64,000 bases of DNA from Methanolobus sp. ZRKC5 (GTDB taxonomy: Archaea > Halobacteriota > Methanosarcinia > Methanosarcinales > Methanosarcinaceae). Location: assembly GCF_038446525.1 (NCBI RefSeq), contig NZ_CP151792.1, positions 1-64,000 of the forward strand, written 5' to 3'. This document shows, in pieces, positions 1 to 64,000 of this stretch. The notes below the pieces were generated by a model. The model had not been told where the DNA came from, searched no databases, and saw nothing but the letters and a program-made list of their open reading frames with translations. The stretch's first letter is position 1. The number at the start of each line of letters is the position of its first letter. The translations under genes and the position numbers were made by a program.

Positions 1-143
1 TAGTATCTGCACTGTTTTAGACGCACTGATATTTATCTTATTTATTTCTCTAAGAATCTTGTTCAGAATCCATAGTGAATAGTATTATTAACTAATCAAA
101 CTAATAATTAAACAAGAAGGGGTTTAACTTTAAGAGGGGTTAT

Positions 144-1442
144 ATGAACTCAGAAACACCAGATAAGGATTATAAGGAAGATTCTGAAAGCTCATTGAGC
201 AAGTTTCTTGACAGAAAAGAGGAATTTGAAAAGATAAGGGATAACAGTCCTGTTATTTCTTTTCTCTGGAAGGCAGAAGACAGTCCCGACGAAAAATGGC
301 CTGTGGAATATGTTTCAGGTAACGTGGACCTTTTAGGTTACACAGCAGATGATTTTATTTCAGGCCGCATTCTTTATGCTGACATAGTTCATCCGGATGA
401 TCTGAAGGACTTGCAGAAAACTCTCACTAAACAATGCAAAGAGGGAGTTGATTTCTTTGACCACAAATACAGGATTATCTTAAAATCCGGTGAAGTGCGC
501 TGGGTTAATGAACGAACCTATATACTGCGGGATAATTCAGGCAATGTTGCACACTACCAGGGTACTGTTTTAGATATAACTGGACAGAAAGAACAGGAAT
601 TTACCCTGCAGGATGCATTGAAGAAACTGAGACTTATGGAAGAGATCATCAATAATAGTTCTATTATGATTTTTCTGTGGAGGAACGAGCAGTTCTGGCC
701 TGCAGATTATGCTTCCGAGAATGTTTCAAAACTTGGTTATTCGGCTGAGGATTTTGTGAAAGGTCGCATTGTGTACAGTGATCTTGTTCATCCAGATGAC
801 TATGAGATGGTTAAAGAAACACTTGCTAAACAATGTGAAAGTGGCAATGACTACTATAATCAGGAATATCGTTTAATAACAAGAAATAATGAGCTGTTGT
901 GGGTAAAAGAGAGCACTTTTATTCTGAGGGACAGGGGTGGGAATGCAACTCATTTCCAGGGAATTGTTCAGGATATCACAAAGCAGAAAGAAAGTGAAAT
1001 CGCTCTTCAGCAGGCACTTGAAAAACAGGAACAATTGCTAGAAAACAAGCAAGCTCTTGAAACGATTATCAATCATAGTCCAGTGATCGCCTTTTTGTGG
1101 AAAGCAGGTCCTGATGATGAAAATGAACTTTGGCCAGCTGAATTCGTTTCAGATAATATAAGCGTGTTTGGATACTCGGTTGACGATTTCCTCTCAGGAG
1201 CTATCCTTTATGGTGAAATAATCAATCCGAAGGACCTCCCTAGTGTCCAGATGGAACTTTCGGATGTTGCCAAAGAAGGTGGAAAAGTCTTTGTCAAGGA
1301 ATACAGGATACGAACCCGGTCAGGAGATGAGAGGTGGGTGGAAGAGCAAACATTCATTCAGCGTAACGGCGAGGGAATTGTGACCCACTATCAGGGTGTT
1401 ATCCAGGATATTACGGAACGAATGGGGAGGGATGAAAGGTAA
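144..1442 (+). CDS. Triple-PAS sensory protein without an output domain
   Basis: The 432-residue product is made of three PAS domains of the PAS_3 type, at about residues 30-150, 160-285 and 305-425. Each contains the series FLW - GY - ILY/IVY - (H/N)P.D - YR - DIT typical of the fold and its C-terminal cap. No histidine kinase, receiver, GGDEF or HTH domain follows and no membrane segment is visible, so it is probably a soluble ligand sensor acting through a partner. The start is preceded by an AGAGGGG ribosome site four bases upstream. Its PAS units closely resemble the first and sixth PAS units of the 1041-residue sensor at 5.9 kb, so the two are probably related by duplication. The ligand is unknown. 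Its position near the methanol genes makes a role in methanol signalling possible, but this is inference. Confidence 0.85.
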   Translation: MNSETPDKDYKEDSESSLSKFLDRKEEFEKIRDNSPVISFLWKAEDSPDEKWPVEYVSGNVDLLGYTADDFISGRILYADIVHPDDLKDLQKTLTKQCKEGVDFFDHKYRIILKSGEVRWVNERTYILRDNSGNVAHYQGTVLDITGQKEQEFTLQDALKKLRLMEEIINNSSIMIFLWRNEQFWPADYASENVSKLGYSAEDFVKGRIVYSDLVHPDDYEMVKETLAKQCESGNDYYNQEYRLITRNNELLWVKESTFILRDRGGNATHFQGIVQDITKQKESEIALQQALEKQEQLLENKQALETIINHSPVIAFLWKAGPDDENELWPAEFVSDNISVFGYSVDDFLSGAILYGEIINPKDLPSVQMELSDVAKEGGKVFVKEYRIRTRSGDERWVEEQTFIQRNGEGIVTHYQGVIQDITERMGRDER

Positions 1443-1677
1443 GTATCGTAGAAGTATCGTAGAAAAACGTCATAGTAAATAGATAGAGAATTGCATCATA
1501 ACAGAAATATGTTTTATTGATGTTTATTTTCTGAAAAGTTAATGTGAAGAGCAAATAAAGGGTAAAAAAGAAGGGTGAAACGGTATTGTAATCAAACAAG
1601 GAGGCTTTAATTCAAGTTATTAGTGCATAAGTTTGGCAGATATGTCAAACTTATATTTTTCATTTGAATGAGAATTT

Positions 1678-1866
1678 CTACGAAGCCAATGTTGTCAAAA
1701 AATTATAATCGTCTGTAACATTTATGTTTGCAGTACCTGTTTTTTTTTGCCAGGTTTTTTGAAAGCATGCCAACTCCATTTTGAACGCATACATTACAAC
1801 TGCTGGGACAATACACATAGTACACCATGTATCTTTTGCCTGGTCCATGGCATAATTTTCCTTTCT
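1678..1866 (-). pseudogene. Decayed 3' fragment of the small Cys-rich family seen intact at 2135-2458
   Basis: The reverse-strand translation contains ENYAMDQAKD, a Cys pair, CIVP and a KKTG stretch. These align one after another with DNYVMDMAKK, the Cys pair, CIVPSG and the KKAG stretch of the intact neighbour. The N-terminal half of the family is absent upstream and the fragment has no convincing ribosome site, so it looks like the remains of a duplicated copy. Similarity was judged by eye over about 50 residues. Confidence 0.55.
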
Positions 1867-1885
1867 ATGAATTAATAGTAAAAGT

Positions 1886-2023
1886 ATGAAGAACAACATT
1901 TGCGATAATTGTTATGTTCCGGCAACTTTGATGAGCACATACTGGGTCAAGAATGAGCAGATATGAAAAACCCTTGCAAAACAAATAGGAAAGGTATCGA
2001 TCAATATTGAAAAGATCGAATGA
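1886..2023 (+). pseudogene. Second relic of the same Cys-rich family, with an in-frame TGA
   Basis: Read on the forward strand this stretch gives CDNCYVP, then an in-frame TGA, then KTLAKQIGKVSINIE. This matches the order CTPGCIVPSG ... KSLAKKAGPISIEF of the intact protein at 2135-2458. Only the C-terminal half is left. It lies head to head with the relic at 1678-1866, so the family has been copied and broken at least twice here. Confidence 0.55.
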
Positions 2024-2134
2024 GGTCTGCAGTTCTCTCCGATATGATTTTCATGTAGGGTACTAATGTTCTATAATTGAGCTTTGGGTTTTTGATTTAC
2101 ACTCATAAATGCGGAAAGTTTCTTCTGGAAAAGC

Positions 2135-2458
2135 TCAGCTCTCCGAGAATTCAATACTAATTGGACCTGCCTTCTTTGCGAGACTCTTTGCGATCATGCC
2201 GGTTTCCAGTCTACATATGTGTAAAACCCCGGATGGTACAATGCATCCCGGTGTGCAACGGGCTTTTTTTGCCATGTCCATTACATAATTGTCCTTTATA
2301 TCCATGGTTTCCATCATTGGAACTTCCATGTATGACATCTCCTTTATTTTTGGGCACGGTGTTTCAATATCTATAATGATATTCATACCATCTAACTTTC
2401 CGGTTATCTTGTGTGTGAAACCACAGATTGTTGAGTTTACGTTTACGCTTGTTGGCAT
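2135..2458 (-). CDS. Small Cys-rich conserved protein (DUF6951-like)
   Basis: A 107-residue protein beginning MPTSVNVNSTICGF. The frame is open further upstream, but a GGAGGT ribosome site six bases before this ATG decides the start. Cysteines occur at ICGF, in TPCPKI and in the RCTPGCIVPSGVLHIC cluster, which suggests metal binding or redox chemistry. I recognise the pattern as a small family common in Methanosarcina-type archaea that I associate with DUF6951; its function is not known to me. It lies 65 bases downstream of the AhpD-like gene on the same strand and is probably co-transcribed with it. Two broken copies lie just beyond its 3' end. Confidence 0.7.
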   Translation of the reverse strand: MPTSVNVNSTICGFTHKITGKLDGMNIIIDIETPCPKIKEMSYMEVPMMETMDIKDNYVMDMAKKARCTPGCIVPSGVLHICRLETGMIAKSLAKKAGPISIEFSES

Positions 2459-2523
2459 ATAATGACCTCCAAATTTACTGTTTTTAATAGTAGTAATGTT
2501 TACTGAAATATCCATTTATGATT

Positions 2524-2859
2524 TTACTTATCTTCATCACCGGAACAACTGCAAGATACATTTCCTTTCAGGATATCTTTCCAGTCTCCTATTACATCAT
2601 GTGTCCAGCAGTCATCAGCACCTGCTGCTTCTCTCATGGTAAGTGCGAAAATATATGAAAGGTCCTTTACTGTGGCTCCTGCCTCCAGAGCACCTTTAAA
2701 ATGTTTTAAAACACATGGTTTTGACCTGGCTTTGATGGAAAGAGCAAAGCATAGATATTGATATGTTTTCTCATCGATAGGCCTTTTTTCGGCATAGAGT
2801 TTGTCTATTTCATCAAGTTTCTCGGTAAATTCGGGGAAGAACTCCTCAAGCATTCTCAT
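2524..2859 (-). CDS. Carboxymuconolactone decarboxylase / AhpD-like protein
   Basis: This 111-residue all-helical protein has the AhpD-like core: EKTYQYLCFALSIKARSKPC followed by VLKHFKGALEAGAT. In redox-active members this part reads CxxCxxxH. Here the first cysteine is serine (SKPC), so only the resolving-type Cys and the His remain and classical peroxidase-coupled activity is doubtful. A short CSCS tail near the C-terminus supplies two further cysteines. The start is set at the ATG eight bases after GGAG; the ATG two codons earlier sits only two bases from it. It is probably the first gene of a two-gene unit with the Cys-rich protein downstream. Confidence 0.8.
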   Translation of the reverse strand: MRMLEEFFPEFTEKLDEIDKLYAEKRPIDEKTYQYLCFALSIKARSKPCVLKHFKGALEAGATVKDLSYIFALTMREAAGADDCWTHDVIGDWKDILKGNVSCSCSGDEDK

Positions 2860-3012
2860 GATCATGTCTCCACTGTTTTCTCAAGTTAACACTGTTAATC
2901 TAGCATTTGTAAATATGGCTCAATATCAGATACTTCAAATTATGTTGAAATACCTATATAAATCTAATTATCATTTGTCTTACTGTTAAAAATTTCATGC
3001 CCAATTCTTGTT

Positions 3013-3924
3013 TCACACCTGAATCCTGAAGTATTTTCCAAATATCCTGGGACTCTTTTCCATTACAGCGACATAAGCGCCAAGCAGAATGAATATGCAA
3101 CCGACAATTGTGTTTGCAAGCAAAGGTGTGTGAAGGATAGTAAAATCAAAAAAGATGCCGCTAACAGGTTCTATCAATGCCAGGATACTTCCTTTCTGAG
3201 CTTCTATTTGCGCGATGCCACTAACATAGAGTAGTGCAGCCATGGCGGTGTTAACAATTCCGAATATTATCAGCATATTCAGGTTGTCTGTAAGCACGGG
3301 TCCTGAGACTTTGCTGGCAAATGGTAGTAGCAAAATGACACCTATAAGAGTATACCAGAATAGCTGGGCAACGCTTGAGTAGTCATCCTTGATATAACGA
3401 ATAGTAACAATCTCGCTACCAAAGGAAAAACCTGAAAGCATTCCCGCAGCTATGCCTATGATGTAACCGTTGCCTGCTGTGAATCCGGTAGTTACACCGG
3501 TCATGTCAACAATGAACAGCAGCCCGATAAATGACATTGCCAATGCAAGCATACCTTTACGTGTTATTTTTTCCTTGAGTATGAGTGGTGAAAGCAGGGT
3601 AACATACATAGGTGCCGTATAAAGCATGAGTATTGCCACTGAGAAACTGGTATATTTTATGCAGGTAAAATATGTGAAAAGGGTAGTTGTGTTTATAATT
3701 CCAAGAAGCAAGAGATATCGCTTCTTCTTCCGTGGTATTATCTGGGACAACTTTCCAGTGATCAGCATAAACAACAATAGTGAAAACACACCAAAGAGCT
3801 GCTTGTAGAATATCATTGGGCCTGTAGGCACATCTTGCAGGTAATCAACGAATACGCCTAGCAGTCCGAAAAGGATCGAACCGGTAACAAGTTCAATGTG
3901 TGGTTTTTTTGATCCCGGGTTCAT
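3013..3924 (-). CDS. EamA/DMT-family membrane transporter
   Basis: The 303-residue product has about ten hydrophobic segments arranged as two five-helix EamA repeats. The first starts at IELVTGSILFGLLG. The second starts near GNGYIIGIAAGMLSGFSF and contains the family's glutamate-proline pair in LALIEPVSG. This is the drug/metabolite exporter superfamily; the substrate cannot be predicted. There is no ribosome site, but a TATATAATC box about 27 bases upstream of the ATG suggests a leaderless message. It is transcribed away from the VOC gene. Confidence 0.88.
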   Translation of the reverse strand: MNPGSKKPHIELVTGSILFGLLGVFVDYLQDVPTGPMIFYKQLFGVFSLLLFMLITGKLSQIIPRKKKRYLLLLGIINTTTLFTYFTCIKYTSFSVAILMLYTAPMYVTLLSPLILKEKITRKGMLALAMSFIGLLFIVDMTGVTTGFTAGNGYIIGIAAGMLSGFSFGSEIVTIRYIKDDYSSVAQLFWYTLIGVILLLPFASKVSGPVLTDNLNMLIIFGIVNTAMAALLYVSGIAQIEAQKGSILALIEPVSGIFFDFTILHTPLLANTIVGCIFILLGAYVAVMEKSPRIFGKYFRIQV

Positions 3925-4084
3925 TGGATGGGAAATGGTGATATGGATTATATAGGATTTGGTGAGGTTGCGTGATTGTCTTCGTACGATTATCTAAATA
4001 GGCAGACTTGCATATTTGGTGAGCCTTCATTTAAACAAAAAACTATTAATTATTTTAAATCCTAAATTTATTCGGGGTTAAGCA

Positions 4085-4453
4085 ATGGCAACTTTTGTTC
4101 ATATAGATATACCAACAGACGATCTTGAGACAGCAAAGAAATTCTATTCCGATCTTTTTGGCTGGGAATTTGAAAAACCATTTCCTGAAATGGATTATTA
4201 TCTCTTTAAAACAACTGGTTTGAATGGGGAAGAAGGTATCAGGGGAGGAATGGGTCTTCGGGGAGAACCTGATCAAAGAATTGCCAGTTATATTGGAGTT
4301 CCGTCTGTTAAAGAGTATGCGAAAAAGATAGAAAAGGCCGGAGGTAAGGTACTGAATCAAATGCCTGTACCAGGGTGGGGCTACCTTGCTATCTGTCTTG
4401 ATACTGAAGGGAATGTTTTTGGTATATGGGAAGAAAACGAGAATGCAGAATGA
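4085..4453 (+). CDS. VOC-superfamily (glyoxalase/bleomycin-resistance fold) protein
   Basis: A 122-residue single-module VOC protein. It opens with the first beta strand and helix (FVHIDIPTDDLETAKKFYSDLFGWEF) and ends with the matching second half (YLAICLDTEGNVFGIWEEN). The His near the N-terminus and the Glu near the C-terminus are usual metal ligands in the superfamily. Members include glyoxalases, dioxygenases and binding proteins, so substrate and reaction are open. It is monocistronic, between divergent DMT and corrinoid genes. Confidence 0.85.
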   Translation: MATFVHIDIPTDDLETAKKFYSDLFGWEFEKPFPEMDYYLFKTTGLNGEEGIRGGMGLRGEPDQRIASYIGVPSVKEYAKKIEKAGGKVLNQMPVPGWGYLAICLDTEGNVFGIWEENENAE

Positions 4454-4787
4454 TAATGGAATTGCGGAAACAAATTTATAAAAACAGTATTTGTTGCAGG
4501 TTTTATCGTGCCTGTGCTATTCTTTTTTTAGGATTTGTTGTCGTTTTGTTTTTATTTCATAATATACTAGTTTAACTTCTAATTTCTCTGCCTGATGATT
4601 TATTGTCTACATCAATTCTATAAAAAATTGTTTTTTCTGTTTTTTAGACGTTACCTTTACATACTATACTTACTCTTAGATAACCACTAATATAGTGTAT
4701 ATACAATAATTATTTATTACAAGTTTATTCACCTGTAAACTAACACGCACCGTATAGAAAAACGTAAATTCTAGTAAAGGAGGCTCA
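4454..4787. other. AT-rich intergenic region upstream of the orphan corrinoid gene
   Basis: No open frame of note. It contains several TATA-like stretches, for example around 4690-4700. The GGAGG ribosome site of the next gene lies at its end. It shares no leader sequence with mtaC at 9.6 kb. Confidence 0.5.
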
Positions 4788-5552
4788 ATGCTAGATATAG
4801 ATCCGACAGATATCCTTGTTAGATATAATGTCAAACTTGAGAGTGAACTGTCCTCTGATGAGGTGGCAAGAGAACTTTTCCCATCGGATATGCTACTAAG
4901 CAATATAGTTGAGGCTGTTTTTGAGGGTGATGAAGATGAGGTCATTGTTACTCTTGAAGAAGCAGTAAAAGTTGGAAAAGACCCCATATCCCTTATAGAC
5001 GATGCCCTCATAGTGGGAATGGATATCGTATCCCAGTTATATGATGACGGACTCCTATTCCTTCCTGATGTGATAATTGCATCTCATGCCATGACCGACG
5101 GAATTGAATATTGCAAACAGATATCCGGAAAGACCCATGAATGTAAGGGAACGGTTGTATCTTATGTTGTGGAAGGAGATATCCATGACATTGGTAAAAA
5201 AATATTAACAGTGTTTTTAAAATCAAATGGATATGATGTCATCGATCTTGGAAGCGATGTACCTATTGATGAAGTAATACGTGCTGTATTAAAACACAAG
5301 CCTGTTATGCTTACTGGTACATCCTTGATGACAACAACCATGTATTCCTTTATGGAAGTTAATGACCGTTTACTTGAAAATGATATCCGAATACCATTTG
5401 TATGTGGTGGCGGGGCCGTAACTCAGGACTTTGTACAAAACTATGAACTGGGTATATATTGTGAACACGCTGCAATTGGTCCAAAGATTGCAGATTCAAT
5501 AATCCAGAATAAAAGCATTGAAGAATTAAGGGAACAATTTCATGTACATTGA
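4788..5552 (+). CDS. Orphan MtaC-like corrinoid protein
   Basis: A 254-residue two-domain corrinoid protein, identical in length to MtaC at 9.6 kb and collinear with it. The N-terminal helical cap domain covers residues 1-90 and the Rossmann B12 domain the rest. The cobalt-binding motif is GDIHDIG with His at residue 133, the same position as in MtaC. GTSLMTTTMYSF and CGGGAV, also shared with MtaC, are retained, so it should carry a methyl-accepting corrinoid. Unlike MtaC it has no methyltransferase gene beside it and is less conserved at the surface. An AAAGGAGG site precedes the ATG. It could serve the MtaB downstream, a methyltransferase elsewhere, or a sensing role with the flanking PAS proteins. 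The fold is certain; the partner is not. Confidence 0.88.
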   Translation: MLDIDPTDILVRYNVKLESELSSDEVARELFPSDMLLSNIVEAVFEGDEDEVIVTLEEAVKVGKDPISLIDDALIVGMDIVSQLYDDGLLFLPDVIIASHAMTDGIEYCKQISGKTHECKGTVVSYVVEGDIHDIGKKILTVFLKSNGYDVIDLGSDVPIDEVIRAVLKHKPVMLTGTSLMTTTMYSFMEVNDRLLENDIRIPFVCGGGAVTQDFVQNYELGIYCEHAAIGPKIADSIIQNKSIEELREQFHVH

Positions 5553-5586
5553 CGTAATTACTGCATAAAAATCAAGGTATAGCAGG

Positions 5587-5659
5587 TGGCTCACATCCAA
5601 AGCCATATCCCTCTTGTGTAGATTGGATTGAAGGAAGTATAAAATTCAGATGAGAGCCA
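5587..5659 (+). promoter_or_regulatory. Relic of an mtaC-type leader
   Basis: Bases 5614-5631 repeat, without mismatch, 18 bases of the mtaC leader (9555-9572). They are followed by GAAGGAAGTATAAAATT, which mirrors the GAAGGAGGTATAGAATG ribosome site and start of mtaC. The 36 or so leader bases between these blocks at mtaC, including its perfect hairpin, are missing and no gene follows. The copy is flanked by imperfect 11-base inverted repeats (5587-5597 and 5649-5659, 10 of 11 pairing). It looks like the scar of a lost or recombined mtaC copy. Confidence 0.6.
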
Positions 5660-5861
5660 AATATTAATCTGCATCCTCCATGTATTTAACATCTTCTTTT
5701 TTGTCAGGTATAAACAAAAGTATGAAAAATTAGTTTTGATTCTAACTAGTTATAGATAAGTGCTTTTGCCTAAAACATGTAAACGAATCTGAAATAAAAA
5801 TAATGGCGTAAGGATACAATATCATTGAAATGGAGGTCATATTATCAGTTCTGAAAATCTC

Positions 5862-8800
5862 ATGGAAACTAAACAATTGTCTTGCCTGAGGGACACAGAA
5901 CTTATGGGTATTGGCCCTGTTTTTTCATTTCTCTGGAGCAATGAAGGTAATAGGTCGGTAATATCGGTTTCAGATAATATTTCTCTTTTAGGTTATTCAG
6001 CCGAAGATTTTAGTTCAGGGAAAATAAATTACTCAGATATCATCCATTTGCATGATGTTAATAAATTAAATGAGAGTTTTGATCAATTCAGAAATGATCA
6101 AAAACAATCATATTTTTCAACAGGATACAGGATGCTGGCCAGGGATGGTAGGACATGTGAAGTAATTGAAAAGACCTTTGAGATCTTGCAGGATGGAAGT
6201 AGTTTTCTTCATGGACTTGTATTTGTAACGGGAAGTCTGGGGCCTGATTACAGCACTGTAGATAATAATAAAAGTTATCGCCAAAAGATGGTTGATACCA
6301 TACCAAATCCTCTTTTGATACTCGACAACACATTCCATGTTCTTACTGCTAACAAGTATTTTTATGATTTTTTCAAATTATATCCGGAAAAAACAGAAGG
6401 CAGATTCTTTTTCGATATTTGCGGGCGAAATTGGGACAGGCCTCTACTGAAATCGTTCCTTGAAAAATTGCTGGTGGATAATATTTTCTTCGATAATCTG
6501 GAACTGGATTGTAATGTAGAAGGCCTTGGTAGCAGGACAATGCACTTTAGTGCAAGACCACTTGAAATTGGAATCTATAATGATACACATATTCTTCTTT
6601 CAATAGAAGATATTACAGTTCAGAGAATGGCTGAAACGGAACTCAAGGTATCTGAAGAAAAGTATTCTACACTTGTGGAGAAAGGAAATGATGGCATAAT
6701 AATCATTCAGGATGGGGTGCTAAGTTTTGCAAACTCCAAATTTTGCCAGATGTCAGATCGCACCGAAACAGAGCTTTCAGGTAGGGATTTCCTGTCTCAT
6801 GTTCCTCTGGAATATCATCGCATGATCACGAAGCGATTTAAAAAAGTCATGAAGAATAAATGCGGTATTATGAGGAATGATGAGGTCGAATTCTTAAAAA
6901 GAGATGGCAGTGTCTTTCCTGCTGAGATAAGCCTTTCCTATATGCTGCATGAACGGCGACCATCTGTAATGATGGCTGTCAGGGATATTTCGGTAAGAAA
7001 GCGTGCTGAATCTGAGTTAAAAGCATCTGAAGAGAAGTATTCCACACTTGTAGAGAAGGGAAACGACGGTATAATTATTCTTCAGGATGATACGTTTAAA
7101 TTCATAAATGCAAAATTTTCAGAATTAATAGGGTATTCCAGAGAAGAATTGTTTGAAAGAACTTTCATGGACAATTTACCAGTCGAGTATCAGCGGATGG
7201 TCTACAAACGTATCAAAAAAGTCCTGAAAGATATGCATAGCATTCGTCGAAATAATGAAGTAGAATTCCTTAAAAAGGATGGTACTACTTTTCCGGCTGA
7301 AATAAGCTTGTCTTTCATTATGCATGAAGGAAAACCTTCTGTAATGATGGACATCAGGGACATATCGGAAAGAAAACTTGCTGAAGCAGAAATTAAAGCT
7401 TCCGAGAAGAAATATTCCACACTTGTTGAAGAAGGCAATGATGGTATTATAGTTGTGCAGGATAATGTCCTCGTATTTGCCAATATGAAGTTTTGTGAGA
7501 TTACCGGTTTTTCAAGGACTGAAATAGTTCACAGACAATTTGAAGATTTCTTAGTACTAGAGTACAAGCGTCTTGTTATGAACAAGTTTAAGAGAAGTCT
7601 TGAAAAAAATCGTAAGGCAACTCTGAAGTATGATATCGAGTTGATCTCAAAGACAGGTAAAAGCACTCCTGCAGAAATTAACTCATCTATAATAGACCAT
7701 GAAGGCAAACCTGCTATAATGGCTATCATCAGGGATATTACTAATCAAAAAGAAAAAGAAAGGGAACTTCTTGAGTTAATTGAGGTTCAGAAAGTTCTGG
7801 AAACAGTTATCAAAAGCAGTCCGGCGGTCGTATTTTTCTGGCGACCCGATGAGGAATGGAAAGTGGAATTTGTTTCGGAAAATATTTCCCAGTTTGGCTA
7901 TGAAGCTAATGCGCTTATGTCAGGAAAAGTACTTTACGGTGATATTGTCCATCCATCAGATATGGAGAGACTCACAATGGAGTACGATATTTTATCCGGT
8001 GAGGACAACCTGTCCTTTGAGTATCGCATACTTACAAAGTCAGGTGAGGTCAGGTGGGTGGATGAGAGATCGCTTATAAAGCGTGATGCTGAAGGAAATC
8101 TACAGTATATACAGGGTATTTTGGTAGATATAACTGAGCGCAAGAACGTGAATAATTTCATGCAGCTCGGTTCGGATGTGGGTATGCTTTTCAATCCATT
8201 GGGTGATGTAGGCGACATGTTCTCTCAGCTTGTAGAGTTCACTACTCAAATGGATAATCTGGATTGTGGTGCACTGTATCTGGTTGATGAAACCACTGGG
8301 GACATGAATATAGTAGCTCATAGCGGTCTGTCTTCAGAGTTTTTAAAAAGCACACGGCACTATAGTGGTAAGTCCATTCATGCCAAGCTTTTCAAAACTG
8401 AATATCCATTGTATACAAGATTCTATGAACTGACTTCCATGATTCCAGGGGACAAATTAAGCTATGAAGGTCTTGAAGCTACTGCCCTTATTCCTATCAG
8501 ATACGGTATGGAGCTAGTAGCTATATTGATGCTTTCGTCACATGGTACATATGGGGTTCCGTTTGAGGTCCGTGATTCTCTTGAAACAATTGCTTCTCAG
8601 ATAGGTCCTGTAATAGGTCGTATGCGTGAGCATTCGGATGACCAGAGGGATATCAGGAACCTGCAAGTTATTTTTGATTCAATGACCGATCTGGTTTTTA
8701 TGCTGGATAACGATGGTTGTATACTTTACGCGAATCCTTATTCATGCGAACGACTCGAATATTCAATGAATGAACTCACAGGTATGAATTTGCTTAATCT

Positions 8801-8987
8801 TTACCCTCAGAAGAGATTTCTTGAAGCAGCGGCAGAATTGAAAGACATTCTCAGTGGTGAGGCACATGTATGTGAGATACCATTTGAATCTTCTTCGCAA
8901 GAGGTTATACCTGTTGAGATGCGCTGTTCAATGGGGCAACTTGATGCAAGTCCTATAACGATATGTGTCTCCAGAGAAAATCTTTGA
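5862..8987 (+). CDS. Multi-PAS/GAF sensor protein with three tandem PAS repeats
   Basis: A 1041-residue soluble sensor. PAS units lie at about residues 15-125, 140-255, 262-385, 387-510, 512-640, 645-765 and 930-1035. A GAF-like domain spans about 770-925 (CGALYLVDETTGDMNIVAHSG). Units three to five share the opening KYSTLVEKGNDGI at an exact spacing of 125 residues, a recent internal triplication. There is no kinase, receiver or DNA-binding domain, so output must come from a partner. A strong GGAGGT site at 5832-5837 is 24 bases before the ATG used here. In frame right after it stand ATT and ATC, so translation could begin there with an unusual codon. It sits between the orphan corrinoid gene and mtaC, so a role in methanol-dependent control is plausible but not shown. 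Confidence 0.88.
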   Translation: METKQLSCLRDTELMGIGPVFSFLWSNEGNRSVISVSDNISLLGYSAEDFSSGKINYSDIIHLHDVNKLNESFDQFRNDQKQSYFSTGYRMLARDGRTCEVIEKTFEILQDGSSFLHGLVFVTGSLGPDYSTVDNNKSYRQKMVDTIPNPLLILDNTFHVLTANKYFYDFFKLYPEKTEGRFFFDICGRNWDRPLLKSFLEKLLVDNIFFDNLELDCNVEGLGSRTMHFSARPLEIGIYNDTHILLSIEDITVQRMAETELKVSEEKYSTLVEKGNDGIIIIQDGVLSFANSKFCQMSDRTETELSGRDFLSHVPLEYHRMITKRFKKVMKNKCGIMRNDEVEFLKRDGSVFPAEISLSYMLHERRPSVMMAVRDISVRKRAESELKASEEKYSTLVEKGNDGIIILQDDTFKFINAKFSELIGYSREELFERTFMDNLPVEYQRMVYKRIKKVLKDMHSIRRNNEVEFLKKDGTTFPAEISLSFIMHEGKPSVMMDIRDISERKLAEAEIKASEKKYSTLVEEGNDGIIVVQDNVLVFANMKFCEITGFSRTEIVHRQFEDFLVLEYKRLVMNKFKRSLEKNRKATLKYDIELISKTGKSTPAEINSSIIDHEGKPAIMAIIRDITNQKEKERELLELIEVQKVLETVIKSSPAVVFFWRPDEEWKVEFVSENISQFGYEANALMSGKVLYGDIVHPSDMERLTMEYDILSGEDNLSFEYRILTKSGEVRWVDERSLIKRDAEGNLQYIQGILVDITERKNVNNFMQLGSDVGMLFNPLGDVGDMFSQLVEFTTQMDNLDCGALYLVDETTGDMNIVAHSGLSSEFLKSTRHYSGKSIHAKLFKTEYPLYTRFYELTSMIPGDKLSYEGLEATALIPIRYGMELVAILMLSSHGTYGVPFEVRDSLETIASQIGPVIGRMREHSDDQRDIRNLQVIFDSMTDLVFMLDNDGCILYANPYSCERLEYSMNELTGMNLLNLYPQKRFLEAAAELKDILSGEAHVCEIPFESSSQEVIPVEMRCSMGQLDASPITICVSRENL

Positions 8988-9506
8988 TTTTTTTCGTTTA
9001 AAAATATGTATATTTTTTTTATCTATATGTATCAATTATAGTTTATATAAAATAATGTGTAATGTATATGTAGTAATTATTCTAATTTTTTCATTTTTAG
9101 TTGTAAAATAACCAATTTAAACAACTACTGTCTTTGTTTATTTGTCTAATTTATAAATAAAAAAAGTAAATACTACTTAAATATTATGCTCATGTCCATG
9201 ACGATTTATGTCTATAAATTTAAATATATTCGTTATATGAATCAGTAGAGCTCTTATTTTCTAAATGATATACTCTTTTGTAGGATATCTATAATCCATA
9301 AGACATTTCTTTTTATATTATTAATCTCGAAATTTCCGATTAATTATGGTATATAAAGGTTTACTAGCCACTTGTAGACTTTGTATTTCAAAAAAACGAA
9401 TGATTGAGTTAATGGGCATCAGTAGTCCGTTTTTATTAGTATTATTTAATTTTTAAAATGATTCCAAATAGATATGCTTATATATTTGTTTTCGACATGA
9501 GAAACC
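8988..9506. other. Very AT-rich non-coding region before mtaC
   Basis: About 520 bases without a credible reading frame on either strand and strongly AT-rich throughout. No repeat or RNA-like structure was recognised. It probably holds upstream control sites for the mtaCB promoter. Confidence 0.5.
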
Positions 9507-9514
9507 TTTATATG
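9507..9514 (+). promoter_or_regulatory. Probable TATA box of the mtaCB operon
   Basis: TTTATATG preceded by the purine-rich GAGAAACC, a fair BRE/TATA pair for archaea. It predicts transcription starting near 9535-9540, just before the first leader hairpin, giving a leader of about 85 bases. Confidence 0.6.
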
Positions 9515-9536
9515 TGATGGTAAAAGTGCATGATTG

Positions 9537-9590
9537 AGGTTCAAGAGAACCTTTTTGTGTAGATTGGATTGAGCTTGACCCAAGCTCAAT
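9537..9590 (+). promoter_or_regulatory. Structured mtaC leader with two hairpins
   Basis: The first hairpin is AGGTTC/GAACCT around an AAGA loop (9537-9552). The second is a perfect 10-bp stem, ATTGAGCTTG/CAAGCTCAAT, closed by three bases (9568-9590). The mtaC ribosome site GGAGG follows 20 bases later. The 18 bases joining the two hairpins recur in the leader relic at 5614-5631. Long leaders are known for methanol methyltransferase operons of Methanosarcina and take part in post-transcriptional control; that this one does so is inferred. Confidence 0.6.
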
Positions 9591-9621
9591 TAACTAGACT
9601 AATAATTGAAGGAGGTATAGA

Positions 9622-10386
9622 ATGTTAATAGTAGACAAAGAAGGTATCCTTATCAGATACAACGTTAAAATGGAAAAATCAATGACCCCAGAAGAGGCAG
9701 CTGCAGAACTCTATCCAAAAGATGAGTTATACAAGCCTATCGCAGAAGCGATCTTTGAGGGTGAAGAGGATGATGTAATTGAAGGTCTTGAGGCAGCTAT
9801 CGCAGCAGGCAAGGACCCAATCGCACTCATCGACGATATACTTATGGTCGGTATGAAAATAGTAACAGACCTGTATGATCAAGGTGTCATTTTCCTTCCA
9901 AATGTAATGATGTCAGCAGACGCAATGCTCGACGGTATCGAGTTCTGTAAATCCGAATCTGGCGCAAACCCAGTAACAAAAGGCAAGATCGTTGTCCACG
10001 TTGCTGAAGGTGACGTACACGACATCGGAAAGTCAATTGTTGCAGCACTCCTCAGAGCAGCTGGATATGAAGTAGTTGACCTTGGCCGTGACTGCCCAGT
10101 CGATGAAGTTATCGAAGCTGTAAAGAAAGAGAAGCCAATGATGCTCACCGGAACAGCACTCATGACAACAACCATGTATGCATTCAAGGAAGTCAACGAC
10201 CGTCTTGTTGAGGGTGGACTCGACCTTCCATTCGCATGTGGTGGCGGAGCTGTAAACCAGGACTTCGTTGGAACATACTCACTTGGAGTATATGGTGAAG
10301 AAGCAGCAGATGCACCAAAGATGGCAGACGCTATCCTTGCAGGCGCAGACATTGCAGCACTTAGAACAAGATTCCACACCCACTAA
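9622..10386 (+). CDS. mtaC: Methanol-specific corrinoid protein MtaC
   Basis: The 254-residue corrinoid protein accepts the methyl group of methanol from MtaB on Co(I) and passes it to MtaA for methylation of coenzyme M. The N-terminal cap domain (1-90) is followed by the B12-binding Rossmann domain with GDVHDIG, whose His133 is the lower cobalt ligand. GTALMTTTMYAF and CGGGAV line the dimethylbenzimidazole tail pocket. An ideal GGAGG lies six bases upstream of the ATG. mtaB follows after 11 bases, so the two are one operon. The codons are markedly more regular than in surrounding genes, as expected for an abundant catabolic protein. Confidence 0.96.
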   Translation: MLIVDKEGILIRYNVKMEKSMTPEEAAAELYPKDELYKPIAEAIFEGEEDDVIEGLEAAIAAGKDPIALIDDILMVGMKIVTDLYDQGVIFLPNVMMSADAMLDGIEFCKSESGANPVTKGKIVVHVAEGDVHDIGKSIVAALLRAAGYEVVDLGRDCPVDEVIEAVKKEKPMMLTGTALMTTTMYAFKEVNDRLVEGGLDLPFACGGGAVNQDFVGTYSLGVYGEEAADAPKMADAILAGADIAALRTRFHTH

Positions 10387-10397
10387 GGTGATCAAAA

Positions 10398-11777
10398 ATG
10401 GCAATTAACAGATTTACAACAATGGCTTATTCCGAAGCTGACGAAATGGTCTTCGGTAACGCAAAGAAACCTGTGAAAGCAGGATTTGACCTTGAGATCG
10501 GAGCAGGTTACACAACCGCAGAAGTAAACTACGCACCAAGGCCAGAAGCAGGAGAGACTCAGGAAAAGCTCGTAAACGAGTACCAGAGAATCACAAAAGA
10601 CATTATGGCAAGGGCTGTACAGGTCGGTTTCCCATCCGTAGTACTTGAGACAGAGCACGTCCAGCAGATGACCAACAACCCAGCATGGGGAGCAGCTGTT
10701 GCACACGCACAGAAGACCATCATGGAAGAGTACAACGAAGAGTACGGCATCAAATGCGCACTCAGACACACTCCTGGTGACATCAGAGAAGACAAGGAAT
10801 TCTTAGGCCTCAGAGGCGACAAGATGACTGTAGTCATGGAGTCCTTCGACCAGATCGCAGAGAGCGGCGCAGACCTCCTGTCCATTGAATCAATGGGTGG
10901 AAAGGAAATCTTCGACTACGCAGTACTCAGGAACGATGTTCCAGGTATGCTCTACGCAATCGGTTGCCTTGGCAGCATGGATATGGATTACCTCTGGCAG
11001 GAAATCGCAAAGGTAGCACAGCAGAAAGGCGTAATCGCTGCTGGTGACACAGACTGTGCACAGGCAAACACTGCAATGTTTATTGCAGGTGGTCTCCTTG
11101 ACAAGAACCTTGCACACACCCTTGCAATCGTTGCAAGAGCAATCTCCGCTCCAAGATCACTCGCTGCATATGAAGCAGGCGCAGTAGGTCCAGGAAAAGA
11201 CTGTGGATACGAGAACATCATCGTAAAAGCAATCTCCGGTATGCCAATGTCCTTCGAAGGTAAGACTTCAACCTGTGCACACTCAGATGTCATGGGTAAC
11301 CTTATCATGCAGTGCTGTGACCTCTGGTCAAATGAATCTGTAGAATACCACGCAGAATTCGGTGGTACCTCAGTACAGTGCTGGTCAGAATCCCTTAACT
11401 ACGACTGTGCACTCATGAACACTGCACTCAAGTCAGGAAACGAGAAGATCCTCAGAGACCTCCTCATGGCTTCCGACAGATTCAGAGACCCACAGTCCTA
11501 CATCCTTGCATACGACAACGCATACAAGGTTGGAGAAGCAATCGTAAAGGACGGAGAGGACATTTTCCTCCGTGCAAAGAACGCTGGAATGGAATGCTGC
11601 AACATCCTGAACGGCTCCGAAGGTCTCGACATGACAAAGTTCGAGCTCGGTGCACTTGCAAAGGCAACCGCAGAATTCGAGGCACTCACATCAGAGTCCG
11701 AGACATTCATGAGCGACTGCATGGAGAAATACTCCAAGGAAGTACCAGTATTCAAGCCAGAGAACTACGGGCTCTAA
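10398..11777 (+). CDS. mtaB: Methanol:corrinoid methyltransferase MtaB
   Basis: A 459-residue zinc TIM-barrel enzyme that activates methanol and methylates MtaC. The three zinc ligands known from the Methanosarcina barkeri enzyme fall at the same numbers here: Glu164 (LSIESMGG), Cys220 (DTDCAQANTAMF) and Cys269 (PGKDCGYEN). Length and ends fit the family. The start follows AAGGTGATC. It forms an operon with mtaC, and hairpins suited to ending the message lie just after the stop. Together with MtaA encoded elsewhere it forms the entry of methanol into methanogenesis. Confidence 0.97.
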   Translation: MAINRFTTMAYSEADEMVFGNAKKPVKAGFDLEIGAGYTTAEVNYAPRPEAGETQEKLVNEYQRITKDIMARAVQVGFPSVVLETEHVQQMTNNPAWGAAVAHAQKTIMEEYNEEYGIKCALRHTPGDIREDKEFLGLRGDKMTVVMESFDQIAESGADLLSIESMGGKEIFDYAVLRNDVPGMLYAIGCLGSMDMDYLWQEIAKVAQQKGVIAAGDTDCAQANTAMFIAGGLLDKNLAHTLAIVARAISAPRSLAAYEAGAVGPGKDCGYENIIVKAISGMPMSFEGKTSTCAHSDVMGNLIMQCCDLWSNESVEYHAEFGGTSVQCWSESLNYDCALMNTALKSGNEKILRDLLMASDRFRDPQSYILAYDNAYKVGEAIVKDGEDIFLRAKNAGMECCNILNGSEGLDMTKFELGALAKATAEFEALTSESETFMSDCMEKYSKEVPVFKPENYGL

Positions 11778-11791
11778 ATGTAGTACCAAGA

Positions 11792-11851
11792 AGTTTTCTT
11801 CGGAAAACTAACGGAAATAGGGAAGTTTGCTTAATACAAATTTTCCCTATT
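11792..11851 (+). terminator. Two hairpins downstream of mtaB
   Basis: AGTTTTC-TTCG-GAAAACT (11792-11809) is a perfect 7-bp stem with the very stable TTCG tetraloop. A second pair, AATAGGGAA and TTCCCTATT (11816-11824 with 11843-11851), forms a 9-bp stem. They start about 15 bases after the mtaB stop and probably define or protect the 3' end of the mtaCB message. Confidence 0.55.
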
Positions 11852-12925
11852 CCAAATTTATAATCACAATTATCAATTCACACTTAACTCCACAATAAAA
11901 ATCATAGGCTTTACAGAAAAAACGGGTCACAACGCCATCAATTCTACCTCCAACCTCCACAACCTTCACTATTATGGCATGTGTATCAAAACTTCCCCTG
12001 TAAAGCCTTTGACACTTTCACTGTTCTATGTTTCTGATTTTTCTGTTCTGAACATTTTCACCATACTTGGCATTTCGGAATATAAGCTGAAGTCATAGCT
12101 TTTGTATGCATAAAGATGATAGTCCAATTAAAAGCGAGCAAGAGATATACAATAGAATTAACCAATATCGAAAGAGCCTGAGAACAGCGGCATTAACCTC
12201 AATGATGCATACTCCTTTATTGAAACCCAATCAAGTGAGTTGCATCTTGGTATAGTGTTTAAAAATATCATACTTGGAAATGCCTGCTCATGGGGAGCAT
12301 ATGACACAGCATGTCAGCTTTTTGAGAATAATATGCAATCTTTCCGACAATTTTAGGTATTCAATATGTGATAATGAAATGGTGACATGGTTGGTGACAA
12401 CTTCGTTCAGATGATGCTGATTTTAATATTATTTCAACTCATTTAATATCGATAATTGGCGATAGGTGACACTATTCGAATGAATTAAGTTTATGCTGTC
12501 AACATCGTTCACACTATCACCTAGGATTTCTACAAAACCAGCATTTATAGTTTGATATGGGCTCAAAAACTAATATGTTACTTGTTTCTCTCCTTCAAGG
12601 ATAATCATTTGACTGAAAGGTTCAGGCAGAAAATTCCCTTGAAGCTGCGTTTGGCAATTTAAGAGAAGTGAAAAAGCAATTACATCATTACATAAGCCGG
12701 CAGGCCAATCAAAAACTTTAGATAATCCTCTTATAATGGCGATTTTTGGGCATTACTTACAGCAAAAAAATCACATACGTTTCGCTCATTTTGCGGGCAA
12801 CTCAAAGAATGATCTTTAAGCTAAGATTTCATTAATTTTGATTAAATATTGTGTTAACAATTTGTATAAATCTATCTTTGAGATAAATCAATCAAGGAAT
12901 AAATTCCCTACTATATGTATAGTGA

Positions 12926-13022
12926 GAACGGAAGCGTTCAATCTGTGATTGTAGGCTGGAGTTGGAACGGTAAGCACCCTTATGGGTGTGAGGGCGAAGG
13001 TAGCGACCCCCTTCTTAGCCCT
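12926..13022 (+). other. Strongly structured segment, possible IS605/TnpB 3'-end or other RNA relic
   Basis: Three hairpins follow in about 100 bases, GC-richer than the surroundings: GAACG-GAAG-CGTTC (12926-12939), CACCC-TTAT-GGGTG (12975-12988), and a compound stem AGGGC+GAAGG pairing with CCTTC and GCCCT with a three-base bulge (12991-13022). One frame across the first hairpin ends VRTEAFNL then stop, reminiscent of short TnpB C-terminal tails that overlap omega-RNA, but no other TnpB sequence is found. It may instead be an unrelated RNA or chance structure. Confidence 0.3.
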
Positions 13023-13366
13023 GAAACAGTTTGCTATAAGTGACTTTCATATTTTCCATCACGTGAAACACCATGTGCACTTATATTATTTCTACTGGAT
13101 TTTTAGGGCTAACTGATCAGTTTGAGACAAGTTCCTGATGTTTGCCACTTTCTTATTGATTTATCCTGCAGCTATTTATTATTGAATCTACTTATCGTCC
13201 CTCGGTTTTACTAGTTTATGTAGATGCTTTTTCTACTGCACGTGATTTACATATGAGAATTATAGAAAACATGTATACGTGAAAGAGATTTCAAGAGTGA
13301 TTCTTTGCTTAACTTGATAACATCTTTGCATTAAACTAAGTTTTTATAATGATATTTTTTTGGTTT

Positions 13367-13464
13367 GTGTTCTTTTCGAACTTATCCGGTGCTCGAACAC
13401 AATTAATCTCGAGGATTTGCTCAGATGTCCACAGAGAGAAGATATTGTGGAATAGATGTGAGTC
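13367..13464 (+). pseudogene. 5' tip of an IS110-family transposase with preceding hairpin
   Basis: The ATG at 13425 opens MSTERRYCGIDVS, the usual N-terminus of IS110-type DEDD transposases (GIDVSK). The frame leaves the family after the serine and no further transposase sequence is found. Just upstream GTGTTC (13367-13372) pairs with GAACAC (13395-13400). In IS110 elements the region before the gene encodes the bridge RNA, so this could be the edge of a lost insertion. The evidence is only about 12 residues. Confidence 0.35.
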
Positions 13465-14163
13465 TACCATTTAGATGGAGTCGATTGAAATAGCCTCTTC
13501 ATTGAATATTTTTATAATGTCCCTTAATCTAAAGAAATTGTTAGCTTATTTGCAGCAATACACGTTTATACTTAATTTTTAAGAGTTGCTACTATTAATG
13601 AGGAATGTAAGTGTTATTTAGAATTGCAAGGTATATTGCAACTACATTCACATGCTTTTAACGTATGTGTTTTTTGAATTAATACCTTTAAGCTATTTGA
13701 TTTTGAAAAAGAAATGGACGATAAGGTTATTAATTGCCTATCAATCAAAAATCTGCATACTTTGAGTTCATAATAAAAGAAAATGTATTGTCTTGACGTA
13801 TGGCACTTCTATTAATGTAGATACATTCTACGTACAAACTTTTTGCTTGTTTGCTACAAATGTGTTAAGATTTAGTTGCAAATTAGTGCTAGATTCACTT
13901 AAATAGTATTTAAAAAAATTATATTTATAAGAAATTTCATATTGTTACAGGAATATTATCTCATTTACTGTAAGAGCATAACCAACAATATCAATTAGCA
14001 ATCTATAAAAATATAGAAGAAATTGGGCTATGTAGAAAAACTATTGAAATAAACATCATTCACTTAAATTGATTGTATTTCATCAGTCTCGTCAGAAACA
14101 TTTGTAATAATTTTATCTCATGTTATGCCCACAAAAGTAGAGGATTTCTACAGAGCAATATTT

Positions 14164-14940
14164 TTAAACATAATTTCCTTTAAGGCTTACAAATTTTAAA
14201 GTAAATTCTCCATCCGATGTCAAAATATACTCTTTCTCCTTTTTGCTGCCTTCTACATGCCTTTCATCAATTAAATTCCAGTTGAGAAGATCCCTTGTCA
14301 GTGAATTGAATACACCATCTTTTAGTTCTCGGTTTGCCCTTTTCTTATCTCTTATCGGAATATATTCTTTTGAAAGCTTTTCAAACAGCTTTTTTCGGGA
14401 TAATGTTTTCAAATTCTCATCACCTAAGGGTTTTTGTTTGTCCAAGATATTCAATACGGTTACTCTGTTTGGATTTGCCTGAAAATCTTCAATGTGGACC
14501 TTTGGAATTGATATCTTTTTAGCTCTTTCTTCTATATCTACATGGTAAGGTATTGCTTCAAACCACAATGCCATCATAAAAAGACCAATTGATAATGCTT
14601 TAGTTCCGCTGGATACATTAAAATAATATTGAGCATCGGGTTTATTCTTATATATTTCAAAGACAGCATCCTTGATATAGTCAAGAGTATCATCTTCTAT
14701 AACTATCTCATGAACTCCTTTTTTTGCTATTTTTGTACCAAGCTCTTTTAGTTCTTCTATAGACTTTCTGATCGCTTCTCTTGCCTCCTGTCTATTTGGG
14801 ATATCAGAATTTTCATAGATTCTTTTTTCTGCAATGACATAGACTTCGGATGCAGGTGCGATTTCATAAATAGCTGTTCTAAATGTGTTATGCACATTTG
14901 CACCAGCGCTCATTATGTGAATCTTTTCTTTACTTTTCAT
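14164..14940 (-). CDS. CARF-domain wHTH regulator (HFX_2341/DUF6293-like)
   Basis: A 258-residue protein. The N-terminal Rossmann-like half (residues 5-150) opens with the strand KIHIMSAGANVHNTF and contains YYFNVSSGTKALSIGLFMMAL, the ligand-loop motif N-x-(S/T)-x-G-T-K of CARF domains. The C-terminal half (about 155-258) is a winged helix (LSRKKLFEKL ... LLNWNLIDE ... YILTSDGEF). CARF domains bind cyclic oligoadenylates or similar signals, and CARF-wHTH proteins are transcription regulators. It is divergent from the viperin gene with a perfect 32-bp palindrome between them, the obvious operator. No CRISPR locus is in the window, so its signal source is unknown. Confidence 0.82.
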   Translation of the reverse strand: MKSKEKIHIMSAGANVHNTFRTAIYEIAPASEVYVIAEKRIYENSDIPNRQEAREAIRKSIEELKELGTKIAKKGVHEIVIEDDTLDYIKDAVFEIYKNKPDAQYYFNVSSGTKALSIGLFMMALWFEAIPYHVDIEERAKKISIPKVHIEDFQANPNRVTVLNILDKQKPLGDENLKTLSRKKLFEKLSKEYIPIRDKKRANRELKDGVFNSLTRDLLNWNLIDERHVEGSKKEKEYILTSDGEFTLKFVSLKGNYV

Positions 14941-14973
14941 ATTCTGGCTCTTTGTGTTTGATTAAAATTAGTT

Positions 14974-15005
14974 TATTATTTAATAAATCTATTTATTAAA
15001 TAATA
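14974..15005. promoter_or_regulatory. Perfect 32-bp palindrome, probable operator of the CARF regulator
   Basis: Two perfect 15-base arms (TATTATTTAATAAAT and its complement) separated by CT lie between the divergent CARF-wHTH and viperin genes. The site is 33 bases from the regulator start and 47 from the viperin start. It is just upstream of the viperin TATA-like TTATTATATTTT (about 15018-15030). This fits a dimeric wHTH protein controlling both genes. Confidence 0.7.
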
Positions 15006-15052
15006 GGTAAATCTAAAAAATTATTATATTTTCTGAAACGGATTTTCATCCG

Positions 15053-15883
15053 ATGACAAGCAAAGCAATCAGATCCGTAAACTGGCATGTGACCATGAAC
15101 TGCAACTACAAGTGCAGGTTTTGTTTCTACAAGAGCATGAGTGGGGAATTCAAAGACATCGAAAAAGCCAGACAGAAACTTGAAACTTTAAAGGCAAAAG
15201 GAATTGAAAAAATCAACTTTGCTGGTGGAGAGCCTCTGTTATACAAAAACCTAAACCACCTTTTGAAGATGGCAAAGGATATGGGGTTCACAGTTAGTAT
15301 TGTTACAAATGCAGCTCTACTCAGTGAAAATAAACTCAGGGAAATGAGTAAGTATGTGGACTGGGTGGGAATATCTGTCGACTCTGCCGATGAACATATC
15401 GAAAAACAACTTGGAAGGGGAAACGGAAGTCATGTGGAACATATCCGTAAGGTCTGCAAGCTTATCCGTGAGAACGGAATGAAGCTGAAGATCAACTCCA
15501 CCATCACCAAAATGAACAACTTTGAGGATATGAAACCGTTCATATCATCTCTGGCTCCGGACAGATGGAAGATATTTCAGATACTATCCATGGAAGGTCA
15601 GAATGATGATGCTTTTGACCTTACCCTAACCAGTGAAGAGTTTGACATCTTCAGGAGTATAAATGGTGGGTTGATACTTAACAATGGTTCCAGTCCAACT
15701 TTTGAATCTGCAGAAGATATGCTTAATTCCTACTTCATAATAGGTCCGGATGGGGATATTCTCTTAAGTAAGGGCAATAAGCGCTCTACAATTCCATTTG
15801 AATCACTGGAAAATATGGAACTTACTGATCTTGTCGATGCAGACAAGTACCTGGAAAGAGGTGGTAACTATGACTGGAACTAA
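15053..15883 (+). CDS. Prokaryotic viperin, radical SAM 3'-deoxy-3',4'-didehydronucleotide synthase
   Basis: A 276-residue radical SAM enzyme. The cluster motif is MNCNYKCRFCFY (Cys17, Cys21, Cys24), and the SAM-binding GGEP box stands in KINFAGGEPLL, both viperin hallmarks. The C-terminus ends in ERGGNYDWN, matching the RGGxYxW tail that shapes the nucleotide pocket in viperins. Prokaryotic viperins convert CTP, GTP or UTP to 3'-deoxy-3',4'-didehydro forms that stop phage RNA synthesis. No ribosome site is present; a TATA-like element about 30 bases upstream suggests a leaderless message. It overlaps the broken kinase gene by 14 bases. A CARF-wHTH regulator is divergent, which suggests induction by a nucleotide second messenger. 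Confidence 0.9.
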   Translation: MTSKAIRSVNWHVTMNCNYKCRFCFYKSMSGEFKDIEKARQKLETLKAKGIEKINFAGGEPLLYKNLNHLLKMAKDMGFTVSIVTNAALLSENKLREMSKYVDWVGISVDSADEHIEKQLGRGNGSHVEHIRKVCKLIRENGMKLKINSTITKMNNFEDMKPFISSLAPDRWKIFQILSMEGQNDDAFDLTLTSEEFDIFRSINGGLILNNGSSPTFESAEDMLNSYFIIGPDGDILLSKGNKRSTIPFESLENMELTDLVDADKYLERGGNYDWN

Positions 15884-16250
15884 ACCAGTCTTTTCTTTTT
15901 CAGACTCCTCTCAGGATGATCTGAATCCTCTTCGAAGGATCTGCTTTACCGGAGTAAGGGGTGTTGGGAAATCGACTGTAATGGAAGAGATCGATGTGAT
16001 ATTCACCCATATGGATTACGAGTTCTATACGGACATAATACTGCTTGATTCTTATCCTGAACGCATCCAGGATCACAGGCAAAGGGATACTAAGAAGAAA
16101 TGAATCACTGGCCTGGAAGTTATCCGAAGGGAACTTGATTTTGAAAGGCAGAAAGCTGCAGATATCTCAGAAAAGTATGGAATAAGACTTCATGTAGTTG
16201 AGATGGGCGAAGATGCTGCTGAAAAGTTGAAAAACATTCTCCTAAGATGA
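15870..16250 (+). pseudogene. Broken nucleotide kinase partner of viperin
   Basis: The frame begins inside the viperin 3' end and carries a P-loop, GVRGVGKST, near residue 29. It then jumps almost at once to a LID-like segment, LLDSYPERIQDHRQRD. The roughly 80-100 residues a thymidylate/cytidylate-type kinase should have between these are missing. An in-frame TGA (16101-16103) then interrupts KKK-TGA-ITGLEVIRREL, after which the same frame continues to 16250 (IRLHVVEMGEDAAEKL). Nucleotide kinases are commonly linked to prokaryotic viperins, probably to supply the triphosphate. This copy has both an internal deletion and a stop and is almost certainly dead. Confidence 0.7.
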
Positions 16251-16309
16251 TTAAGTCATTAGTTTGTTTTTAAACAAATATAATTAAATAATTAGACAGT
16301 GTTTATTGT

Positions 16310-19300
16310 ATGGATTTACAGGGAATGTTGGAAATGCAATTTGAGAAAAATGTAGTTGAGTATTTTTTATGGGAATCTTATAACATCGATTCAAGAAAGC
16401 ATTTGTACACAATTATCAATAAAGCAGACGATGATAGTCGCAAAGAGATTGGTAAGCATCGTATTCTTCAAAACATGTTTCTTCTTAGAAGAGGAAGAGA
16501 TCCAGGATTTTCTTTACATGTTTATGATATAATAAAAAAAGATGTAAATGCTATCCAAAATACTGCTCTTTACATCCAGAAATTATTGTTGGATGGTTCA
16601 TATTACGATGTAAACAAAATATTCAATCCTTATTCATCGATTAATAATCAGGAAAAGAAAAAAATTGTAGATAAGGATTTGAAACACACATTTCGCCTTC
16701 CTATTGTCTTTGAAGAACGTGGGGATGGGCTTTTTAATATTAAACAAGAGGATTTTCTTGAAGAATATTCCCAAATGCACATGAGAAGCCTAAATGAAAG
16801 TATTGAATATTTCAATCAACGATATGAAATTGCTCTTGAAACCAAAGATGATCAAGCAGCAAATGCTATTCGTGATGTAATGCAGGAATATCAAACAAGT
16901 CATTTCGATCTTGATTACTTTTCAAGGAAGGGGGAGTTTTATTGGGATTCAGATACTGAAAAAAAAGAAAATTTTGAATTTCTAAAATATTTATCGGAAA
17001 ATATTGCAAACTCTGAATATTACAGTTCAAATCCGGCAAATGCAGAATGGCAATTAGCAATCAATATTTTGACTTTGGGTTTTGAAGAAAAACTGATAAA
17101 AATATTGGCCGATTATGACATTGGAATAGTTGATGAATTATCTGAGCTAAAAATTTCATTAATGTACATCAAGTTTTTAGCGGATGCATTTTCAATCACC
17201 TCTGTAATATGGTTCAACTCTCTGTCTTTGAAAGAAAAGCAACAACTATTGAATGGTACATATACATTAGACAGCCAGAAATTAACTGATTATCTTGCTA
17301 CTTTCACTCAGAAAAATAGAACGATTCTGTCTTTGGAGCTATTTGCAGATAGAATGTACTTGAATAAATTTTTTGATGTTGCTGAAACTACATATGCATT
17401 TTTAAATGAAAATACTGAAGATGACTACAAAAAAGCAGGATACCTTAGTAAATTAGGTGACATCAATAGAGATAAAATGGAATTTGAAAAGGCATATTCT
17501 GCATATGAGGAACTATTTGATTTTTCATCTAAAACGCTTAGAGTCAATAAAAGGAAAAGAAAGGGAGGTAGAAAAACTTTTGAACAATACGAAAATCCTC
17601 GTATTGTAACTACGTTATCACTGCTGAGAATGGCAGAAATGGATTTTCTGCTTGGTAATGGTGATGCTGAAGATCACATTAACAATGCTAGAGAAAGAAT
17701 TGAAAGAGCTAACAAAGCTGAAAAGTTAAGCTTGATGTGGAATCTTGCTTGCACATATAGAAGAACTGAACAGTTTGATTGGGAATATGAATGTTTGCAT
17801 GATATTGTTTCTTTAGGAGAAAATAAAAGAAATGATCTTGTAGATAAAGCGGAAGAACGAATAACTCAAATTGATAAGTACTTTTCATGGACTGCAGAAA
17901 AACTAGATGATAAAAAGTTGCGTGAAGAAGAACAAAACAAAAACCACTATAGGCTTGCAGCAATTGCAGAATCTCTAAGAAATTCATTCCAATTTGAACG
18001 TGAAGCCGAATATCTGAATATGGCACTAAAGATTAAAGAAAATGAGCAGATTAAATTAAATCTTGCTATTTCTAAATATAATCAAAGTAATTTTTCAGAA
18101 GCAAAAAAAGATTTTATCAAATTGATATTATCCTCTGAAAAAAAGATAGTTACTCAATCATACCTTTACTTAGCTTCCATTGATTTCCAGCAAGACAACA
18201 ATCAGAAAGGTCTTGAAAATATTTTAAATGCAATTTTGCCTCTCATCAAGACTCTGAGTTCTATAGATAAGTGTAAGCAAGAAGTTGATGATATTGAACA
18301 GGAATTTACACTAGAAGAAGAAATTGAAGCAATTGAAATTCTCCCTCCAGCTATTAGGTTGTGCATTAATAACTTAATTCCCATAAAGAAATCGAATGTG
18401 CTTAAAGAAGTTTTAGATCATATTTTGGACTATAGCACTAAATTGTCCAAACCAAGCATTCATCATGACATCGTTTGTATTGCATGTGATGTCTTATTTA
18501 CTAAAGGGTTGGTAGAGGAGGCACTTCTTCTTTCTGAAAAGTCAATTGAACAGCTAAGTGCGGATAAAGGGTATAAGCTTTCAGCAAATGAATATACTGC
18601 TCATATGTATTTTGACTTGGGCATGCATGATAAGTCAATAAAATATCTAAGAGATGCACTTAATATTGATTCTCAATTCCCAGAGATATGGAAGAAGTTG
18701 GGCTTAAATTATGAGCAGTTATTAGACTTCAAGAATGCTGAAAAGTCAATCGATAAAGCAATGGAAATAGAAACTGACTATCCCGGTCTTGAAAAGCTTA
18801 AAGAAAAATACAATCATTTAAAGAAAGACACAATTAATTTTAATAAAATTAAAGATGGCGATGTTAAAAAATTCTTTATGAGTGCAGAGCGTCTAGTGTT
18901 GGATATTCCTAAGTCAGTTAATGAGGATGAATTTGATTTTACAATAGCTTTGGTAAGTTATGGAAAAGGGGTGGAAAGCCTTCTTCACAAAAAAGTTTCT
19001 ATAAATTTGAGGAAAAAAATTCACAAAAAACATGGATTCCCAATCCCTGGTGATCTTTTCAGGAATTTACCTGCTAGTTTGAAAAATATTCTTGGAAAAA
19101 AAGATATGACTATAACTTTAGGGTCTTGGCCATACGTCTTTGATGATTGCAAAAAGTACAGCTTTAACCCAATCGCAGAAGAGGCAAATAATTATTTTTT
19201 GGCTAGATTTAACAAGAAAAAAAATATAGTATTCGAATCATGCAAAACAGTTTCAAATTATAGGAATGGTTCAGCGCATTATACATCTAAAGCAATGGAT

Positions 19301-19366
19301 GAAATAATGAAAGATCGAAAAATCATTGTTGAACAAGTAAATAATCTCATTGATGTATTCTATTGA
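16310..19366 (+). CDS. Large TPR-repeat protein with C-terminal HEPN-like domain
   Basis: A 1018-residue helical protein. TPR-like repeats are visible around 375-470 and 540-640 and most clearly at 720-830 (GYKLSANEYTAHMYFDLGMHDK..., FPEIWKKLGLNYEQLLDFKN). The last 160 residues contain VSNYRNGSAHYTSK, an R-x4-H motif (about Arg985, His990) of the kind found in HEPN ribonucleases. HEPN proteins usually act as toxins or RNA-cutting effectors, so abortive defence is plausible. The N-terminal 350 residues match nothing I recognise. It follows the viperin/kinase locus by 59 bases and appears leaderless, so it may belong to the same defence module or be a separate system. Confidence 0.6.
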   Translation: MDLQGMLEMQFEKNVVEYFLWESYNIDSRKHLYTIINKADDDSRKEIGKHRILQNMFLLRRGRDPGFSLHVYDIIKKDVNAIQNTALYIQKLLLDGSYYDVNKIFNPYSSINNQEKKKIVDKDLKHTFRLPIVFEERGDGLFNIKQEDFLEEYSQMHMRSLNESIEYFNQRYEIALETKDDQAANAIRDVMQEYQTSHFDLDYFSRKGEFYWDSDTEKKENFEFLKYLSENIANSEYYSSNPANAEWQLAINILTLGFEEKLIKILADYDIGIVDELSELKISLMYIKFLADAFSITSVIWFNSLSLKEKQQLLNGTYTLDSQKLTDYLATFTQKNRTILSLELFADRMYLNKFFDVAETTYAFLNENTEDDYKKAGYLSKLGDINRDKMEFEKAYSAYEELFDFSSKTLRVNKRKRKGGRKTFEQYENPRIVTTLSLLRMAEMDFLLGNGDAEDHINNARERIERANKAEKLSLMWNLACTYRRTEQFDWEYECLHDIVSLGENKRNDLVDKAEERITQIDKYFSWTAEKLDDKKLREEEQNKNHYRLAAIAESLRNSFQFEREAEYLNMALKIKENEQIKLNLAISKYNQSNFSEAKKDFIKLILSSEKKIVTQSYLYLASIDFQQDNNQKGLENILNAILPLIKTLSSIDKCKQEVDDIEQEFTLEEEIEAIEILPPAIRLCINNLIPIKKSNVLKEVLDHILDYSTKLSKPSIHHDIVCIACDVLFTKGLVEEALLLSEKSIEQLSADKGYKLSANEYTAHMYFDLGMHDKSIKYLRDALNIDSQFPEIWKKLGLNYEQLLDFKNAEKSIDKAMEIETDYPGLEKLKEKYNHLKKDTINFNKIKDGDVKKFFMSAERLVLDIPKSVNEDEFDFTIALVSYGKGVESLLHKKVSINLRKKIHKKHGFPIPGDLFRNLPASLKNILGKKDMTITLGSWPYVFDDCKKYSFNPIAEEANNYFLARFNKKKNIVFESCKTVSNYRNGSAHYTSKAMDEIMKDRKIIVEQVNNLIDVFY

Positions 19367-19421
19367 ATCATTGTTCATATCCAAAACAAGAAAGCAATAA
19401 TAAAATTCTCCATCAATTATC

Positions 19422-19958
19422 ATGACTAGTAAAATAAATGTTCCATTTCACACCAATATCCAATACAGGATTTACCTTGATATGGACAATGTAATCACCG
19501 ACTTTGATAATGCCTGCAACAGTATTTCTTCTGGACTTATCAAATTGCACAGTTCAGACAGAGATGAGTTCTGGAAGATAATCGAATCCCAGGAAATCAC
19601 TTTTTGGTCAGAGATGTCTTGGAAAGAAGATGGTAGAGAGCTTGTTGATTATCTACTGAATTACAATACAACAATCCTTTCAGCACATCCAAATCCTAAA
19701 AGAGGAAGCGTAGCAAAATTCAGCAGAAAAGGAAAATATGAATGGTTGGCCAGAGAGATTGGCAAGGACTTTGCAGATAAAGCTATTATCTGCAGGCGTT
19801 CAGATAAAAAGATGTATTCTTCCACTAGTTGTATTCTTATAGACGATAATACTCAAAATATTAAAAGTTGGGAAGAAGCAGGTGGAATCGGCATCTTGCA
19901 TTTTGCTACTGAAAATACAATTGATAAATTAGAGCAGTTATTAGTAGATATGGATTAG
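19422..19958 (+). CDS. HAD-family 5'-nucleotidase-like protein
   Basis: The 178-residue protein has the HAD motif I DMDNVITDF near residue 20, with Asp nucleophile and acid. Motif II is in TTILSAHPNP and motif IV in CILIDDNTQNIKSWEEAGG. The layout resembles the small 5'(3')-deoxyribonucleotidases (NT5C type). It would hydrolyse a nucleotide or phosphosugar. Its place next to viperin and TPR-HEPN genes makes a part in nucleotide-based defence possible, for example clearing modified nucleotides, but this is inference. Confidence 0.72.
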   Translation: MTSKINVPFHTNIQYRIYLDMDNVITDFDNACNSISSGLIKLHSSDRDEFWKIIESQEITFWSEMSWKEDGRELVDYLLNYNTTILSAHPNPKRGSVAKFSRKGKYEWLAREIGKDFADKAIICRRSDKKMYSSTSCILIDDNTQNIKSWEEAGGIGILHFATENTIDKLEQLLVDMD

Positions 19959-20228
19959 CTTTCCTGAAAGATAAGAACAGGAAACGATTTGGTAGTAGGG
20001 GGCTGAAGATGGTATCTTTCACCATTTAGGAAGGCATATGGCTATGTAAAGAGATTAATGGAGTATTTTAGTTTATTTTTCACAGTAATAATAGGATATA
20101 CCGCCTAAGTGATTGATTTCACTATTTTTAGCTAAGCAGACATGGTTGAAGGGTATATTTCATTATTTTTTCTAATTAGCCTTGATGCTTTTTTAGCTCT
20201 AATCAATATACAAAGAAATGACGTATAT

Positions 20229-23200
20229 TTAAAAATCAAAGAGGGATTTTTGAGCATCAATTGCAGAGTTTTTTATTGCGGCTTGAATAGAGTTTTCCAC
20301 ACTGGATGGTACTGGCATCGACAGTTGCTTGAATATCTTTAAGGTTATCTTTTCACCGAGCAGCTTGGCTACTTGCTCAAAAGAACAAGCTTTTAATGTT
20401 TCAACAGACCTGACATGATTTGTATATAGTAACCTAGCTCTTTTTCTTCCTACATTCTTTATTTTAAGGAGCTCAACAAGTTCAGGACCTGCCCCATATT
20501 CCAAACGAGTATCAAGTCCATTAAAAGGGATATCATATTCTCGAAGAGCGGCAATTCGATTGATTGCAGAAGCAATTCTTGCTGCGCCACTGGATAGATT
20601 ATGAAGGTCTCCTTCACCGGTAGAGTATTTTTCAACAATGACTTCAGTATCAACTTCATTTATCCAGTCTTTTAAGATTAAGGTATTCTTTAATGATTCA
20701 AGATAAGATTGATATTCATAAGAAAGATCAGCATGCTCATCTGGGGGAAAGATAATGTCTTCTTTGATCTTTAGGGCAATGCATGAATACTCTGCCAATT
20801 CATTGTTCTTTATGTAAACAGGTCTAATTTCATCGGTTATACATATTAATTGGAGTAAAGAGAGAGTTGTTAATTTCATGTTTGATTGCTTTGCATATTC
20901 CAATTTTTCAGTGATAATTGCTGCAGCCAGTGGATTAATATACATCCGGGAAATCAATAGTCCAAGCTTGGTAGGCATGTGAAGATTGTTTTCATTTGTT
21001 ATCATTTCATGATTTTGAAGGAATTCGATACACGAACAGATACTTTCGATAAATTCATTATCATCGCCGGTATGTGCAGAGAATGTTCTTAGGAAGAATT
21101 CAATGATACCTTGTTGTGATATCGATGAACTACTGCTTATGATTCCGAGTACATGACTGCGTAGAATTGATTCATCACGTAGGTATGAATCGATATCTTC
21201 TGCTGTTGCGAAGATATATTTTTCTTTTAGTTCATCTATATCGCCAGCTTCTTTAGCAAGAAGTAGAGAAAAACCTTCTGGATCTAAATGTGGTCGGCCT
21301 GCTCTTCCTACCATTTGTTTATATTCAAGAACAGGAATAGGAACCATACCCCATTCTGGATTAAAACGGGAATAATTTCGAATTATAACCTTTCGTGCTG
21401 GAAGATTTATACCCGCTGCTAAGGTTGGTGTACAGGAAATTACCTGGATCAAGTTGTTCTTGAATCCTTCTTCTACAAGTTTTCTCTGAGTGGCATTAAG
21501 ACCGGCATGATGATATGCGGAACCGTTACGAATACAGTCTGCAAGGATTTTTGCTTCACCGGTATTACTTGACAGTTCAACCTCATCGGCAATTACAGCG
21601 AGTTCTTTCTTGGTATCACTATCTAACAACGCATTTATTGCTCTTTGTTCCTGATTCTTAATATTTGAGAATCTCTTAGCAAAGCCTGCACAATTTCTTC
21701 GACTACTTTCAAAGACAAGACATTGAGCTCCTTGCTCTATTGTATCAAGGACAATATTTGCACTAATGTCCTTTGTATCATGCTTTATTTTTTCTTGGTG
21801 AAGATTTTCTCCGGTAAAGAAGTTCATTGCTTTGCCGATTGCAATTCCTTCATTCAGTATTGTTGGTCGCCATTCACTGACAACAAGTTCAGCATCTAAC
21901 CATTCTGCAAGAACCTCAGCATTTCCAATTGTGGCAGAAAGAGAGACTATCTGTAGGTTTGGGATACTCCTTAGCTTTGTGATAACAATATCTACGGTAG
22001 GACCTCTTAGAGAATCTCCCAGGAGATGGACTTCATCCACAACAACAATGGATAAGTCTTGTAGCCACGTTGTACCATTGCGAAGCATTGAGTCTGTTTT
22101 CTCAGAAGTACAAACGATGATATCATTCTTGCCGAGTTGTTCGCTTTTTGACTCAAGTTCTCCGGTAGAGATTCCCGTCTTTATGCCTAGTGATTCGAAT
22201 TCCTTGAATCTTTCATACTTCTCACTTGCAAGGGCTCTTAGAGGAACAATGTAGAGGGCTTTGCCGCCATTAAGAACATGTTTGAGCATAGCAAGCTCTG
22301 CAACCAGTGTTTTCCCACATGCTGTTGGAATGGCTGCAAGGATATTATTTCCTTCCAAAAGACCTTTGTTTACTATCTCACTTTGGGGAGGATACAATTC
22401 TTCAATACCGGCACTCGTGTAGATATCAATTGCTTCTCTGGGAAGAGAAAGAGAATCTATTCTAATTCTGTGTGTCTCTTGTAAAACCTTAGGAAGAGTA
22501 ATTGTTGGAATTTCCTCAGTTATAAGAGTAAATGCCTGCTGAAATTCATTTACTTTAGTTCGAGACTCATGTATTTCTTTTCTCTTGAAGTGATCGAGTA
22601 GCATTTTCTTAGTAGTGAGCAAATGGGTAAAATCACAGTACTTTTGGCAGGTATTGTTTAAGATTACAGCATATATTACATTAGAAATGATACTTTCTTC
22701 ATCAAATGAAGATTTTTCAAAATATAGGTAGTTTTCAATGATTGAGACATCAATAAAAATAACAGGAATCTTATGTTTATTATATAACTGTCTTTTTTCA
22801 AGACCTATATCAGGAGTTGAGATAATCTCAATTGCAGCTATTATCTTGTTATTATTCCAGATAGAAATATCTGGAACAATATTTGAGTATGGTTTCTCTA
22901 ATTCAATAGCTGTTGCATTGTTCAACATGTCAAAAGTATAAGAGTCAGAAGTTCGGATCCCATCTTTTTGTTCAAGAGGATAAGGAATTCTGTTGTAGTA
23001 TTGATCAATATCGTATCGAGGGCATCTAAAATTGAAGATAAAGGATTCACCTGAATCTAATTTTGAGCTTAAAATGTCATAGACCTTCATTGTGGCATTT
23101 AGATGGATTATGGATTCTAGTGAATGTTCTTTTTCTCCACTTGCTTTATGGGCGAAATGCCATCTTCTCTTTGGGAAATCTTGCTTGTTCTTTGCAATTA

Positions 23201-23369
23201 CTTCTTTGTCACATAACAAACAGAAAAGCTCAGAAGCAGCTTCAGTTTCTTCTCTCTGGGTAATATACAGAACATCTCCGTTAGAATCACACGCATATTC
23301 CATTGGGATGTGCCGATTTGAAAACTTGAATGATTCGTTTATGTTTTGATGAATGAAGATCACCCCCAT
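20229..23369 (-). CDS. CoiA-like nuclease domain fused to a Hel308-type helicase
   Basis: A 1046-residue protein. Residues 1-230 look like CoiA: a CxxC zinc knuckle (FCLLCDKEV), the FPKRRWHFAH motif, ESIIHLNATMKVYDIL, and a nuclease-like core (ATAIELEK ... PDISIWNNNKIIAAIEI). From about 320 onward it is a Ski2/Hel308 helicase: Walker A AAIPTACGKT (about 350), DEVH (about 443), SLSAT, and GRAGRP motif VI. A winged helix, ratchet and final helix-hairpin-helix (LVELLKIKNVGRKRARLLY) follow. Normal Hel308 has no such N-terminus. CoiA-like nucleases act on recombination or transfer intermediates, so the fusion could unwind and cut foreign DNA. Monocistronic, surrounded by defence genes. Confidence 0.78.
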   Translation of the reverse strand: MGVIFIHQNINESFKFSNRHIPMEYACDSNGDVLYITQREETEAASELFCLLCDKEVIAKNKQDFPKRRWHFAHKASGEKEHSLESIIHLNATMKVYDILSSKLDSGESFIFNFRCPRYDIDQYYNRIPYPLEQKDGIRTSDSYTFDMLNNATAIELEKPYSNIVPDISIWNNNKIIAAIEIISTPDIGLEKRQLYNKHKIPVIFIDVSIIENYLYFEKSSFDEESIISNVIYAVILNNTCQKYCDFTHLLTTKKMLLDHFKRKEIHESRTKVNEFQQAFTLITEEIPTITLPKVLQETHRIRIDSLSLPREAIDIYTSAGIEELYPPQSEIVNKGLLEGNNILAAIPTACGKTLVAELAMLKHVLNGGKALYIVPLRALASEKYERFKEFESLGIKTGISTGELESKSEQLGKNDIIVCTSEKTDSMLRNGTTWLQDLSIVVVDEVHLLGDSLRGPTVDIVITKLRSIPNLQIVSLSATIGNAEVLAEWLDAELVVSEWRPTILNEGIAIGKAMNFFTGENLHQEKIKHDTKDISANIVLDTIEQGAQCLVFESSRRNCAGFAKRFSNIKNQEQRAINALLDSDTKKELAVIADEVELSSNTGEAKILADCIRNGSAYHHAGLNATQRKLVEEGFKNNLIQVISCTPTLAAGINLPARKVIIRNYSRFNPEWGMVPIPVLEYKQMVGRAGRPHLDPEGFSLLLAKEAGDIDELKEKYIFATAEDIDSYLRDESILRSHVLGIISSSSSISQQGIIEFFLRTFSAHTGDDNEFIESICSCIEFLQNHEMITNENNLHMPTKLGLLISRMYINPLAAAIITEKLEYAKQSNMKLTTLSLLQLICITDEIRPVYIKNNELAEYSCIALKIKEDIIFPPDEHADLSYEYQSYLESLKNTLILKDWINEVDTEVIVEKYSTGEGDLHNLSSGAARIASAINRIAALREYDIPFNGLDTRLEYGAGPELVELLKIKNVGRKRARLLYTNHVRSVETLKACSFEQVAKLLGEKITLKIFKQLSMPVPSSVENSIQAAIKNSAIDAQKSLFDF

Positions 23370-23525
23370 TTTATTAATAAAGAAGCTACATTGGTTATAT
23401 GTTTTTTTAGATATGATGGTATTTTTTTAAAAGTAAGATGTAGAGATAATCAAATATACTAGTCACAAAAATTAGCTTAAATATGATTGACTATAATTCT
23501 ATTCTAAAAGTAATGTGCTGTCAAA

Positions 23526-23981
23526 ATGGAGAAACACATGTTTGGAGAAAATGACAATTCTGGAAAGATAATGTTAGACTTAGCTAAAGAATTGGATTTA
23601 CTTGTTCCTATTATCAAGTTATGTGACGAGACAAGGTTCGCAGGGCTTAAAGGGAAGGTGCATTTAAAACAATGGAGATATAATGGGATGCTTCGGCATA
23701 TGGGTCTAAAAATAGAAGGCAAGAGTAAAGGAAAGCTAAAAGCGGGTGAGCTAATGGTAAAGAATGCTAAGAATGCGGGCCTTTACGATGAAATTATCAA
23801 AATGCCTGAGAAAGCAAAGAAAATTGCTTCTGAAAAAGATTTAAAGATTAGTATTTGGGAATTAAATGGTCTGCTGAATTCTCTTGGGTTGGAGATTGAA
23901 AAAATAGTTGGCACGAAGTTCCCAGTACCAAAGGAAGACCAAAAATATCGTGAACTCGAAGCGAGCTTCAATACGAATTAA
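23526..23981 (+). CDS. Hypothetical protein with two internal repeats
   Basis: I do not recognise this 151-residue basic protein. It consists of two similar halves: YNGMLRHMGLKIEG in the first and LNGLLNSLGLEIEK in the second, each preceded by a helical lysine-rich stretch. A later ATG at 23538 has GGAG six bases upstream and may be the true start; the first ATG would be leaderless from a TATAATT about 30 bases upstream. It is divergent from the CoiA-Hel308 gene and could be its partner or a DNA-binding protein. No function can be assigned. Confidence 0.6.
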   Translation: MEKHMFGENDNSGKIMLDLAKELDLLVPIIKLCDETRFAGLKGKVHLKQWRYNGMLRHMGLKIEGKSKGKLKAGELMVKNAKNAGLYDEIIKMPEKAKKIASEKDLKISIWELNGLLNSLGLEIEKIVGTKFPVPKEDQKYRELEASFNTN

Positions 23982-24082
23982 TTTATTTTTAGTTAATGTT
24001 GGTTGCGATATCTATTGCAACATTTTATACATTACATAACAAAATAACAAAATTAAAATCCAATTAATTTAGATAAGTAAGT

Positions 24083-25729
24083 ATGGGATTATTTGACATC
24101 TTCAAAAAGAAAACGGTTAGTGAAAAGCCCACAAAAGTAATAATAGAAAATAATATTCTAAACAGCAATGTTCCTGCAACGTATTTTGATAGTTTAACAT
24201 CCAACGACAAAATTTTCAAATTGCTATGGTTTGCAGATGGTAAATTCAAAAACTATGATCCCGAACAAGATACCGATATCTTATTTGAAAATGAACTGTT
24301 CAGGATCACATTTTCATTTAGTATGGAACCGAGTCTTTTGTCATTTAAACTACGTGTGAAGCAATCTTCTTCAATAGATGTTAATGAAAGTGTTGGTTAT
24401 TATCCATCATATGAAAATCTAAGCTCTGAACAAAGGTGGGTATACCTGAACTGGTTGGGAGATGTTCGAAAGCAAGTGGATATTGGTTATGTTTTTATTT
24501 TTTATTATGGACTTGAAAGACATCTTTTATACAGTAATTACAAAGATGCAGTCGATGTCATACTTTTGCTACGTAAATATCACAAAAACAGTTCATTCCA
24601 GGGATATTCATTAAGTGCGTTGTTATTAGCAGCGATTTTGCACAAGGATGAGGACACATTGGAGAGGTCACTTGTTTCATGTGATGGTGATTATCCTGGT
24701 AATTTGGTCTTGATTGCTAAATACTTGATGAAAAAAGATATTACTCCAGATGAAATTGTGGCCATGGCATCTTCTGTTGGATTTAAAAACAAGCGTTACA
24801 TAAATCAATATCCAGATATGTTCAAAGAAGTTTTGTCTTTAAAACTAGAAAATGAATTTGGAACTGGAACGTACCCTATCTATGCTTTGGACGCTGATTT
24901 TGAATTTAAAGATGAGCTGGTTTTTGCAAATATGTCTCTTCCATCTAATACAAGATCACCTATTTTGCCATCCATCATTGATAATTTGCAATTCAAAGAC
25001 TCGATTATGCAGCTGCTATCGTCAACACATAATGAATTGAAAGAAAAACTTGCTCAGATACGAAAGGAAGGGATAAAGCCTGTTCCCCAGGTATCAGAGA
25101 ATAAAAATGTAGGTTATGAGATCAGCTATGACCTCATCTGTCCCTATTGTGATATGAAACTTGACAAACCACCTAAAAGGAAGAAGAAATGCTCGCACTG
25201 TGACAATTACATTTACGTGCGTTCATCTCGTATATTGTTTCCATCTACCTGTCTTACAGAAGATGAAGCACTTGCTACAAGTGAATTCTATTCTTTAAAG
25301 GAACATGGAATTGAAAAAGACGATTTTTTCCAGAAGCATGAACAAATGGGCAAAAAACAATATGTTTCGACATGTATTGGGATGTACAAAGATCTTTTAC
25401 TAGAGAAAACGGATCTATTTGAACTCAAGAGTATAAATTTCAAACTTGCATTGCTACATTATAAACTAGGTAATGAGTTCATTTCATATCTACAGCACAG
25501 TGCAAAAATGGAGCTAATGGATTTGAAGCAAAAAGGATACAAGAAGGTAAAGATATCTTCAGTTGGTTCTTGTGATACATGTAAAAAATTAAATGGTCGA
25601 GTATTAACAATTGAAGAGACATTAAAAGAAAAACCAGTGCCTTGTATAGACTGCACTCATGAAATGGAGAAAGGGAAACCTGGCTGGTGTATGTGTAGCT
25701 ATCAACCGGTGTTGCAAGAACATATTTAG
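24083..25729 (+). CDS. Hypothetical protein with zinc ribbon and Cys-rich tail
   Basis: Not recognised. The 548-residue product starts MGLFDIFKKK, has a mostly alpha/beta N-terminal half, and a four-Cys zinc ribbon at about residues 352-375 (CPYCDMKLDKPP ... CSHCDNYIYVR). A second Cys-rich block is at the C-terminus (CDTCKKLNGRV ... PCIDCTHEMEKG ... GWCMCSY) that resembles metal-binding ends of some phage head-associated proteins. A leaderless start is likely. It lies between the CoiA-Hel308/23.5-kb pair and McrBC, so it may be part of a defence system. Confidence 0.6.
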   Translation: MGLFDIFKKKTVSEKPTKVIIENNILNSNVPATYFDSLTSNDKIFKLLWFADGKFKNYDPEQDTDILFENELFRITFSFSMEPSLLSFKLRVKQSSSIDVNESVGYYPSYENLSSEQRWVYLNWLGDVRKQVDIGYVFIFYYGLERHLLYSNYKDAVDVILLLRKYHKNSSFQGYSLSALLLAAILHKDEDTLERSLVSCDGDYPGNLVLIAKYLMKKDITPDEIVAMASSVGFKNKRYINQYPDMFKEVLSLKLENEFGTGTYPIYALDADFEFKDELVFANMSLPSNTRSPILPSIIDNLQFKDSIMQLLSSTHNELKEKLAQIRKEGIKPVPQVSENKNVGYEISYDLICPYCDMKLDKPPKRKKKCSHCDNYIYVRSSRILFPSTCLTEDEALATSEFYSLKEHGIEKDDFFQKHEQMGKKQYVSTCIGMYKDLLLEKTDLFELKSINFKLALLHYKLGNEFISYLQHSAKMELMDLKQKGYKKVKISSVGSCDTCKKLNGRVLTIEETLKEKPVPCIDCTHEMEKGKPGWCMCSYQPVLQEHI

Positions 25730-25780
25730 ATTTTTAATGTAAGCTTTTGAATATGACTGGTTAACACTGATCAACATAAG

Positions 25781-25800
25781 CCATACAAAAAAAAGTATGG
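25781..25800 (+). terminator. Short hairpin between the zinc-ribbon gene and mcrB
   Basis: CCATAC and GTATGG pair around an eight-A loop, 51 bases after the upstream stop and 90 bases before mcrB. It may end the upstream message. Confidence 0.35.
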
Positions 25801-25889
25801 TATCTAATTTGAGGCGGTGAATGTTATTTATTCAAACAAGGGGGTATAATTCATTAATTTTATAAAGATGAAAACGTGGAGATTTAGAA

Positions 25890-27575
25890 ATGGATGATGG
25901 AAATCAAGACAAATTATTAACTATATCCCTTGGGAATCATAAATTATACAAAATGTCCCATGGTTCATTTAAAACAGAAAGTGATTCTGAAATTCTTGAA
26001 ACCTTTAAACAGAATAAATGGATTGTTTTACACGAAGAAACAGGAAGAGGTCAAGGTGAGAGATTTAAAAATGAACTTGAGCAAGGGGATTATGTTTATA
26101 TAACGATTGGAGCCAATGAACTTTTTGCGATAGCGAGAATCGAATCTAGTAGATGGAACTATGTTCCTAAAAATATCACTAATGATGGAAAACCTTGGAT
26201 CTACAGAGAGGTTAAATACCTAAAAGATGCAATAAAACCGTATCCAGAAGAACTGAAGAGAAATAGGAAACATATCTACCCAAGCGGGAATAGTACGTTA
26301 ACTGAAATTTTACCTCAAAGACTTGATGAAGCAAATGAAATTTTGTTTAAGCCATATTTTGGAGTCAGATTTGCATCCGATAAAATAACAACTGTAAAAA
26401 AAGATACAAACATACCAATATTTCCCTGCAATACCATATTTTATGGACCTCCTGGAACTGGAAAAACGTTTAACACCATTGACCGAGCAGTTGAAATAAT
26501 TACTGGCAGTCGTAGAAGTCATGAAGAAAATAAAAAAGTGTTTGATAACTTAAGGGAAGAAGGACAAATAGAGTTCATTACATTTCACCAGAATTACAGT
26601 TATGAAGATTTTATGTTAGGTATCCGTCCTGATTTTGAAGACTCTTCTTTAAAATTCAGAAGAACAGAAGGGATATTCTACAAGATGTGTAAAAGGGCAG
26701 AAAAAAACTACTTAGAAGCAAACAAAACGAAAGAGAATTTCAGACCGTTTTTTAATGTATTTGCAGAATTTGTAGAGCCACTTAAAAGAGAAGAAAAAGA
26801 AGAAATAGAAATAAAGAGTTACCCGGGCACTTCGTCTTTTTGGATTACCGAACTTTATCCTAATTATTTAGGTTTCAGAAAACAATCAGGTAAAGAAAAT
26901 GACAGGTTAAGTATAGATGCACTTCATAATCTTTATGAAGGAAAGATGGACCTAAAACAGGTCAATGAATTTTATTATGGACCGTTGTTGGATAAATTAG
27001 TCAAAAAAGGTCATATTGGAAATGAAAAAAGCAAATTTGTTCCATTAAAAAGATATGTCCTAATAATTGACGAGATTAATAGAGCCAATATATCAAAGGT
27101 CTTTGGTGAATTGATTACACTTCTGGAAGAGGACAAGCGCATTGGAGCCAAGAATGAACTTAAGGTCAATATTCCACACGAAGACAAGGTCTTTGGAGTG
27201 CCTCCGAACCTTTATCTTATAGGAACTATGAATACGGCTGATAAGTCAATTGCATTAATTGATATTGCACTTAGAAGGCGTTTCGAGTTCATTGGATATT
27301 TCCCGGATTATACTTTATTATCTGATGAGGAACGCAGTATTCTCAGACATATAAATAAAGAGATATATGATCGTAAGAAGTCAGCTGATTATCTTATAGG
27401 TCATGGATATTTCATGAACAGTATTGATATAGTTGATGTCCTTCGCAATAAAGTAATACCACTTCTAATGGAATATTTTTCAGGTAAGACCGATATCATT
27501 GAGGATATCTTCAAAGAAAGCAACTGGTCAGTGAAATATAATACAGAACAATATGACTGGCAAATACAGCAATAG
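25890..27575 (+). CDS. mcrB: McrB-like AAA+ GTPase of a type IV restriction system
   Basis: A 561-residue protein. The N-terminal 100 residues (HEETGRGQGERFKNELEQGD ... ITIGANELFAIARIES) resemble the EVE/PUA-like modules that read modified bases. Then come the McrB AAA+ motifs: Walker A FYGPPGTGKTF (about 187), Walker B/signature LIIDEINRANISKVFGE (about 391), GTMNTADKSIALID and the arginine finger LRRRFEF. McrB binds modified DNA, hydrolyses GTP and recruits McrC. A GTGGAG site lies eight bases before the ATG. It overlaps mcrC by 23 bases, so the two are translationally coupled. Confidence 0.9.
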   Translation: MDDGNQDKLLTISLGNHKLYKMSHGSFKTESDSEILETFKQNKWIVLHEETGRGQGERFKNELEQGDYVYITIGANELFAIARIESSRWNYVPKNITNDGKPWIYREVKYLKDAIKPYPEELKRNRKHIYPSGNSTLTEILPQRLDEANEILFKPYFGVRFASDKITTVKKDTNIPIFPCNTIFYGPPGTGKTFNTIDRAVEIITGSRRSHEENKKVFDNLREEGQIEFITFHQNYSYEDFMLGIRPDFEDSSLKFRRTEGIFYKMCKRAEKNYLEANKTKENFRPFFNVFAEFVEPLKREEKEEIEIKSYPGTSSFWITELYPNYLGFRKQSGKENDRLSIDALHNLYEGKMDLKQVNEFYYGPLLDKLVKKGHIGNEKSKFVPLKRYVLIIDEINRANISKVFGELITLLEEDKRIGAKNELKVNIPHEDKVFGVPPNLYLIGTMNTADKSIALIDIALRRRFEFIGYFPDYTLLSDEERSILRHINKEIYDRKKSADYLIGHGYFMNSIDIVDVLRNKVIPLLMEYFSGKTDIIEDIFKESNWSVKYNTEQYDWQIQQ

Positions 27576-28899
27576 TCCCATGAAAGAGATATTTGAATAC
27601 GGTGAGCAGTTCAAAGTTCCTGACCGAAGGGCCCTTGAAATATATTTGTATTCCTTATGGCGGGAATACAAAGAGGTCTGGCCATCTAAGAAAGAAGATG
27701 AATCTATCGAAAAGAGCAACAATTATCAACCATTTCTGATTTTTGATGGAGAACTTGCCAAGGCAAGGAACTACATAGGCTTCATTCATTTTGAGGACTT
27801 CAAAGTAGAGATATTTCCGAAGGTCTTCAAAAATATAACTAATATTAGCAGAGAGCTTATGCATTGCCATTTGTTCTATTGGTTCAGTTACTGTAATAGA
27901 GTAAAGTTCCCGTTCAATCAGGCTTTTCTTGATCGATGTGAAATATATGAACTGCCGGAATTAATCATATACTTATTTGCAAATCAAATACATGAGGTTG
28001 TAAGCAGTCAGCCTTACTCTGCTTATGAAGAAGTGTCTGAGGCTTTACAGACACCACGTGGCCGGATAAATTTCACCCGTTATGTGAACCGAATATCATA
28101 TTGTAATTATCATCAGATAGATTGTGATTATGAACCGTTTGTGTTTGACAATTCGCTGAATCGTATAATCAAATATTGCATTAGATTATTACTTTCAAAG
28201 GCCAGAATCCCTGAAACCCAGAGATTATTGAATGAGATAATTTTTGTGCTGGATGAAGTGGATGATCAGGTATGTTCCTCGCAACAACTCTCAACCCTCC
28301 AAATATCCCCCTTATACGGCGATTATGAAGAGATAGTCCATATATGCAGTATGATACTGGAAAACCAGGTATATTCCCATGAGAGCTACGATATGAGGAA
28401 TTGGAGTCTGTTATTCCCTATGGAACTTATCTTTGAAGAGTTCATAACAGGCTTTATACGAAAACATTTCAGTGACAGGTTCAAGGTGGAAGCTCAAAAA
28501 TCAGACCTTTATCTGCATGATGACCCTAAAACATTCAATCTCCAGCATGATATCCTGCTCACGAACAAAGAGACTGGCGAGCAGATAATCATCGATACGA
28601 AATACAAACCTCGCTGGGATCTGGATAATAGTGATTCAAAGAAAGGCATATCTCAATCTGATATGTATCAGATGATCAGCTATGCGTACAGAAGAGGAAC
28701 AGAGAAGGTCGTGTTGATATATCCAAATACGTCTGAGAAACTGGCAAAAGATTGCATTTTTGTTGTTAAGCAGGGTAGTACGGATAAAAGTATTAGGGTA
28801 AAAGCGGTTGATGTGCCGTTTTGGTCGATGGAAGGGAATAAGTGTGTTGAGGAGAGGCTTAAGGTGAAACTGGAGCAGGTGTTGAATGTGTATTTCTGA
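27553..28899 (+). CDS. mcrC: McrC-like endonuclease subunit
   Basis: The 448-residue partner of McrB. The N-terminal two thirds show the McrC pattern (KVEIFPKVFKNI, PYSAYEEVSEALQTPRGRINF, FDNSLNRIIKYC). The PD-(D/E)XK nuclease core is near residues 320-350 (NLQHDILLTNKETGEQIIIDTKYKP), with the catalytic Asp and the DTK dyad. It cuts DNA when bound to McrB at modified sites. The ATG lies inside mcrB. A convergent unknown gene follows. Confidence 0.9.
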   Translation: MTGKYSNSPMKEIFEYGEQFKVPDRRALEIYLYSLWREYKEVWPSKKEDESIEKSNNYQPFLIFDGELAKARNYIGFIHFEDFKVEIFPKVFKNITNISRELMHCHLFYWFSYCNRVKFPFNQAFLDRCEIYELPELIIYLFANQIHEVVSSQPYSAYEEVSEALQTPRGRINFTRYVNRISYCNYHQIDCDYEPFVFDNSLNRIIKYCIRLLLSKARIPETQRLLNEIIFVLDEVDDQVCSSQQLSTLQISPLYGDYEEIVHICSMILENQVYSHESYDMRNWSLLFPMELIFEEFITGFIRKHFSDRFKVEAQKSDLYLHDDPKTFNLQHDILLTNKETGEQIIIDTKYKPRWDLDNSDSKKGISQSDMYQMISYAYRRGTEKVVLIYPNTSEKLAKDCIFVVKQGSTDKSIRVKAVDVPFWSMEGNKCVEERLKVKLEQVLNVYF

Positions 28900-28926
28900 A
28901 AGTTCTAGGTGAAGACTCATAAACAA

Positions 28927-29583
28927 CTATTTTTCAGGCTCATACAAAGCCATATCAAATATCTCCATAATTGGGAAATCGCTTGTCATATGTCTTTTTG
29001 CTAGCTCTTGACGAATGTTCTCAGATTCATTAAAATAAACAAAATAATCGTGATGGAGTTGTGCAAATTCCCGTGCACCTTCTCGAAACTCTATACAGAG
29101 ATCTTTGTCCATTTCTCCCTTTATTTTGAGATTTGTCCTTACAAAGGAATCAAGTATCGGATTTTCATCTGGATTATAGAAATGCAATATTTTCGTGCCA
29201 AAACTGAATGCATTTTTTTGAATCTCTTTTCCATTTTTGTACGTTATAGGGTCACAGGATTCAAAAGCCTGTAGGGAACTTACGTAATCATCGAAGTCTT
29301 CGACCTGCTGTAAACGGTTTTTGACCTCTTTCACTCCTTCCCAAGATAAATGTGTTCTATAAACCTCATTAATGAAATCAACAAAATTATTATTGGATAA
29401 AAGTTCCTTAAATTCCTGATTCGTGAATTTGTTGTTTCGTTCCTTATATCCAAGCTGTATGTACATAGCCTGATACACAAAAGCAAAATAGTTCTCTTGT
29501 AAATGTTTTATCACCATTTCTTCAAACTTTGAACAACTAGGCAGACGTGTTTCGAGACGTTTTAGTATTTGTACCCTGTCCAT
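28927..29583 (-). CDS. Hypothetical protein, convergent with mcrC
   Basis: Not recognised. The 218-residue soluble helical protein includes SFGTKILHFYNPDENPIL, a pattern like the helix-turn-Asp segment in DNA-glycosylase-like folds (SKxLHFxNPDxxPIxD), but no helix-hairpin-helix or lysine/aspartate pair is evident. It is transcribed alone, towards mcrC with a 27-base gap and away from the next gene. Confidence 0.6.
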   Translation of the reverse strand: MDRVQILKRLETRLPSCSKFEEMVIKHLQENYFAFVYQAMYIQLGYKERNNKFTNQEFKELLSNNNFVDFINEVYRTHLSWEGVKEVKNRLQQVEDFDDYVSSLQAFESCDPITYKNGKEIQKNAFSFGTKILHFYNPDENPILDSFVRTNLKIKGEMDKDLCIEFREGAREFAQLHHDYFVYFNESENIRQELAKRHMTSDFPIMEIFDMALYEPEK

Positions 29584-29675
29584 ATTGAACCCTTCGTTTA
29601 TTTTGATATTTAATCAAAGTTAAACAAGTATCACATTGTTTTTATACAGTATAATAGTAACTTTTATTGATAGAC

Positions 29676-30437
29676 ATGCCCTCTACAATCAAACCATTTG
29701 AAATCTATACTAAGCTCATTGAAGTCGCAAAACAACACAGTACGATATGTTACAGCGATATATTGAAATCATACAAAATACCTACGTTTCCTAATACTGT
29801 AAAAAATCAACTAACAGATCCTATTCTTAATCCTTTGATTCAATATAATGTTGAAAAAGACCAACCTATTCTCTCATCTCTGGTCGTCAACAAAAAACAA
29901 AGCCTTCCTGGAAAAGGGTTTTTTGATACAATGGAATCAATGTTTGATATTGATTTATCAAATGTCATTGACCGAAGAACAATACATACGGAAGAATTGA
30001 AGTTAATTTGGGACTTTGATTGGAAAAGTGATGAGTGGGATGAAGATAAGTGGGATGAAATAGTCTGCAGAAAATCAGAAAACGAACTCCAAAATTCACA
30101 ACTCAATTTTGAAGAACTACAACATTATTTGGTTGATATTGCAAAAAAACAACAAACAGCAACATACAAGCAAGTCTTGAATTACTTAGGTCTACAATTG
30201 AATCCAGGTAGTGTAGGACTCCTTGTAAGAGAAGGACTTAATCCTATGATAATTCAAAATATGGAAAAAAATGAACCCTTATTGTCTTCCTTGGTAGTTA
30301 GAAAAGAAAGTAAAATTCCAGGACCTGGCTTTTTCCGACAGATTCAATTATTTGATAAATATGATGGTTCACTACAAGGTGATGATGCGAGTCTATTTCA
30401 CAAAAAAGAACTAGAAAAGATATGGAATTACTATTAA
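29676..30437 (+). CDS. Hypothetical protein with a duplicated ~110-residue domain
   Basis: Not recognised. The two halves are copies of one domain. Each has a helix, a TICYSDILKSYKI / TATYKQVLNYLGL segment like a small HTH, LNPLIQYNVEKDQPILSSLVV / LNPMIIQNMEKNEPLLSSLVV, and a PGKGFF / PGPGFF loop. The frame opens at a TTG nine bases earlier, but the ATG used here lies about 29 bases after a TTTTATAC box and suits a leaderless start. It overlaps the frame of the following gene and directly precedes the BREX operon, where brxA would be expected, though it is not BrxA-like. Confidence 0.6.
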   Translation: MPSTIKPFEIYTKLIEVAKQHSTICYSDILKSYKIPTFPNTVKNQLTDPILNPLIQYNVEKDQPILSSLVVNKKQSLPGKGFFDTMESMFDIDLSNVIDRRTIHTEELKLIWDFDWKSDEWDEDKWDEIVCRKSENELQNSQLNFEELQHYLVDIAKKQQTATYKQVLNYLGLQLNPGSVGLLVREGLNPMIIQNMEKNEPLLSSLVVRKESKIPGPGFFRQIQLFDKYDGSLQGDDASLFHKKELEKIWNYY

Positions 30438-30466
30438 ATGCAAATCCCAATGTAAGGAGTAAGAAA

Positions 30467-31141
30467 ATGGGAAAATATTCAAACCTTGGTGTTTACCTTC
30501 AGAACAGTGCAAACGATGTCATGAAACTAACTTTTGCGGAAGTAGAGAACATTTTGGGATTCAATCTCCCAAAATCAGCAAGAGAATACCCGGCTTGGTG
30601 GGCGAATAGTGGTGGTTCACATACGCATGCAATCGACGGTTGGTTAAGCATGGGGTGGAATACAAGCGTTGACTTAAATGCACAAGTTGTAATTTTTACT
30701 AAAAAAAGGCACGTGGAAGTTAAACAACAAAACGAAGAATATGCGCCAAAAGAAATATCCATCTCTGCAGCTGAATTCGAAGAATATGCCCGCATCTTTA
30801 TGTCTAAATACTATTCATTACAGTTGCTTGCTGGAAAATATCCTGGTGTTCCTAAAATATTCGATATGTTATCTGATGACAATGAAATTGTAGGAGATGC
30901 TAAATTCTATACAATGGTTCGTGGAATTTCCTTGCCACCAGCAAAGTTTGCAACCATTGCAGAACATGTGTGGCTTTTGGAAAAAACGGGAGCTAAACAC
31001 AAGTTTTTGATATTTGGAAATGATAAGCGTGTTCCTAAAGAGTGGTTAAAAAGGTATGGTGGTCTTGTTGATGGAGTTGATTTCTTTTTCTATGATGTCA
31101 ATGACGATAAAATAGAGCGTTTGAATAAGGCTCAATCCTAG
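30467..31141 (+). CDS. DUF7662-like protein with a C-terminal nuclease-like domain
   Basis: The 224-residue product starts at an ATG with AAGGAG seven bases upstream; the open frame begins 15 codons earlier, overlapping the preceding gene. The first 85 residues (MGKYSNLGVYLQN ... YPAWWANSGGSHTHAIDGWLSMGW) fit a small domain (DUF7662) seen in restriction-related proteins. The remainder (GDAKFYTMVRG ... AEHVWLLEKTGAKHKFLIFGND) has a D-A-K pattern like a degenerate restriction-nuclease core. It stops 70 bases before brxB. It may be a BREX accessory or a separate defence gene. Confidence 0.6.
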   Translation: MGKYSNLGVYLQNSANDVMKLTFAEVENILGFNLPKSAREYPAWWANSGGSHTHAIDGWLSMGWNTSVDLNAQVVIFTKKRHVEVKQQNEEYAPKEISISAAEFEEYARIFMSKYYSLQLLAGKYPGVPKIFDMLSDDNEIVGDAKFYTMVRGISLPPAKFATIAEHVWLLEKTGAKHKFLIFGNDKRVPKEWLKRYGGLVDGVDFFFYDVNDDKIERLNKAQS

Positions 31142-31150
31142 ATATAATTC

Positions 31151-31203
31151 GTTAGTTATCGAAATAAAAAGACTATGTTTAAATAATTTTGGAGATAACT
31201 AAC
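31151..31203 (+). promoter_or_regulatory. BREX promoter bracketed by a perfect inverted repeat
   Basis: GTTAGTTATC (31151-31160) and its exact complement GATAACTAAC (31194-31203) flank a TATA-like TTTAAATA (about 31178-31185). That box predicts transcription starting close to the brxB ATG at 31212. Arms of 10 bases 33 bases apart on either side of a promoter fit an operator for a dimeric repressor, or one bound as two dimers. The matching regulator is not obvious in the window. Confidence 0.6.
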
Positions 31204-31211
31204 TGACAATT

Positions 31212-31808
31212 ATGAAGCTCGAAGAGAGATTGGAACTATTAAAGGATGAACTTCAAAAAGAGGATTTTTTACACGCAAGGGGTCTTGGCAACGAAGTTCC
31301 TTTCTGGATATTCGATTATCCTCCTGAAAAAGAACTACTTGTCCGAGATACCATCGCAAAGATAATACCGGCTTTAGAAAGAAAATCAATTACCGTCCTT
31401 GAGATCGATCTTTATGCTTTATGTCTTGAGATTATAGAAAAGAAAATACCAGCAGAAAAGATCAGTTCTTTTGAAAAGAGCAAAGGCTCTGATGAGTTGC
31501 TCAAAAAACTAAAGTTGATGTTAAAGCCAGACATTTTGAAAAACGCCATTCAGCAAAAAATGAATGATAATGATGGTTTCCAGCTAATCTTTTTGACGGG
31601 AGTTGGTAAAGCCTGGCCAATGGTTCGCTCTCACAGTGTTCTAAATAATTTGCAGCCACTCCTTGGCAACATACCACTTGTTACATTCTATCCCGGAAAG
31701 TACAGTGGGTTTGATCTTAGTTTATTCGGGAAATTCAGGGACGCAAATTATTACCGTGCTTTTAGGCTTATAAACACGGATAATGTTTCTCAAAGTAAAG
31801 GTTGTTGA
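31212..31808 (+). CDS. brxB: BREX protein BrxB (DUF1788)
   Basis: The 198-residue protein fits BrxB: KDELQKEDFLHARGLGNEVPFWIFDYPPEKEL at the N-terminus and FLTGVGKAWPMVRSHSVLNNLQPLLGNIPLVTFYPGKYSG at the C-terminus, the last being the family signature. BrxB is needed for BREX defence in type 1 systems; its exact biochemical role is not settled. It is the first gene of the operon here; brxA is not found before it. Confidence 0.9.
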   Translation: MKLEERLELLKDELQKEDFLHARGLGNEVPFWIFDYPPEKELLVRDTIAKIIPALERKSITVLEIDLYALCLEIIEKKIPAEKISSFEKSKGSDELLKKLKLMLKPDILKNAIQQKMNDNDGFQLIFLTGVGKAWPMVRSHSVLNNLQPLLGNIPLVTFYPGKYSGFDLSLFGKFRDANYYRAFRLINTDNVSQSKGC

Positions 31809-31812
31809 GTTA

Positions 31813-34800
31813 ATGACGAATGAGATTGAAATACAAGACCTCTTCCTGAAAGACATCAAAAGAGAGATCAATGGTGTTATTAAAGTCGATCAGGAAGACG
31901 ATGAGAATATCTATACTGAACTTGATGAATATGTGGTCACTAAAGAATCACTGAAGCATCTGGACCTTTTCTTTGAGAGATACTTCAATGCTACAGAAAC
32001 GCCGACAGATAAAGTTGGTGTATGGGTATCTGGTTTCTTTGGCTCAGGTAAATCCCATTTCATCAAGATGTTGTCCTATCTTCTGGAGAACAGGGTCGTT
32101 AGGGGCAAATCTGCCTTGGAGTTCTTCAGGGAGAAAATAGATGATCAACAGTTATTTGCTACCATTGAAAAAGCTGTTAATAATGGTACAAAAGACGTTA
32201 TTCTTTTCAACATTGACTCTAAAGCTAACACCCTTACTCGAAGCGATGAACTCATTGTTAATATACTGATGAGGGTTTTCAATGAGAAACGAGGTTTTTT
32301 CGGTGATGTTCTTTGGATCGCTGAAATGGAAGAAGATCTGACCAACAAAGGTCTCTATGAGAAGTTTAAGGATGAGTTCAAGCAAATAAATGGTGAACCC
32401 TGGGAAGAGAAACGGGATACCTATGCTTTTGAGACGGATGACATTATAGATGCTCTTGTCAAATGTGAGTATCAGAGCAGTGACTCTCTTGTTGGATTGT
32501 TCAATACTGATGGCAGTAACTATCATTTCAGCAATGAGAAATTTGCGGAGAAGGTGAAGAAGTACTGCGATTCAAAGGGTAAGGACCATCAGATAATCTT
32601 CCTTATTGATGAGGTTGGTCAGTATATTGGCGAAAATAGTGAGTTGATGCTGAACCTGCAGACCATTGTTGAAGAACTTGGAACGAAGCTTGCGGGAAAG
32701 GCGTGGGTTGTTGTTACATCTCAGGCTGACATTGATACGGTCACGAAAGACCAGGTCAAAGGATATGACTTCTCCAAGATCCAGGGGCGTTTTGATACAC
32801 GTTTGAGCCTGTCCAGTGCTAATGTGGATGAGGTCATCAAGAAGAGGATCCTGGCAAAGAAACAGGTGTATGTGGAGTCTTTGACATCTTATTATACGGA
32901 CAAGAAGACGATAATGAAAAACCTGTTGACCTTCTCTCCAGGTGGAGCTGAGATGAAGCTGTACAAGGGAGATGAGGACTTTGTTAATGTGTATCCCTTT
33001 GTACCATATCAGTTCCATGTGCTGCAGAAGGTATTTGATAAAATAAGGCAGACAGGTTTTACAGGAAAACACCTTGCAAAGGGTGAACGTTCCATGCTCA
33101 GTGCTTTTAAGGAGGGAACCGAAAAGTATGCTGAGAACGAGCTCGGTGTACTGGTGCCTTTTTCTACATTCTATAACACGATAGAAAGTTTCCTTGATCC
33201 TATCATTACACGTACCATTGAACAGGCAAAGGATAATGGTTGCCTTGAGGATGGAGATTGTAATATCCTGAAGATACTTTTTATGATAAGGCATGTGAAT
33301 GTGCTGCAACCGAGTCTGGATAACCTTGTGGTGCTTTCGATATCTCATGTTGATGAAGATAAAAGGAAGTTGAAAGACAGGATATCTGCATCACTCCAGC
33401 GTCTGGAGGCACAGACCCTTATTCACAAGTCCGGTGACAGATATTATTTCCTTACCAATGAGGAACAGGAGATAAACCGGGAGATAAAGAACATCGATAT
33501 TGAGAAGCACAGGATACTTGATGAGATGTTCTCTTACATTTTTGATGATATATGTCCTGCTAAGTACATGGACTATAAGTTCCACAAGTCTATTGATGAT
33601 AAGACCAAACCTACTAGTAGTGCAGACCTGACCATCAAGTTCCTGACGCCTCTGTCTGATGATGTATTGAGAGGAAGTGGACAGAGGTCGTTAAGCGGAG
33701 ATAACTTAAGCAATGTGGATTCCACTGATACTCTTCTTTTTGTATTCCCGCAGGATGCTGAATTTGTTAACCAGATACGGAATTACTTGCGGATAAACAA
33801 ATACCTCACACAGAATACATCTAATACGAATATTGGAGAGGTAAGGGAAATCCTCAGTGCAAAGAGGGGTGATGAGGAAAAGCTTCGGGTAGCTTCGAAG
33901 AAGTCTATGGAGGATGGAGTTTCCGAGGCCAGGATATTCGTTGATGGGAAGGAAGTCACAAGCATCGAGAAGACGAATCCTAAAGAAAGGATCAAGGATG
34001 GTCTGGACCTGCTCTTTGAGAACGTTTACAAAAAGTCCGGTTATGTTACCAAGGATATTGTAAGTGACAGTGAGATCCTGAGGATACTCCAGGCAGATGA
34101 CCTTGAGAAGTTCGGTGTTGGGACGTCTGAAACTAACCAGCTTGCTCTTCGGGAAATACTGGAACATTTGAATGTAAAGAATCAGAAGAATGATGTTGTT
34201 GTGCTGCAGGATATCAAGGATAGATTCAGGCGCAAACCATTTGGATGGAATGAAATTACTATCTCGGGTCTTGTGGCTACGCTGTTTGCAAAGGATGAGA
34301 TAAAACTCAGGTACCAGAAAACATACCTGATCCTTAAAAAACCAACTGCTGAAGAGATCGTGAGATATCTGATACGAAAAGAATATGCAGACAAACTTGT
34401 GCTTGAGATAAGGGAAAAGGCAAACGTTGAAGTTATCAAGACTGTCAGGTCGGTTCTGAGGGATGTGTTCGAGAAAACTAATATTCCTGAGAAGGAGAAT
34501 GATCTTTTTGATTTCACGCGTTCCCTGTTCAATGATGAGTACAATAAGATCGAAATAATTGAAGGAAGGTATGTGGAGGAGCCAAGATTCCCTGGTAAAG
34601 AGGGGATAAGAGGATATGCGTCCTTCCTTAAGAGTATCCTGAACGTAACTGACCCTTCATCATTCCTTCAAAATGTTGCTGATGAAAAGGATGAACTAGT
34701 ACGATTGCGTGAAGAGGTGGACCCTGTTACCTCTTTCTTTGGAAGCACTAAGGTGGAGATTTTCAGAAGGGTTTTGAAGAAGGTCGAGAATTTTAGGAGG

Positions 34801-35370
34801 GACCTGCAATTCATGGACGAGGGAACAAAGTCCAAGGTGCAGGAAATTGCAGTCATTCTTGAATCAGAGGATACTTATTCTGATATCAAGTTACTCCCAC
34901 CACTGGAGAATGAAATTGAAAGTTTCCTTTCAGAAACTCTTTCTGAGCTTAAGGAAGAGACTTTCAAAGATATAGGAACTATCACGGTCGAGCTGGAAAA
35001 GGAGATGGTGGCACATCCCGAGTTCACTCAGGTGTTCATGGATTCCGTGCTGCAACCATTCTCTGATATCAAGAAACGTATCTCACAAGCCGGAGACTGT
35101 GTGTTCGTACAGGCACAATCCACTACATTGGATTCTCTTGAAAGCCAGGCCTATGATAAGATCAGCAAGCAATTACAGATTATCAAGGAACCTGAAGCAG
35201 GTTCAGATGAGGTTGTTGTTCCTGTGCGGTCTACAAGAGTAATTAAGGATACTTCGGTTTTCAAGTCAAAGGATACGATCAAAACCGAAGAGGAGCTTGA
35301 CAAATACCTCAAAGAACTGCGTGCATCCCTGCTAAAGATACTTAATGAAAACGATATCAGGTTGTTCTGA
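31813..35370 (+). CDS. brxC: BREX ATPase BrxC
   Basis: A 1185-residue P-loop ATPase from the ATG four bases after brxB stops; an earlier in-frame ATG lies inside brxB. Walker A is GFFGSGKSHF at about residues 74-83 and Walker B is IIFLIDEVGQYIG near 260. Long helical and winged regions follow, as in BrxC/PglY. BrxC is required for both methylation and exclusion in BREX, probably by moving on DNA or forming the machine that contacts PglX and PglZ. Gene and length fit type 1. It is tightly coupled to pglX (two-base gap). Confidence 0.93.
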   Translation: MTNEIEIQDLFLKDIKREINGVIKVDQEDDENIYTELDEYVVTKESLKHLDLFFERYFNATETPTDKVGVWVSGFFGSGKSHFIKMLSYLLENRVVRGKSALEFFREKIDDQQLFATIEKAVNNGTKDVILFNIDSKANTLTRSDELIVNILMRVFNEKRGFFGDVLWIAEMEEDLTNKGLYEKFKDEFKQINGEPWEEKRDTYAFETDDIIDALVKCEYQSSDSLVGLFNTDGSNYHFSNEKFAEKVKKYCDSKGKDHQIIFLIDEVGQYIGENSELMLNLQTIVEELGTKLAGKAWVVVTSQADIDTVTKDQVKGYDFSKIQGRFDTRLSLSSANVDEVIKKRILAKKQVYVESLTSYYTDKKTIMKNLLTFSPGGAEMKLYKGDEDFVNVYPFVPYQFHVLQKVFDKIRQTGFTGKHLAKGERSMLSAFKEGTEKYAENELGVLVPFSTFYNTIESFLDPIITRTIEQAKDNGCLEDGDCNILKILFMIRHVNVLQPSLDNLVVLSISHVDEDKRKLKDRISASLQRLEAQTLIHKSGDRYYFLTNEEQEINREIKNIDIEKHRILDEMFSYIFDDICPAKYMDYKFHKSIDDKTKPTSSADLTIKFLTPLSDDVLRGSGQRSLSGDNLSNVDSTDTLLFVFPQDAEFVNQIRNYLRINKYLTQNTSNTNIGEVREILSAKRGDEEKLRVASKKSMEDGVSEARIFVDGKEVTSIEKTNPKERIKDGLDLLFENVYKKSGYVTKDIVSDSEILRILQADDLEKFGVGTSETNQLALREILEHLNVKNQKNDVVVLQDIKDRFRRKPFGWNEITISGLVATLFAKDEIKLRYQKTYLILKKPTAEEIVRYLIRKEYADKLVLEIREKANVEVIKTVRSVLRDVFEKTNIPEKENDLFDFTRSLFNDEYNKIEIIEGRYVEEPRFPGKEGIRGYASFLKSILNVTDPSSFLQNVADEKDELVRLREEVDPVTSFFGSTKVEIFRRVLKKVENFRRDLQFMDEGTKSKVQEIAVILESEDTYSDIKLLPPLENEIESFLSETLSELKEETFKDIGTITVELEKEMVAHPEFTQVFMDSVLQPFSDIKKRISQAGDCVFVQAQSTTLDSLESQAYDKISKQLQIIKEPEAGSDEVVVPVRSTRVIKDTSVFKSKDTIKTEEELDKYLKELRASLLKILNENDIRLF

Positions 35371-35372
35371 TC

Positions 35373-37217
35373 ATGGATAAGGCAAGCATCATCAAATTCT
35401 CGGACACTGTGCGGGATAAGCTCAACCAGGAAGTAAAGGACAGAGCTGCATTCTATGGAATCCTTCCGAAAGAGATCCTTCCTGTGGATTCCGAGCATTC
35501 AGATTCTATTGTTATCGGTGGCAAGGTCTTCAACAGGAAGATAAAGGAACAGAGAGAGCATCTGGTCAAGGATGTAAATCACAAGGGCTATGAACAGGTG
35601 ATGGATGAGGTAACCTATACCTGGTTCAACCGTTTTGTTGCTCTGAAGTTCATGGAAGTCAACGATTACATTCCAGTGAAGGTGTTCACTTCGGATGGTG
35701 CTGAGAGGACCGAGCCGGGAATTATTACACATGCCCTTGAACTGGATTTTCTGGACCTGGACTCTGACCATGTGCTTGATATGAAGGCTGAGAATGAGGA
35801 TGAAGAGTTGTACAAGTATCTGATACTGCGGTTGTGCAATTACCTGAACCGAACCATGCCTTTCATGTTCGAGAAGATTGAGGATTATACCGAGCTTCTG
35901 TTTCCTGAAAACTTACTGCATATTGATTCCATTGTGAAGGATATCAATGAGATAATTCCTGAGGACGATTGGAGGGAAGTTGAGATAATCGGCTGGGTAT
36001 ACCAGGATTATATCGCTCCCAGAAAGGATGAGGTTTTCAAGAAGCTGAAGAAGAATGTTAAGATCAGCAAGGAGAATATCCCAGCAGCGACACAGTTGTT
36101 CACACCTCACTGGATTGTCCGTTCTCTGGTGGAGAACTCATTGGGTCGTTTGTGGATGCTCAACCGTCCAAACTCCAGGCTGTTCGAGCAGATGGAATAT
36201 TACATCAAACCGGAACAATCTGAAACAGATTTCCTGAGAATCAATTCTCCAGAGGACATCAAGGTATGCGACCCTGCCTGCGGTTCGGGACATATGCTAG
36301 TCTATGCCTTTGACCTGCTGTATGCTATCTACGAAGAGGAGGGTTATGATCATTCAGAGATTCCTGAGATGATTCTCACCCACAATCTCTATGGCATTGA
36401 GATAGACGAGCGTGCTGGAGAGCTGGCGGCTTTTGCGCTTACCATGAAGGCAAGGAGAAAGAACCGCAAGTTCTTCCAGAATCCTGTTCATCCCAATATA
36501 TGCGTGCTGGAGAGTGTGGCATTTGAAGATGATGAGCTTCGTTCATATTTAGCAGCCATTGGAAGTAATTTACTAACAACCAACATGCAAGATACTCTGA
36601 ACCAGTTCAGAGAAGCTGATAATTTTGGTTCTCTTATCCGTCCAATTACCACAAATATATCAGAGATCCGGCAAATGCTAAAAGAGAAGAACCTTTCAAG
36701 TAATCTAACTGTCTTCAGCACTCACCAAAAGGTTCTGCAGGCACTTCAACAAGCTGATTACCTTAGTCCAAAGTATCATATTGTGGTTGCAAATCCACCA
36801 TATATGGGCGGTAAGGGAATGAACACAAGACTGAAGGATTTTGCAAAGGACAATTATCCCAACAGTAAATCTGATTTCTTTGCTATGTTCATTGACCGTA
36901 ACCTAGACCTTGCGATGCAGAAAGGAATGGTTGCGATGATAACCATGCAGAGCTGGATGTTCCTTTCTTCCTATGAAAAACTCCGGGCGAGCATTCTGGA
37001 CGACCGTACCATACTGTCCATGGCACATTTGGGACCACGGGCTTTTGATAGTATTGGTGGAGAGGTTGTTTCTACTACTGCTTTTGTTATTGAGAATGTG
37101 CAGCACCCTGAGTATAAAGGAGCTTATATCCGGCTTGTGGATGGAAATAGTGAAGCTGAGAAAGATGCAGGGTTACGTGAGGCAGTCATGCAAGCCCGAA
37201 ATATTGGAACAATCTAA
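35373..37217 (+). CDS. pglX: BREX methyltransferase PglX, N-terminal (catalytic) half
   Basis: A 614-residue adenine-N6 methyltransferase half. SAM motif I is DPACGSGHMLVYAFD at about residue 300 and catalytic motif IV NPPYMGGKG at about 473. Full PglX is usually about 1200 residues. Here it stops (TAA) after LREAVMQARNIGTI, and the target-recognition half restarts 13 bases later in another frame. PglX marks host DNA at a non-palindromic site and is needed for self/non-self discrimination. Either the enzyme works as two subunits or the gene is broken. The next gene has its own plausible start. Confidence 0.9.
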   Translation: MDKASIIKFSDTVRDKLNQEVKDRAAFYGILPKEILPVDSEHSDSIVIGGKVFNRKIKEQREHLVKDVNHKGYEQVMDEVTYTWFNRFVALKFMEVNDYIPVKVFTSDGAERTEPGIITHALELDFLDLDSDHVLDMKAENEDEELYKYLILRLCNYLNRTMPFMFEKIEDYTELLFPENLLHIDSIVKDINEIIPEDDWREVEIIGWVYQDYIAPRKDEVFKKLKKNVKISKENIPAATQLFTPHWIVRSLVENSLGRLWMLNRPNSRLFEQMEYYIKPEQSETDFLRINSPEDIKVCDPACGSGHMLVYAFDLLYAIYEEEGYDHSEIPEMILTHNLYGIEIDERAGELAAFALTMKARRKNRKFFQNPVHPNICVLESVAFEDDELRSYLAAIGSNLLTTNMQDTLNQFREADNFGSLIRPITTNISEIRQMLKEKNLSSNLTVFSTHQKVLQALQQADYLSPKYHIVVANPPYMGGKGMNTRLKDFAKDNYPNSKSDFFAMFIDRNLDLAMQKGMVAMITMQSWMFLSSYEKLRASILDDRTILSMAHLGPRAFDSIGGEVVSTTAFVIENVQHPEYKGAYIRLVDGNSEAEKDAGLREAVMQARNIGTI

Positions 37218-37230
37218 GAGGTAGCAAAAC

Positions 37231-38961
37231 ATGACCAATAACACTCCATCCACCACCACCGTCCCCAACTTCTACCGCGCCTCTGCGGCTGATTTTAAGA
37301 AAATTTCCGGAAGTCCGATTGCTTATTGGATTGGTGACTTCGTTCGAGAAGTTTTAAAAAAGAGTAGAAGTTTGGAAAAATATGCAAATCCAAAGAAGGG
37401 TCTAATTACTTTAAATGATGAATATTTTCTTCGTAGATGGACTGAAGTATCTTCTGAAAGAATAGGACTCAATCTGGTAAATAAGCAGGATGCTTCTGAA
37501 AACAGATTAAAATGGATTCCTATTACTAAAGGTGGACCATTTAGAAAATGGTATGGCAATAACGAATTTGTAATTAACTGGGAAGAAGATGGAAAAGAAC
37601 TAAAAGAATATATTGTTACTAAATACAATGGCGGCTCTTATACCAAAGAAATTCGAAGTGAAGATTATTACTTTATGCCAGGTCTTACTTGGAGTGGTAT
37701 TTCAAGTGGCTCCCCAGGTTTTAGAGTACTAGGAAATGGGTATATCATGTCATCTTCTGGGCCATGTTGTTTTCCAGAACAAGAAGATATCAACGATTTA
37801 TGTTCTTATTTGAACTCAAAAGTAGCAGTCTACTTCCTTAATATTTACTCCCAAAAGTTAAGTACACTATCTGGTGATATCGCGAAGTTGCCCATAACTG
37901 ATCAATATAATAAAAACGGCATTCATAAAGTATCAAAAATTTGTATTTCCTTATCTAAATCCGACTGGGACTCCTACGAAACATCCTGGGATTTTACAAT
38001 TCTTCTTCTTCTACAATCCAAATATCACCAACCAACCCTCCGTGAAACCTACACCAAGCTCCGAGCCCACTGGAAAAAAATGACACTGGAGATGCAACGG
38101 TTGGAAGAAGAGAACAACCGTATTTTCATCGAAGCCTACGGCTTGCAGGGTGAGCTTACACCTGATGTGCCACTTTCGGAAATTACGCTTACATGCAATC
38201 CGCATTATCGTTATAACGGGAATAAGAGTGAAAGTGAGCTTGAAATGTTGTTACAAACAGATACAATAAAGGAGTTCATCTCCTATGCTGTTGGATGCAT
38301 GTTCGGGCGTTATTCACTGGACAAGCCAGGTCTGGTTCTTGCAAATCAGGATGAGAAGATAGAAGATTATCTGGAACAAGTTCCGGAACCTAGCTTCATG
38401 CCGGATGCCGATAACATCATACCCATTCTCGAGGATGAGTACTTTGAGGATGACATTGTCAACCGCTTCAAGGAGTTCCTCAAGGTAACTTTTGGAGAGG
38501 ACACGCTTTCCGAGAATTTGGATTTCATTGCTGAGGCTCTGGGTGGTAATGGTAAGAAGTCCTCGGAGGCTGTGATAAGGGACTATTTCCTGAAATCGTT
38601 CTACAAGGACCATTTGAAGATGTACAAGAAAAGGCCAATCTACTGGATGTTCAGTTCAGGGAAAGGAAAGGCTTTCAATGGGCTCATTTACATGCACAGG
38701 TACAACAAGGAAACACTGGCTATGATGAGGACGGATTACTTGCTGGAACTTGAAGGGAAGCTGGATGCAAAGAGAGAGATGATACAGTCGGATATTGGGA
38801 AGGATGCTCAGGAGAAGGCTAGGCTTGGGAAGATGATCAAAGAGCTTATGGATTATGATGAGCTGCTGAAGAACAAAGCTGATGCGTATATCGAGATTGA
38901 TCTGGATGATGGTGTGAAGGTGAATTATGGGAATTTTGAGGGATTGGTGGAGAAAATATGA
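37231..38961 (+). CDS. BREX PglX, C-terminal (target-recognition) half as separate gene
   Basis: A 576-residue product beginning [25 protein letters not shown]. It continues SPIAYWIGD, the junction where intact PglX passes from the methyltransferase into the specificity part. Residues 60-270 are AT-rich in codon use and variable, as expected for a target-recognition domain. The rest (DFTILLLLQ ... [10 protein letters not shown] ... [15 protein letters not shown] ... [16 protein letters not shown]) is conserved PglX. A GAGGTAG box lies before the ATG, so translation on its own is possible. Stops in all linking frames exclude simple read-through. Confidence 0.88.
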
Positions 38962-38993
38962 TGGAATATGAATGACCCCTTGGGAGTTAAGAA

Positions 38994-40949
38994 ATGACAA
39001 ACAATAAATTACAGTCTCTGACTGAGATATTTAATGAAAGGATATTTCGAATCCCTGATTTTCAGAGAGGTTACTCCTGGCAAGAACCACAACTTGAGGA
39101 TTTTTGGGATGATTTGGTCAATTTAAAAGAAGGTCGAATTCATTACACGGGGTTATTGACTGTCGAAGAGGTCAAAAAGGAAGACGTTCTGCATCTTGAA
39201 AAATGGCAAGAAGACCTTTGGTTAATTGAAAGTGGTTTAAGTGCTTATCACGTAATTGATGGTCAACAACGATTGACCACAGCAATAATTTTTATTAACC
39301 AGCTTTTGAAGCAATTCAATGACGATGAAGGAATCAACTTTAAAAAGAAAGATTATTGGATAACAAAATTTCTATTTCAGCAATACGATGAACTTTATAA
39401 ATCGTATATATTCGGTTATGAAAAAGACAATCCCAGTGATGAATATTTTAAGACGAAGATATTGGAACAAGAATCATCAACTGCCGACAAAGTACCTGAA
39501 CAAACATTGTACACTGCCAATCTCAAATTTGCCAATGATTTTTTCAAAACCAAATTTACTGGTCTTAGCAAAGAAAAAATGCAAGCTATATTTAAAAAGA
39601 TTACAGGGAAATTAAAATTTAATTTATATACAATAGATGACGAACTGGATGTATATGTTACTTTTGAAACAATGAATAATAGGGGTAAACCTCTATCCAA
39701 TCTCGAACTTCTTAAAAATAGGCTAATCTACCTCACTACACTCATTGATGGAGAAGAATCAAATTACAATCAGTTGCGCAAAGATATCAATGAAACATGG
39801 AAAACGATTTATGAATATCTTGGAAAAAACAAAGATAAACCAATGGATGACGATGAGTTCCTGCGTAATCATTGGACAATGTATTTCAATTACGAGAGAA
39901 AGCAATCTGCAGCTTATGCTAAATTCCTTTTAAATCAAAAATTCACTTCAAAGAATGCTCTAAATGGAACACTTAAAAAGTCCGATATTAAGGAATATAT
40001 TGATAGTCTTTCAGAATCGATTAAATCTTGGTTTTACTTATACAATCCCGAGTTTTCAACCTATGGAGAAGAAACGAAGGAATGGCTCCAAAAACTCAAT
40101 CGGCTTGGAATGAGTGCGTTTCCCCCTCTGATTATGGCTGGAATGACAAAGTGCTCCGAGGAGGATAAACTACTTTCTTTATTAAGATCAGTGGAATCTT
40201 TCATATTCCTTGTTTTTAGATTGTCTCAAAGACCTTCAAATACTAAAAATAGCCATTTTTACAGATTGGCAAATTCTTTTTATTTTGAAAAGGATGAAAC
40301 AGACATTGATTCGGTTATAATGAACATTGAATGGATGATTAATAGAAATGAAGAAGGAGAAACTTCTGGTTGGTTCAACCTTGAGAAATTTAAACATTAT
40401 ATTTCAGATAAATATGATAAAGGTGAAGGTTTTTACTCTTGGAACGGACTTCGTTATTTCCTTTATGAATATGAATTATATTTACAAAATAAAGCAAATG
40501 GCAATCAAAAAGTATCTTGGAATGATTTTAATAGACGTCTAAAGGATGACACTATCGAGCACATTTATCCCCAAACTCCAAAAGATGAATGTTGGAGTAT
40601 TGGATATTCTGGATATAATGAAAATGACAAAATGAAAATACTTCATAGTTTGGGCAATCTTGTACTATTATCTCAATCCAAAAATTCAGAATTACAAAAT
40701 AAATGCTTTGATTTCAAAAAAAGACATCTTGATACAAATAACACTACATTCTCTGGATTTTACAACGGTTCATACAGCGAAATTCAGGTTTCGAACTACG
40801 AGAAATGGACTCCAGATGAAATTCTTAAGCGTGGATTTGACATGCTTGATTTTTTAGAAGAAAGATGGAAGATAGATTTCAATGATTGGGAAAATATAGC
40901 TAAAGAAGATATACTTCAGATCAAGTTTGTAAACAAACAATTATATTAA
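38994..40949 (+). CDS. GmrSD-like DUF262/DUF1524 protein inserted in the BREX operon
   Basis: A 651-residue protein with an N-terminal ParB-like DUF262 domain (FRIPDFQRGYSWQ, YHVIDGQQRLTTAI near 88, FETMNNRGKPLSNLELLKNRL) and a C-terminal DUF1524 HNH nuclease (DTIEHIYPQTP near 518, LHSLGNLVLLSQSKNSELQN). This is the architecture of GmrSD type IV restriction enzymes and BREX-linked BrxU, which cut phage DNA with modified bases. It would cover phages that escape BREX through base modification. GGGAG lies seven bases before the ATG. It is much more AT-rich than flanking brx genes, suggesting a separate arrival. A perfect AT palindrome follows it. Confidence 0.88.
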   Translation: MTNNKLQSLTEIFNERIFRIPDFQRGYSWQEPQLEDFWDDLVNLKEGRIHYTGLLTVEEVKKEDVLHLEKWQEDLWLIESGLSAYHVIDGQQRLTTAIIFINQLLKQFNDDEGINFKKKDYWITKFLFQQYDELYKSYIFGYEKDNPSDEYFKTKILEQESSTADKVPEQTLYTANLKFANDFFKTKFTGLSKEKMQAIFKKITGKLKFNLYTIDDELDVYVTFETMNNRGKPLSNLELLKNRLIYLTTLIDGEESNYNQLRKDINETWKTIYEYLGKNKDKPMDDDEFLRNHWTMYFNYERKQSAAYAKFLLNQKFTSKNALNGTLKKSDIKEYIDSLSESIKSWFYLYNPEFSTYGEETKEWLQKLNRLGMSAFPPLIMAGMTKCSEEDKLLSLLRSVESFIFLVFRLSQRPSNTKNSHFYRLANSFYFEKDETDIDSVIMNIEWMINRNEEGETSGWFNLEKFKHYISDKYDKGEGFYSWNGLRYFLYEYELYLQNKANGNQKVSWNDFNRRLKDDTIEHIYPQTPKDECWSIGYSGYNENDKMKILHSLGNLVLLSQSKNSELQNKCFDFKKRHLDTNNTTFSGFYNGSYSEIQVSNYEKWTPDEILKRGFDMLDFLEERWKIDFNDWENIAKEDILQIKFVNKQLY

Positions 40950-40963
40950 TCATATTTTTGGAA

Positions 40964-40984
40964 ATATTATTTCGAAAATAATAT
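40964..40984. repeat. Perfect AT palindrome after the DUF262 gene
   Basis: ATATTATTT-CGA-AAATAATAT: nine-base perfect arms 15 bases after the DUF262 stop and 32 before pglZ. It could be a terminator-like hairpin or an operator for pglZ. It also marks the edge between the AT-rich inserted gene and the brx genes. Confidence 0.45.
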
Positions 40985-41015
40985 GACTTGTTAAATTAAT
41001 TATGGAAATCAAACC

Positions 41016-43628
41016 ATGTTAAACCCCGAAAAGACTGCCCAGAGCATACTTAAGAAATTCGAGACGCTTGGCGAGTTCGAGAAGAGGAAGATTGTCTTCT
41101 GGTATGATAAGGACCCAACTGCAGATGAAGAAGGTCTTGCATATATACGCGATGCTCTGGCTGAAAAGGGAATCAAGCTGCATGTCCTGGATAATAATTT
41201 CTTTGCCACCAAGAAAATGCTGGAGAAGGATGATATGGAGTCCAGTTATCTTATTTATTCAAATGAGGCTGAGAGGGACCCGGAACTAAACTGGCTGCTG
41301 GATATCCAGTTGTATTCGGCAAGGTTTGAGAACAGCAGGATATCGGATATCAAGAGCGAGTTTGGAATCGAAGGGTATGACCTGGACAGGTTCCTGGAAA
41401 AGCACCAGCAGTTCTTTGCAAGCAAGAAGAGGGTTGTGCCGCTTAAGAGGATGTACCAGACCGATTGGAGGAACGAGGAGTTCACACTTGGATTCATGGG
41501 AGTGCTTTCTGGTTCTGCTACTACAGACCTCAAAGAGATCATCAGGAAGATACTCATCAACTCACTGGATGAGAACTCCAATACCATATGGGAGGATATC
41601 GTCAGGTTCGAGCTGGTGGAAGAGTTCTGGGACATGGTGAACAGGTACTTTGGCTACCAGTCCAAAGAACCCACGTTGAAGAAACTCTTCCTGAGCTTTG
41701 TTATCACTCATATCTCAAGGAATACTGACATTGACCTCAAAAAGTACAAGGATTACAGCAATTCGCTCAGTAATGAATGTGAGATATTTATCAAAAGCTG
41801 GATGGATAACTCAAAGGATTCAGCGGTTTTTGATGAGTATTGTAGGCTACTTCTTGAAGATAACAATGGTCAGTTGAAAAAATACCTCAACACCGAGATT
41901 AAGAAATATGACGTGTCAGAGTACCTGGAAGCTGAATCTCTAGCCTTGTTCGATAAACATGTCATCCAAAAGATAGTCAATGAGCTTGATAACGACAAAG
42001 AGGACTTCGATACTTATCTCGACTGGATAGCAAACAGGAAGACAAAACATTGGTATCCAAACTTTGAGAACATCTACAGTGCCCTGGAATATGCTGTGAA
42101 GTTGCACCAGTTCGCAAAAGAGTTCAATGAAGAAAACCTCAGTGACCAGAACCTCAACCGTTTCTTCAGGAACTACACTGAACGTTACTACTTAATGGAC
42201 TATTACTATCGCAAGTTCTATTTCCATCATGACAAAGACAGGGAAAAAGAAGACCTGAAAACAACAAGAAAAGGAATCGAAAAACTCTACAATAACAGGC
42301 TCCTTGATAAACTGCTCACAAGATGGAGTGAACTCATATCCAAAGAAATGGACGGACGATGGAACATAGAACTCATCGATCGCCAGGATGAATTCTACAA
42401 GCTCTACATAAAGAACATCATCAACCGTAACGACAAGGACAAGATAGCAGTCGTAATATCTGATGCTATGCGCTATGAGGTTGCTGCAGAGCTTCAGGAC
42501 GTACTTAACAAGGATACCAGAGGTACGGTTGAACTCAAGTACATGACCAGTTCTCTACCATCTTATACTAAACTGGGAATGGCAAGCCTATTGCCACATG
42601 AGAAACTAGAGTACAGAAATAAGTTTGTGTTTGCAGATGGTATTAGCACCGAAGGTATAGAGAACCGTGGCAAGATACTAAAGAATGTGACTCCAAACTC
42701 CATTGCTATAAGCTATGAAGAACTGATGAACATAACAAGAGACAAGGCCCGTGAACAGTTTAAAGGTATCAGGTTATTCTATATATACCACGATAAAATT
42801 GATTCTAGAGGCGACCACTCACCCTCTGAACATACTGTATTCGATGCAGCAGAAGAGACTATTGCAGATGTGAAGAAGATCATTGAAAAACTTACCAACT
42901 TCCAGATTCTTAATAATCTCATAGTCACGGCAGATCATGGTTTCATTTATCAGAGAGATGCATTAGAAAGCTATGATAAAGTTGAGATGGACATTTTTGA
43001 TAACGATGAAATTGAGTCCAAAAAGCGTTTCGTTCTTAGTACGAAGAATCTCAATCCAATGAACGTCCATAAATTCAACATGGATTATTTGATAAGCTCT
43101 GAAAATGAGATGTTCACATACGTTCCTATGGCAGACCTCAGGTTCAAACTGAAAGGCCCTAATAAGAATTTCGTGCATGGTGGAGCTGCTCCCCAGGAGA
43201 TAGTAGTACCCGTGCTCAAGTATTCATACCAAAAGACATCAGACCTCGAAAGAAAAGGAATAAAGCACGGTAAAGTAGGCTTAGCCGTTATCAATCCAAG
43301 CCGGAAGATAACAAGCAGTCCATTCTCGATAAACATCCTTCAAACAGAAAGAGTCACAGACAAGTTGCTTCCAAGAAGGTTCAGGATAGCCCTATGGGAC
43401 ATGGATGGCGATGAATTTAAGGTGAGTGACGAAAAGCTTGTCATTGCCGAAGGCACATCCGACGAAGCCTCTGACAGGCAGTACAAAGTTACCCTCACAT
43501 TGACCGGTGACATTGAAAATAAGATATACTATGTAAGACTGATAGATGAAGACCCAACTGAGATTGACAAGGAAATCATGGACCCCATGCCCTTTGAAGT
43601 AGACCTGTTAATTGTGGATGATTTTTAA
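41016..43628 (+). CDS. pglZ: BREX protein PglZ (alkaline-phosphatase fold)
   Basis: The 870-residue product carries the PglZ domain: DKIAVVISDAMRYEVAAEL near residue 480, with the metal-binding Asp; SSLPSYTKLGMASLLP; and NNLIVTADHGFIYQRD near 638, with the Asp-His pair. Helical N-terminal and beta-rich C-terminal parts follow the type 1 layout. PglZ is the core protein of all BREX types and a metal-dependent nuclease/phosphodiesterase-fold enzyme. No strong ribosome site is visible; the gene may be coupled to those upstream or use its own promoter near the palindrome. Confidence 0.93.
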   Translation: MLNPEKTAQSILKKFETLGEFEKRKIVFWYDKDPTADEEGLAYIRDALAEKGIKLHVLDNNFFATKKMLEKDDMESSYLIYSNEAERDPELNWLLDIQLYSARFENSRISDIKSEFGIEGYDLDRFLEKHQQFFASKKRVVPLKRMYQTDWRNEEFTLGFMGVLSGSATTDLKEIIRKILINSLDENSNTIWEDIVRFELVEEFWDMVNRYFGYQSKEPTLKKLFLSFVITHISRNTDIDLKKYKDYSNSLSNECEIFIKSWMDNSKDSAVFDEYCRLLLEDNNGQLKKYLNTEIKKYDVSEYLEAESLALFDKHVIQKIVNELDNDKEDFDTYLDWIANRKTKHWYPNFENIYSALEYAVKLHQFAKEFNEENLSDQNLNRFFRNYTERYYLMDYYYRKFYFHHDKDREKEDLKTTRKGIEKLYNNRLLDKLLTRWSELISKEMDGRWNIELIDRQDEFYKLYIKNIINRNDKDKIAVVISDAMRYEVAAELQDVLNKDTRGTVELKYMTSSLPSYTKLGMASLLPHEKLEYRNKFVFADGISTEGIENRGKILKNVTPNSIAISYEELMNITRDKAREQFKGIRLFYIYHDKIDSRGDHSPSEHTVFDAAEETIADVKKIIEKLTNFQILNNLIVTADHGFIYQRDALESYDKVEMDIFDNDEIESKKRFVLSTKNLNPMNVHKFNMDYLISSENEMFTYVPMADLRFKLKGPNKNFVHGGAAPQEIVVPVLKYSYQKTSDLERKGIKHGKVGLAVINPSRKITSSPFSINILQTERVTDKLLPRRFRIALWDMDGDEFKVSDEKLVIAEGTSDEASDRQYKVTLTLTGDIENKIYYVRLIDEDPTEIDKEIMDPMPFEVDLLIVDDF

Positions 43629-43654
43629 AACTGAACATACATTGAGCGGATATC

Positions 43655-45694
43655 ATGCTGACAAATGACACAGACATTGAAACTGATGATAAACTTAATT
43701 TATACTTCCAGGGAAGAGTCGTCAGGAAGGACCTGACCAAACTGGTAAAAGTAGGCCACAATGTCCCGGTCTATGTCCTGGAATACCTTCTGGGTGCCAA
43801 CTGCGCCACCAATGATGAAGAACTGATACAGCAAGGTGTCAAAAAGGTCAAAAGTATCCTCTCAGACAACTACGTCCGCCCCGATGAAGCAGAGAAGATT
43901 AAATCCAAAATAAGGGAAACCGGCTATTACACCATCATTGACAAGGTCACTGTCAAGCTTAACGAAAAAAGGGACATATATGAAGCTCTCTTCTCTAACC
44001 TTGGTTTATCGAAGGTACAGGTAGACCCGGAATATGTCACAAGATACGATAAACTCCTTGGCGGTGGTATCTGGTGCATAATCAAGATGGAATACAACGC
44101 AGAAATGGTGCCATCTCCGTTTGTAATTTCAAGCCTGAAACCCATACAGATCCCAAACATCAACATCTCCGAGATTATAGAACAACGCAAGAACTTCACC
44201 AAAGATGAATGGATAGATGTCCTTCTCAGGTCCGTAGGAATGGAACCCACTCAACTGGAAACTCCTGCCAAATGGCATTTGTTAGAACGTCTAGTGCCTC
44301 TTGTGGAGAATAACTACAACCTTTGTGAACTTGGCCCGCGTAGCACAGGAAAATCTCACGTATACAAGGAAATATCACCCAACTCCATACTGATATCTGG
44401 AGGACAGACCACAGTTGCGAACCTTTTCTACAACATGAGCACACGACAAGTAGGTCTTGTGGGACTATGGGACGTTGTAGCCTTTGATGAAGTAGCAGGA
44501 ATCCGGTTCAAGGATAAAGATGGTATCCAGATCCTAAAGGATTTCATGGCTTCAGGTTCCTTTGCAAGGGGCAAGGATCAAATCAACGCCAACGCATCCG
44601 TTGTATTTGTTGGTAACGTTAACCAGAGCATATCATCATTACTGAAGACATCACACCTATTCTCACCATTTCCAGAAGCAATGAATAACGACAGTGCATT
44701 CTTCGATAGGATACACTTCTATTTACCAGGGTGGGAAGTTCCAAAGTTCAGACCTGAACATTTCACTGACAGATATGGATTCATCGTAGACTACCTGGCA
44801 GAGTTCTTAAGGGAGTTGCGGAAACGCTCCTATAGCGATGTAATATTCAAGTACTTCACCCTCGGCAACAACCTCAACCAGAGGGATGTTATTGGGGTCA
44901 AAAAGACCTTTTCAGGACTTGCAAAACTCATCTATCCTGATGAGGACATATCAAAAGAAGACGCTCAGGAAATACTCGAATATGCCCTTGTAGGAAGGCG
45001 AAGAGTAAAAGAACAATTGAAAAAGATAGGTGGAATGGAGTTCTTCGATGTGAATTTCTCCTACATCGACAACGATGATATGGAAGAGTATTTCGTTGGT
45101 GTCCCGGAAAGTGGAGGAAACAAGATAATCCCACCTGGTATTACAAAACCCGGACAAGTCTATGCAGTATCTGCAACAGATTCTGGAAAGATTGGCATCT
45201 ACAAGACCGAACTTCAGGTAGTATCAGGCTCTGGCAAATACGAAGCATCTGGACTCAGTTCTAACTCTAAAGCAAAAGAATCCGTAAAGACCGCGATCAA
45301 TTATTTCAAGGCCAATGCAAAATCCATAAGTCAATCAATTTCCACTAAAGAAACTGACTATTTCATGAGCCTGCAGGATGTCTATGGAGTTGGTATCTCT
45401 GATGGCTTATCGCTAGCTGCATTCATCAGTCTGTGTTCAGGAGCACTTGAAAGACCGGTGCAGGAACAGACAGCAATCATTGGGACCATGACCATAGGAG
45501 GTTCTATATTGAGCATAGATAATCTCTCTGAACTCTTGCAAGTCTCTCTTGATGCGGGAGCCAAGAAGGTATTGATACCTGCATCTGCTACATCGAAATT
45601 AGGGACTGTGCCGGCTGATCTGTTGAGTAAGTTCCAGTTGGCATTTTACGCTGATCCGATTGATGCGGTGCATAAGGCATTGTTCTTTGGATGA
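43655..45694 (+). CDS. brxL: BREX protein BrxL (AAA+ with Lon-like domain)
   Basis: A 679-residue protein. The N-terminal part (DDKLNLYFQGRVVRKDLTKLVKVGHNVPVYVLEYLLG) is typical of BrxL. The AAA+ domain has Walker A LGPRSTGKSHVYKE near residue 226 and DVVAFDEVAGIRF. The Lon-protease-like C-terminus keeps a Ser/Lys arrangement (GISDGLSLAAFI near 582, LDAGAKKVLIPA near 632). BrxL defines type 1 (and 4) BREX and binds DNA as a hexamer-type ring needed for exclusion. It is the last gene of the operon. Confidence 0.93.
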   Translation: MLTNDTDIETDDKLNLYFQGRVVRKDLTKLVKVGHNVPVYVLEYLLGANCATNDEELIQQGVKKVKSILSDNYVRPDEAEKIKSKIRETGYYTIIDKVTVKLNEKRDIYEALFSNLGLSKVQVDPEYVTRYDKLLGGGIWCIIKMEYNAEMVPSPFVISSLKPIQIPNINISEIIEQRKNFTKDEWIDVLLRSVGMEPTQLETPAKWHLLERLVPLVENNYNLCELGPRSTGKSHVYKEISPNSILISGGQTTVANLFYNMSTRQVGLVGLWDVVAFDEVAGIRFKDKDGIQILKDFMASGSFARGKDQINANASVVFVGNVNQSISSLLKTSHLFSPFPEAMNNDSAFFDRIHFYLPGWEVPKFRPEHFTDRYGFIVDYLAEFLRELRKRSYSDVIFKYFTLGNNLNQRDVIGVKKTFSGLAKLIYPDEDISKEDAQEILEYALVGRRRVKEQLKKIGGMEFFDVNFSYIDNDDMEEYFVGVPESGGNKIIPPGITKPGQVYAVSATDSGKIGIYKTELQVVSGSGKYEASGLSSNSKAKESVKTAINYFKANAKSISQSISTKETDYFMSLQDVYGVGISDGLSLAAFISLCSGALERPVQEQTAIIGTMTIGGSILSIDNLSELLQVSLDAGAKKVLIPASATSKLGTVPADLLSKFQLAFYADPIDAVHKALFFG

Positions 45695-45799
45695 TGAAGC
45701 TCGGTATTAGTTAACAGTAATTATCATTCAATATCTTTCTGATTTGATTGTAAATAAAAATGGAAACGTTTATGAGCAATAAATCTTATTTTTTTATGT

Positions 45800-46885
45800 A
45801 TGTCAGACAAACTCACAATAGATGACTGGATACAAAAAGGTATTAATGAGTCTGATTTTAAGAAATCTATTGATTTTTTTGAGGAGGCGTTATTTCTAAA
45901 TCCTGAAAATCAAGATGCTCTATATCACAAAGGAATAACTTTTCTTCAGCGTAAACAATATCAAGATGCATATAGAACATTAAAAACACTTACTAAATTA
46001 AATAATAAACATTCTGAAGCATGGTATTCTATGGGTCTTGCTTGTGAAATGTGCACTGATAATATTCCGGCAAATAAATTCTATGGAAAAGCTGTAACTT
46101 TAGATCCTCATCATATCGATGCTCTTAATGGATTATTGCGTTTAAGCAATAAAAATTCACGGAAAATATACTGCTTTAAAAGACTTGCAGAAACAATACC
46201 ATATGACACTAAATACTGGATTGAACTTGTTGAGTTGAATTTGATAGAGGATGAGATTAATTCCGCAAGTAAAAATTTATCACAGGCTCTCAGCCATCAC
46301 CCGAACAATAAGAAATTAACTGAATTGTAAAAAGTCGTTGATAAAAAGATACTTGAAGGTAAAAAAGAGACGAAAACCAAAAAGAAGAAAATAGAAAAAG
46401 TAAAAACACCTCGATTAGAAATGGTTGTACAGTCTGAAAATGAATTTAAAAGTGAAACTATACCAGAATACTATTATAAAGATTGGATTCCGCCGGCTCC
46501 AGTAACTGTCTATTGTAAAATTTATGGGGTTTCCTATAATTTATACAAATATTATCGAACACGTTCATCATCTGAGATTCAGATTAGAACTATTGAAGAC
46601 AAGCTAAATTCTCGTAAATATAATTGCTCTTGCTGTTCTTCTTACTTAGATGAACAGTGTAGTTACAAGAATCAATATGTTTACAACAACGCGATTTGTA
46701 AACATTTTGAACCAAATAAAGAGCCGAAAATCAGAGAAAAAACAAAAAAAGTAGAAAAAAAGATATTAACCAAAAGTAATGGGAAAATAAAATGCCCTTA
46801 TTGCAATAGAAAATTAGAATCTGAAAAAGGGATTCACGAACATTTAAAAGCTAAGCATCCAAATAAAGTTAACAAGCATTTTTAG
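45800..46885 (+). pseudogene. TPR/C2H2 zinc-finger protein interrupted by an in-frame TAA
   Basis: One frame of 361 codons runs through both parts, with a TAA at 46328-46330. Before it lie four to five TPR repeats (NPENQDALYHKGITFLQRKQYQDA, KHSEAWYSMGLACEM, DPHHIDALNGLLRL, HHPNNKKLTEL). After the stop a lysine-rich linker (KKETKTKKKKIEK) continues in frame to a Cys-rich C-terminal part ending in a C2H2 finger (CPYCNRKLESEKGIHEHLKAKH). The protein reads smoothly across the stop, so a single nonsense mutation is likely. The TPR half alone (176 residues) may still be made. Native function unknown. Confidence 0.6.
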
Positions 46886-47044
46886 AAGAATATGTAAAAG
46901 CATACAAAAATATACATAAAATGTGCCACTCCTCACTAAAACACATAAGACCTAAAAAAATCCAATCAATCTTGCATGTATGTGTTATTTGAGATATATT
47001 GTGAATAATTATTTGATTTAAGCATTGGAATTGTTTTAGTTGCT

Positions 47045-49267
47045 TTATCTATCTGGCAATTTCCCAGTTTCCAGAATAAGTTCTAATTTTTTAGGGTCTC
47101 TTCCAGAAATAAGCAACAACCAATGATGACCAGGGATGTTGATAATTGATTCATTATCATGCGCCATTCTTAATAGTTCAAGCCATCTGCTATCTGAAAT
47201 AGTATCTTTTTCATCTTTAAGTAGATGTATCAAAATCTGACGTGGGGCCAATTTACCTTTGCTTAATCTCTCATCCAATGACCTGATTATATTGCTGGCT
47301 TTGATAGTACCAAAATCAGAAGTGGTAATTTCAGAATGCTTTGAGTAGTAGTCATAGATAATTTTTTCCGAAATATATTCGAGTTCATTTATCTCTGCAT
47401 TCGATTTGTCATACATCTCAGCTGAGATTCCCATTTTGGATGTGACATCCTGAACCCAGGCAAGGTCGCTCAGGTAACTAAATGAATCCTCTGAATTGAT
47501 AAAACTCATTGACCTTGGTAAAGCAACAAAATGATGAAATACAGGTTTTTTATCGGGTCCTTTTCGTAACACACGACCCATACGTTGCACGAGCTGCAAT
47601 TTGGTCTTGGCTGATGAGATATTAATACCAATTTCAGCATCTGGTATATTTATTCCTTCATCAAGCATTCTTGGAGCAATAAGGACACCGGTGCTACATT
47701 TCTTGAACATATCAAGCTCATCTTTAACTTCCCAATACTTTAGGTCTGAATGGATTCTGTAAGCATTCAAATCATTTTTCAGGGCTTCATATATTCTTTC
47801 ACAAGTTTCTATATCCATGGAGAATATAACACATTTTTTGCTTTTACCTTCATTTAATGCCAGTTTGATTCCACTCTCTATTTTAGGGCTTGATTGGTGA
47901 ATGATCTTTCTTCGTTGGAAGATCAAACCAGTCAGTTTATTCCATTCTTCAGGAATTTCTGTTCCCCTGTAACGTGCCTTTTCCATGGTTTGGACAAAAT
48001 CAGAAATATTATCAAACTGGCTATATTTTCCATTGGAAATATTCCGTATTTTCCTTGAATAATTTGTATTGATATAATTCAGCATATTTTTTATTTTCTC
48101 TGAAATATTATCAAATTCTTTTTCTTCAGAGACATCTAAAAATGTTTTATGGATATAAAGTTTGAATTCTGGAATAATACCCCTTTCTCTAGCATCTTTT
48201 AGTGTGAATTCATACACTGTTTTGCCAAGATATTTATCAAGTATTCTCTCGCGTTCCCCCCCTTCTACTGTAGCTGATAAACCCAGCTTCCACTTTGAAG
48301 GAACGGTCAGAGCTTTTCTATATTCCTTACCTGCTCCATGATGAACTTCATCGACAATCAGCAAATCAGTAGGATACAAATCAGGATACTTATACACCGT
48401 CTGCAAGGTGTCAAACTGTATCTTAAATTTATTTTGGAACGATAAACTCCAATCATAATCTAAATCCTTTTCAGCAATAAGACCAAGCTTTTCAATTGCT
48501 TCTCCTCTCCATTGATTAAGTATTGCTTTTGAATGAGCAAGGACCAAGACATTCAGTTTTCCATGGGTATTAAATAAATGTTCTGCAATAGCAAGTCCAA
48601 CTAAAGTTTTACCACTAGCTGTTGCCATTTCAAGAATTCCTTTCCCATTGTTTTCAAGCCATTTTTCTAGAGCTTCGGTTTGATGAGGCCATGGATTGAT
48701 CATCAGTTTGGGTCTACTTGAAAAATACGCCAAGTGCTCATATGGGGCAAACAAATTATTAGAAAAACTATCTAATTGCTTACTATCCATCAATTTCATG
48801 AACAATTCTATTGCAAAAACCGAGCTTCCAATTGAAGCAACTTTATAGCAATCATCAATTATAGATGTTTTTTCAATACAATCCATGGATATTTTTTTCA
48901 ATAAATTTAATTGATGTGCGAGAGAAAAGGGCCTCAATGATGAAATGACAGATTTTCGAAAGTCTGAAAAGTCATCGTTGAAATTATCTAATAGTTGAGT
49001 ATTCATTTTTTCTCCGATAACATCAAGAGATGCTTCAGCCACAAATTCTTCTAATTTTTTGTAATTTGCAGGGTCAAAATGATCAAGTTGTAATACAAAA
49101 CGATTGTTCTCAGGGTCGTATTTATGATCGTAATAACTTAGTAATTCTGCATCTGCGACTCCAAGTGCTGAAGCTATAGGTATACCTGTTAACTTATTTT
49201 CTTTGAAGTTATCAAAAGAAAAATCATCAGAATTTTTCATCCACTCTTTTTCATGAGGAAACATCAT
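47045..49267 (-). CDS. SF2 helicase of the XPB/RAD25-like type
   Basis: A 740-residue protein from the ATG eight bases after GGGTG; the frame is open to a TTG five codons earlier. The first 190 residues match nothing I recognise. Then come WPHQTEALEKWLENN, Walker A ATASGKTLVGLA near 215, DEVH near 310 and LSATVEGGERERIL. The second RecA domain contains MLDEGINIPDAEIGIN and LVQRMGRVLRKG. Such helicases are common in defence systems as DNA translocases. It lies 102 bases downstream of the UvrD-nuclease gene on the same strand and may act with it. Confidence 0.8.
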   Translation of the reverse strand: MMFPHEKEWMKNSDDFSFDNFKENKLTGIPIASALGVADAELLSYYDHKYDPENNRFVLQLDHFDPANYKKLEEFVAEASLDVIGEKMNTQLLDNFNDDFSDFRKSVISSLRPFSLAHQLNLLKKISMDCIEKTSIIDDCYKVASIGSSVFAIELFMKLMDSKQLDSFSNNLFAPYEHLAYFSSRPKLMINPWPHQTEALEKWLENNGKGILEMATASGKTLVGLAIAEHLFNTHGKLNVLVLAHSKAILNQWRGEAIEKLGLIAEKDLDYDWSLSFQNKFKIQFDTLQTVYKYPDLYPTDLLIVDEVHHGAGKEYRKALTVPSKWKLGLSATVEGGERERILDKYLGKTVYEFTLKDARERGIIPEFKLYIHKTFLDVSEEKEFDNISEKIKNMLNYINTNYSRKIRNISNGKYSQFDNISDFVQTMEKARYRGTEIPEEWNKLTGLIFQRRKIIHQSSPKIESGIKLALNEGKSKKCVIFSMDIETCERIYEALKNDLNAYRIHSDLKYWEVKDELDMFKKCSTGVLIAPRMLDEGINIPDAEIGINISSAKTKLQLVQRMGRVLRKGPDKKPVFHHFVALPRSMSFINSEDSFSYLSDLAWVQDVTSKMGISAEMYDKSNAEINELEYISEKIIYDYYSKHSEITTSDFGTIKASNIIRSLDERLSKGKLAPRQILIHLLKDEKDTISDSRWLELLRMAHDNESIINIPGHHWLLLISGRDPKKLELILETGKLPDR

Positions 49268-49368
49268 AATGGTTACACCCAAACCACATAATTAACTTCA
49301 TTAATTATTACTATGGGTACTTTATAGTTTGTAATTACTATATATCTTTTTTGAATTAGTTCTCCAAT

Positions 49369-52300
49369 TCATTTCTGATGCGATCCACATATCCCCACAT
49401 AGTCACAGAACCGACAGTTCGGCTTCCCCACAACCTCAAAGTCCTCTTTCAATATCCTGTCCACAATCCCTTTAATCCTCTCAACTACAGCCTCAACACT
49501 CTCCTCACTCACATCCACCAGCCTTACTTCAGCAAGCTCAGGATGAGCATACATATGACCTGCCTGCACCGGCAATTTCCCATACTTCTCTTTCACTGCC
49601 AGGCAATACAGTACCATCTGAACATCCTCTTTCAGTTTATTTTTGCTCAGGTTACTCTTGCCGGTCTTGTAGTCGATAACTATGTAGTCCCCATCAGGTG
49701 TCCCGTCAAGACGGTCTATAAAGCCTCCAAAATGAGCACCATCAAGGTCGAGTTCGAACCATTCTTCTACTTCAATGGTTTCATTGGGATTATTTTCCTC
49801 AAAGTCGAACCAGAACTCAAGCATCTTCTGCATCTTGTTGTATTCCTGCGTTTCCTGGGTTTCAGAATCGAAGTTGGAAGATTCCCAAGAACTGTCTAAC
49901 ATGCCTTTTGCAAGATCAAGTTCAATTGTTTCACCCTTCATCCTAAGCTTTACCATCTCCTCTAAAACAGAGTGAACATCCGTACCCACCTGGAAAAATG
50001 ACTTCTGAGGAGTTGGGATATGCAGCACCGACTGAAACTTGAACTTAAGTGGACAGTCCTCGTATGTCTTTATCTTGGATGCCGAGAAGCGCATTTTGGA
50101 ATCGACAAGTGGAGGTACTTTGTTATCCACCAGGTCCTGCAGTTCACTAACATCCCTGGTATCAATGCTCAGAAGCTCATTAAGGTCTAGATTTTCAGGA
50201 TTTCCACTCGTCTCAAGCTCCTTCAACTGGGCAAGTAGTACTAGGGATTCAAGTGCATGCTTCAATTGTCCCTGTTTCGTGTACATGTTAACGAGACTTT
50301 CCTGCTCTGCCATCTTTTTCATTAATGGCGAATCTGCATTAATGTCAAGCTGTTCTTCCACCTGCTCGACTTCAATTAACTCTACCAGCGGGTTACTAGT
50401 AAATCCAATGTCTTCAAGGAACTGGCTGGGTTTCACACCTCTTATATTGCCAGTATACCTCTCTGGAAAAACAAGATACAAATGCTCCTTTGCACGGGTC
50501 ATGGCAACATATGCAAGTCTTCTCTCCTCTTCAAGATGCAATACTTTCTCATCCATATCCCGCTGCACGCCTTTTATAAGCTCAAAAGGCACGGTGAACT
50601 TCTTGCTCTTATATTGGAGGGGTAGATGCCTGGTAGCCATATCACAGACGAATACCACCTTTGCCTCCTTACCCTTGGACTGGTGGATGGTCATGACCTT
50701 TACAGTATTATCATCAGTTGATTCACCACCCTCTATCTCAAGGTCAAAGACAAGTTCCAGGTGCTCCATGACCAGTTCAAACTCAGCACCACCGTCTATC
50801 AATTCAAGGTCTTCCACTATCTTCACCAGGGAATTCAAAACTTCGATGTTCCTTCGGGAATTTTTGCTGTTCTCATGCACCTGTGAAAGGTAAAGGTCTG
50901 TCATGTTTATCAGCAGGTGCTTCAGGGTATCCGAAGGTAGATGATTCTTCTTGTATTCGATCATCTCCTGCAATCTTTCAAGTATGGACCTAACAAGATC
51001 TGCCTGTTCAAGGTCGAGTTCATCCAGATGGTGCAGCAGTACAGAGTAGATTCCATCCCCCTGCATATCATCCATTTTCCTGAGCTTGCCTGCCATTATA
51101 TTGATCTTCTGCAGTGTGTGCTCTGTAACCCCTTCCCTAGAAAGGATCTTTGCAAAGGCAATGCCATTGTTGAAAGGGTCTGCAACAAAACGCATGTAAG
51201 CCAGAGCTTCCTGTATCAACGGAAAATCGCTAATCTTCAGGCTACCAACATATTCTACCGGGACCATATGACGTTTTAGAGAGTCACTGAATTTTTTCCC
51301 ATCAGCTCTTTTACGGGTAAGTATGAAGATGTCCTTTGGTTCAATTGATTGTTCATCCATGAGCCTGCATATCTCATCAGCAACCCATTCTGCTTCACTC
51401 ACATCATTTGGTGCCTTTACAATCTTAACCGGTATCTCTCCACCATTGTTCGATACAAGCTGCTTTTCCTGTCTATCAGGATTCTGCCCGATCAATTCCT
51501 GTGAGAGATTGACTATCGGCTCTGTTGACCTGTAGTTAACTCCAAGGGCTATTTTCTCAAGGGATGGATAGAACTCAGCCAATTGATTGATATTTGAAAG
51601 ATAAGCACCCCTGAATCTGTAGATACACTGGTCATCATCAGCCACGCACGTCAGGTTGCCAGCACCTGCCAGGAGATTTACCAGATGCAACTGGGCATAG
51701 TTTGTGTCCTGGAACTCATCAACCAGAATGTAATCGTAAAGCTGTTGTATCCTTTTTCTGGCAATCTCATTACTTTCCAACAACCTGCATGCCAGGGTGA
51801 TCATGTCATCATAATCAATGAAATTGTTATTCCATTTGTATTCCTGATAGTGATGGTAGAATTTTGCAAGGTCTGCAAGTTTTTGTAACTTATCTATCTC
51901 ATCTACATCCATTTCTCCTTCGGATGACAATTGGCCTTGTACATATTCACCAAGCTCTTGGGGAGAGATCAGCTGGTCATGGAATTGTGAAGTACCTTCG
52001 AGCAGACTTTTTATGAGGTCCGAAGGCATTGTTGGAATCGGGATATATTCAAATTTGAAAGAATCGATATTCTTTATGCTCCACACATGTGAATGTTCTT
52101 TGGAAATCAGGCGAATCCCATGGTTGATACCCATATCCAGAGAGAAATCCCTGATTAGATCATTGCAAAACGAATGAAAAGTGGAAATTGTAATTCCGGT
52201 TCCAGTACCTATTTTTTTCTCTATTCTGTTTTGCATCTCATCTGCAGCTTTTTCCGAGAACGTGAGAGCAAGTATCTTTTCAGGAGGAAAACCACTTTCT

Positions 52301-52428
52301 ATTAACTGTAGCACTTTTTCGGTTATCGTCAGGGTCTTTCCAGAACCAGGTCCTGCAAGGATCAGAAGAGGTCCGGAAGTGTAAGATACTGCATTTAATT
52401 GGTCGTTATTAAGTTCTGTAGTTTTCAA
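49369..52428 (-). CDS. UvrD/RecB-like helicase with C-terminal Fe-S PD-(D/E)XK nuclease
   Basis: A 1019-residue protein starting at TTG after an AGAGGT site. SF1 helicase motifs: LAGPGSGKTLTITEK (about 25), VDEFQDTNYAQ (about 237), VNYRSTEPIV and VMTIHQSKGKEAKVVFVCD. The last 230 residues form an AddA/AddB-like nuclease: GGFIDRLDG ... YIVIDYKTGKSNL with the Asp-Asp-Lys core, and a cluster of CPLKFKF plus CRFCDYVGIC, the four-Cys pattern of the Fe-S nucleases. It would unwind and cut DNA ends, in repair or defence. Probably co-transcribed with the SF2 helicase. Confidence 0.88.
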   Translation of the reverse strand: MKTTELNNDQLNAVSYTSGPLLILAGPGSGKTLTITEKVLQLIESGFPPEKILALTFSEKAADEMQNRIEKKIGTGTGITISTFHSFCNDLIRDFSLDMGINHGIRLISKEHSHVWSIKNIDSFKFEYIPIPTMPSDLIKSLLEGTSQFHDQLISPQELGEYVQGQLSSEGEMDVDEIDKLQKLADLAKFYHHYQEYKWNNNFIDYDDMITLACRLLESNEIARKRIQQLYDYILVDEFQDTNYAQLHLVNLLAGAGNLTCVADDDQCIYRFRGAYLSNINQLAEFYPSLEKIALGVNYRSTEPIVNLSQELIGQNPDRQEKQLVSNNGGEIPVKIVKAPNDVSEAEWVADEICRLMDEQSIEPKDIFILTRKRADGKKFSDSLKRHMVPVEYVGSLKISDFPLIQEALAYMRFVADPFNNGIAFAKILSREGVTEHTLQKINIMAGKLRKMDDMQGDGIYSVLLHHLDELDLEQADLVRSILERLQEMIEYKKNHLPSDTLKHLLINMTDLYLSQVHENSKNSRRNIEVLNSLVKIVEDLELIDGGAEFELVMEHLELVFDLEIEGGESTDDNTVKVMTIHQSKGKEAKVVFVCDMATRHLPLQYKSKKFTVPFELIKGVQRDMDEKVLHLEEERRLAYVAMTRAKEHLYLVFPERYTGNIRGVKPSQFLEDIGFTSNPLVELIEVEQVEEQLDINADSPLMKKMAEQESLVNMYTKQGQLKHALESLVLLAQLKELETSGNPENLDLNELLSIDTRDVSELQDLVDNKVPPLVDSKMRFSASKIKTYEDCPLKFKFQSVLHIPTPQKSFFQVGTDVHSVLEEMVKLRMKGETIELDLAKGMLDSSWESSNFDSETQETQEYNKMQKMLEFWFDFEENNPNETIEVEEWFELDLDGAHFGGFIDRLDGTPDGDYIVIDYKTGKSNLSKNKLKEDVQMVLYCLAVKEKYGKLPVQAGHMYAHPELAEVRLVDVSEESVEAVVERIKGIVDRILKEDFEVVGKPNCRFCDYVGICGSHQK

Positions 52429-52587
52429 TATTACCTCTCCCTACCACATAGTTTGCATTGTATCTTTTATTCCGTATAACAATAGACATATTATAAAATA
52501 TATTAATGTATTGAATTTATTTTAGGTGGGAGAAGAGTCATCCTTTGAATAATGGAATTTATCCTGGCCCCAAGACCAAGGTAATCT

Positions 52588-52794
52588 ATGAGACCAAAAC
52601 TCTATGCAACCGTGAGCAAGAATACGACCACAGTGCTTCGCAGGGTGATGAAGGAACAGGATTGCAACAAGAGCCAAGCAGTGGAGTTTATTGCAGAATA
52701 TTATTTAAAAATGCAGAACGATTTAAGGGAGAAGCAAGTGGAAGGGACTGCAGAGTTTGCGATTGAGAAGTTGAAGTTGAAAAAGTTGGTGTAG
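52588..52794 (+). CDS. Small ribbon-helix-helix-like protein at the casposon insertion site
   Basis: A 68-residue protein. A short strand (KLYATVS) followed by two helices (TTVLRRVMKEQDCN, KSQAVEFIAEYYLKMQ) fits a CopG/MetJ-type ribbon-helix-helix, then a charged tail. AAGGT precedes the start. It lies just outside the casposon; the left target duplication starts 20 bases after its stop. A perfect 7-bp inverted repeat there (GTTCGAA/TTCGAAC, 52797-52818) may be its terminator and is the site used by the element. Confidence 0.6.
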   Translation: MRPKLYATVSKNTTTVLRRVMKEQDCNKSQAVEFIAEYYLKMQNDLREKQVEGTAEFAIEKLKLKKLV

Positions 52795-52813
52795 AGGTTC
52801 GAATTAGACGCTT

Positions 52814-52827
52814 CGAACTTTAATGGG
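52814..52827 (+). repeat. Left target-site duplication of the casposon
   Basis: CGAACTTTAATGGG, repeated exactly at 60936-60949 on the other side of the element. Fourteen bases is the usual casposon duplication size. Because of the run of G the boundary can slide by a base or two; this choice makes both element ends symmetrical (GGGTAATAG). Confidence 0.85.
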
Positions 52828-52857
52828 GGGTAATAGTAATAACCAAAAAACGCAACG
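52828..52857 (+). repeat. Left terminal inverted repeat of the casposon
   Basis: Begins GGGTAATAGTAATA and ends AAAAACGCAACG. It differs from the inverted right end only within four central bases (ACCA here, GCTG there), where three mismatch. Confidence 0.92.
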
Positions 52858-52879
52858 ATATTATAAAGCGATTAATTAA

Positions 52880-53773
52880 TTATGTTTTTTTAGCATGTTT
52901 TTGAAGAGGAGCTAATTTATATTTTCTATCTTTCTCAATAAACCCAGAATATATTAAGTGGTTTAGCTTTTCTTGTATATTCACTTCTGATTCATCCTTG
53001 AAATTGTCCACTATCTCTTTGAACGATCGTCCTTTTTCTTTACGTGAAATAAATTGTATGATATCAATTGACTTAATCACATCTTTATCTTTTACAAAAT
53101 AAGGATATAAATTAAGCATAAAATATCCGTAAATAATTATTGAAATTACCCATGTAGCAAAGTATATTGAAAAGTCTAAATATTGATCTGGACTTTCAAT
53201 ACTCGAAAAAATAGATTTCATACTTGGTATAAATTGAAGTTTACTAACCAACCAAATAAACAATAAAGTAAAATAACTTGTTCTCAAGTAACTATAATTT
53301 TGAAGTAATCCGGCTAATTTAGCTGATTCTTCATCAAATATGGCTTTTGTTGCTTGTACAATTAATCTAAAAAACCCGCTTGTTACCCAAAGAATTCCTC
53401 CTAATAAGGCAAAAACAAAATAATTTTTCATTGAATTAAATACCATAAATCCCAAGGAAATTTCAAATGCGAATAATAGAATCAAATATGGTTTTGGTTT
53501 TATATACTTCTGGGCAAAATACATCAATAAAAGTCTATTTTTAATAACCGACTGAATACAAAATAATAGTATCACTAGTCCAATACTCGTAATGATATCT
53601 GAAAAACTAAAATCTGAAAAATATTTTATTTCCAATATCAACTCCGATAGTGGTTGTAATAAAAAAACAGCCACTGCATATAATATTATTTTAAGACTTG
53701 GTTTCTTGTTAATATAAAAAATATTACCAATAAGATGGACATTAAATATTTTTGATAACATAGAGGGAGACAT
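52880..53773 (-). CDS. Casposon cargo: polytopic membrane protein with C-terminal winged helix
   Basis: Not a family I recognise. The protein of about 297 residues has some six hydrophobic segments (for example IILYAVAVFLLQPLSELIL, ILWVTSGFFRLIV, ATWVISIIIYGYFMLNLY). A soluble C-terminal tail of about 70 residues follows, shaped like a winged helix (IIQFISRKEKGRSFKEIVDNF ... LNHLIYSGFIEKDRKYKL). The frame is open to a TTG five codons earlier, but this ATG follows an ATATATTTATG box by about 30 bases. A membrane-anchored DNA-binding protein could sense envelope state or silence the element. It lies just inside the left end. Confidence 0.65.
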   Translation of the reverse strand: MSPSMLSKIFNVHLIGNIFYINKKPSLKIILYAVAVFLLQPLSELILEIKYFSDFSFSDIITSIGLVILLFCIQSVIKNRLLLMYFAQKYIKPKPYLILLFAFEISLGFMVFNSMKNYFVFALLGGILWVTSGFFRLIVQATKAIFDEESAKLAGLLQNYSYLRTSYFTLLFIWLVSKLQFIPSMKSIFSSIESPDQYLDFSIYFATWVISIIIYGYFMLNLYPYFVKDKDVIKSIDIIQFISRKEKGRSFKEIVDNFKDESEVNIQEKLNHLIYSGFIEKDRKYKLAPLQKHAKKT

Positions 53774-53859
53774 TTTCACACAGTACAAGTCAATTTACAT
53801 GCATAAATATATTTGTTTTTTGCGCCCAATGAGAAATTAATGTTTATTAACTAATTATC

Positions 53860-55068
53860 TTAACAACTCCCTTCCCACATTTCCAATCTCTCCCTGACAT
53901 GAACATTAAGAGTAAATGGTTTATCAGCTTCAGCATTTTTCTTCATATAATGCAATGTACCCTTAGAAAAACCCATTTTATTCCATTCAGAATAACTGAT
54001 ACCCAAAATCTTTTTTCTGATCTCATCCGTATCCTGTCTCTTAATTTTGTAGGAAGGAGTTGTAAAATCTATCTTCCTCTTTTTACCATTCAGGAATTGA
54101 GCCAACTCTCTTGTTTTGAGTAAAAGAACATAACTCCACATCATTGATTTATCCTGATATGTAACTCTCTTATTCATCCAAGTCTGGAACTCCTCTGTAA
54201 GTTTCTTAGCTCCACTAGGTCTTAGCCTGAGAGAGTAATTATCAGTTCTGATGAAGTCCTTCTTCTCCATTTTGTCTGTCTCAATGAGGTTGATCACTGC
54301 CAGATCAACAAGGAATCTGAAAGGCTCTTGGAGATCATACGCTAAGCTGTTCTTACCTGTTGCCATCTCATGCAAAAAGCCTACATGAACATCCATACCA
54401 ACCGCATTGATAGTTCTCATACACTCAGCTTCAAGGAGAGAATAACCGTAATTGAGCATACAATTAACCATATCCCCTGCACCGTAAGGACGTGATTTGT
54501 ACCTTCCTGTACGATCATCAAATTCATATTTTTCAGGAATGAACTTTTCAAACTGTCCCCAGTAATAGACAGCAACAGCACCCTCTACTCCCATCACTTC
54601 TCTTATGTTATTTGCATTAGATAGCTTTGAAGAATATTTTGAAAAGTCGTTATCAATATCAGAATAACGTTGTTTAAGATAATCCAGAACTATCTGGGTT
54701 TTATCAAACTTGGCTTCAATAAAGCTCTTAGCAAGCTTTAACCTAGTTTCTTGATCCTCATAAGCGTGATACTGTGAGAACTTGGTTTTGACATTGGTAC
54801 TTTCAGGAGGAAGCATGGTTGTTAGTAACTTCCCATCCCAATCAAGAATAGATACTTGTACATTATGCTTGATCAACCAACGAATAGATTCTAGGGTTAG
54901 ATTTCCATTTCTACCATAGATCACTATATTGTCTATGTCTATTTTCTGAGGTGAGAAAACATAGACTTCTGGCTCTATGTCACTAGAATATCTACCATCT
55001 TTAACATGCAGTTTAGACCCATTTACACGCGTGTCTATACCGTGTCCATTGAGAAGTAGTAACTTCAT
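53860..55068 (-). CDS. cas1: Casposase: Cas1-family integrase
   Basis: A 402-residue Cas1 homologue. The N-terminal beta domain (1-85: LLLNGHGIDTRV, VYGRNGNLTLESIRWLIKHNVQVSILD-like) is followed by the helical catalytic domain with Glu162 (VMGVEGAVAVYYW), His233 (VGFLHEMATGKNSLAYD) and Asp245 (AYDLQEPFR). The extra 70 residues after the usual Cas1 end (RKKILGISYSEWNKMGFSKGTLHYMKK) form an HTH tail found in casposases and absent from most CRISPR Cas1 proteins. It inserts the element and makes 14-15-base target duplications. No Cas2, Cas4 or CRISPR array lies nearby. It ends the leftward operon with the HTH gene (two-base gap). Confidence 0.95.
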   Translation of the reverse strand: MKLLLLNGHGIDTRVNGSKLHVKDGRYSSDIEPEVYVFSPQKIDIDNIVIYGRNGNLTLESIRWLIKHNVQVSILDWDGKLLTTMLPPESTNVKTKFSQYHAYEDQETRLKLAKSFIEAKFDKTQIVLDYLKQRYSDIDNDFSKYSSKLSNANNIREVMGVEGAVAVYYWGQFEKFIPEKYEFDDRTGRYKSRPYGAGDMVNCMLNYGYSLLEAECMRTINAVGMDVHVGFLHEMATGKNSLAYDLQEPFRFLVDLAVINLIETDKMEKKDFIRTDNYSLRLRPSGAKKLTEEFQTWMNKRVTYQDKSMMWSYVLLLKTRELAQFLNGKKRKIDFTTPSYKIKRQDTDEIRKKILGISYSEWNKMGFSKGTLHYMKKNAEADKPFTLNVHVRERLEMWEGSC

Positions 55069-55070
55069 GT

Positions 55071-55949
55071 TCAGAACTCCGTCAATCTTGGTTTTGGGTT
55101 AGAGGCTTCATCTTTTATTTCAGAGATAATTTCAGAAGCTCTTTCCTTTCCTTGTAATGTCAATTCCATTTGGAAATTGAAAAGATCAAGTGAATGCTCA
55201 TCAATAAAAGGTGCAATTAATAGATCGCAATAATCACATTTAACAGAAGACAGATCATCAAGGGTTTCTGCATCCATTTTAAGTTGATCAATAACAAAAC
55301 TGTCCTTGTAATATCCAAGCAACCATGTAATGTGCCTTCTGAGCATTGGATATTTATCTGGACTGACCTTATAATGCTTTAACGTTGATCGTAGTATTTC
55401 TAAGAACCTATCTGTGTTTGAAGGCTCTATACCCTTTTCGGTGATATATCTAAAAAGAATTTTCAGTAAACTATCTACCACTTCATCATCTTCTGCATCC
55501 AAATACTTAGCAAGGTTATCCAACTGACACGGATCTAAAACATATTTCTTTTCAGATCTAGCTATTTCTTTCAATATCAGTTTTTTAGTTTTAACGTCTG
55601 CTGAATCAAGGTAGCTAATTGTCTTATCGAGGTCTTCTTTCATTTTCAAAATTTTTATGGGGATTAGATATGAAGCCCTTCCATCTGGTTCTTTAATTCC
55701 ATATTTCTGTAACTCATCACGTTTCAATGAAGTAATAATTCCTGTTTCTGTCATGAAGGCTAATTTTCGATTAATGGTTTTCTTACTATAACCAAGTTCA
55801 TTTGGATGAGTATTCATGAGGTAATTTACGAGTTGCCCCCTTCTTACATACCCCCTCGCATTCAAATATTCGAGTACTTCTGTGTCAAAATCAATCTCAC
55901 TTTTGATATTATTAATGTCATTACTTTCAATAGTTGATATCATATTCAT
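55071..55949 (-). CDS. Casposon HTH protein with winged-helix N-terminus
   Basis: The product of about 292 residues starts at an ATG about 25 bases after a TTTATATG box (55972-55980), so the message is probably leaderless; the frame runs on upstream without support. Residues 15-85 form a winged helix (EVLEYLNARGYVRRGQLVNYL ... LGYSKKTINRKLAFMTETGII). The helical remainder carries a CDYC pair (SVKCDYCDLLIAP). HTH proteins of this kind accompany cas1 in casposons and probably regulate it or bind the ends. It directly precedes cas1. Confidence 0.75.
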   Translation of the reverse strand: MNMISTIESNDINNIKSEIDFDTEVLEYLNARGYVRRGQLVNYLMNTHPNELGYSKKTINRKLAFMTETGIITSLKRDELQKYGIKEPDGRASYLIPIKILKMKEDLDKTISYLDSADVKTKKLILKEIARSEKKYVLDPCQLDNLAKYLDAEDDEVVDSLLKILFRYITEKGIEPSNTDRFLEILRSTLKHYKVSPDKYPMLRRHITWLLGYYKDSFVIDQLKMDAETLDDLSSVKCDYCDLLIAPFIDEHSLDLFNFQMELTLQGKERASEIISEIKDEASNPKPRLTEF

Positions 55950-56011
55950 ACTCAATATTAATGTCATTGTGCATATAAATCTTCTCCTCATACTGTTTAT
56001 TTGTGAATACC

Positions 56012-56149
56012 ATGAGTAATGAAAGAATACTAACAACGATATCTCCTTATCTTAAGGAAAAGCTAGTACAGATGTCAGATAAATTTGGATGCTCTCAGGC
56101 TGAAGTAGTCAGAATAGCATTAATGAAGCTCTGGGAGGCTGAAAAATGA
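56012..56149 (+). CDS. 45-residue ribbon-helix-helix protein of the casposon
   Basis: A very small gene: MSNERILTTISPYLKEKL, then VQMSDKFGCSQAEVVRIALMK, a classic CopG-like strand-helix-helix pattern. It is divergent from the HTH-cas1 operon, whose TATA box lies 32-40 bases away. Its stop overlaps the next start (ATGA), so it heads the rightward operon. It is a likely repressor of both divergent promoters. Confidence 0.7.
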   Translation: MSNERILTTISPYLKEKLVQMSDKFGCSQAEVVRIALMKLWEAEK

Positions 56150-56787
56150 GCAGACCACAATTCTCCAAGGATCATAGAACCTACGGTCAATGGCTCAAAG
56201 CTCAGCCCAGAGATACCAGGTATGCAAAAGAGATCATCAGGAAACACCAGATGTTTCCAGACAAGAGCCGGAACCAATTAAGAAAACTCAGGATTGGTGA
56301 TTATGATCTTGGTAAAGCAGGATGGGAAGCTATAACATCTCAGCAAAAGACGGAGAGAAACAAAACTCTCCAGATTTTGAGATCAATGAGAAAGGGTGCA
56401 AACCTTACCCAGATGGCAGAAAAGTACGGAATGAACAATAAAGACATAATCAGGCATCTAGGACGTAATCTTTACAAAGAGAATGGAAGATGGAAGGTTA
56501 CCAAATCGGATAGTCTGCAAGTCGGAATGAGGTTTTATGATCGAAACGCGGGTCATATAACGATAGTAACGAGGGGTTCTAAAGACCGTTCTTTGATTGG
56601 TGAATACTTCAACGCCGTCAATAAAACGCTGAAAGACGGCGATACTACGCGATTAAAGAAGTTCAACGGCGTTAAGATCGCCGATAACGCCGGCAATGAA
56701 CATGCGTTTGAAACGCGGTTAGATCGGCTTTACGAGATCGAAGAAGCTCAGGTTGAATCGGAATTTCAGGAAATATATGCAAATTGA
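56146..56787 (+). CDS. Casposon HTH protein
   Basis: A 213-residue protein with a central HTH (LQILRSMRKGANLTQMAEKYGMNNKDIIRHLGRNLYK, about residues 75-110). A beta-rich C-terminal region of about 80 residues (VGMRFYDRNAGHITIVTRGSKDR) follows, of a type seen in some phage DNA-binding proteins. Its last third (56,600-56,750) is unusually rich in CG and contains inverted GACGGCG/CGCCGTC words, unlike the AT-rich neighbours. It lies between the small ribbon-helix-helix gene and the HNH gene in one operon. Confidence 0.7.
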   Translation: MSRPQFSKDHRTYGQWLKAQPRDTRYAKEIIRKHQMFPDKSRNQLRKLRIGDYDLGKAGWEAITSQQKTERNKTLQILRSMRKGANLTQMAEKYGMNNKDIIRHLGRNLYKENGRWKVTKSDSLQVGMRFYDRNAGHITIVTRGSKDRSLIGEYFNAVNKTLKDGDTTRLKKFNGVKIADNAGNEHAFETRLDRLYEIEEAQVESEFQEIYAN

Positions 56788-56799
56788 GGAGTGGTAACT

Positions 56800-57129
56800 A
56801 TGGATAAAAATACATGTAAAAGAAGTATTAAAAGACAGAAATTGGAAGGAAAAACATCACTTAGATGTATTGAGTGTGCAGAAGATGATCCAAGTGTAAT
56901 AGAACTACATCATGTATATGGAAGAAACAATTCAGAAGAAACTGTTCCATTATGCAAGAACTGTCATTTTAAGATTACAAAACAGCAAAATAAACTACCT
57001 CGAAAGATCAGATCAAGCAGTGCATCACGTGAGGATAATCGAAGGTTTATCCTTGTTTCTATGGGTGCATTATTGGAAGGTATGGGTAAACAGCTTCGCC
57101 TTATAGGTATGGAGGCTGATCTAGTATGA
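56800..57129 (+). CDS. Casposon HNH endonuclease
   Basis: A 109-residue HNH protein: CIECAEDDPSVIELHHVYG, then NNSEETVPLCKNCHFKI. This gives the paired CxxC zinc ligands and the catalytic His-His/Asn/His set of HNH nucleases. GGAG eight bases upstream sets this ATG; an in-frame GTG lies three codons earlier. Many casposons carry an HNH gene between the HTH and polB genes, perhaps for cutting at replication or excision. It overlaps polB (ATGA type). Confidence 0.88.
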   Translation: MDKNTCKRSIKRQKLEGKTSLRCIECAEDDPSVIELHHVYGRNNSEETVPLCKNCHFKITKQQNKLPRKIRSSSASREDNRRFILVSMGALLEGMGKQLRLIGMEADLV

Positions 57130-59144
57130 GTAAGATTGCTGTTAGGGGATACACTGTTAAAGCTAAAGACCCCCAATCTAATCATACTTACAATAGCACC
57201 CTGCAATTAAAACATGATAGCGTGCTTGTTTTTGATACAGAAACTACAACAGATCAGTATCAGAATATGAAAGTTGGCTTTTTCCAGATATATCAGGAAG
57301 GCTACATTCAGCATGAAGGATTCTTTTATGATCCACTAATGCTCAATGAGAGAGAAACAAAAATTCTAAAAGATTATTCTATAAAGCATTGTATCGAGTT
57401 ATACCTCTGTAAAGAGTTTGTTGATGGTGTATTTTATCCAGAAGTGTTTGAACTAAAAACTCTTTGTGTGGGCTTCAATCTTGCATTTGACATAAGCCGA
57501 CTGGCAAAGTATGGCAACAATTCAAAGGCAAAGAATAGAGGAGGATTCACGTTTACACTTTCAGACAATAGATTCAAGCCTCCTATTGTAATCAAGAAAC
57601 TTGGTGCAAGTAACAGCTTCAAGTTCACAACAACGAAGTACAATACAGGAAATGATTATTTTTCAGGCAATTTCCTTGATGCTCAGACCCTTGGAACAGT
57701 CTTGCTTCAGCAAAATCATATATCCCTTGCAAACGCTTGTGAATTGCTTGATACAAGACACAAGAAAATGAAGGATATTAAACACGGTACTATCACCAAG
57801 AAATATCTTGATTATCTGATAAGGGATGTTGAGAGCACTTTTGATGTGTATAAAGGATTGATTAAAGAGCTTGATCTTTACAATATTGCCATTCCTCCAA
57901 CTAAAATATACAGCTCTGCCTCTATTGGAAAATATGCTTTGAAGCAACTAGGAATTAAACCATTGAGTGAACAGAATTTCGATTTCCCAGAATATATGAA
58001 GGGTCAAATTATGACCTCCTATTATGGTGGAAGATGTGAATGCCGGATTAGAAAAGCTCCAACTAAGGTTACAACGCTTGATTTTACCAGTATGTATCCA
58101 ACCGTTACAATGGAAATGGGCTTGTGGAATCTCATGATTGCAGAGAGCATTGAAACAAAAGATGCAACAGAGGCGATCAAAGAATTACTTGGAATAATTG
58201 ATCTTGAATACCTACAAAATGAGGATAAATGGAAGGACTTTGTTGTTATGGTTAAACTTCGTCCTGATGGAGATATACTGCCTGTAAGGATGGATTACAA
58301 CGGAGATAATGGCTCTTTCAACGTTGGAGTGAATTATCTGTCCTCTGATTATGAATTATGGTATGCTTTACCTGATGTCATAGCTTCAACTATTCTTACA
58401 AGAAAAGTACCAGAGATCATTGAAGCTGTCAGGTTCATTCCAGTGGGTATCCAGAAAGGATTAAGGAAATCTCAGATTCTTGGAATTGATATTGATCCTA
58501 AAAAGGATAATCTGGTTCAGGTGCTCGTTGAAGAAAGACAGAATATCAAGATTGAAATGAAAGGTATTGATCCAGAAAGTCATGAATATAAACAGCTCGA
58601 TAGCAGAGCACAGGCAATAAAGATTCTAGTAAATGCCATGAGCTATGGAATATTTATTGAGCTTAATCCAGAGGACAGGAAAAGCGATATAGAGGTTTAT
58701 GGGCTTGATTCCTTCAGTACCTCACAGAATAGGTATGAAAAGCCAGGTAACTTCTATCATCCTCTATTAGCTGTCATGATTACCTCTGGATCAAAGCTGT
58801 TCTTGGCTATGGCAGAGGCAAAAGTAGAAGAATTAGGAGCTAGACACGCCTATATGGATACTGACTCTATCTTTGTCCCTCCTGAATATGCAGAGGAAAT
58901 TACAGAGTATTTCCAACCACTCAACCCATACAATCTTGATATTCCATTGTTAAAGCCTGAAAAGGTGGATTATTGGTTTTTTGGAATTTCATCCAAACGC
59001 TATCCACTGTACAAATTCAGGAAGAATAAGATTATATTTAAGGATTTCAAGCTTCATGGATTAGGGCATTTAACTAACCCATTCTCAAAGGACGGAGGAG
59101 ACTGGCATGAGGAAATATGGGATGATCAGTTCCAGAGATATTGA
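57126..59144 (+). CDS. polB: Casposon family B DNA polymerase, main part
   Basis: The 672-residue part contains every catalytic motif of a protein-primed-type family B polymerase. Exonuclease: VFDTETTTD (ExoI), VGFNLAFDIS (ExoII), YLIRDVESTFD (ExoIII). Polymerase: LDFTSMYPTVTM (motif A), KILVNAMSYGIF (motif B), YMDTDSIF (motif C). It should copy the casposon. The frame ends at TGA after DWHEEIWDDQFQRY, before the thumb/C-terminal part, which continues in the +1 frame (59107-59757). A +1 shift at TAT-TGA-A would give one protein of about 876 residues. It is either a recent frameshift mutation or a recoding site. Confidence 0.93.
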   Translation: MSKIAVRGYTVKAKDPQSNHTYNSTLQLKHDSVLVFDTETTTDQYQNMKVGFFQIYQEGYIQHEGFFYDPLMLNERETKILKDYSIKHCIELYLCKEFVDGVFYPEVFELKTLCVGFNLAFDISRLAKYGNNSKAKNRGGFTFTLSDNRFKPPIVIKKLGASNSFKFTTTKYNTGNDYFSGNFLDAQTLGTVLLQQNHISLANACELLDTRHKKMKDIKHGTITKKYLDYLIRDVESTFDVYKGLIKELDLYNIAIPPTKIYSSASIGKYALKQLGIKPLSEQNFDFPEYMKGQIMTSYYGGRCECRIRKAPTKVTTLDFTSMYPTVTMEMGLWNLMIAESIETKDATEAIKELLGIIDLEYLQNEDKWKDFVVMVKLRPDGDILPVRMDYNGDNGSFNVGVNYLSSDYELWYALPDVIASTILTRKVPEIIEAVRFIPVGIQKGLRKSQILGIDIDPKKDNLVQVLVEERQNIKIEMKGIDPESHEYKQLDSRAQAIKILVNAMSYGIFIELNPEDRKSDIEVYGLDSFSTSQNRYEKPGNFYHPLLAVMITSGSKLFLAMAEAKVEELGARHAYMDTDSIFVPPEYAEEITEYFQPLNPYNLDIPLLKPEKVDYWFFGISSKRYPLYKFRKNKIIFKDFKLHGLGHLTNPFSKDGGDWHEEIWDDQFQRY

Positions 59145-59757
59145 AGAAAAATATGCTAATATGTACGCTATCTCAAAGCTTGCTGTTAGCACTCCTAATG
59201 TATGGAATAGGTTCAAGAAACTCAACAAAGACAAGCCTTGGAAGGAGCAGATCAAGCCTTTCAATTTCTGTCTGGTGGGATTTCAGGCAGTAGAAGAAAA
59301 CGGTAGAGCTGTAAAACCTCTAGCTCCTTATTGTGATGATCCTCAAACAATAGTTCATGAACCGTTCATTGACTATGAAACAGGAGAGATCATGCAGGGA
59401 TCACACTACTTCAAGTCGTTGAGTAAAATCATATTGCAGTATGCAGAGCATCCAGAACATAAGTTTGAAGGTGACATTGGGATTTTGGAAAGGAAACATG
59501 TTCATGCAAATGGTGTTCTTTACATTGGTAAAGAAGCAAACAACATTGATGAGGAGGAACTAGAGCTTCAGAGGGCTCAGACATTCATTGATGAAGAAGG
59601 TATTAAGCAGAAGATACTGGTTCTTACTCCAAAAGAAGCAAGGGTGTATGGAGTGATGCAAAGAAGTTCTTTGAAGCGGATGAAGGACAGGATTTTGAGT
59701 GAAGGGAAATTCAATTTCAGGACAAAGGAGGTGAGGAAATTGGTAAGTGGATTTTGA
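59107..59757 (+). pseudogene. Displaced C-terminal part of the casposon polymerase
   Basis: The frame, +1 to the main polymerase frame and overlapping it by 38 bases, gives EEKYANMYAISKLAVSTPNVWNRFKKLNKDKPWKEQIKPFNFCLVG and on to VRKLVSGF, about 205 meaningful residues. This fits the thumb and tail region of the polymerase. No ribosome site serves the ATG at its beginning, so it is unlikely to be an independent gene. It supports a single-base insertion near 59,130-59,145 or programmed frameshifting. Confidence 0.6.
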
Positions 59758-59833
59758 TACTTACCTTTTTTGACATTATTACTTACATATAACTATATCA
59801 CTTGTTAAATACTAATTAAAGTAAGGTGATTAT

Positions 59834-60085
59834 TTGAGTTCACTAAAATTTGATTTAGATCAACTTTTAGCCCCTACTATTTTTTTAATAATAATGCTTC
59901 CTGTTATTTACTTCACTTTGGATACACTTGACTCTAGCTATGAGGTTGATGAAGATTCCCAATGGTACGAAGCTAAAAAAGACTCAAAAAAAGATATACA
60001 AGATTTAATTGCAATAATGGTATTTGTAGCAACTCCTTCTGCTATTACAATTTATCTTATTATTAAAAAATATCTTCAACTTTAG
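59834..60085 (+). CDS. Small two-helix membrane protein in the casposon
   Basis: An 83-residue protein with a membrane helix at each end (LLAPTIFLIIMLPVIYFTL and LIAIMVFVATPSAITIYLII) and a charged middle. The start is TTG, chosen because AAGGTGAT lies a few bases upstream. Function unknown; a holin-like, toxin or anti-exclusion role would be guesswork. Confidence 0.5.
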   Translation: MSSLKFDLDQLLAPTIFLIIMLPVIYFTLDTLDSSYEVDEDSQWYEAKKDSKKDIQDLIAIMVFVATPSAITIYLIIKKYLQL

Positions 60086-60123
60086 TAAGCTTGTAAGCAT
60101 TTGATTGTAACCCTAAGCTAATT

Positions 60124-60831
60124 TTATTTTAATCTCATAACTAAAGGTACATGATCGCTTATTTCATACCAGTCTTTATGTTCACCAACAGAAAAAGATT
60201 CCATTGATTTCATTAAGTCGTTAGATGCAAAAATGTAATCTGTATGATGCCCCTTTTCTATTTTATGATGTTGGAAAAAGGTTTGAACAATTTCATCCCC
60301 AAATTTTAGATTATTAAAAACATGATATGCACTAAAGATATTATGTTTGTTCAAGAGGTTTGTCACATCATTGAAAGTCCCATAAAGAGAAGACCCTTGT
60401 TTTATATTAAAATCCCAGTTGAAATCTCCAGCAATTATAAGGGACTGATCTAACAAGTCTTTATAGTAATTTAAAGCGTTCCAAACCTCTCCAATATATC
60501 TCCTTTTTGGATCAACTTTATTATTTTGTGACCATATTGCAATGAGGTTTATGGTGTTTGGATTGTTGTGTACTTTAATTTTAACTGGGAGAACATACTT
60601 GTATTCTTTATTGTATGCTTCATGTACCTTAATTTCAATGTTGTTAAAACTGAATACTCCTAATCCTTTCTTATCATTATCTCCAATCCATAAAGCGTGA
60701 TGATAAAACTTGTCTTTGAAATAGTCAAGATTTTCACATTCAGGAATTACTAGCAAATCTGGACATTCAGATAGTAATTTGTTATAATGATTTCGAAAAG
60801 CCATTTTACAATTCCAAGTTATAATATTCAT
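60124..60831 (-). CDS. Casposon cargo: endonuclease/exonuclease/phosphatase (EEP) family protein
   Basis: The 235-residue protein has the EEP/ExoIII-like set: MNIITWNCKMAFR, VIPECEN (metal Glu), LIIAGDFNWDF, HHTDYIFASN, and EISDHVPLVMRLK (catalytic Asp-His). These enzymes cut DNA at abasic sites, degrade 3' ends or hydrolyse phosphodiesters. It is transcribed inward from the right end of the casposon; its ATG lies 75 bases from the terminal repeat. It may process replication intermediates or be a defence/anti-defence cargo. Confidence 0.85.
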   Translation of the reverse strand: MNIITWNCKMAFRNHYNKLLSECPDLLVIPECENLDYFKDKFYHHALWIGDNDKKGLGVFSFNNIEIKVHEAYNKEYKYVLPVKIKVHNNPNTINLIAIWSQNNKVDPKRRYIGEVWNALNYYKDLLDQSLIIAGDFNWDFNIKQGSSLYGTFNDVTNLLNKHNIFSAYHVFNNLKFGDEIVQTFFQHHKIEKGHHTDYIFASNDLMKSMESFSVGEHKDWYEISDHVPLVMRLK

Positions 60832-60905
60832 GTAAAAAAACAAATTCTCTAATGTATAAAAGATTTTTGATAATGTTATTCAAAATATCTATGACAATGA
60901 TAAAC

Positions 60906-60935
60906 CGTTGCGTTTTTCAGCTATTACTATTACCC
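60906..60935 (-). repeat. Right terminal inverted repeat of the casposon
   Basis: Inverted copy of the left end: CGTTGCGTTTTT ... TATTACTATTACCC. Pairs with 52828-52857 at 27 of 30 positions. Confidence 0.92.
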
Positions 60936-60949
60936 CGAACTTTAATGGG
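60936..60949 (+). repeat. Right target-site duplication of the casposon
   Basis: Exact copy of the 14 bases at 52814-52827. It is followed at once by GGGTAATAGG, which repeats the first nine bases of the casposon's terminal repeat and may be the left end of an older, second element. Confidence 0.85.
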
Positions 60950-61123
60950 GGGTAATAGGTATCCTGAATTTAAGATACGCAGAATTTTAGAATGTTCTTG
61001 CTTAAGAAATCTAAGGAATGAATTGGGAATATTATCTGTATTATTTATTAGGCTTATTTACATATAGTAAAAGTAAAACAAATTCTAAACAAATTTATAT
61101 ATTTATTTAGACCCATATTTCAT

Positions 61124-61207
61124 ATGGAAAAGCCACTTAAAGAAAATCCTGCTCCATATCCAAAATCTAGTATTCCTGAAAATAAAGCAATTACTATTTT
61201 TGAGTAG
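61124..61207 (+). CDS. Possible 27-residue peptide gene or gene remnant
   Basis: A short frame, MEKPLKENPAPYPKSSIPEN and on to IFE, starts about 27 bases after a TTTATATATTT box, as a leaderless gene would. It has no recognised relatives. It stands alone between the casposon and the HEAT gene and may be a truncated gene. Confidence 0.25.
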   Translation: MEKPLKENPAPYPKSSIPENKAITIFE

Positions 61208-61221
61208 AGAGCATGAATCCT

Positions 61222-63360
61222 TTAATTCTTAAATTCCTTTGTTATGCTAGTCAAAAGATTTAATATCTGAGGAGGTATAGGAATTCCTAGTGTTGCCATT
61301 GACATTAACTGAAAAAAGAGTTTGACTATTTCTTCAGCGGCAAAACTTACAATAATCTCATTTGTAACGTCTTTCCCAAATGATTTTATGGGATGCTTGA
61401 TTTTGTCGAGTACTGAACTAATCTTCAAAATACAACTTTTTGACTCTTTCTTTTCTTCTTGAGATGTAGAAAATTTTTCGATTTCCTCAATTAGTGTGTC
61501 TTCATTTTTGAGTATTTCTTCAAGGAAATTTTTAAGAGCTTCTTTATCCTTATTTTCTGTCAATTCAATAATTTTCCTTGAAAAAGTCTGGATAAATTCC
61601 CCTTCTTTTCCTCCAACCTCCAGAGAAAGAATATCTAATTTTTCAAGACCTCTCCTCAACTCATTCTGAAGCAAATCCAATTTGGTTTCAATGCTAACAG
61701 TTTTCTCGTAGATTAGATCTAGCTTGAGAAGTTTACGATTTAATTCTTTTTCTGAAACAACTTTCATATTGGGTATAATAGAAATAATTAGAGGAAGATC
61801 TCTATATTTTTCGGCAGCAATATCTTTATTATCAATTGCTTGAATCTTATTAAGAAGAAACTCGTTTTCAGAAATAGGAGGAATTTTTATTCTCAGAATA
61901 GAAACAATATCCTCAAGGATTTCAATATATTGCCTCTGTTCATCACTTATAACGTTTTGAATTTTCGTGCTAATTTCACATACAATTTCTTCTGCATCAG
62001 TTCCTTTCGATTCTTTACATGCGCCCTTTGATCTCTTTTTAATTTCATCGATAAGCTCTTTTAGATACCTATCAAGGAGAGGCAACCCTTTTCTCATTGT
62101 AGCTGTAGCATATGGTGCTGTTTTCTCAGTATCTCTCATTAGCTCTACTGCACTCTCACAGTGTTTTCTGTAAAAATTAAGCTCGTCTTTCATTAACTCT
62201 AGATCCATACTCTCCAAATTGTGAACTTCTTTTAATGCATTTGAAAGGTTGTTAACTGCTTCAATAAGCAATTCCTTACTTTTTGAACCTTTAATTGAAT
62301 TTCTTGCTTGTATAAGATGTCTTTCAACTTCGTTTTCCGCATTCTGTTTTTCAAAAATTATAGTATGAAATGAAAGATAAAAAGGAAGACAAAACTGAGA
62401 GGGATTGTTTGTCCAAGAAACTGTTTCCTGTGCTGACTTTTCAAAAAAAGAAATGGCTTTTTCCAATTCCAGTTTGTAATCTTCTTCTTTTTTCGCTTGG
62501 GAAGCTTTGTATATGGAAGCTTTTCCAAGAGAACAATTTGCGTAGATTCTCACACTCTTGTATTCACTATTAGTAAGTCCATGTAAATCACTCCAAGCTT
62601 GTTGATCATCAGATATATTACAGTACACAGAACCAAGGGCATCTGTAGCTTTAGACCTAACATTCCTGTCTTCATCAGTTGTGAGTTTAATTAGATCACT
62701 CCAAGCTTGCTGTTTATATGGTATATGGAAAAATGCAGATTTAATGGCAGAGATTGAATGCCACCTTACATAACTGTCATTATCATTAGTCGACCAATGC
62801 AAGTCACCCCAAGCCTCATGCTTATCCGGAACTTGAAAGAAAACCAAACCAAGTGTATGAGTTGCCCAAACTCTTACATGACTGTCACGATCAGAGAAAC
62901 GACCGTCTAATTCTTCCCAAGCTTGTTGTTTGTCTGGAATTTGAGAAAATATTAAACCAAGAACTTTTGTAGCCTTTGCTCTTACGTTCCTGTTCTTATC
63001 ATTGATTAGTCTGCGTAATTCTTCCCAAGCCTCTTGTTTGTCTGGAATTTGAGAAAATACTAAACCAAGGACTTCAGTGGCTTTATACCTTATGTTAGCG
63101 TCCTTATAATTAAAGAGCCTACGTAAATCATTCCAAGCTTGTTTTTTGTCTTGAATTTGAGAAAATAAAGAACCTAGAAAAGATGTTGCCAATCTATTCA
63201 CATGGGAGTTTTTATCACTAGTCAGTGTTACTATGTTATCCCATGCTTTTTGCTTATCTGGTAAAAGTGAGAAATTATGTTTCAAGTTATTTAGTGCTTT
63301 GATACGTACTTTCGAATCTTTGCTAAGGCATTGATTGTGTATCTCCTCTTGGTTAATCAC
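61222..63360 (-). CDS. HEAT-repeat protein with helical C-terminal region
   Basis: A 712-residue protein. The first 280 residues are seven HEAT repeats of about 37 residues, each with an AW-x2-L core (for example KQEAWEELRRLINDKNRNVRAK). Residues 290-650 are mostly helical with long coiled-coil-like stretches. The C-terminus has a hydrophobic segment (EEIVKLFFQLMSMATLGIPIPPQILNLL) that may touch the membrane. The start is GTG, chosen as the only start near the repeats; a CTTTTAAGTA box lies about 35 bases upstream. Such proteins are numerous in Methanosarcina relatives and their roles are unknown. It lies between the casposon and the second polymerase relic and may be cargo. Confidence 0.75.
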   Translation of the reverse strand: MINQEEIHNQCLSKDSKVRIKALNNLKHNFSLLPDKQKAWDNIVTLTSDKNSHVNRLATSFLGSLFSQIQDKKQAWNDLRRLFNYKDANIRYKATEVLGLVFSQIPDKQEAWEELRRLINDKNRNVRAKATKVLGLIFSQIPDKQQAWEELDGRFSDRDSHVRVWATHTLGLVFFQVPDKHEAWGDLHWSTNDNDSYVRWHSISAIKSAFFHIPYKQQAWSDLIKLTTDEDRNVRSKATDALGSVYCNISDDQQAWSDLHGLTNSEYKSVRIYANCSLGKASIYKASQAKKEEDYKLELEKAISFFEKSAQETVSWTNNPSQFCLPFYLSFHTIIFEKQNAENEVERHLIQARNSIKGSKSKELLIEAVNNLSNALKEVHNLESMDLELMKDELNFYRKHCESAVELMRDTEKTAPYATATMRKGLPLLDRYLKELIDEIKKRSKGACKESKGTDAEEIVCEISTKIQNVISDEQRQYIEILEDIVSILRIKIPPISENEFLLNKIQAIDNKDIAAEKYRDLPLIISIIPNMKVVSEKELNRKLLKLDLIYEKTVSIETKLDLLQNELRRGLEKLDILSLEVGGKEGEFIQTFSRKIIELTENKDKEALKNFLEEILKNEDTLIEEIEKFSTSQEEKKESKSCILKISSVLDKIKHPIKSFGKDVTNEIIVSFAAEEIVKLFFQLMSMATLGIPIPPQILNLLTSITKEFKN

Positions 63361-63536
63361 CGTTTAGCACCAAGCATTGGTATAGAAGTTGATACTTAAA
63401 AGTTTTTCTTTTTGTTTGTTACCTTAAAATTTAAACTTCAAGCAGATGATTCACAGCTACTTCAATTAGCCCATCACTATTCATGATGCCTTTGGACCTC
63501 TAATCCACGGTTGCTGACTGCAACCTCACTCATTAT

Positions 63537-64000
63537 CATGCTCCCTGAGACCACGATTATACAAGATTATTCCAAAAAACATGATCTAACACTTTATCTA
63601 TTAGATGAATTCGTAGATGAGGTATTCTATCCTGAAACATTCAACTTTGGTACGCTATGTGTTGGTTTCAATCTTGCATTCGATATTAGCAGGATTGCAA
63701 AAAGAACAGGTGAATCGAGAAAAGGGAATAAGGGAGGGTTCACTTTAACCTTATCAGATAATCCTTTTAATCCCCCTATAATCTCTCGAAAGCTAGGGCA
63801 ATCCAATACACACAAGTTCTCTACAACCAAGCAGAATAAAGGTAGGGATTATTTCTCCGGCCATTTCCTTGATGTTCAAACCGTAGGTGAAGTGCTCCTG
63901 TAAAAAAAGCGTATCTCACTTGATAAGGCTTGTGAGCTACTTGATACCAAACATAAGAAAATAAAGGATATAGAGCATGGTACTGTAACTAAAAAATATA
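63537..64000 (+). pseudogene. Second casposon-type polB, 5'-truncated with in-frame TAA (runs off the window)
   Basis: The translation aligns end to end with residues about 80-220 of the casposon polymerase: EFVDEVFYPETF, TLCVGFNLAFDISR (ExoII), GGFTLTLSDNPF, RDYFSGHFLDVQT. An in-frame TAA at 63901-63903, where the intact gene has Gln, is followed in the same frame by KKRISLDKACELLDTKHKKIKDIEHGT. Matching starts abruptly at 63537; the N-terminal part with ExoI is not found upstream. The copy is clearly diverged from the intact gene, so it is not a recent duplicate but the remains of another casposon. Confidence 0.85.

Follow-up and report, generated by a model that had tools for sequence, protein, structure and literature searches.

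A likely CRISPR-independent CARF switch for viperin defence in Methanolobus, built from partly catalogued components

To our knowledge, how prokaryotic viperins are switched on is not known. CARF domains, for their part, have so far mainly been tied to the cyclic oligoadenylates (cOA) of type III CRISPR systems. In Methanolobus sp. ZRKC5, a viperin gene stands back to back with the gene of a CARF regulator across a perfect palindrome, which raises the question of whether this regulator governs the viperin and, if so, upon which signal. The reading favoured here, at a probability of roughly 0.62, is that of a ligand-gated CARF-wHTH switch acting on a viperin-TPR defence cassette via a clade-specific operator and independently of type III CRISPR in the host. 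The features concerned are as follows, with positions counted in the window, i.e. the whole stretch of 64,000 nucleotides that was analysed:

14164-14940, minus strand: CARF and winged-HTH regulator (REG), 258 aa (PADLOC PDLC02909, Pfam PF19810, AlphaFold2 model)
14974-15005, no strand: perfect 15+2+15 palindrome in the divergent promoter region, TATTATTTAATAAAT-CT-ATTTATTAAATAATA, 15/15 complementary
14981-14998, no strand: 18-bp palindrome core, probable operator, TAATAAATCTATTTATTA
15053-15883, plus strand: prokaryotic viperin (pVip), 276 aa (NF038283, PADLOC pVip, CX3CX2C/GGEP/K-x-N/RWK motifs)
15870-16250, plus strand: remnant of a viperin-associated nucleotide kinase (VakA) (PADLOC VakA model, comparison with intact kinases)
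16310-19366, plus strand: TPR-repeat protein, 1018 aa, with C-terminal RNGSAH (RX4H) (PADLOC TPR PDLC02907, 188 bits)
19422-19958, plus strand: HAD/5'-nucleotidase-like protein, 178 aa, optional downstream gene (DxDxV motif by eye only)

As regards the surroundings, the window also holds a 1046-aa protein adjoining the defence genes, in which an N-terminal extension is fused to a Hel308-like archaeal helicase (20229-23369), a BREX defence island with BrxC, an apparently split PglX-like methyltransferase (35373-38961), PglZ and BrxL (31783-45694), and a casposon-like block with a Cas1 without CRISPR, an HNH-like gene and a family-B DNA polymerase gene (53860-59757). A second full-length casposon-type Cas1 is found at 687847 of the genome, together with Cas1 fragments at 136522 and 238322.

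REG scores 348 bits against the PADLOC model PDLC02909, named Csa3, and passes Pfam PF19810 (HFX_2341_N, a CARF-type N-terminal domain) with 32.4 bits for a cutoff of 30. Its AlphaFold2 model (mean pLDDT 85.6) places a winged helix after a CARF domain of alternating alpha/beta structure; the best PDB fold matches returned by Foldseek are the CARF proteins Cdn1, Can2-cA4, Csa3-cA4, Csm6 and Card1, each with a probability of 1.00; compared by Foldseek with 6wxq, 6w11 and 2wte, the model exhibits the N-terminal CARF and C-terminal winged HTH of the Csa3 family. A sequence search of the PDB with REG gave nothing significant, and this placement is by fold search only. The phosphate-floor motif, FNVSSGTK, is located at residues 107-114 of REG; FN-x-[ST]-x-G is present in 26/26 aligned homologues, most of which keep the CARF floor motif FN-x-S-G-G-T-K. 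Neither motif 1 nor motif 2 of Csa3 is conserved in the REG family, where AG-x-(N/S)-(I/V)-H and FN-x-S-(S/G)-G-T-K stand instead.

On the other side of the palindrome, the viperin clears the cutoff of 180 of NCBIfam NF038283 with 248.6 bits, and the PADLOC pVip model gives it 263 bits. It aligns over its length with mouse viperin (6q2p), and the CX3CX2C radical-SAM motif, GGEP, K-x-N and RWK are invariant in the viperin alignment and common to the mouse protein. Profile scores, fold model and coordinates thus bear out the sequence-only reading, namely that a CARF domain (NVSSGTK) with a winged helix is divergent from a prokaryotic viperin. Of note, the same chromosome holds part of another viperin at 3014764-3014931 (L044:8765-8929), which matches residues 178-233 at 61% identity and has an internal stop.

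Whether this pair is an accident of one genome was addressed with 393 genomes drawn from the phylum, at a pVip threshold of E <= 1e-45. The REG family was found in 28/393 genomes and pVip in 26/393, and REG adjoins viperin in 20 of these 26 pVip genomes. Seen from the regulator, a viperin lies within 1.5 kb in 21 of 30 regulator loci taken from the draw, 19 of these 21 being divergent. Among the 27 REG-viperin loci examined in detail, from the draw and from elsewhere, 25 are divergent and two co-directional (L125 and L127), and they are spread over six archaeal families. The gene order is REG< VIP> (KIN>) (VIP2>) TPR> (NT>), the bracketed genes being optional, with the TPR gene in 19/27 loci and the HAD/5'-nucleotidase-like gene in 5/27. 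VIP2, a second, divergent viperin-like radical SAM gene, occurs in the operon of L033, L034, L035, L036, L048 and L120, mostly behind the kinase, and is absent from the window. Mobile carriage was rejected, as plasmid, phage and viral collections yielded no relatives. The survey of viperin neighbourhoods that had been proposed with the sequence-only reading therefore shows that both pair and dyad recur elsewhere, and the pair is more conserved than could be told at the time. Besides the viperin loci, there is one where a REG-family gene has a type I restriction-modification operon as its divergent neighbour (L136:6923-13152).

This last arrangement bears on the best-surviving alternative, in which the regulator would be a general defence regulator with interchangeable neighbours, viperin being one of several clients and no viperin-specific logic being at work. 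As the L136 regulator stands beside type I restriction-modification, the REG family may serve other defence systems, as BrxR does, and haloarchaeal members of the family are mostly without an adjacent viperin; against this, viperin adjoins the regulator in the 21 of 30 loci counted above, and the L136 intergenic region is without a significant dyad, the dyad search at the L136 and L137 regulators having found none significant. On balance, a general regulator indifferent to viperin appears rather unlikely.

If a ligand-gated switch does act on viperin, the candidate for its operator is the palindrome. When the 112-bp intergenic region was put through 2000 dinucleotide shuffles, no arm grew longer than 13, as against 15 in the actual sequence, and the palindrome at 14974-15005 is the sole one with arms of at least 11 in the 64-kb window; the perfect 32-bp (15+2+15) palindrome claimed from the letters is hence real, complementary at 15/15 positions and beyond all 2000 shuffles. 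Its 18-bp core, TAATAAAT-CT-ATTTATTA, is identical in five orthologous loci, namely the window, L033, L034 and L035 (Methanolobus clade A), and L118 from another, related genus, in all of which its centre lies 63-65 bp upstream of the viperin start. In clade A, the outer left arm drifts and the right arm is invariant, so that the window alone shows the full 32 bp in perfect symmetry, L034 coming close to it. In distant families, another dyad takes this place, GTTTC-N8/9-GAAAC, whose centre is 56-58 bp upstream of viperin (L051, L121-L124, L126 and L128; weaker in L129-L131). Summed over 14 representatives, dyad symmetry in this zone amounts to 102 matches vs. 89.4 +/- 2.9 for the null (maximum 98 in 300 shuffle sets); for L036-L038 (Methanolobus clade B) and L129-L134, any dyad is faint or escapes detection. 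That the place is kept while the dyad sequence changes by clade fits an operator which would track its regulator. The core is unique in the 3.05-Mb genome at up to one mismatch, which argues against a large regulon.

The same symmetry could alternatively stem from a bidirectional promoter with two TATA boxes set back to back, the regulator acting elsewhere or on itself only. The clade A arms, made up of AT only and at plausible TATA distances, with the right one invariant and the outer left one drifting, are compatible with such a promoter, but an arm of 15 is far beyond the shuffles and the GTTTC-N8/9-GAAAC dyad of distant families is not TATA-like, although its distance, 56-58 bp, is almost unchanged, which makes this explanation improbable. 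Should the clade A arms serve as TATA boxes all the same, this may fit repression by occlusion.

The genes downstream of viperin differ markedly in their state of preservation. Compared with L033, L034 and L038, the window kinase carries an internal, in-frame deletion of 219 nt and is interrupted by a TGA, likewise in frame, at 16101-16103; the intact kinase is about 200 aa long in L033-L035. The window locus is also a mosaic: positions 14171-15991 are about 80% identical to Methanolobus clade A, positions 16014-19385 (kinase 3' end and TPR gene) are 89.7% identical over 3375 nt to L038 of clade B, and positions 19448-19960 are 90% identical to clade A again. One junction falls inside the kinase, where the 219-nt deletion also lies. 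The window locus, with its broken kinase, is a product of recombination, and its mosaic nature indicates that the TPR module is exchangeable. TPR proteins have diverged to about 22-25% identity, REG and viperin being better conserved. Near the TPR C-terminus, the R, N, S and H of R-N-x-S-x-H are invariant in 7/7 aligned homologues, and RN-x3-H is kept in 15 of 19 TPR proteins; RX4-6H is a motif of HEPN ribonucleases. The model of the C-terminal domain is all-helical (pTM 0.81), with no significant match in a PDB structure search, and the TPR protein is at the motif level a putative HEPN-type effector or sensor. For the 178-aa HAD/5'-nucleotidase-like protein, family profile searches gave no significant match.

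Such a broken kinase, in a mosaic of two lineages which has lost the second viperin and with another viperin fragment elsewhere in the genome, could suggest that the window locus is a decaying remnant deprived of function. Yet regulator, viperin, TPR gene and palindrome are intact, and kinase-less loci are known beyond the window (e.g. L050, L121, L123 and L126), leaving only a slim chance to decay.

As for the signal, a cyclic-oligoadenylate trigger had been put forward from the sequence alone. The closed genome is without Cas10, and the sole SMODS-like match of a SMODS profile search (about 27 bits) is the CCA-adding enzyme, leaving no SMODS-type CBASS cyclase there. Cas10 is found in 3/20 pair-bearing genomes vs. 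66/373 others, i.e. without association. The proposed trigger thus failed to find support. As signal sources, Cas10 was rejected, being absent from this genome and unenriched with the pair, and so was SMODS-type CBASS, its matches having turned out to be the CCA-adding enzyme. That the locus would stand without any CRISPR holds for the 64-kb window and not for the chromosome, whose type I-B cas operon, devoid of Cas10, lies near 2.15 Mb together with an array of 23 repeats (2147536-2157562, L135; array near 2.156 Mb). We know of no type I CRISPR system that makes cyclic oligoadenylates. The Csa3 residues of motif 1 stack the adenines of cA4 (PMC8699464, PMC8844856). The least probable explanation of all is a cOA receptor, in which cA4 or cA6 made by type III CRISPR upon infection would bind the CARF domain and induce viperin: the REG fold is nearest to cA3-, cA4- and cA6-binding proteins, cOA-binding CARFs have a floor motif similar to its FN-x-S-G-G-T-K and Csa3 does bind cA4 (PMC8699464), but the closed genome has neither Cas10 nor a SMODS cyclase, Cas10 is missing from 17/20 pair-bearing genomes vs. 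307/373 others, and the adenine-binding motif 1 (G-F-N/D-E) is not conserved in the REG family.

Coming back to the ligand-gated switch on the viperin-TPR cassette, we infer DNA binding by the regulator, repression, a ligand and an antiviral role. The CARF-wHTH protein, probably as a dimer, would bind the dyad that separates its gene from the viperin operon, and would thereby control both divergent promoters. Since the dyad sits where archaeal TATA/BRE elements are expected, ligand-relieved repression is somewhat likelier than activation. Upon infection, a nucleotide-type ligand would enter the CARF pocket and change DNA binding, turning viperin on; the induced viperin would then produce chain-terminating ddh-nucleotides, with the TPR protein, plus the kinase, second viperin and nucleotidase where present, presumably acting together with it. 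In this host, the ligand would be other than a type III CRISPR product, the candidates being a cyclic or modified nucleotide of another kind, or feedback by what viperin itself produces. A more specific form of this proposal, tentative and at distinctly less than even odds, is that of a CARF-wHTH repressor reading a nucleotide alarm which comes from neither Cas10 nor a CD-NTase, perhaps viperin's ddh-nucleotide or an infection-altered nucleotide pool, and switching the viperin-TPR operon on or off via the clade-specific operator, that is a CRISPR- and CBASS-independent branch of CARF regulation.

A CRISPR-independent CARF switch for viperin defence, the components of which are partly catalogued, is thus the likely meaning of the locus. 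If a CARF switch conserved on viperin in genomes mostly without Cas10 proves true, either the CARF domain reads another alarm or viperin controls itself via its product, and a short DNA probe together with a single small protein would suffice to test both ideas.

Concerning known systems, the viperin of the window belongs to the pVip family, and its neighbours match the models named VakA, TPR and Csa3. In PADLOC-DB of 2023, the models pVip, TPR, Csa3 and VakA, all matching genes of the locus, are numbered together, from which it would seem that the curators saw the association of viperin with its neighbours. Membership of the PADLOC viperin-TPR system, i.e. a viperin beside a PDLC02907 TPR protein, is found at the window (188 bits). 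In the archaeal immunity survey of 2026, which cites Bernheim 2021, viperin-TPR is the only archaea-exclusive type, and Csa3 appears in the reference list only (PMC12988326). The window copy differs from pVip and viperin-TPR by its broken kinase, and its CARF regulator, operator and signal are in no paper that we found, the literature on viperin with CARF or Csa3 included. The view that no system of this form had been described stands therefore for the regulation and the ligand, and no longer for the parts, which are catalogued in the 2023 PADLOC-DB models and as viperin-TPR (PMC12988326).

With Csa3 of type I-A CRISPR, REG shares domain architecture, fold and palindromic promoter sites (PMC8699464, PMC8844856, PMC4333418). 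Csa3 proteins, which bind cA4, are tied to palindromes in cas promoters (PMC8699464, PMC8844856), and their signature comprises motif 1, T-h-G-F-(N/D)-E-x4-R, and motif 2, L-x2-G-h-R (PMC8699464). Unlike Csa3, REG has no significant PDB sequence match, does not conserve motif 1 and has G-T-K in place of G-h-R; it also stands away from a CRISPR locus (that of its own genome lying at 2.15 Mb, and its homologues lying beside viperin), in genomes most of which are without a cOA source. Purified Csa3a itself bound DNA without specificity and irrespective of cA4 (PMC8699464), so that the switch is unproven even for the model protein.

MM_0565 of Methanosarcina mazei, likened here by its description, is a CARF-wHTH protein with the architecture of REG and from the same archaeal family of hosts; it affects a casposon cas1-solo gene and, unlike REG, is linked to a type I-B CRISPR locus (PMC7465815). 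Finally, BrxR is not homologous to REG as a whole, its sensor being WYL instead of CARF and its distribution predominantly proteobacterial, but like REG it combines a wHTH and a ligand-sensing domain with inverted repeats, and it represses a defence cluster with several defence clients (PMC9122601).
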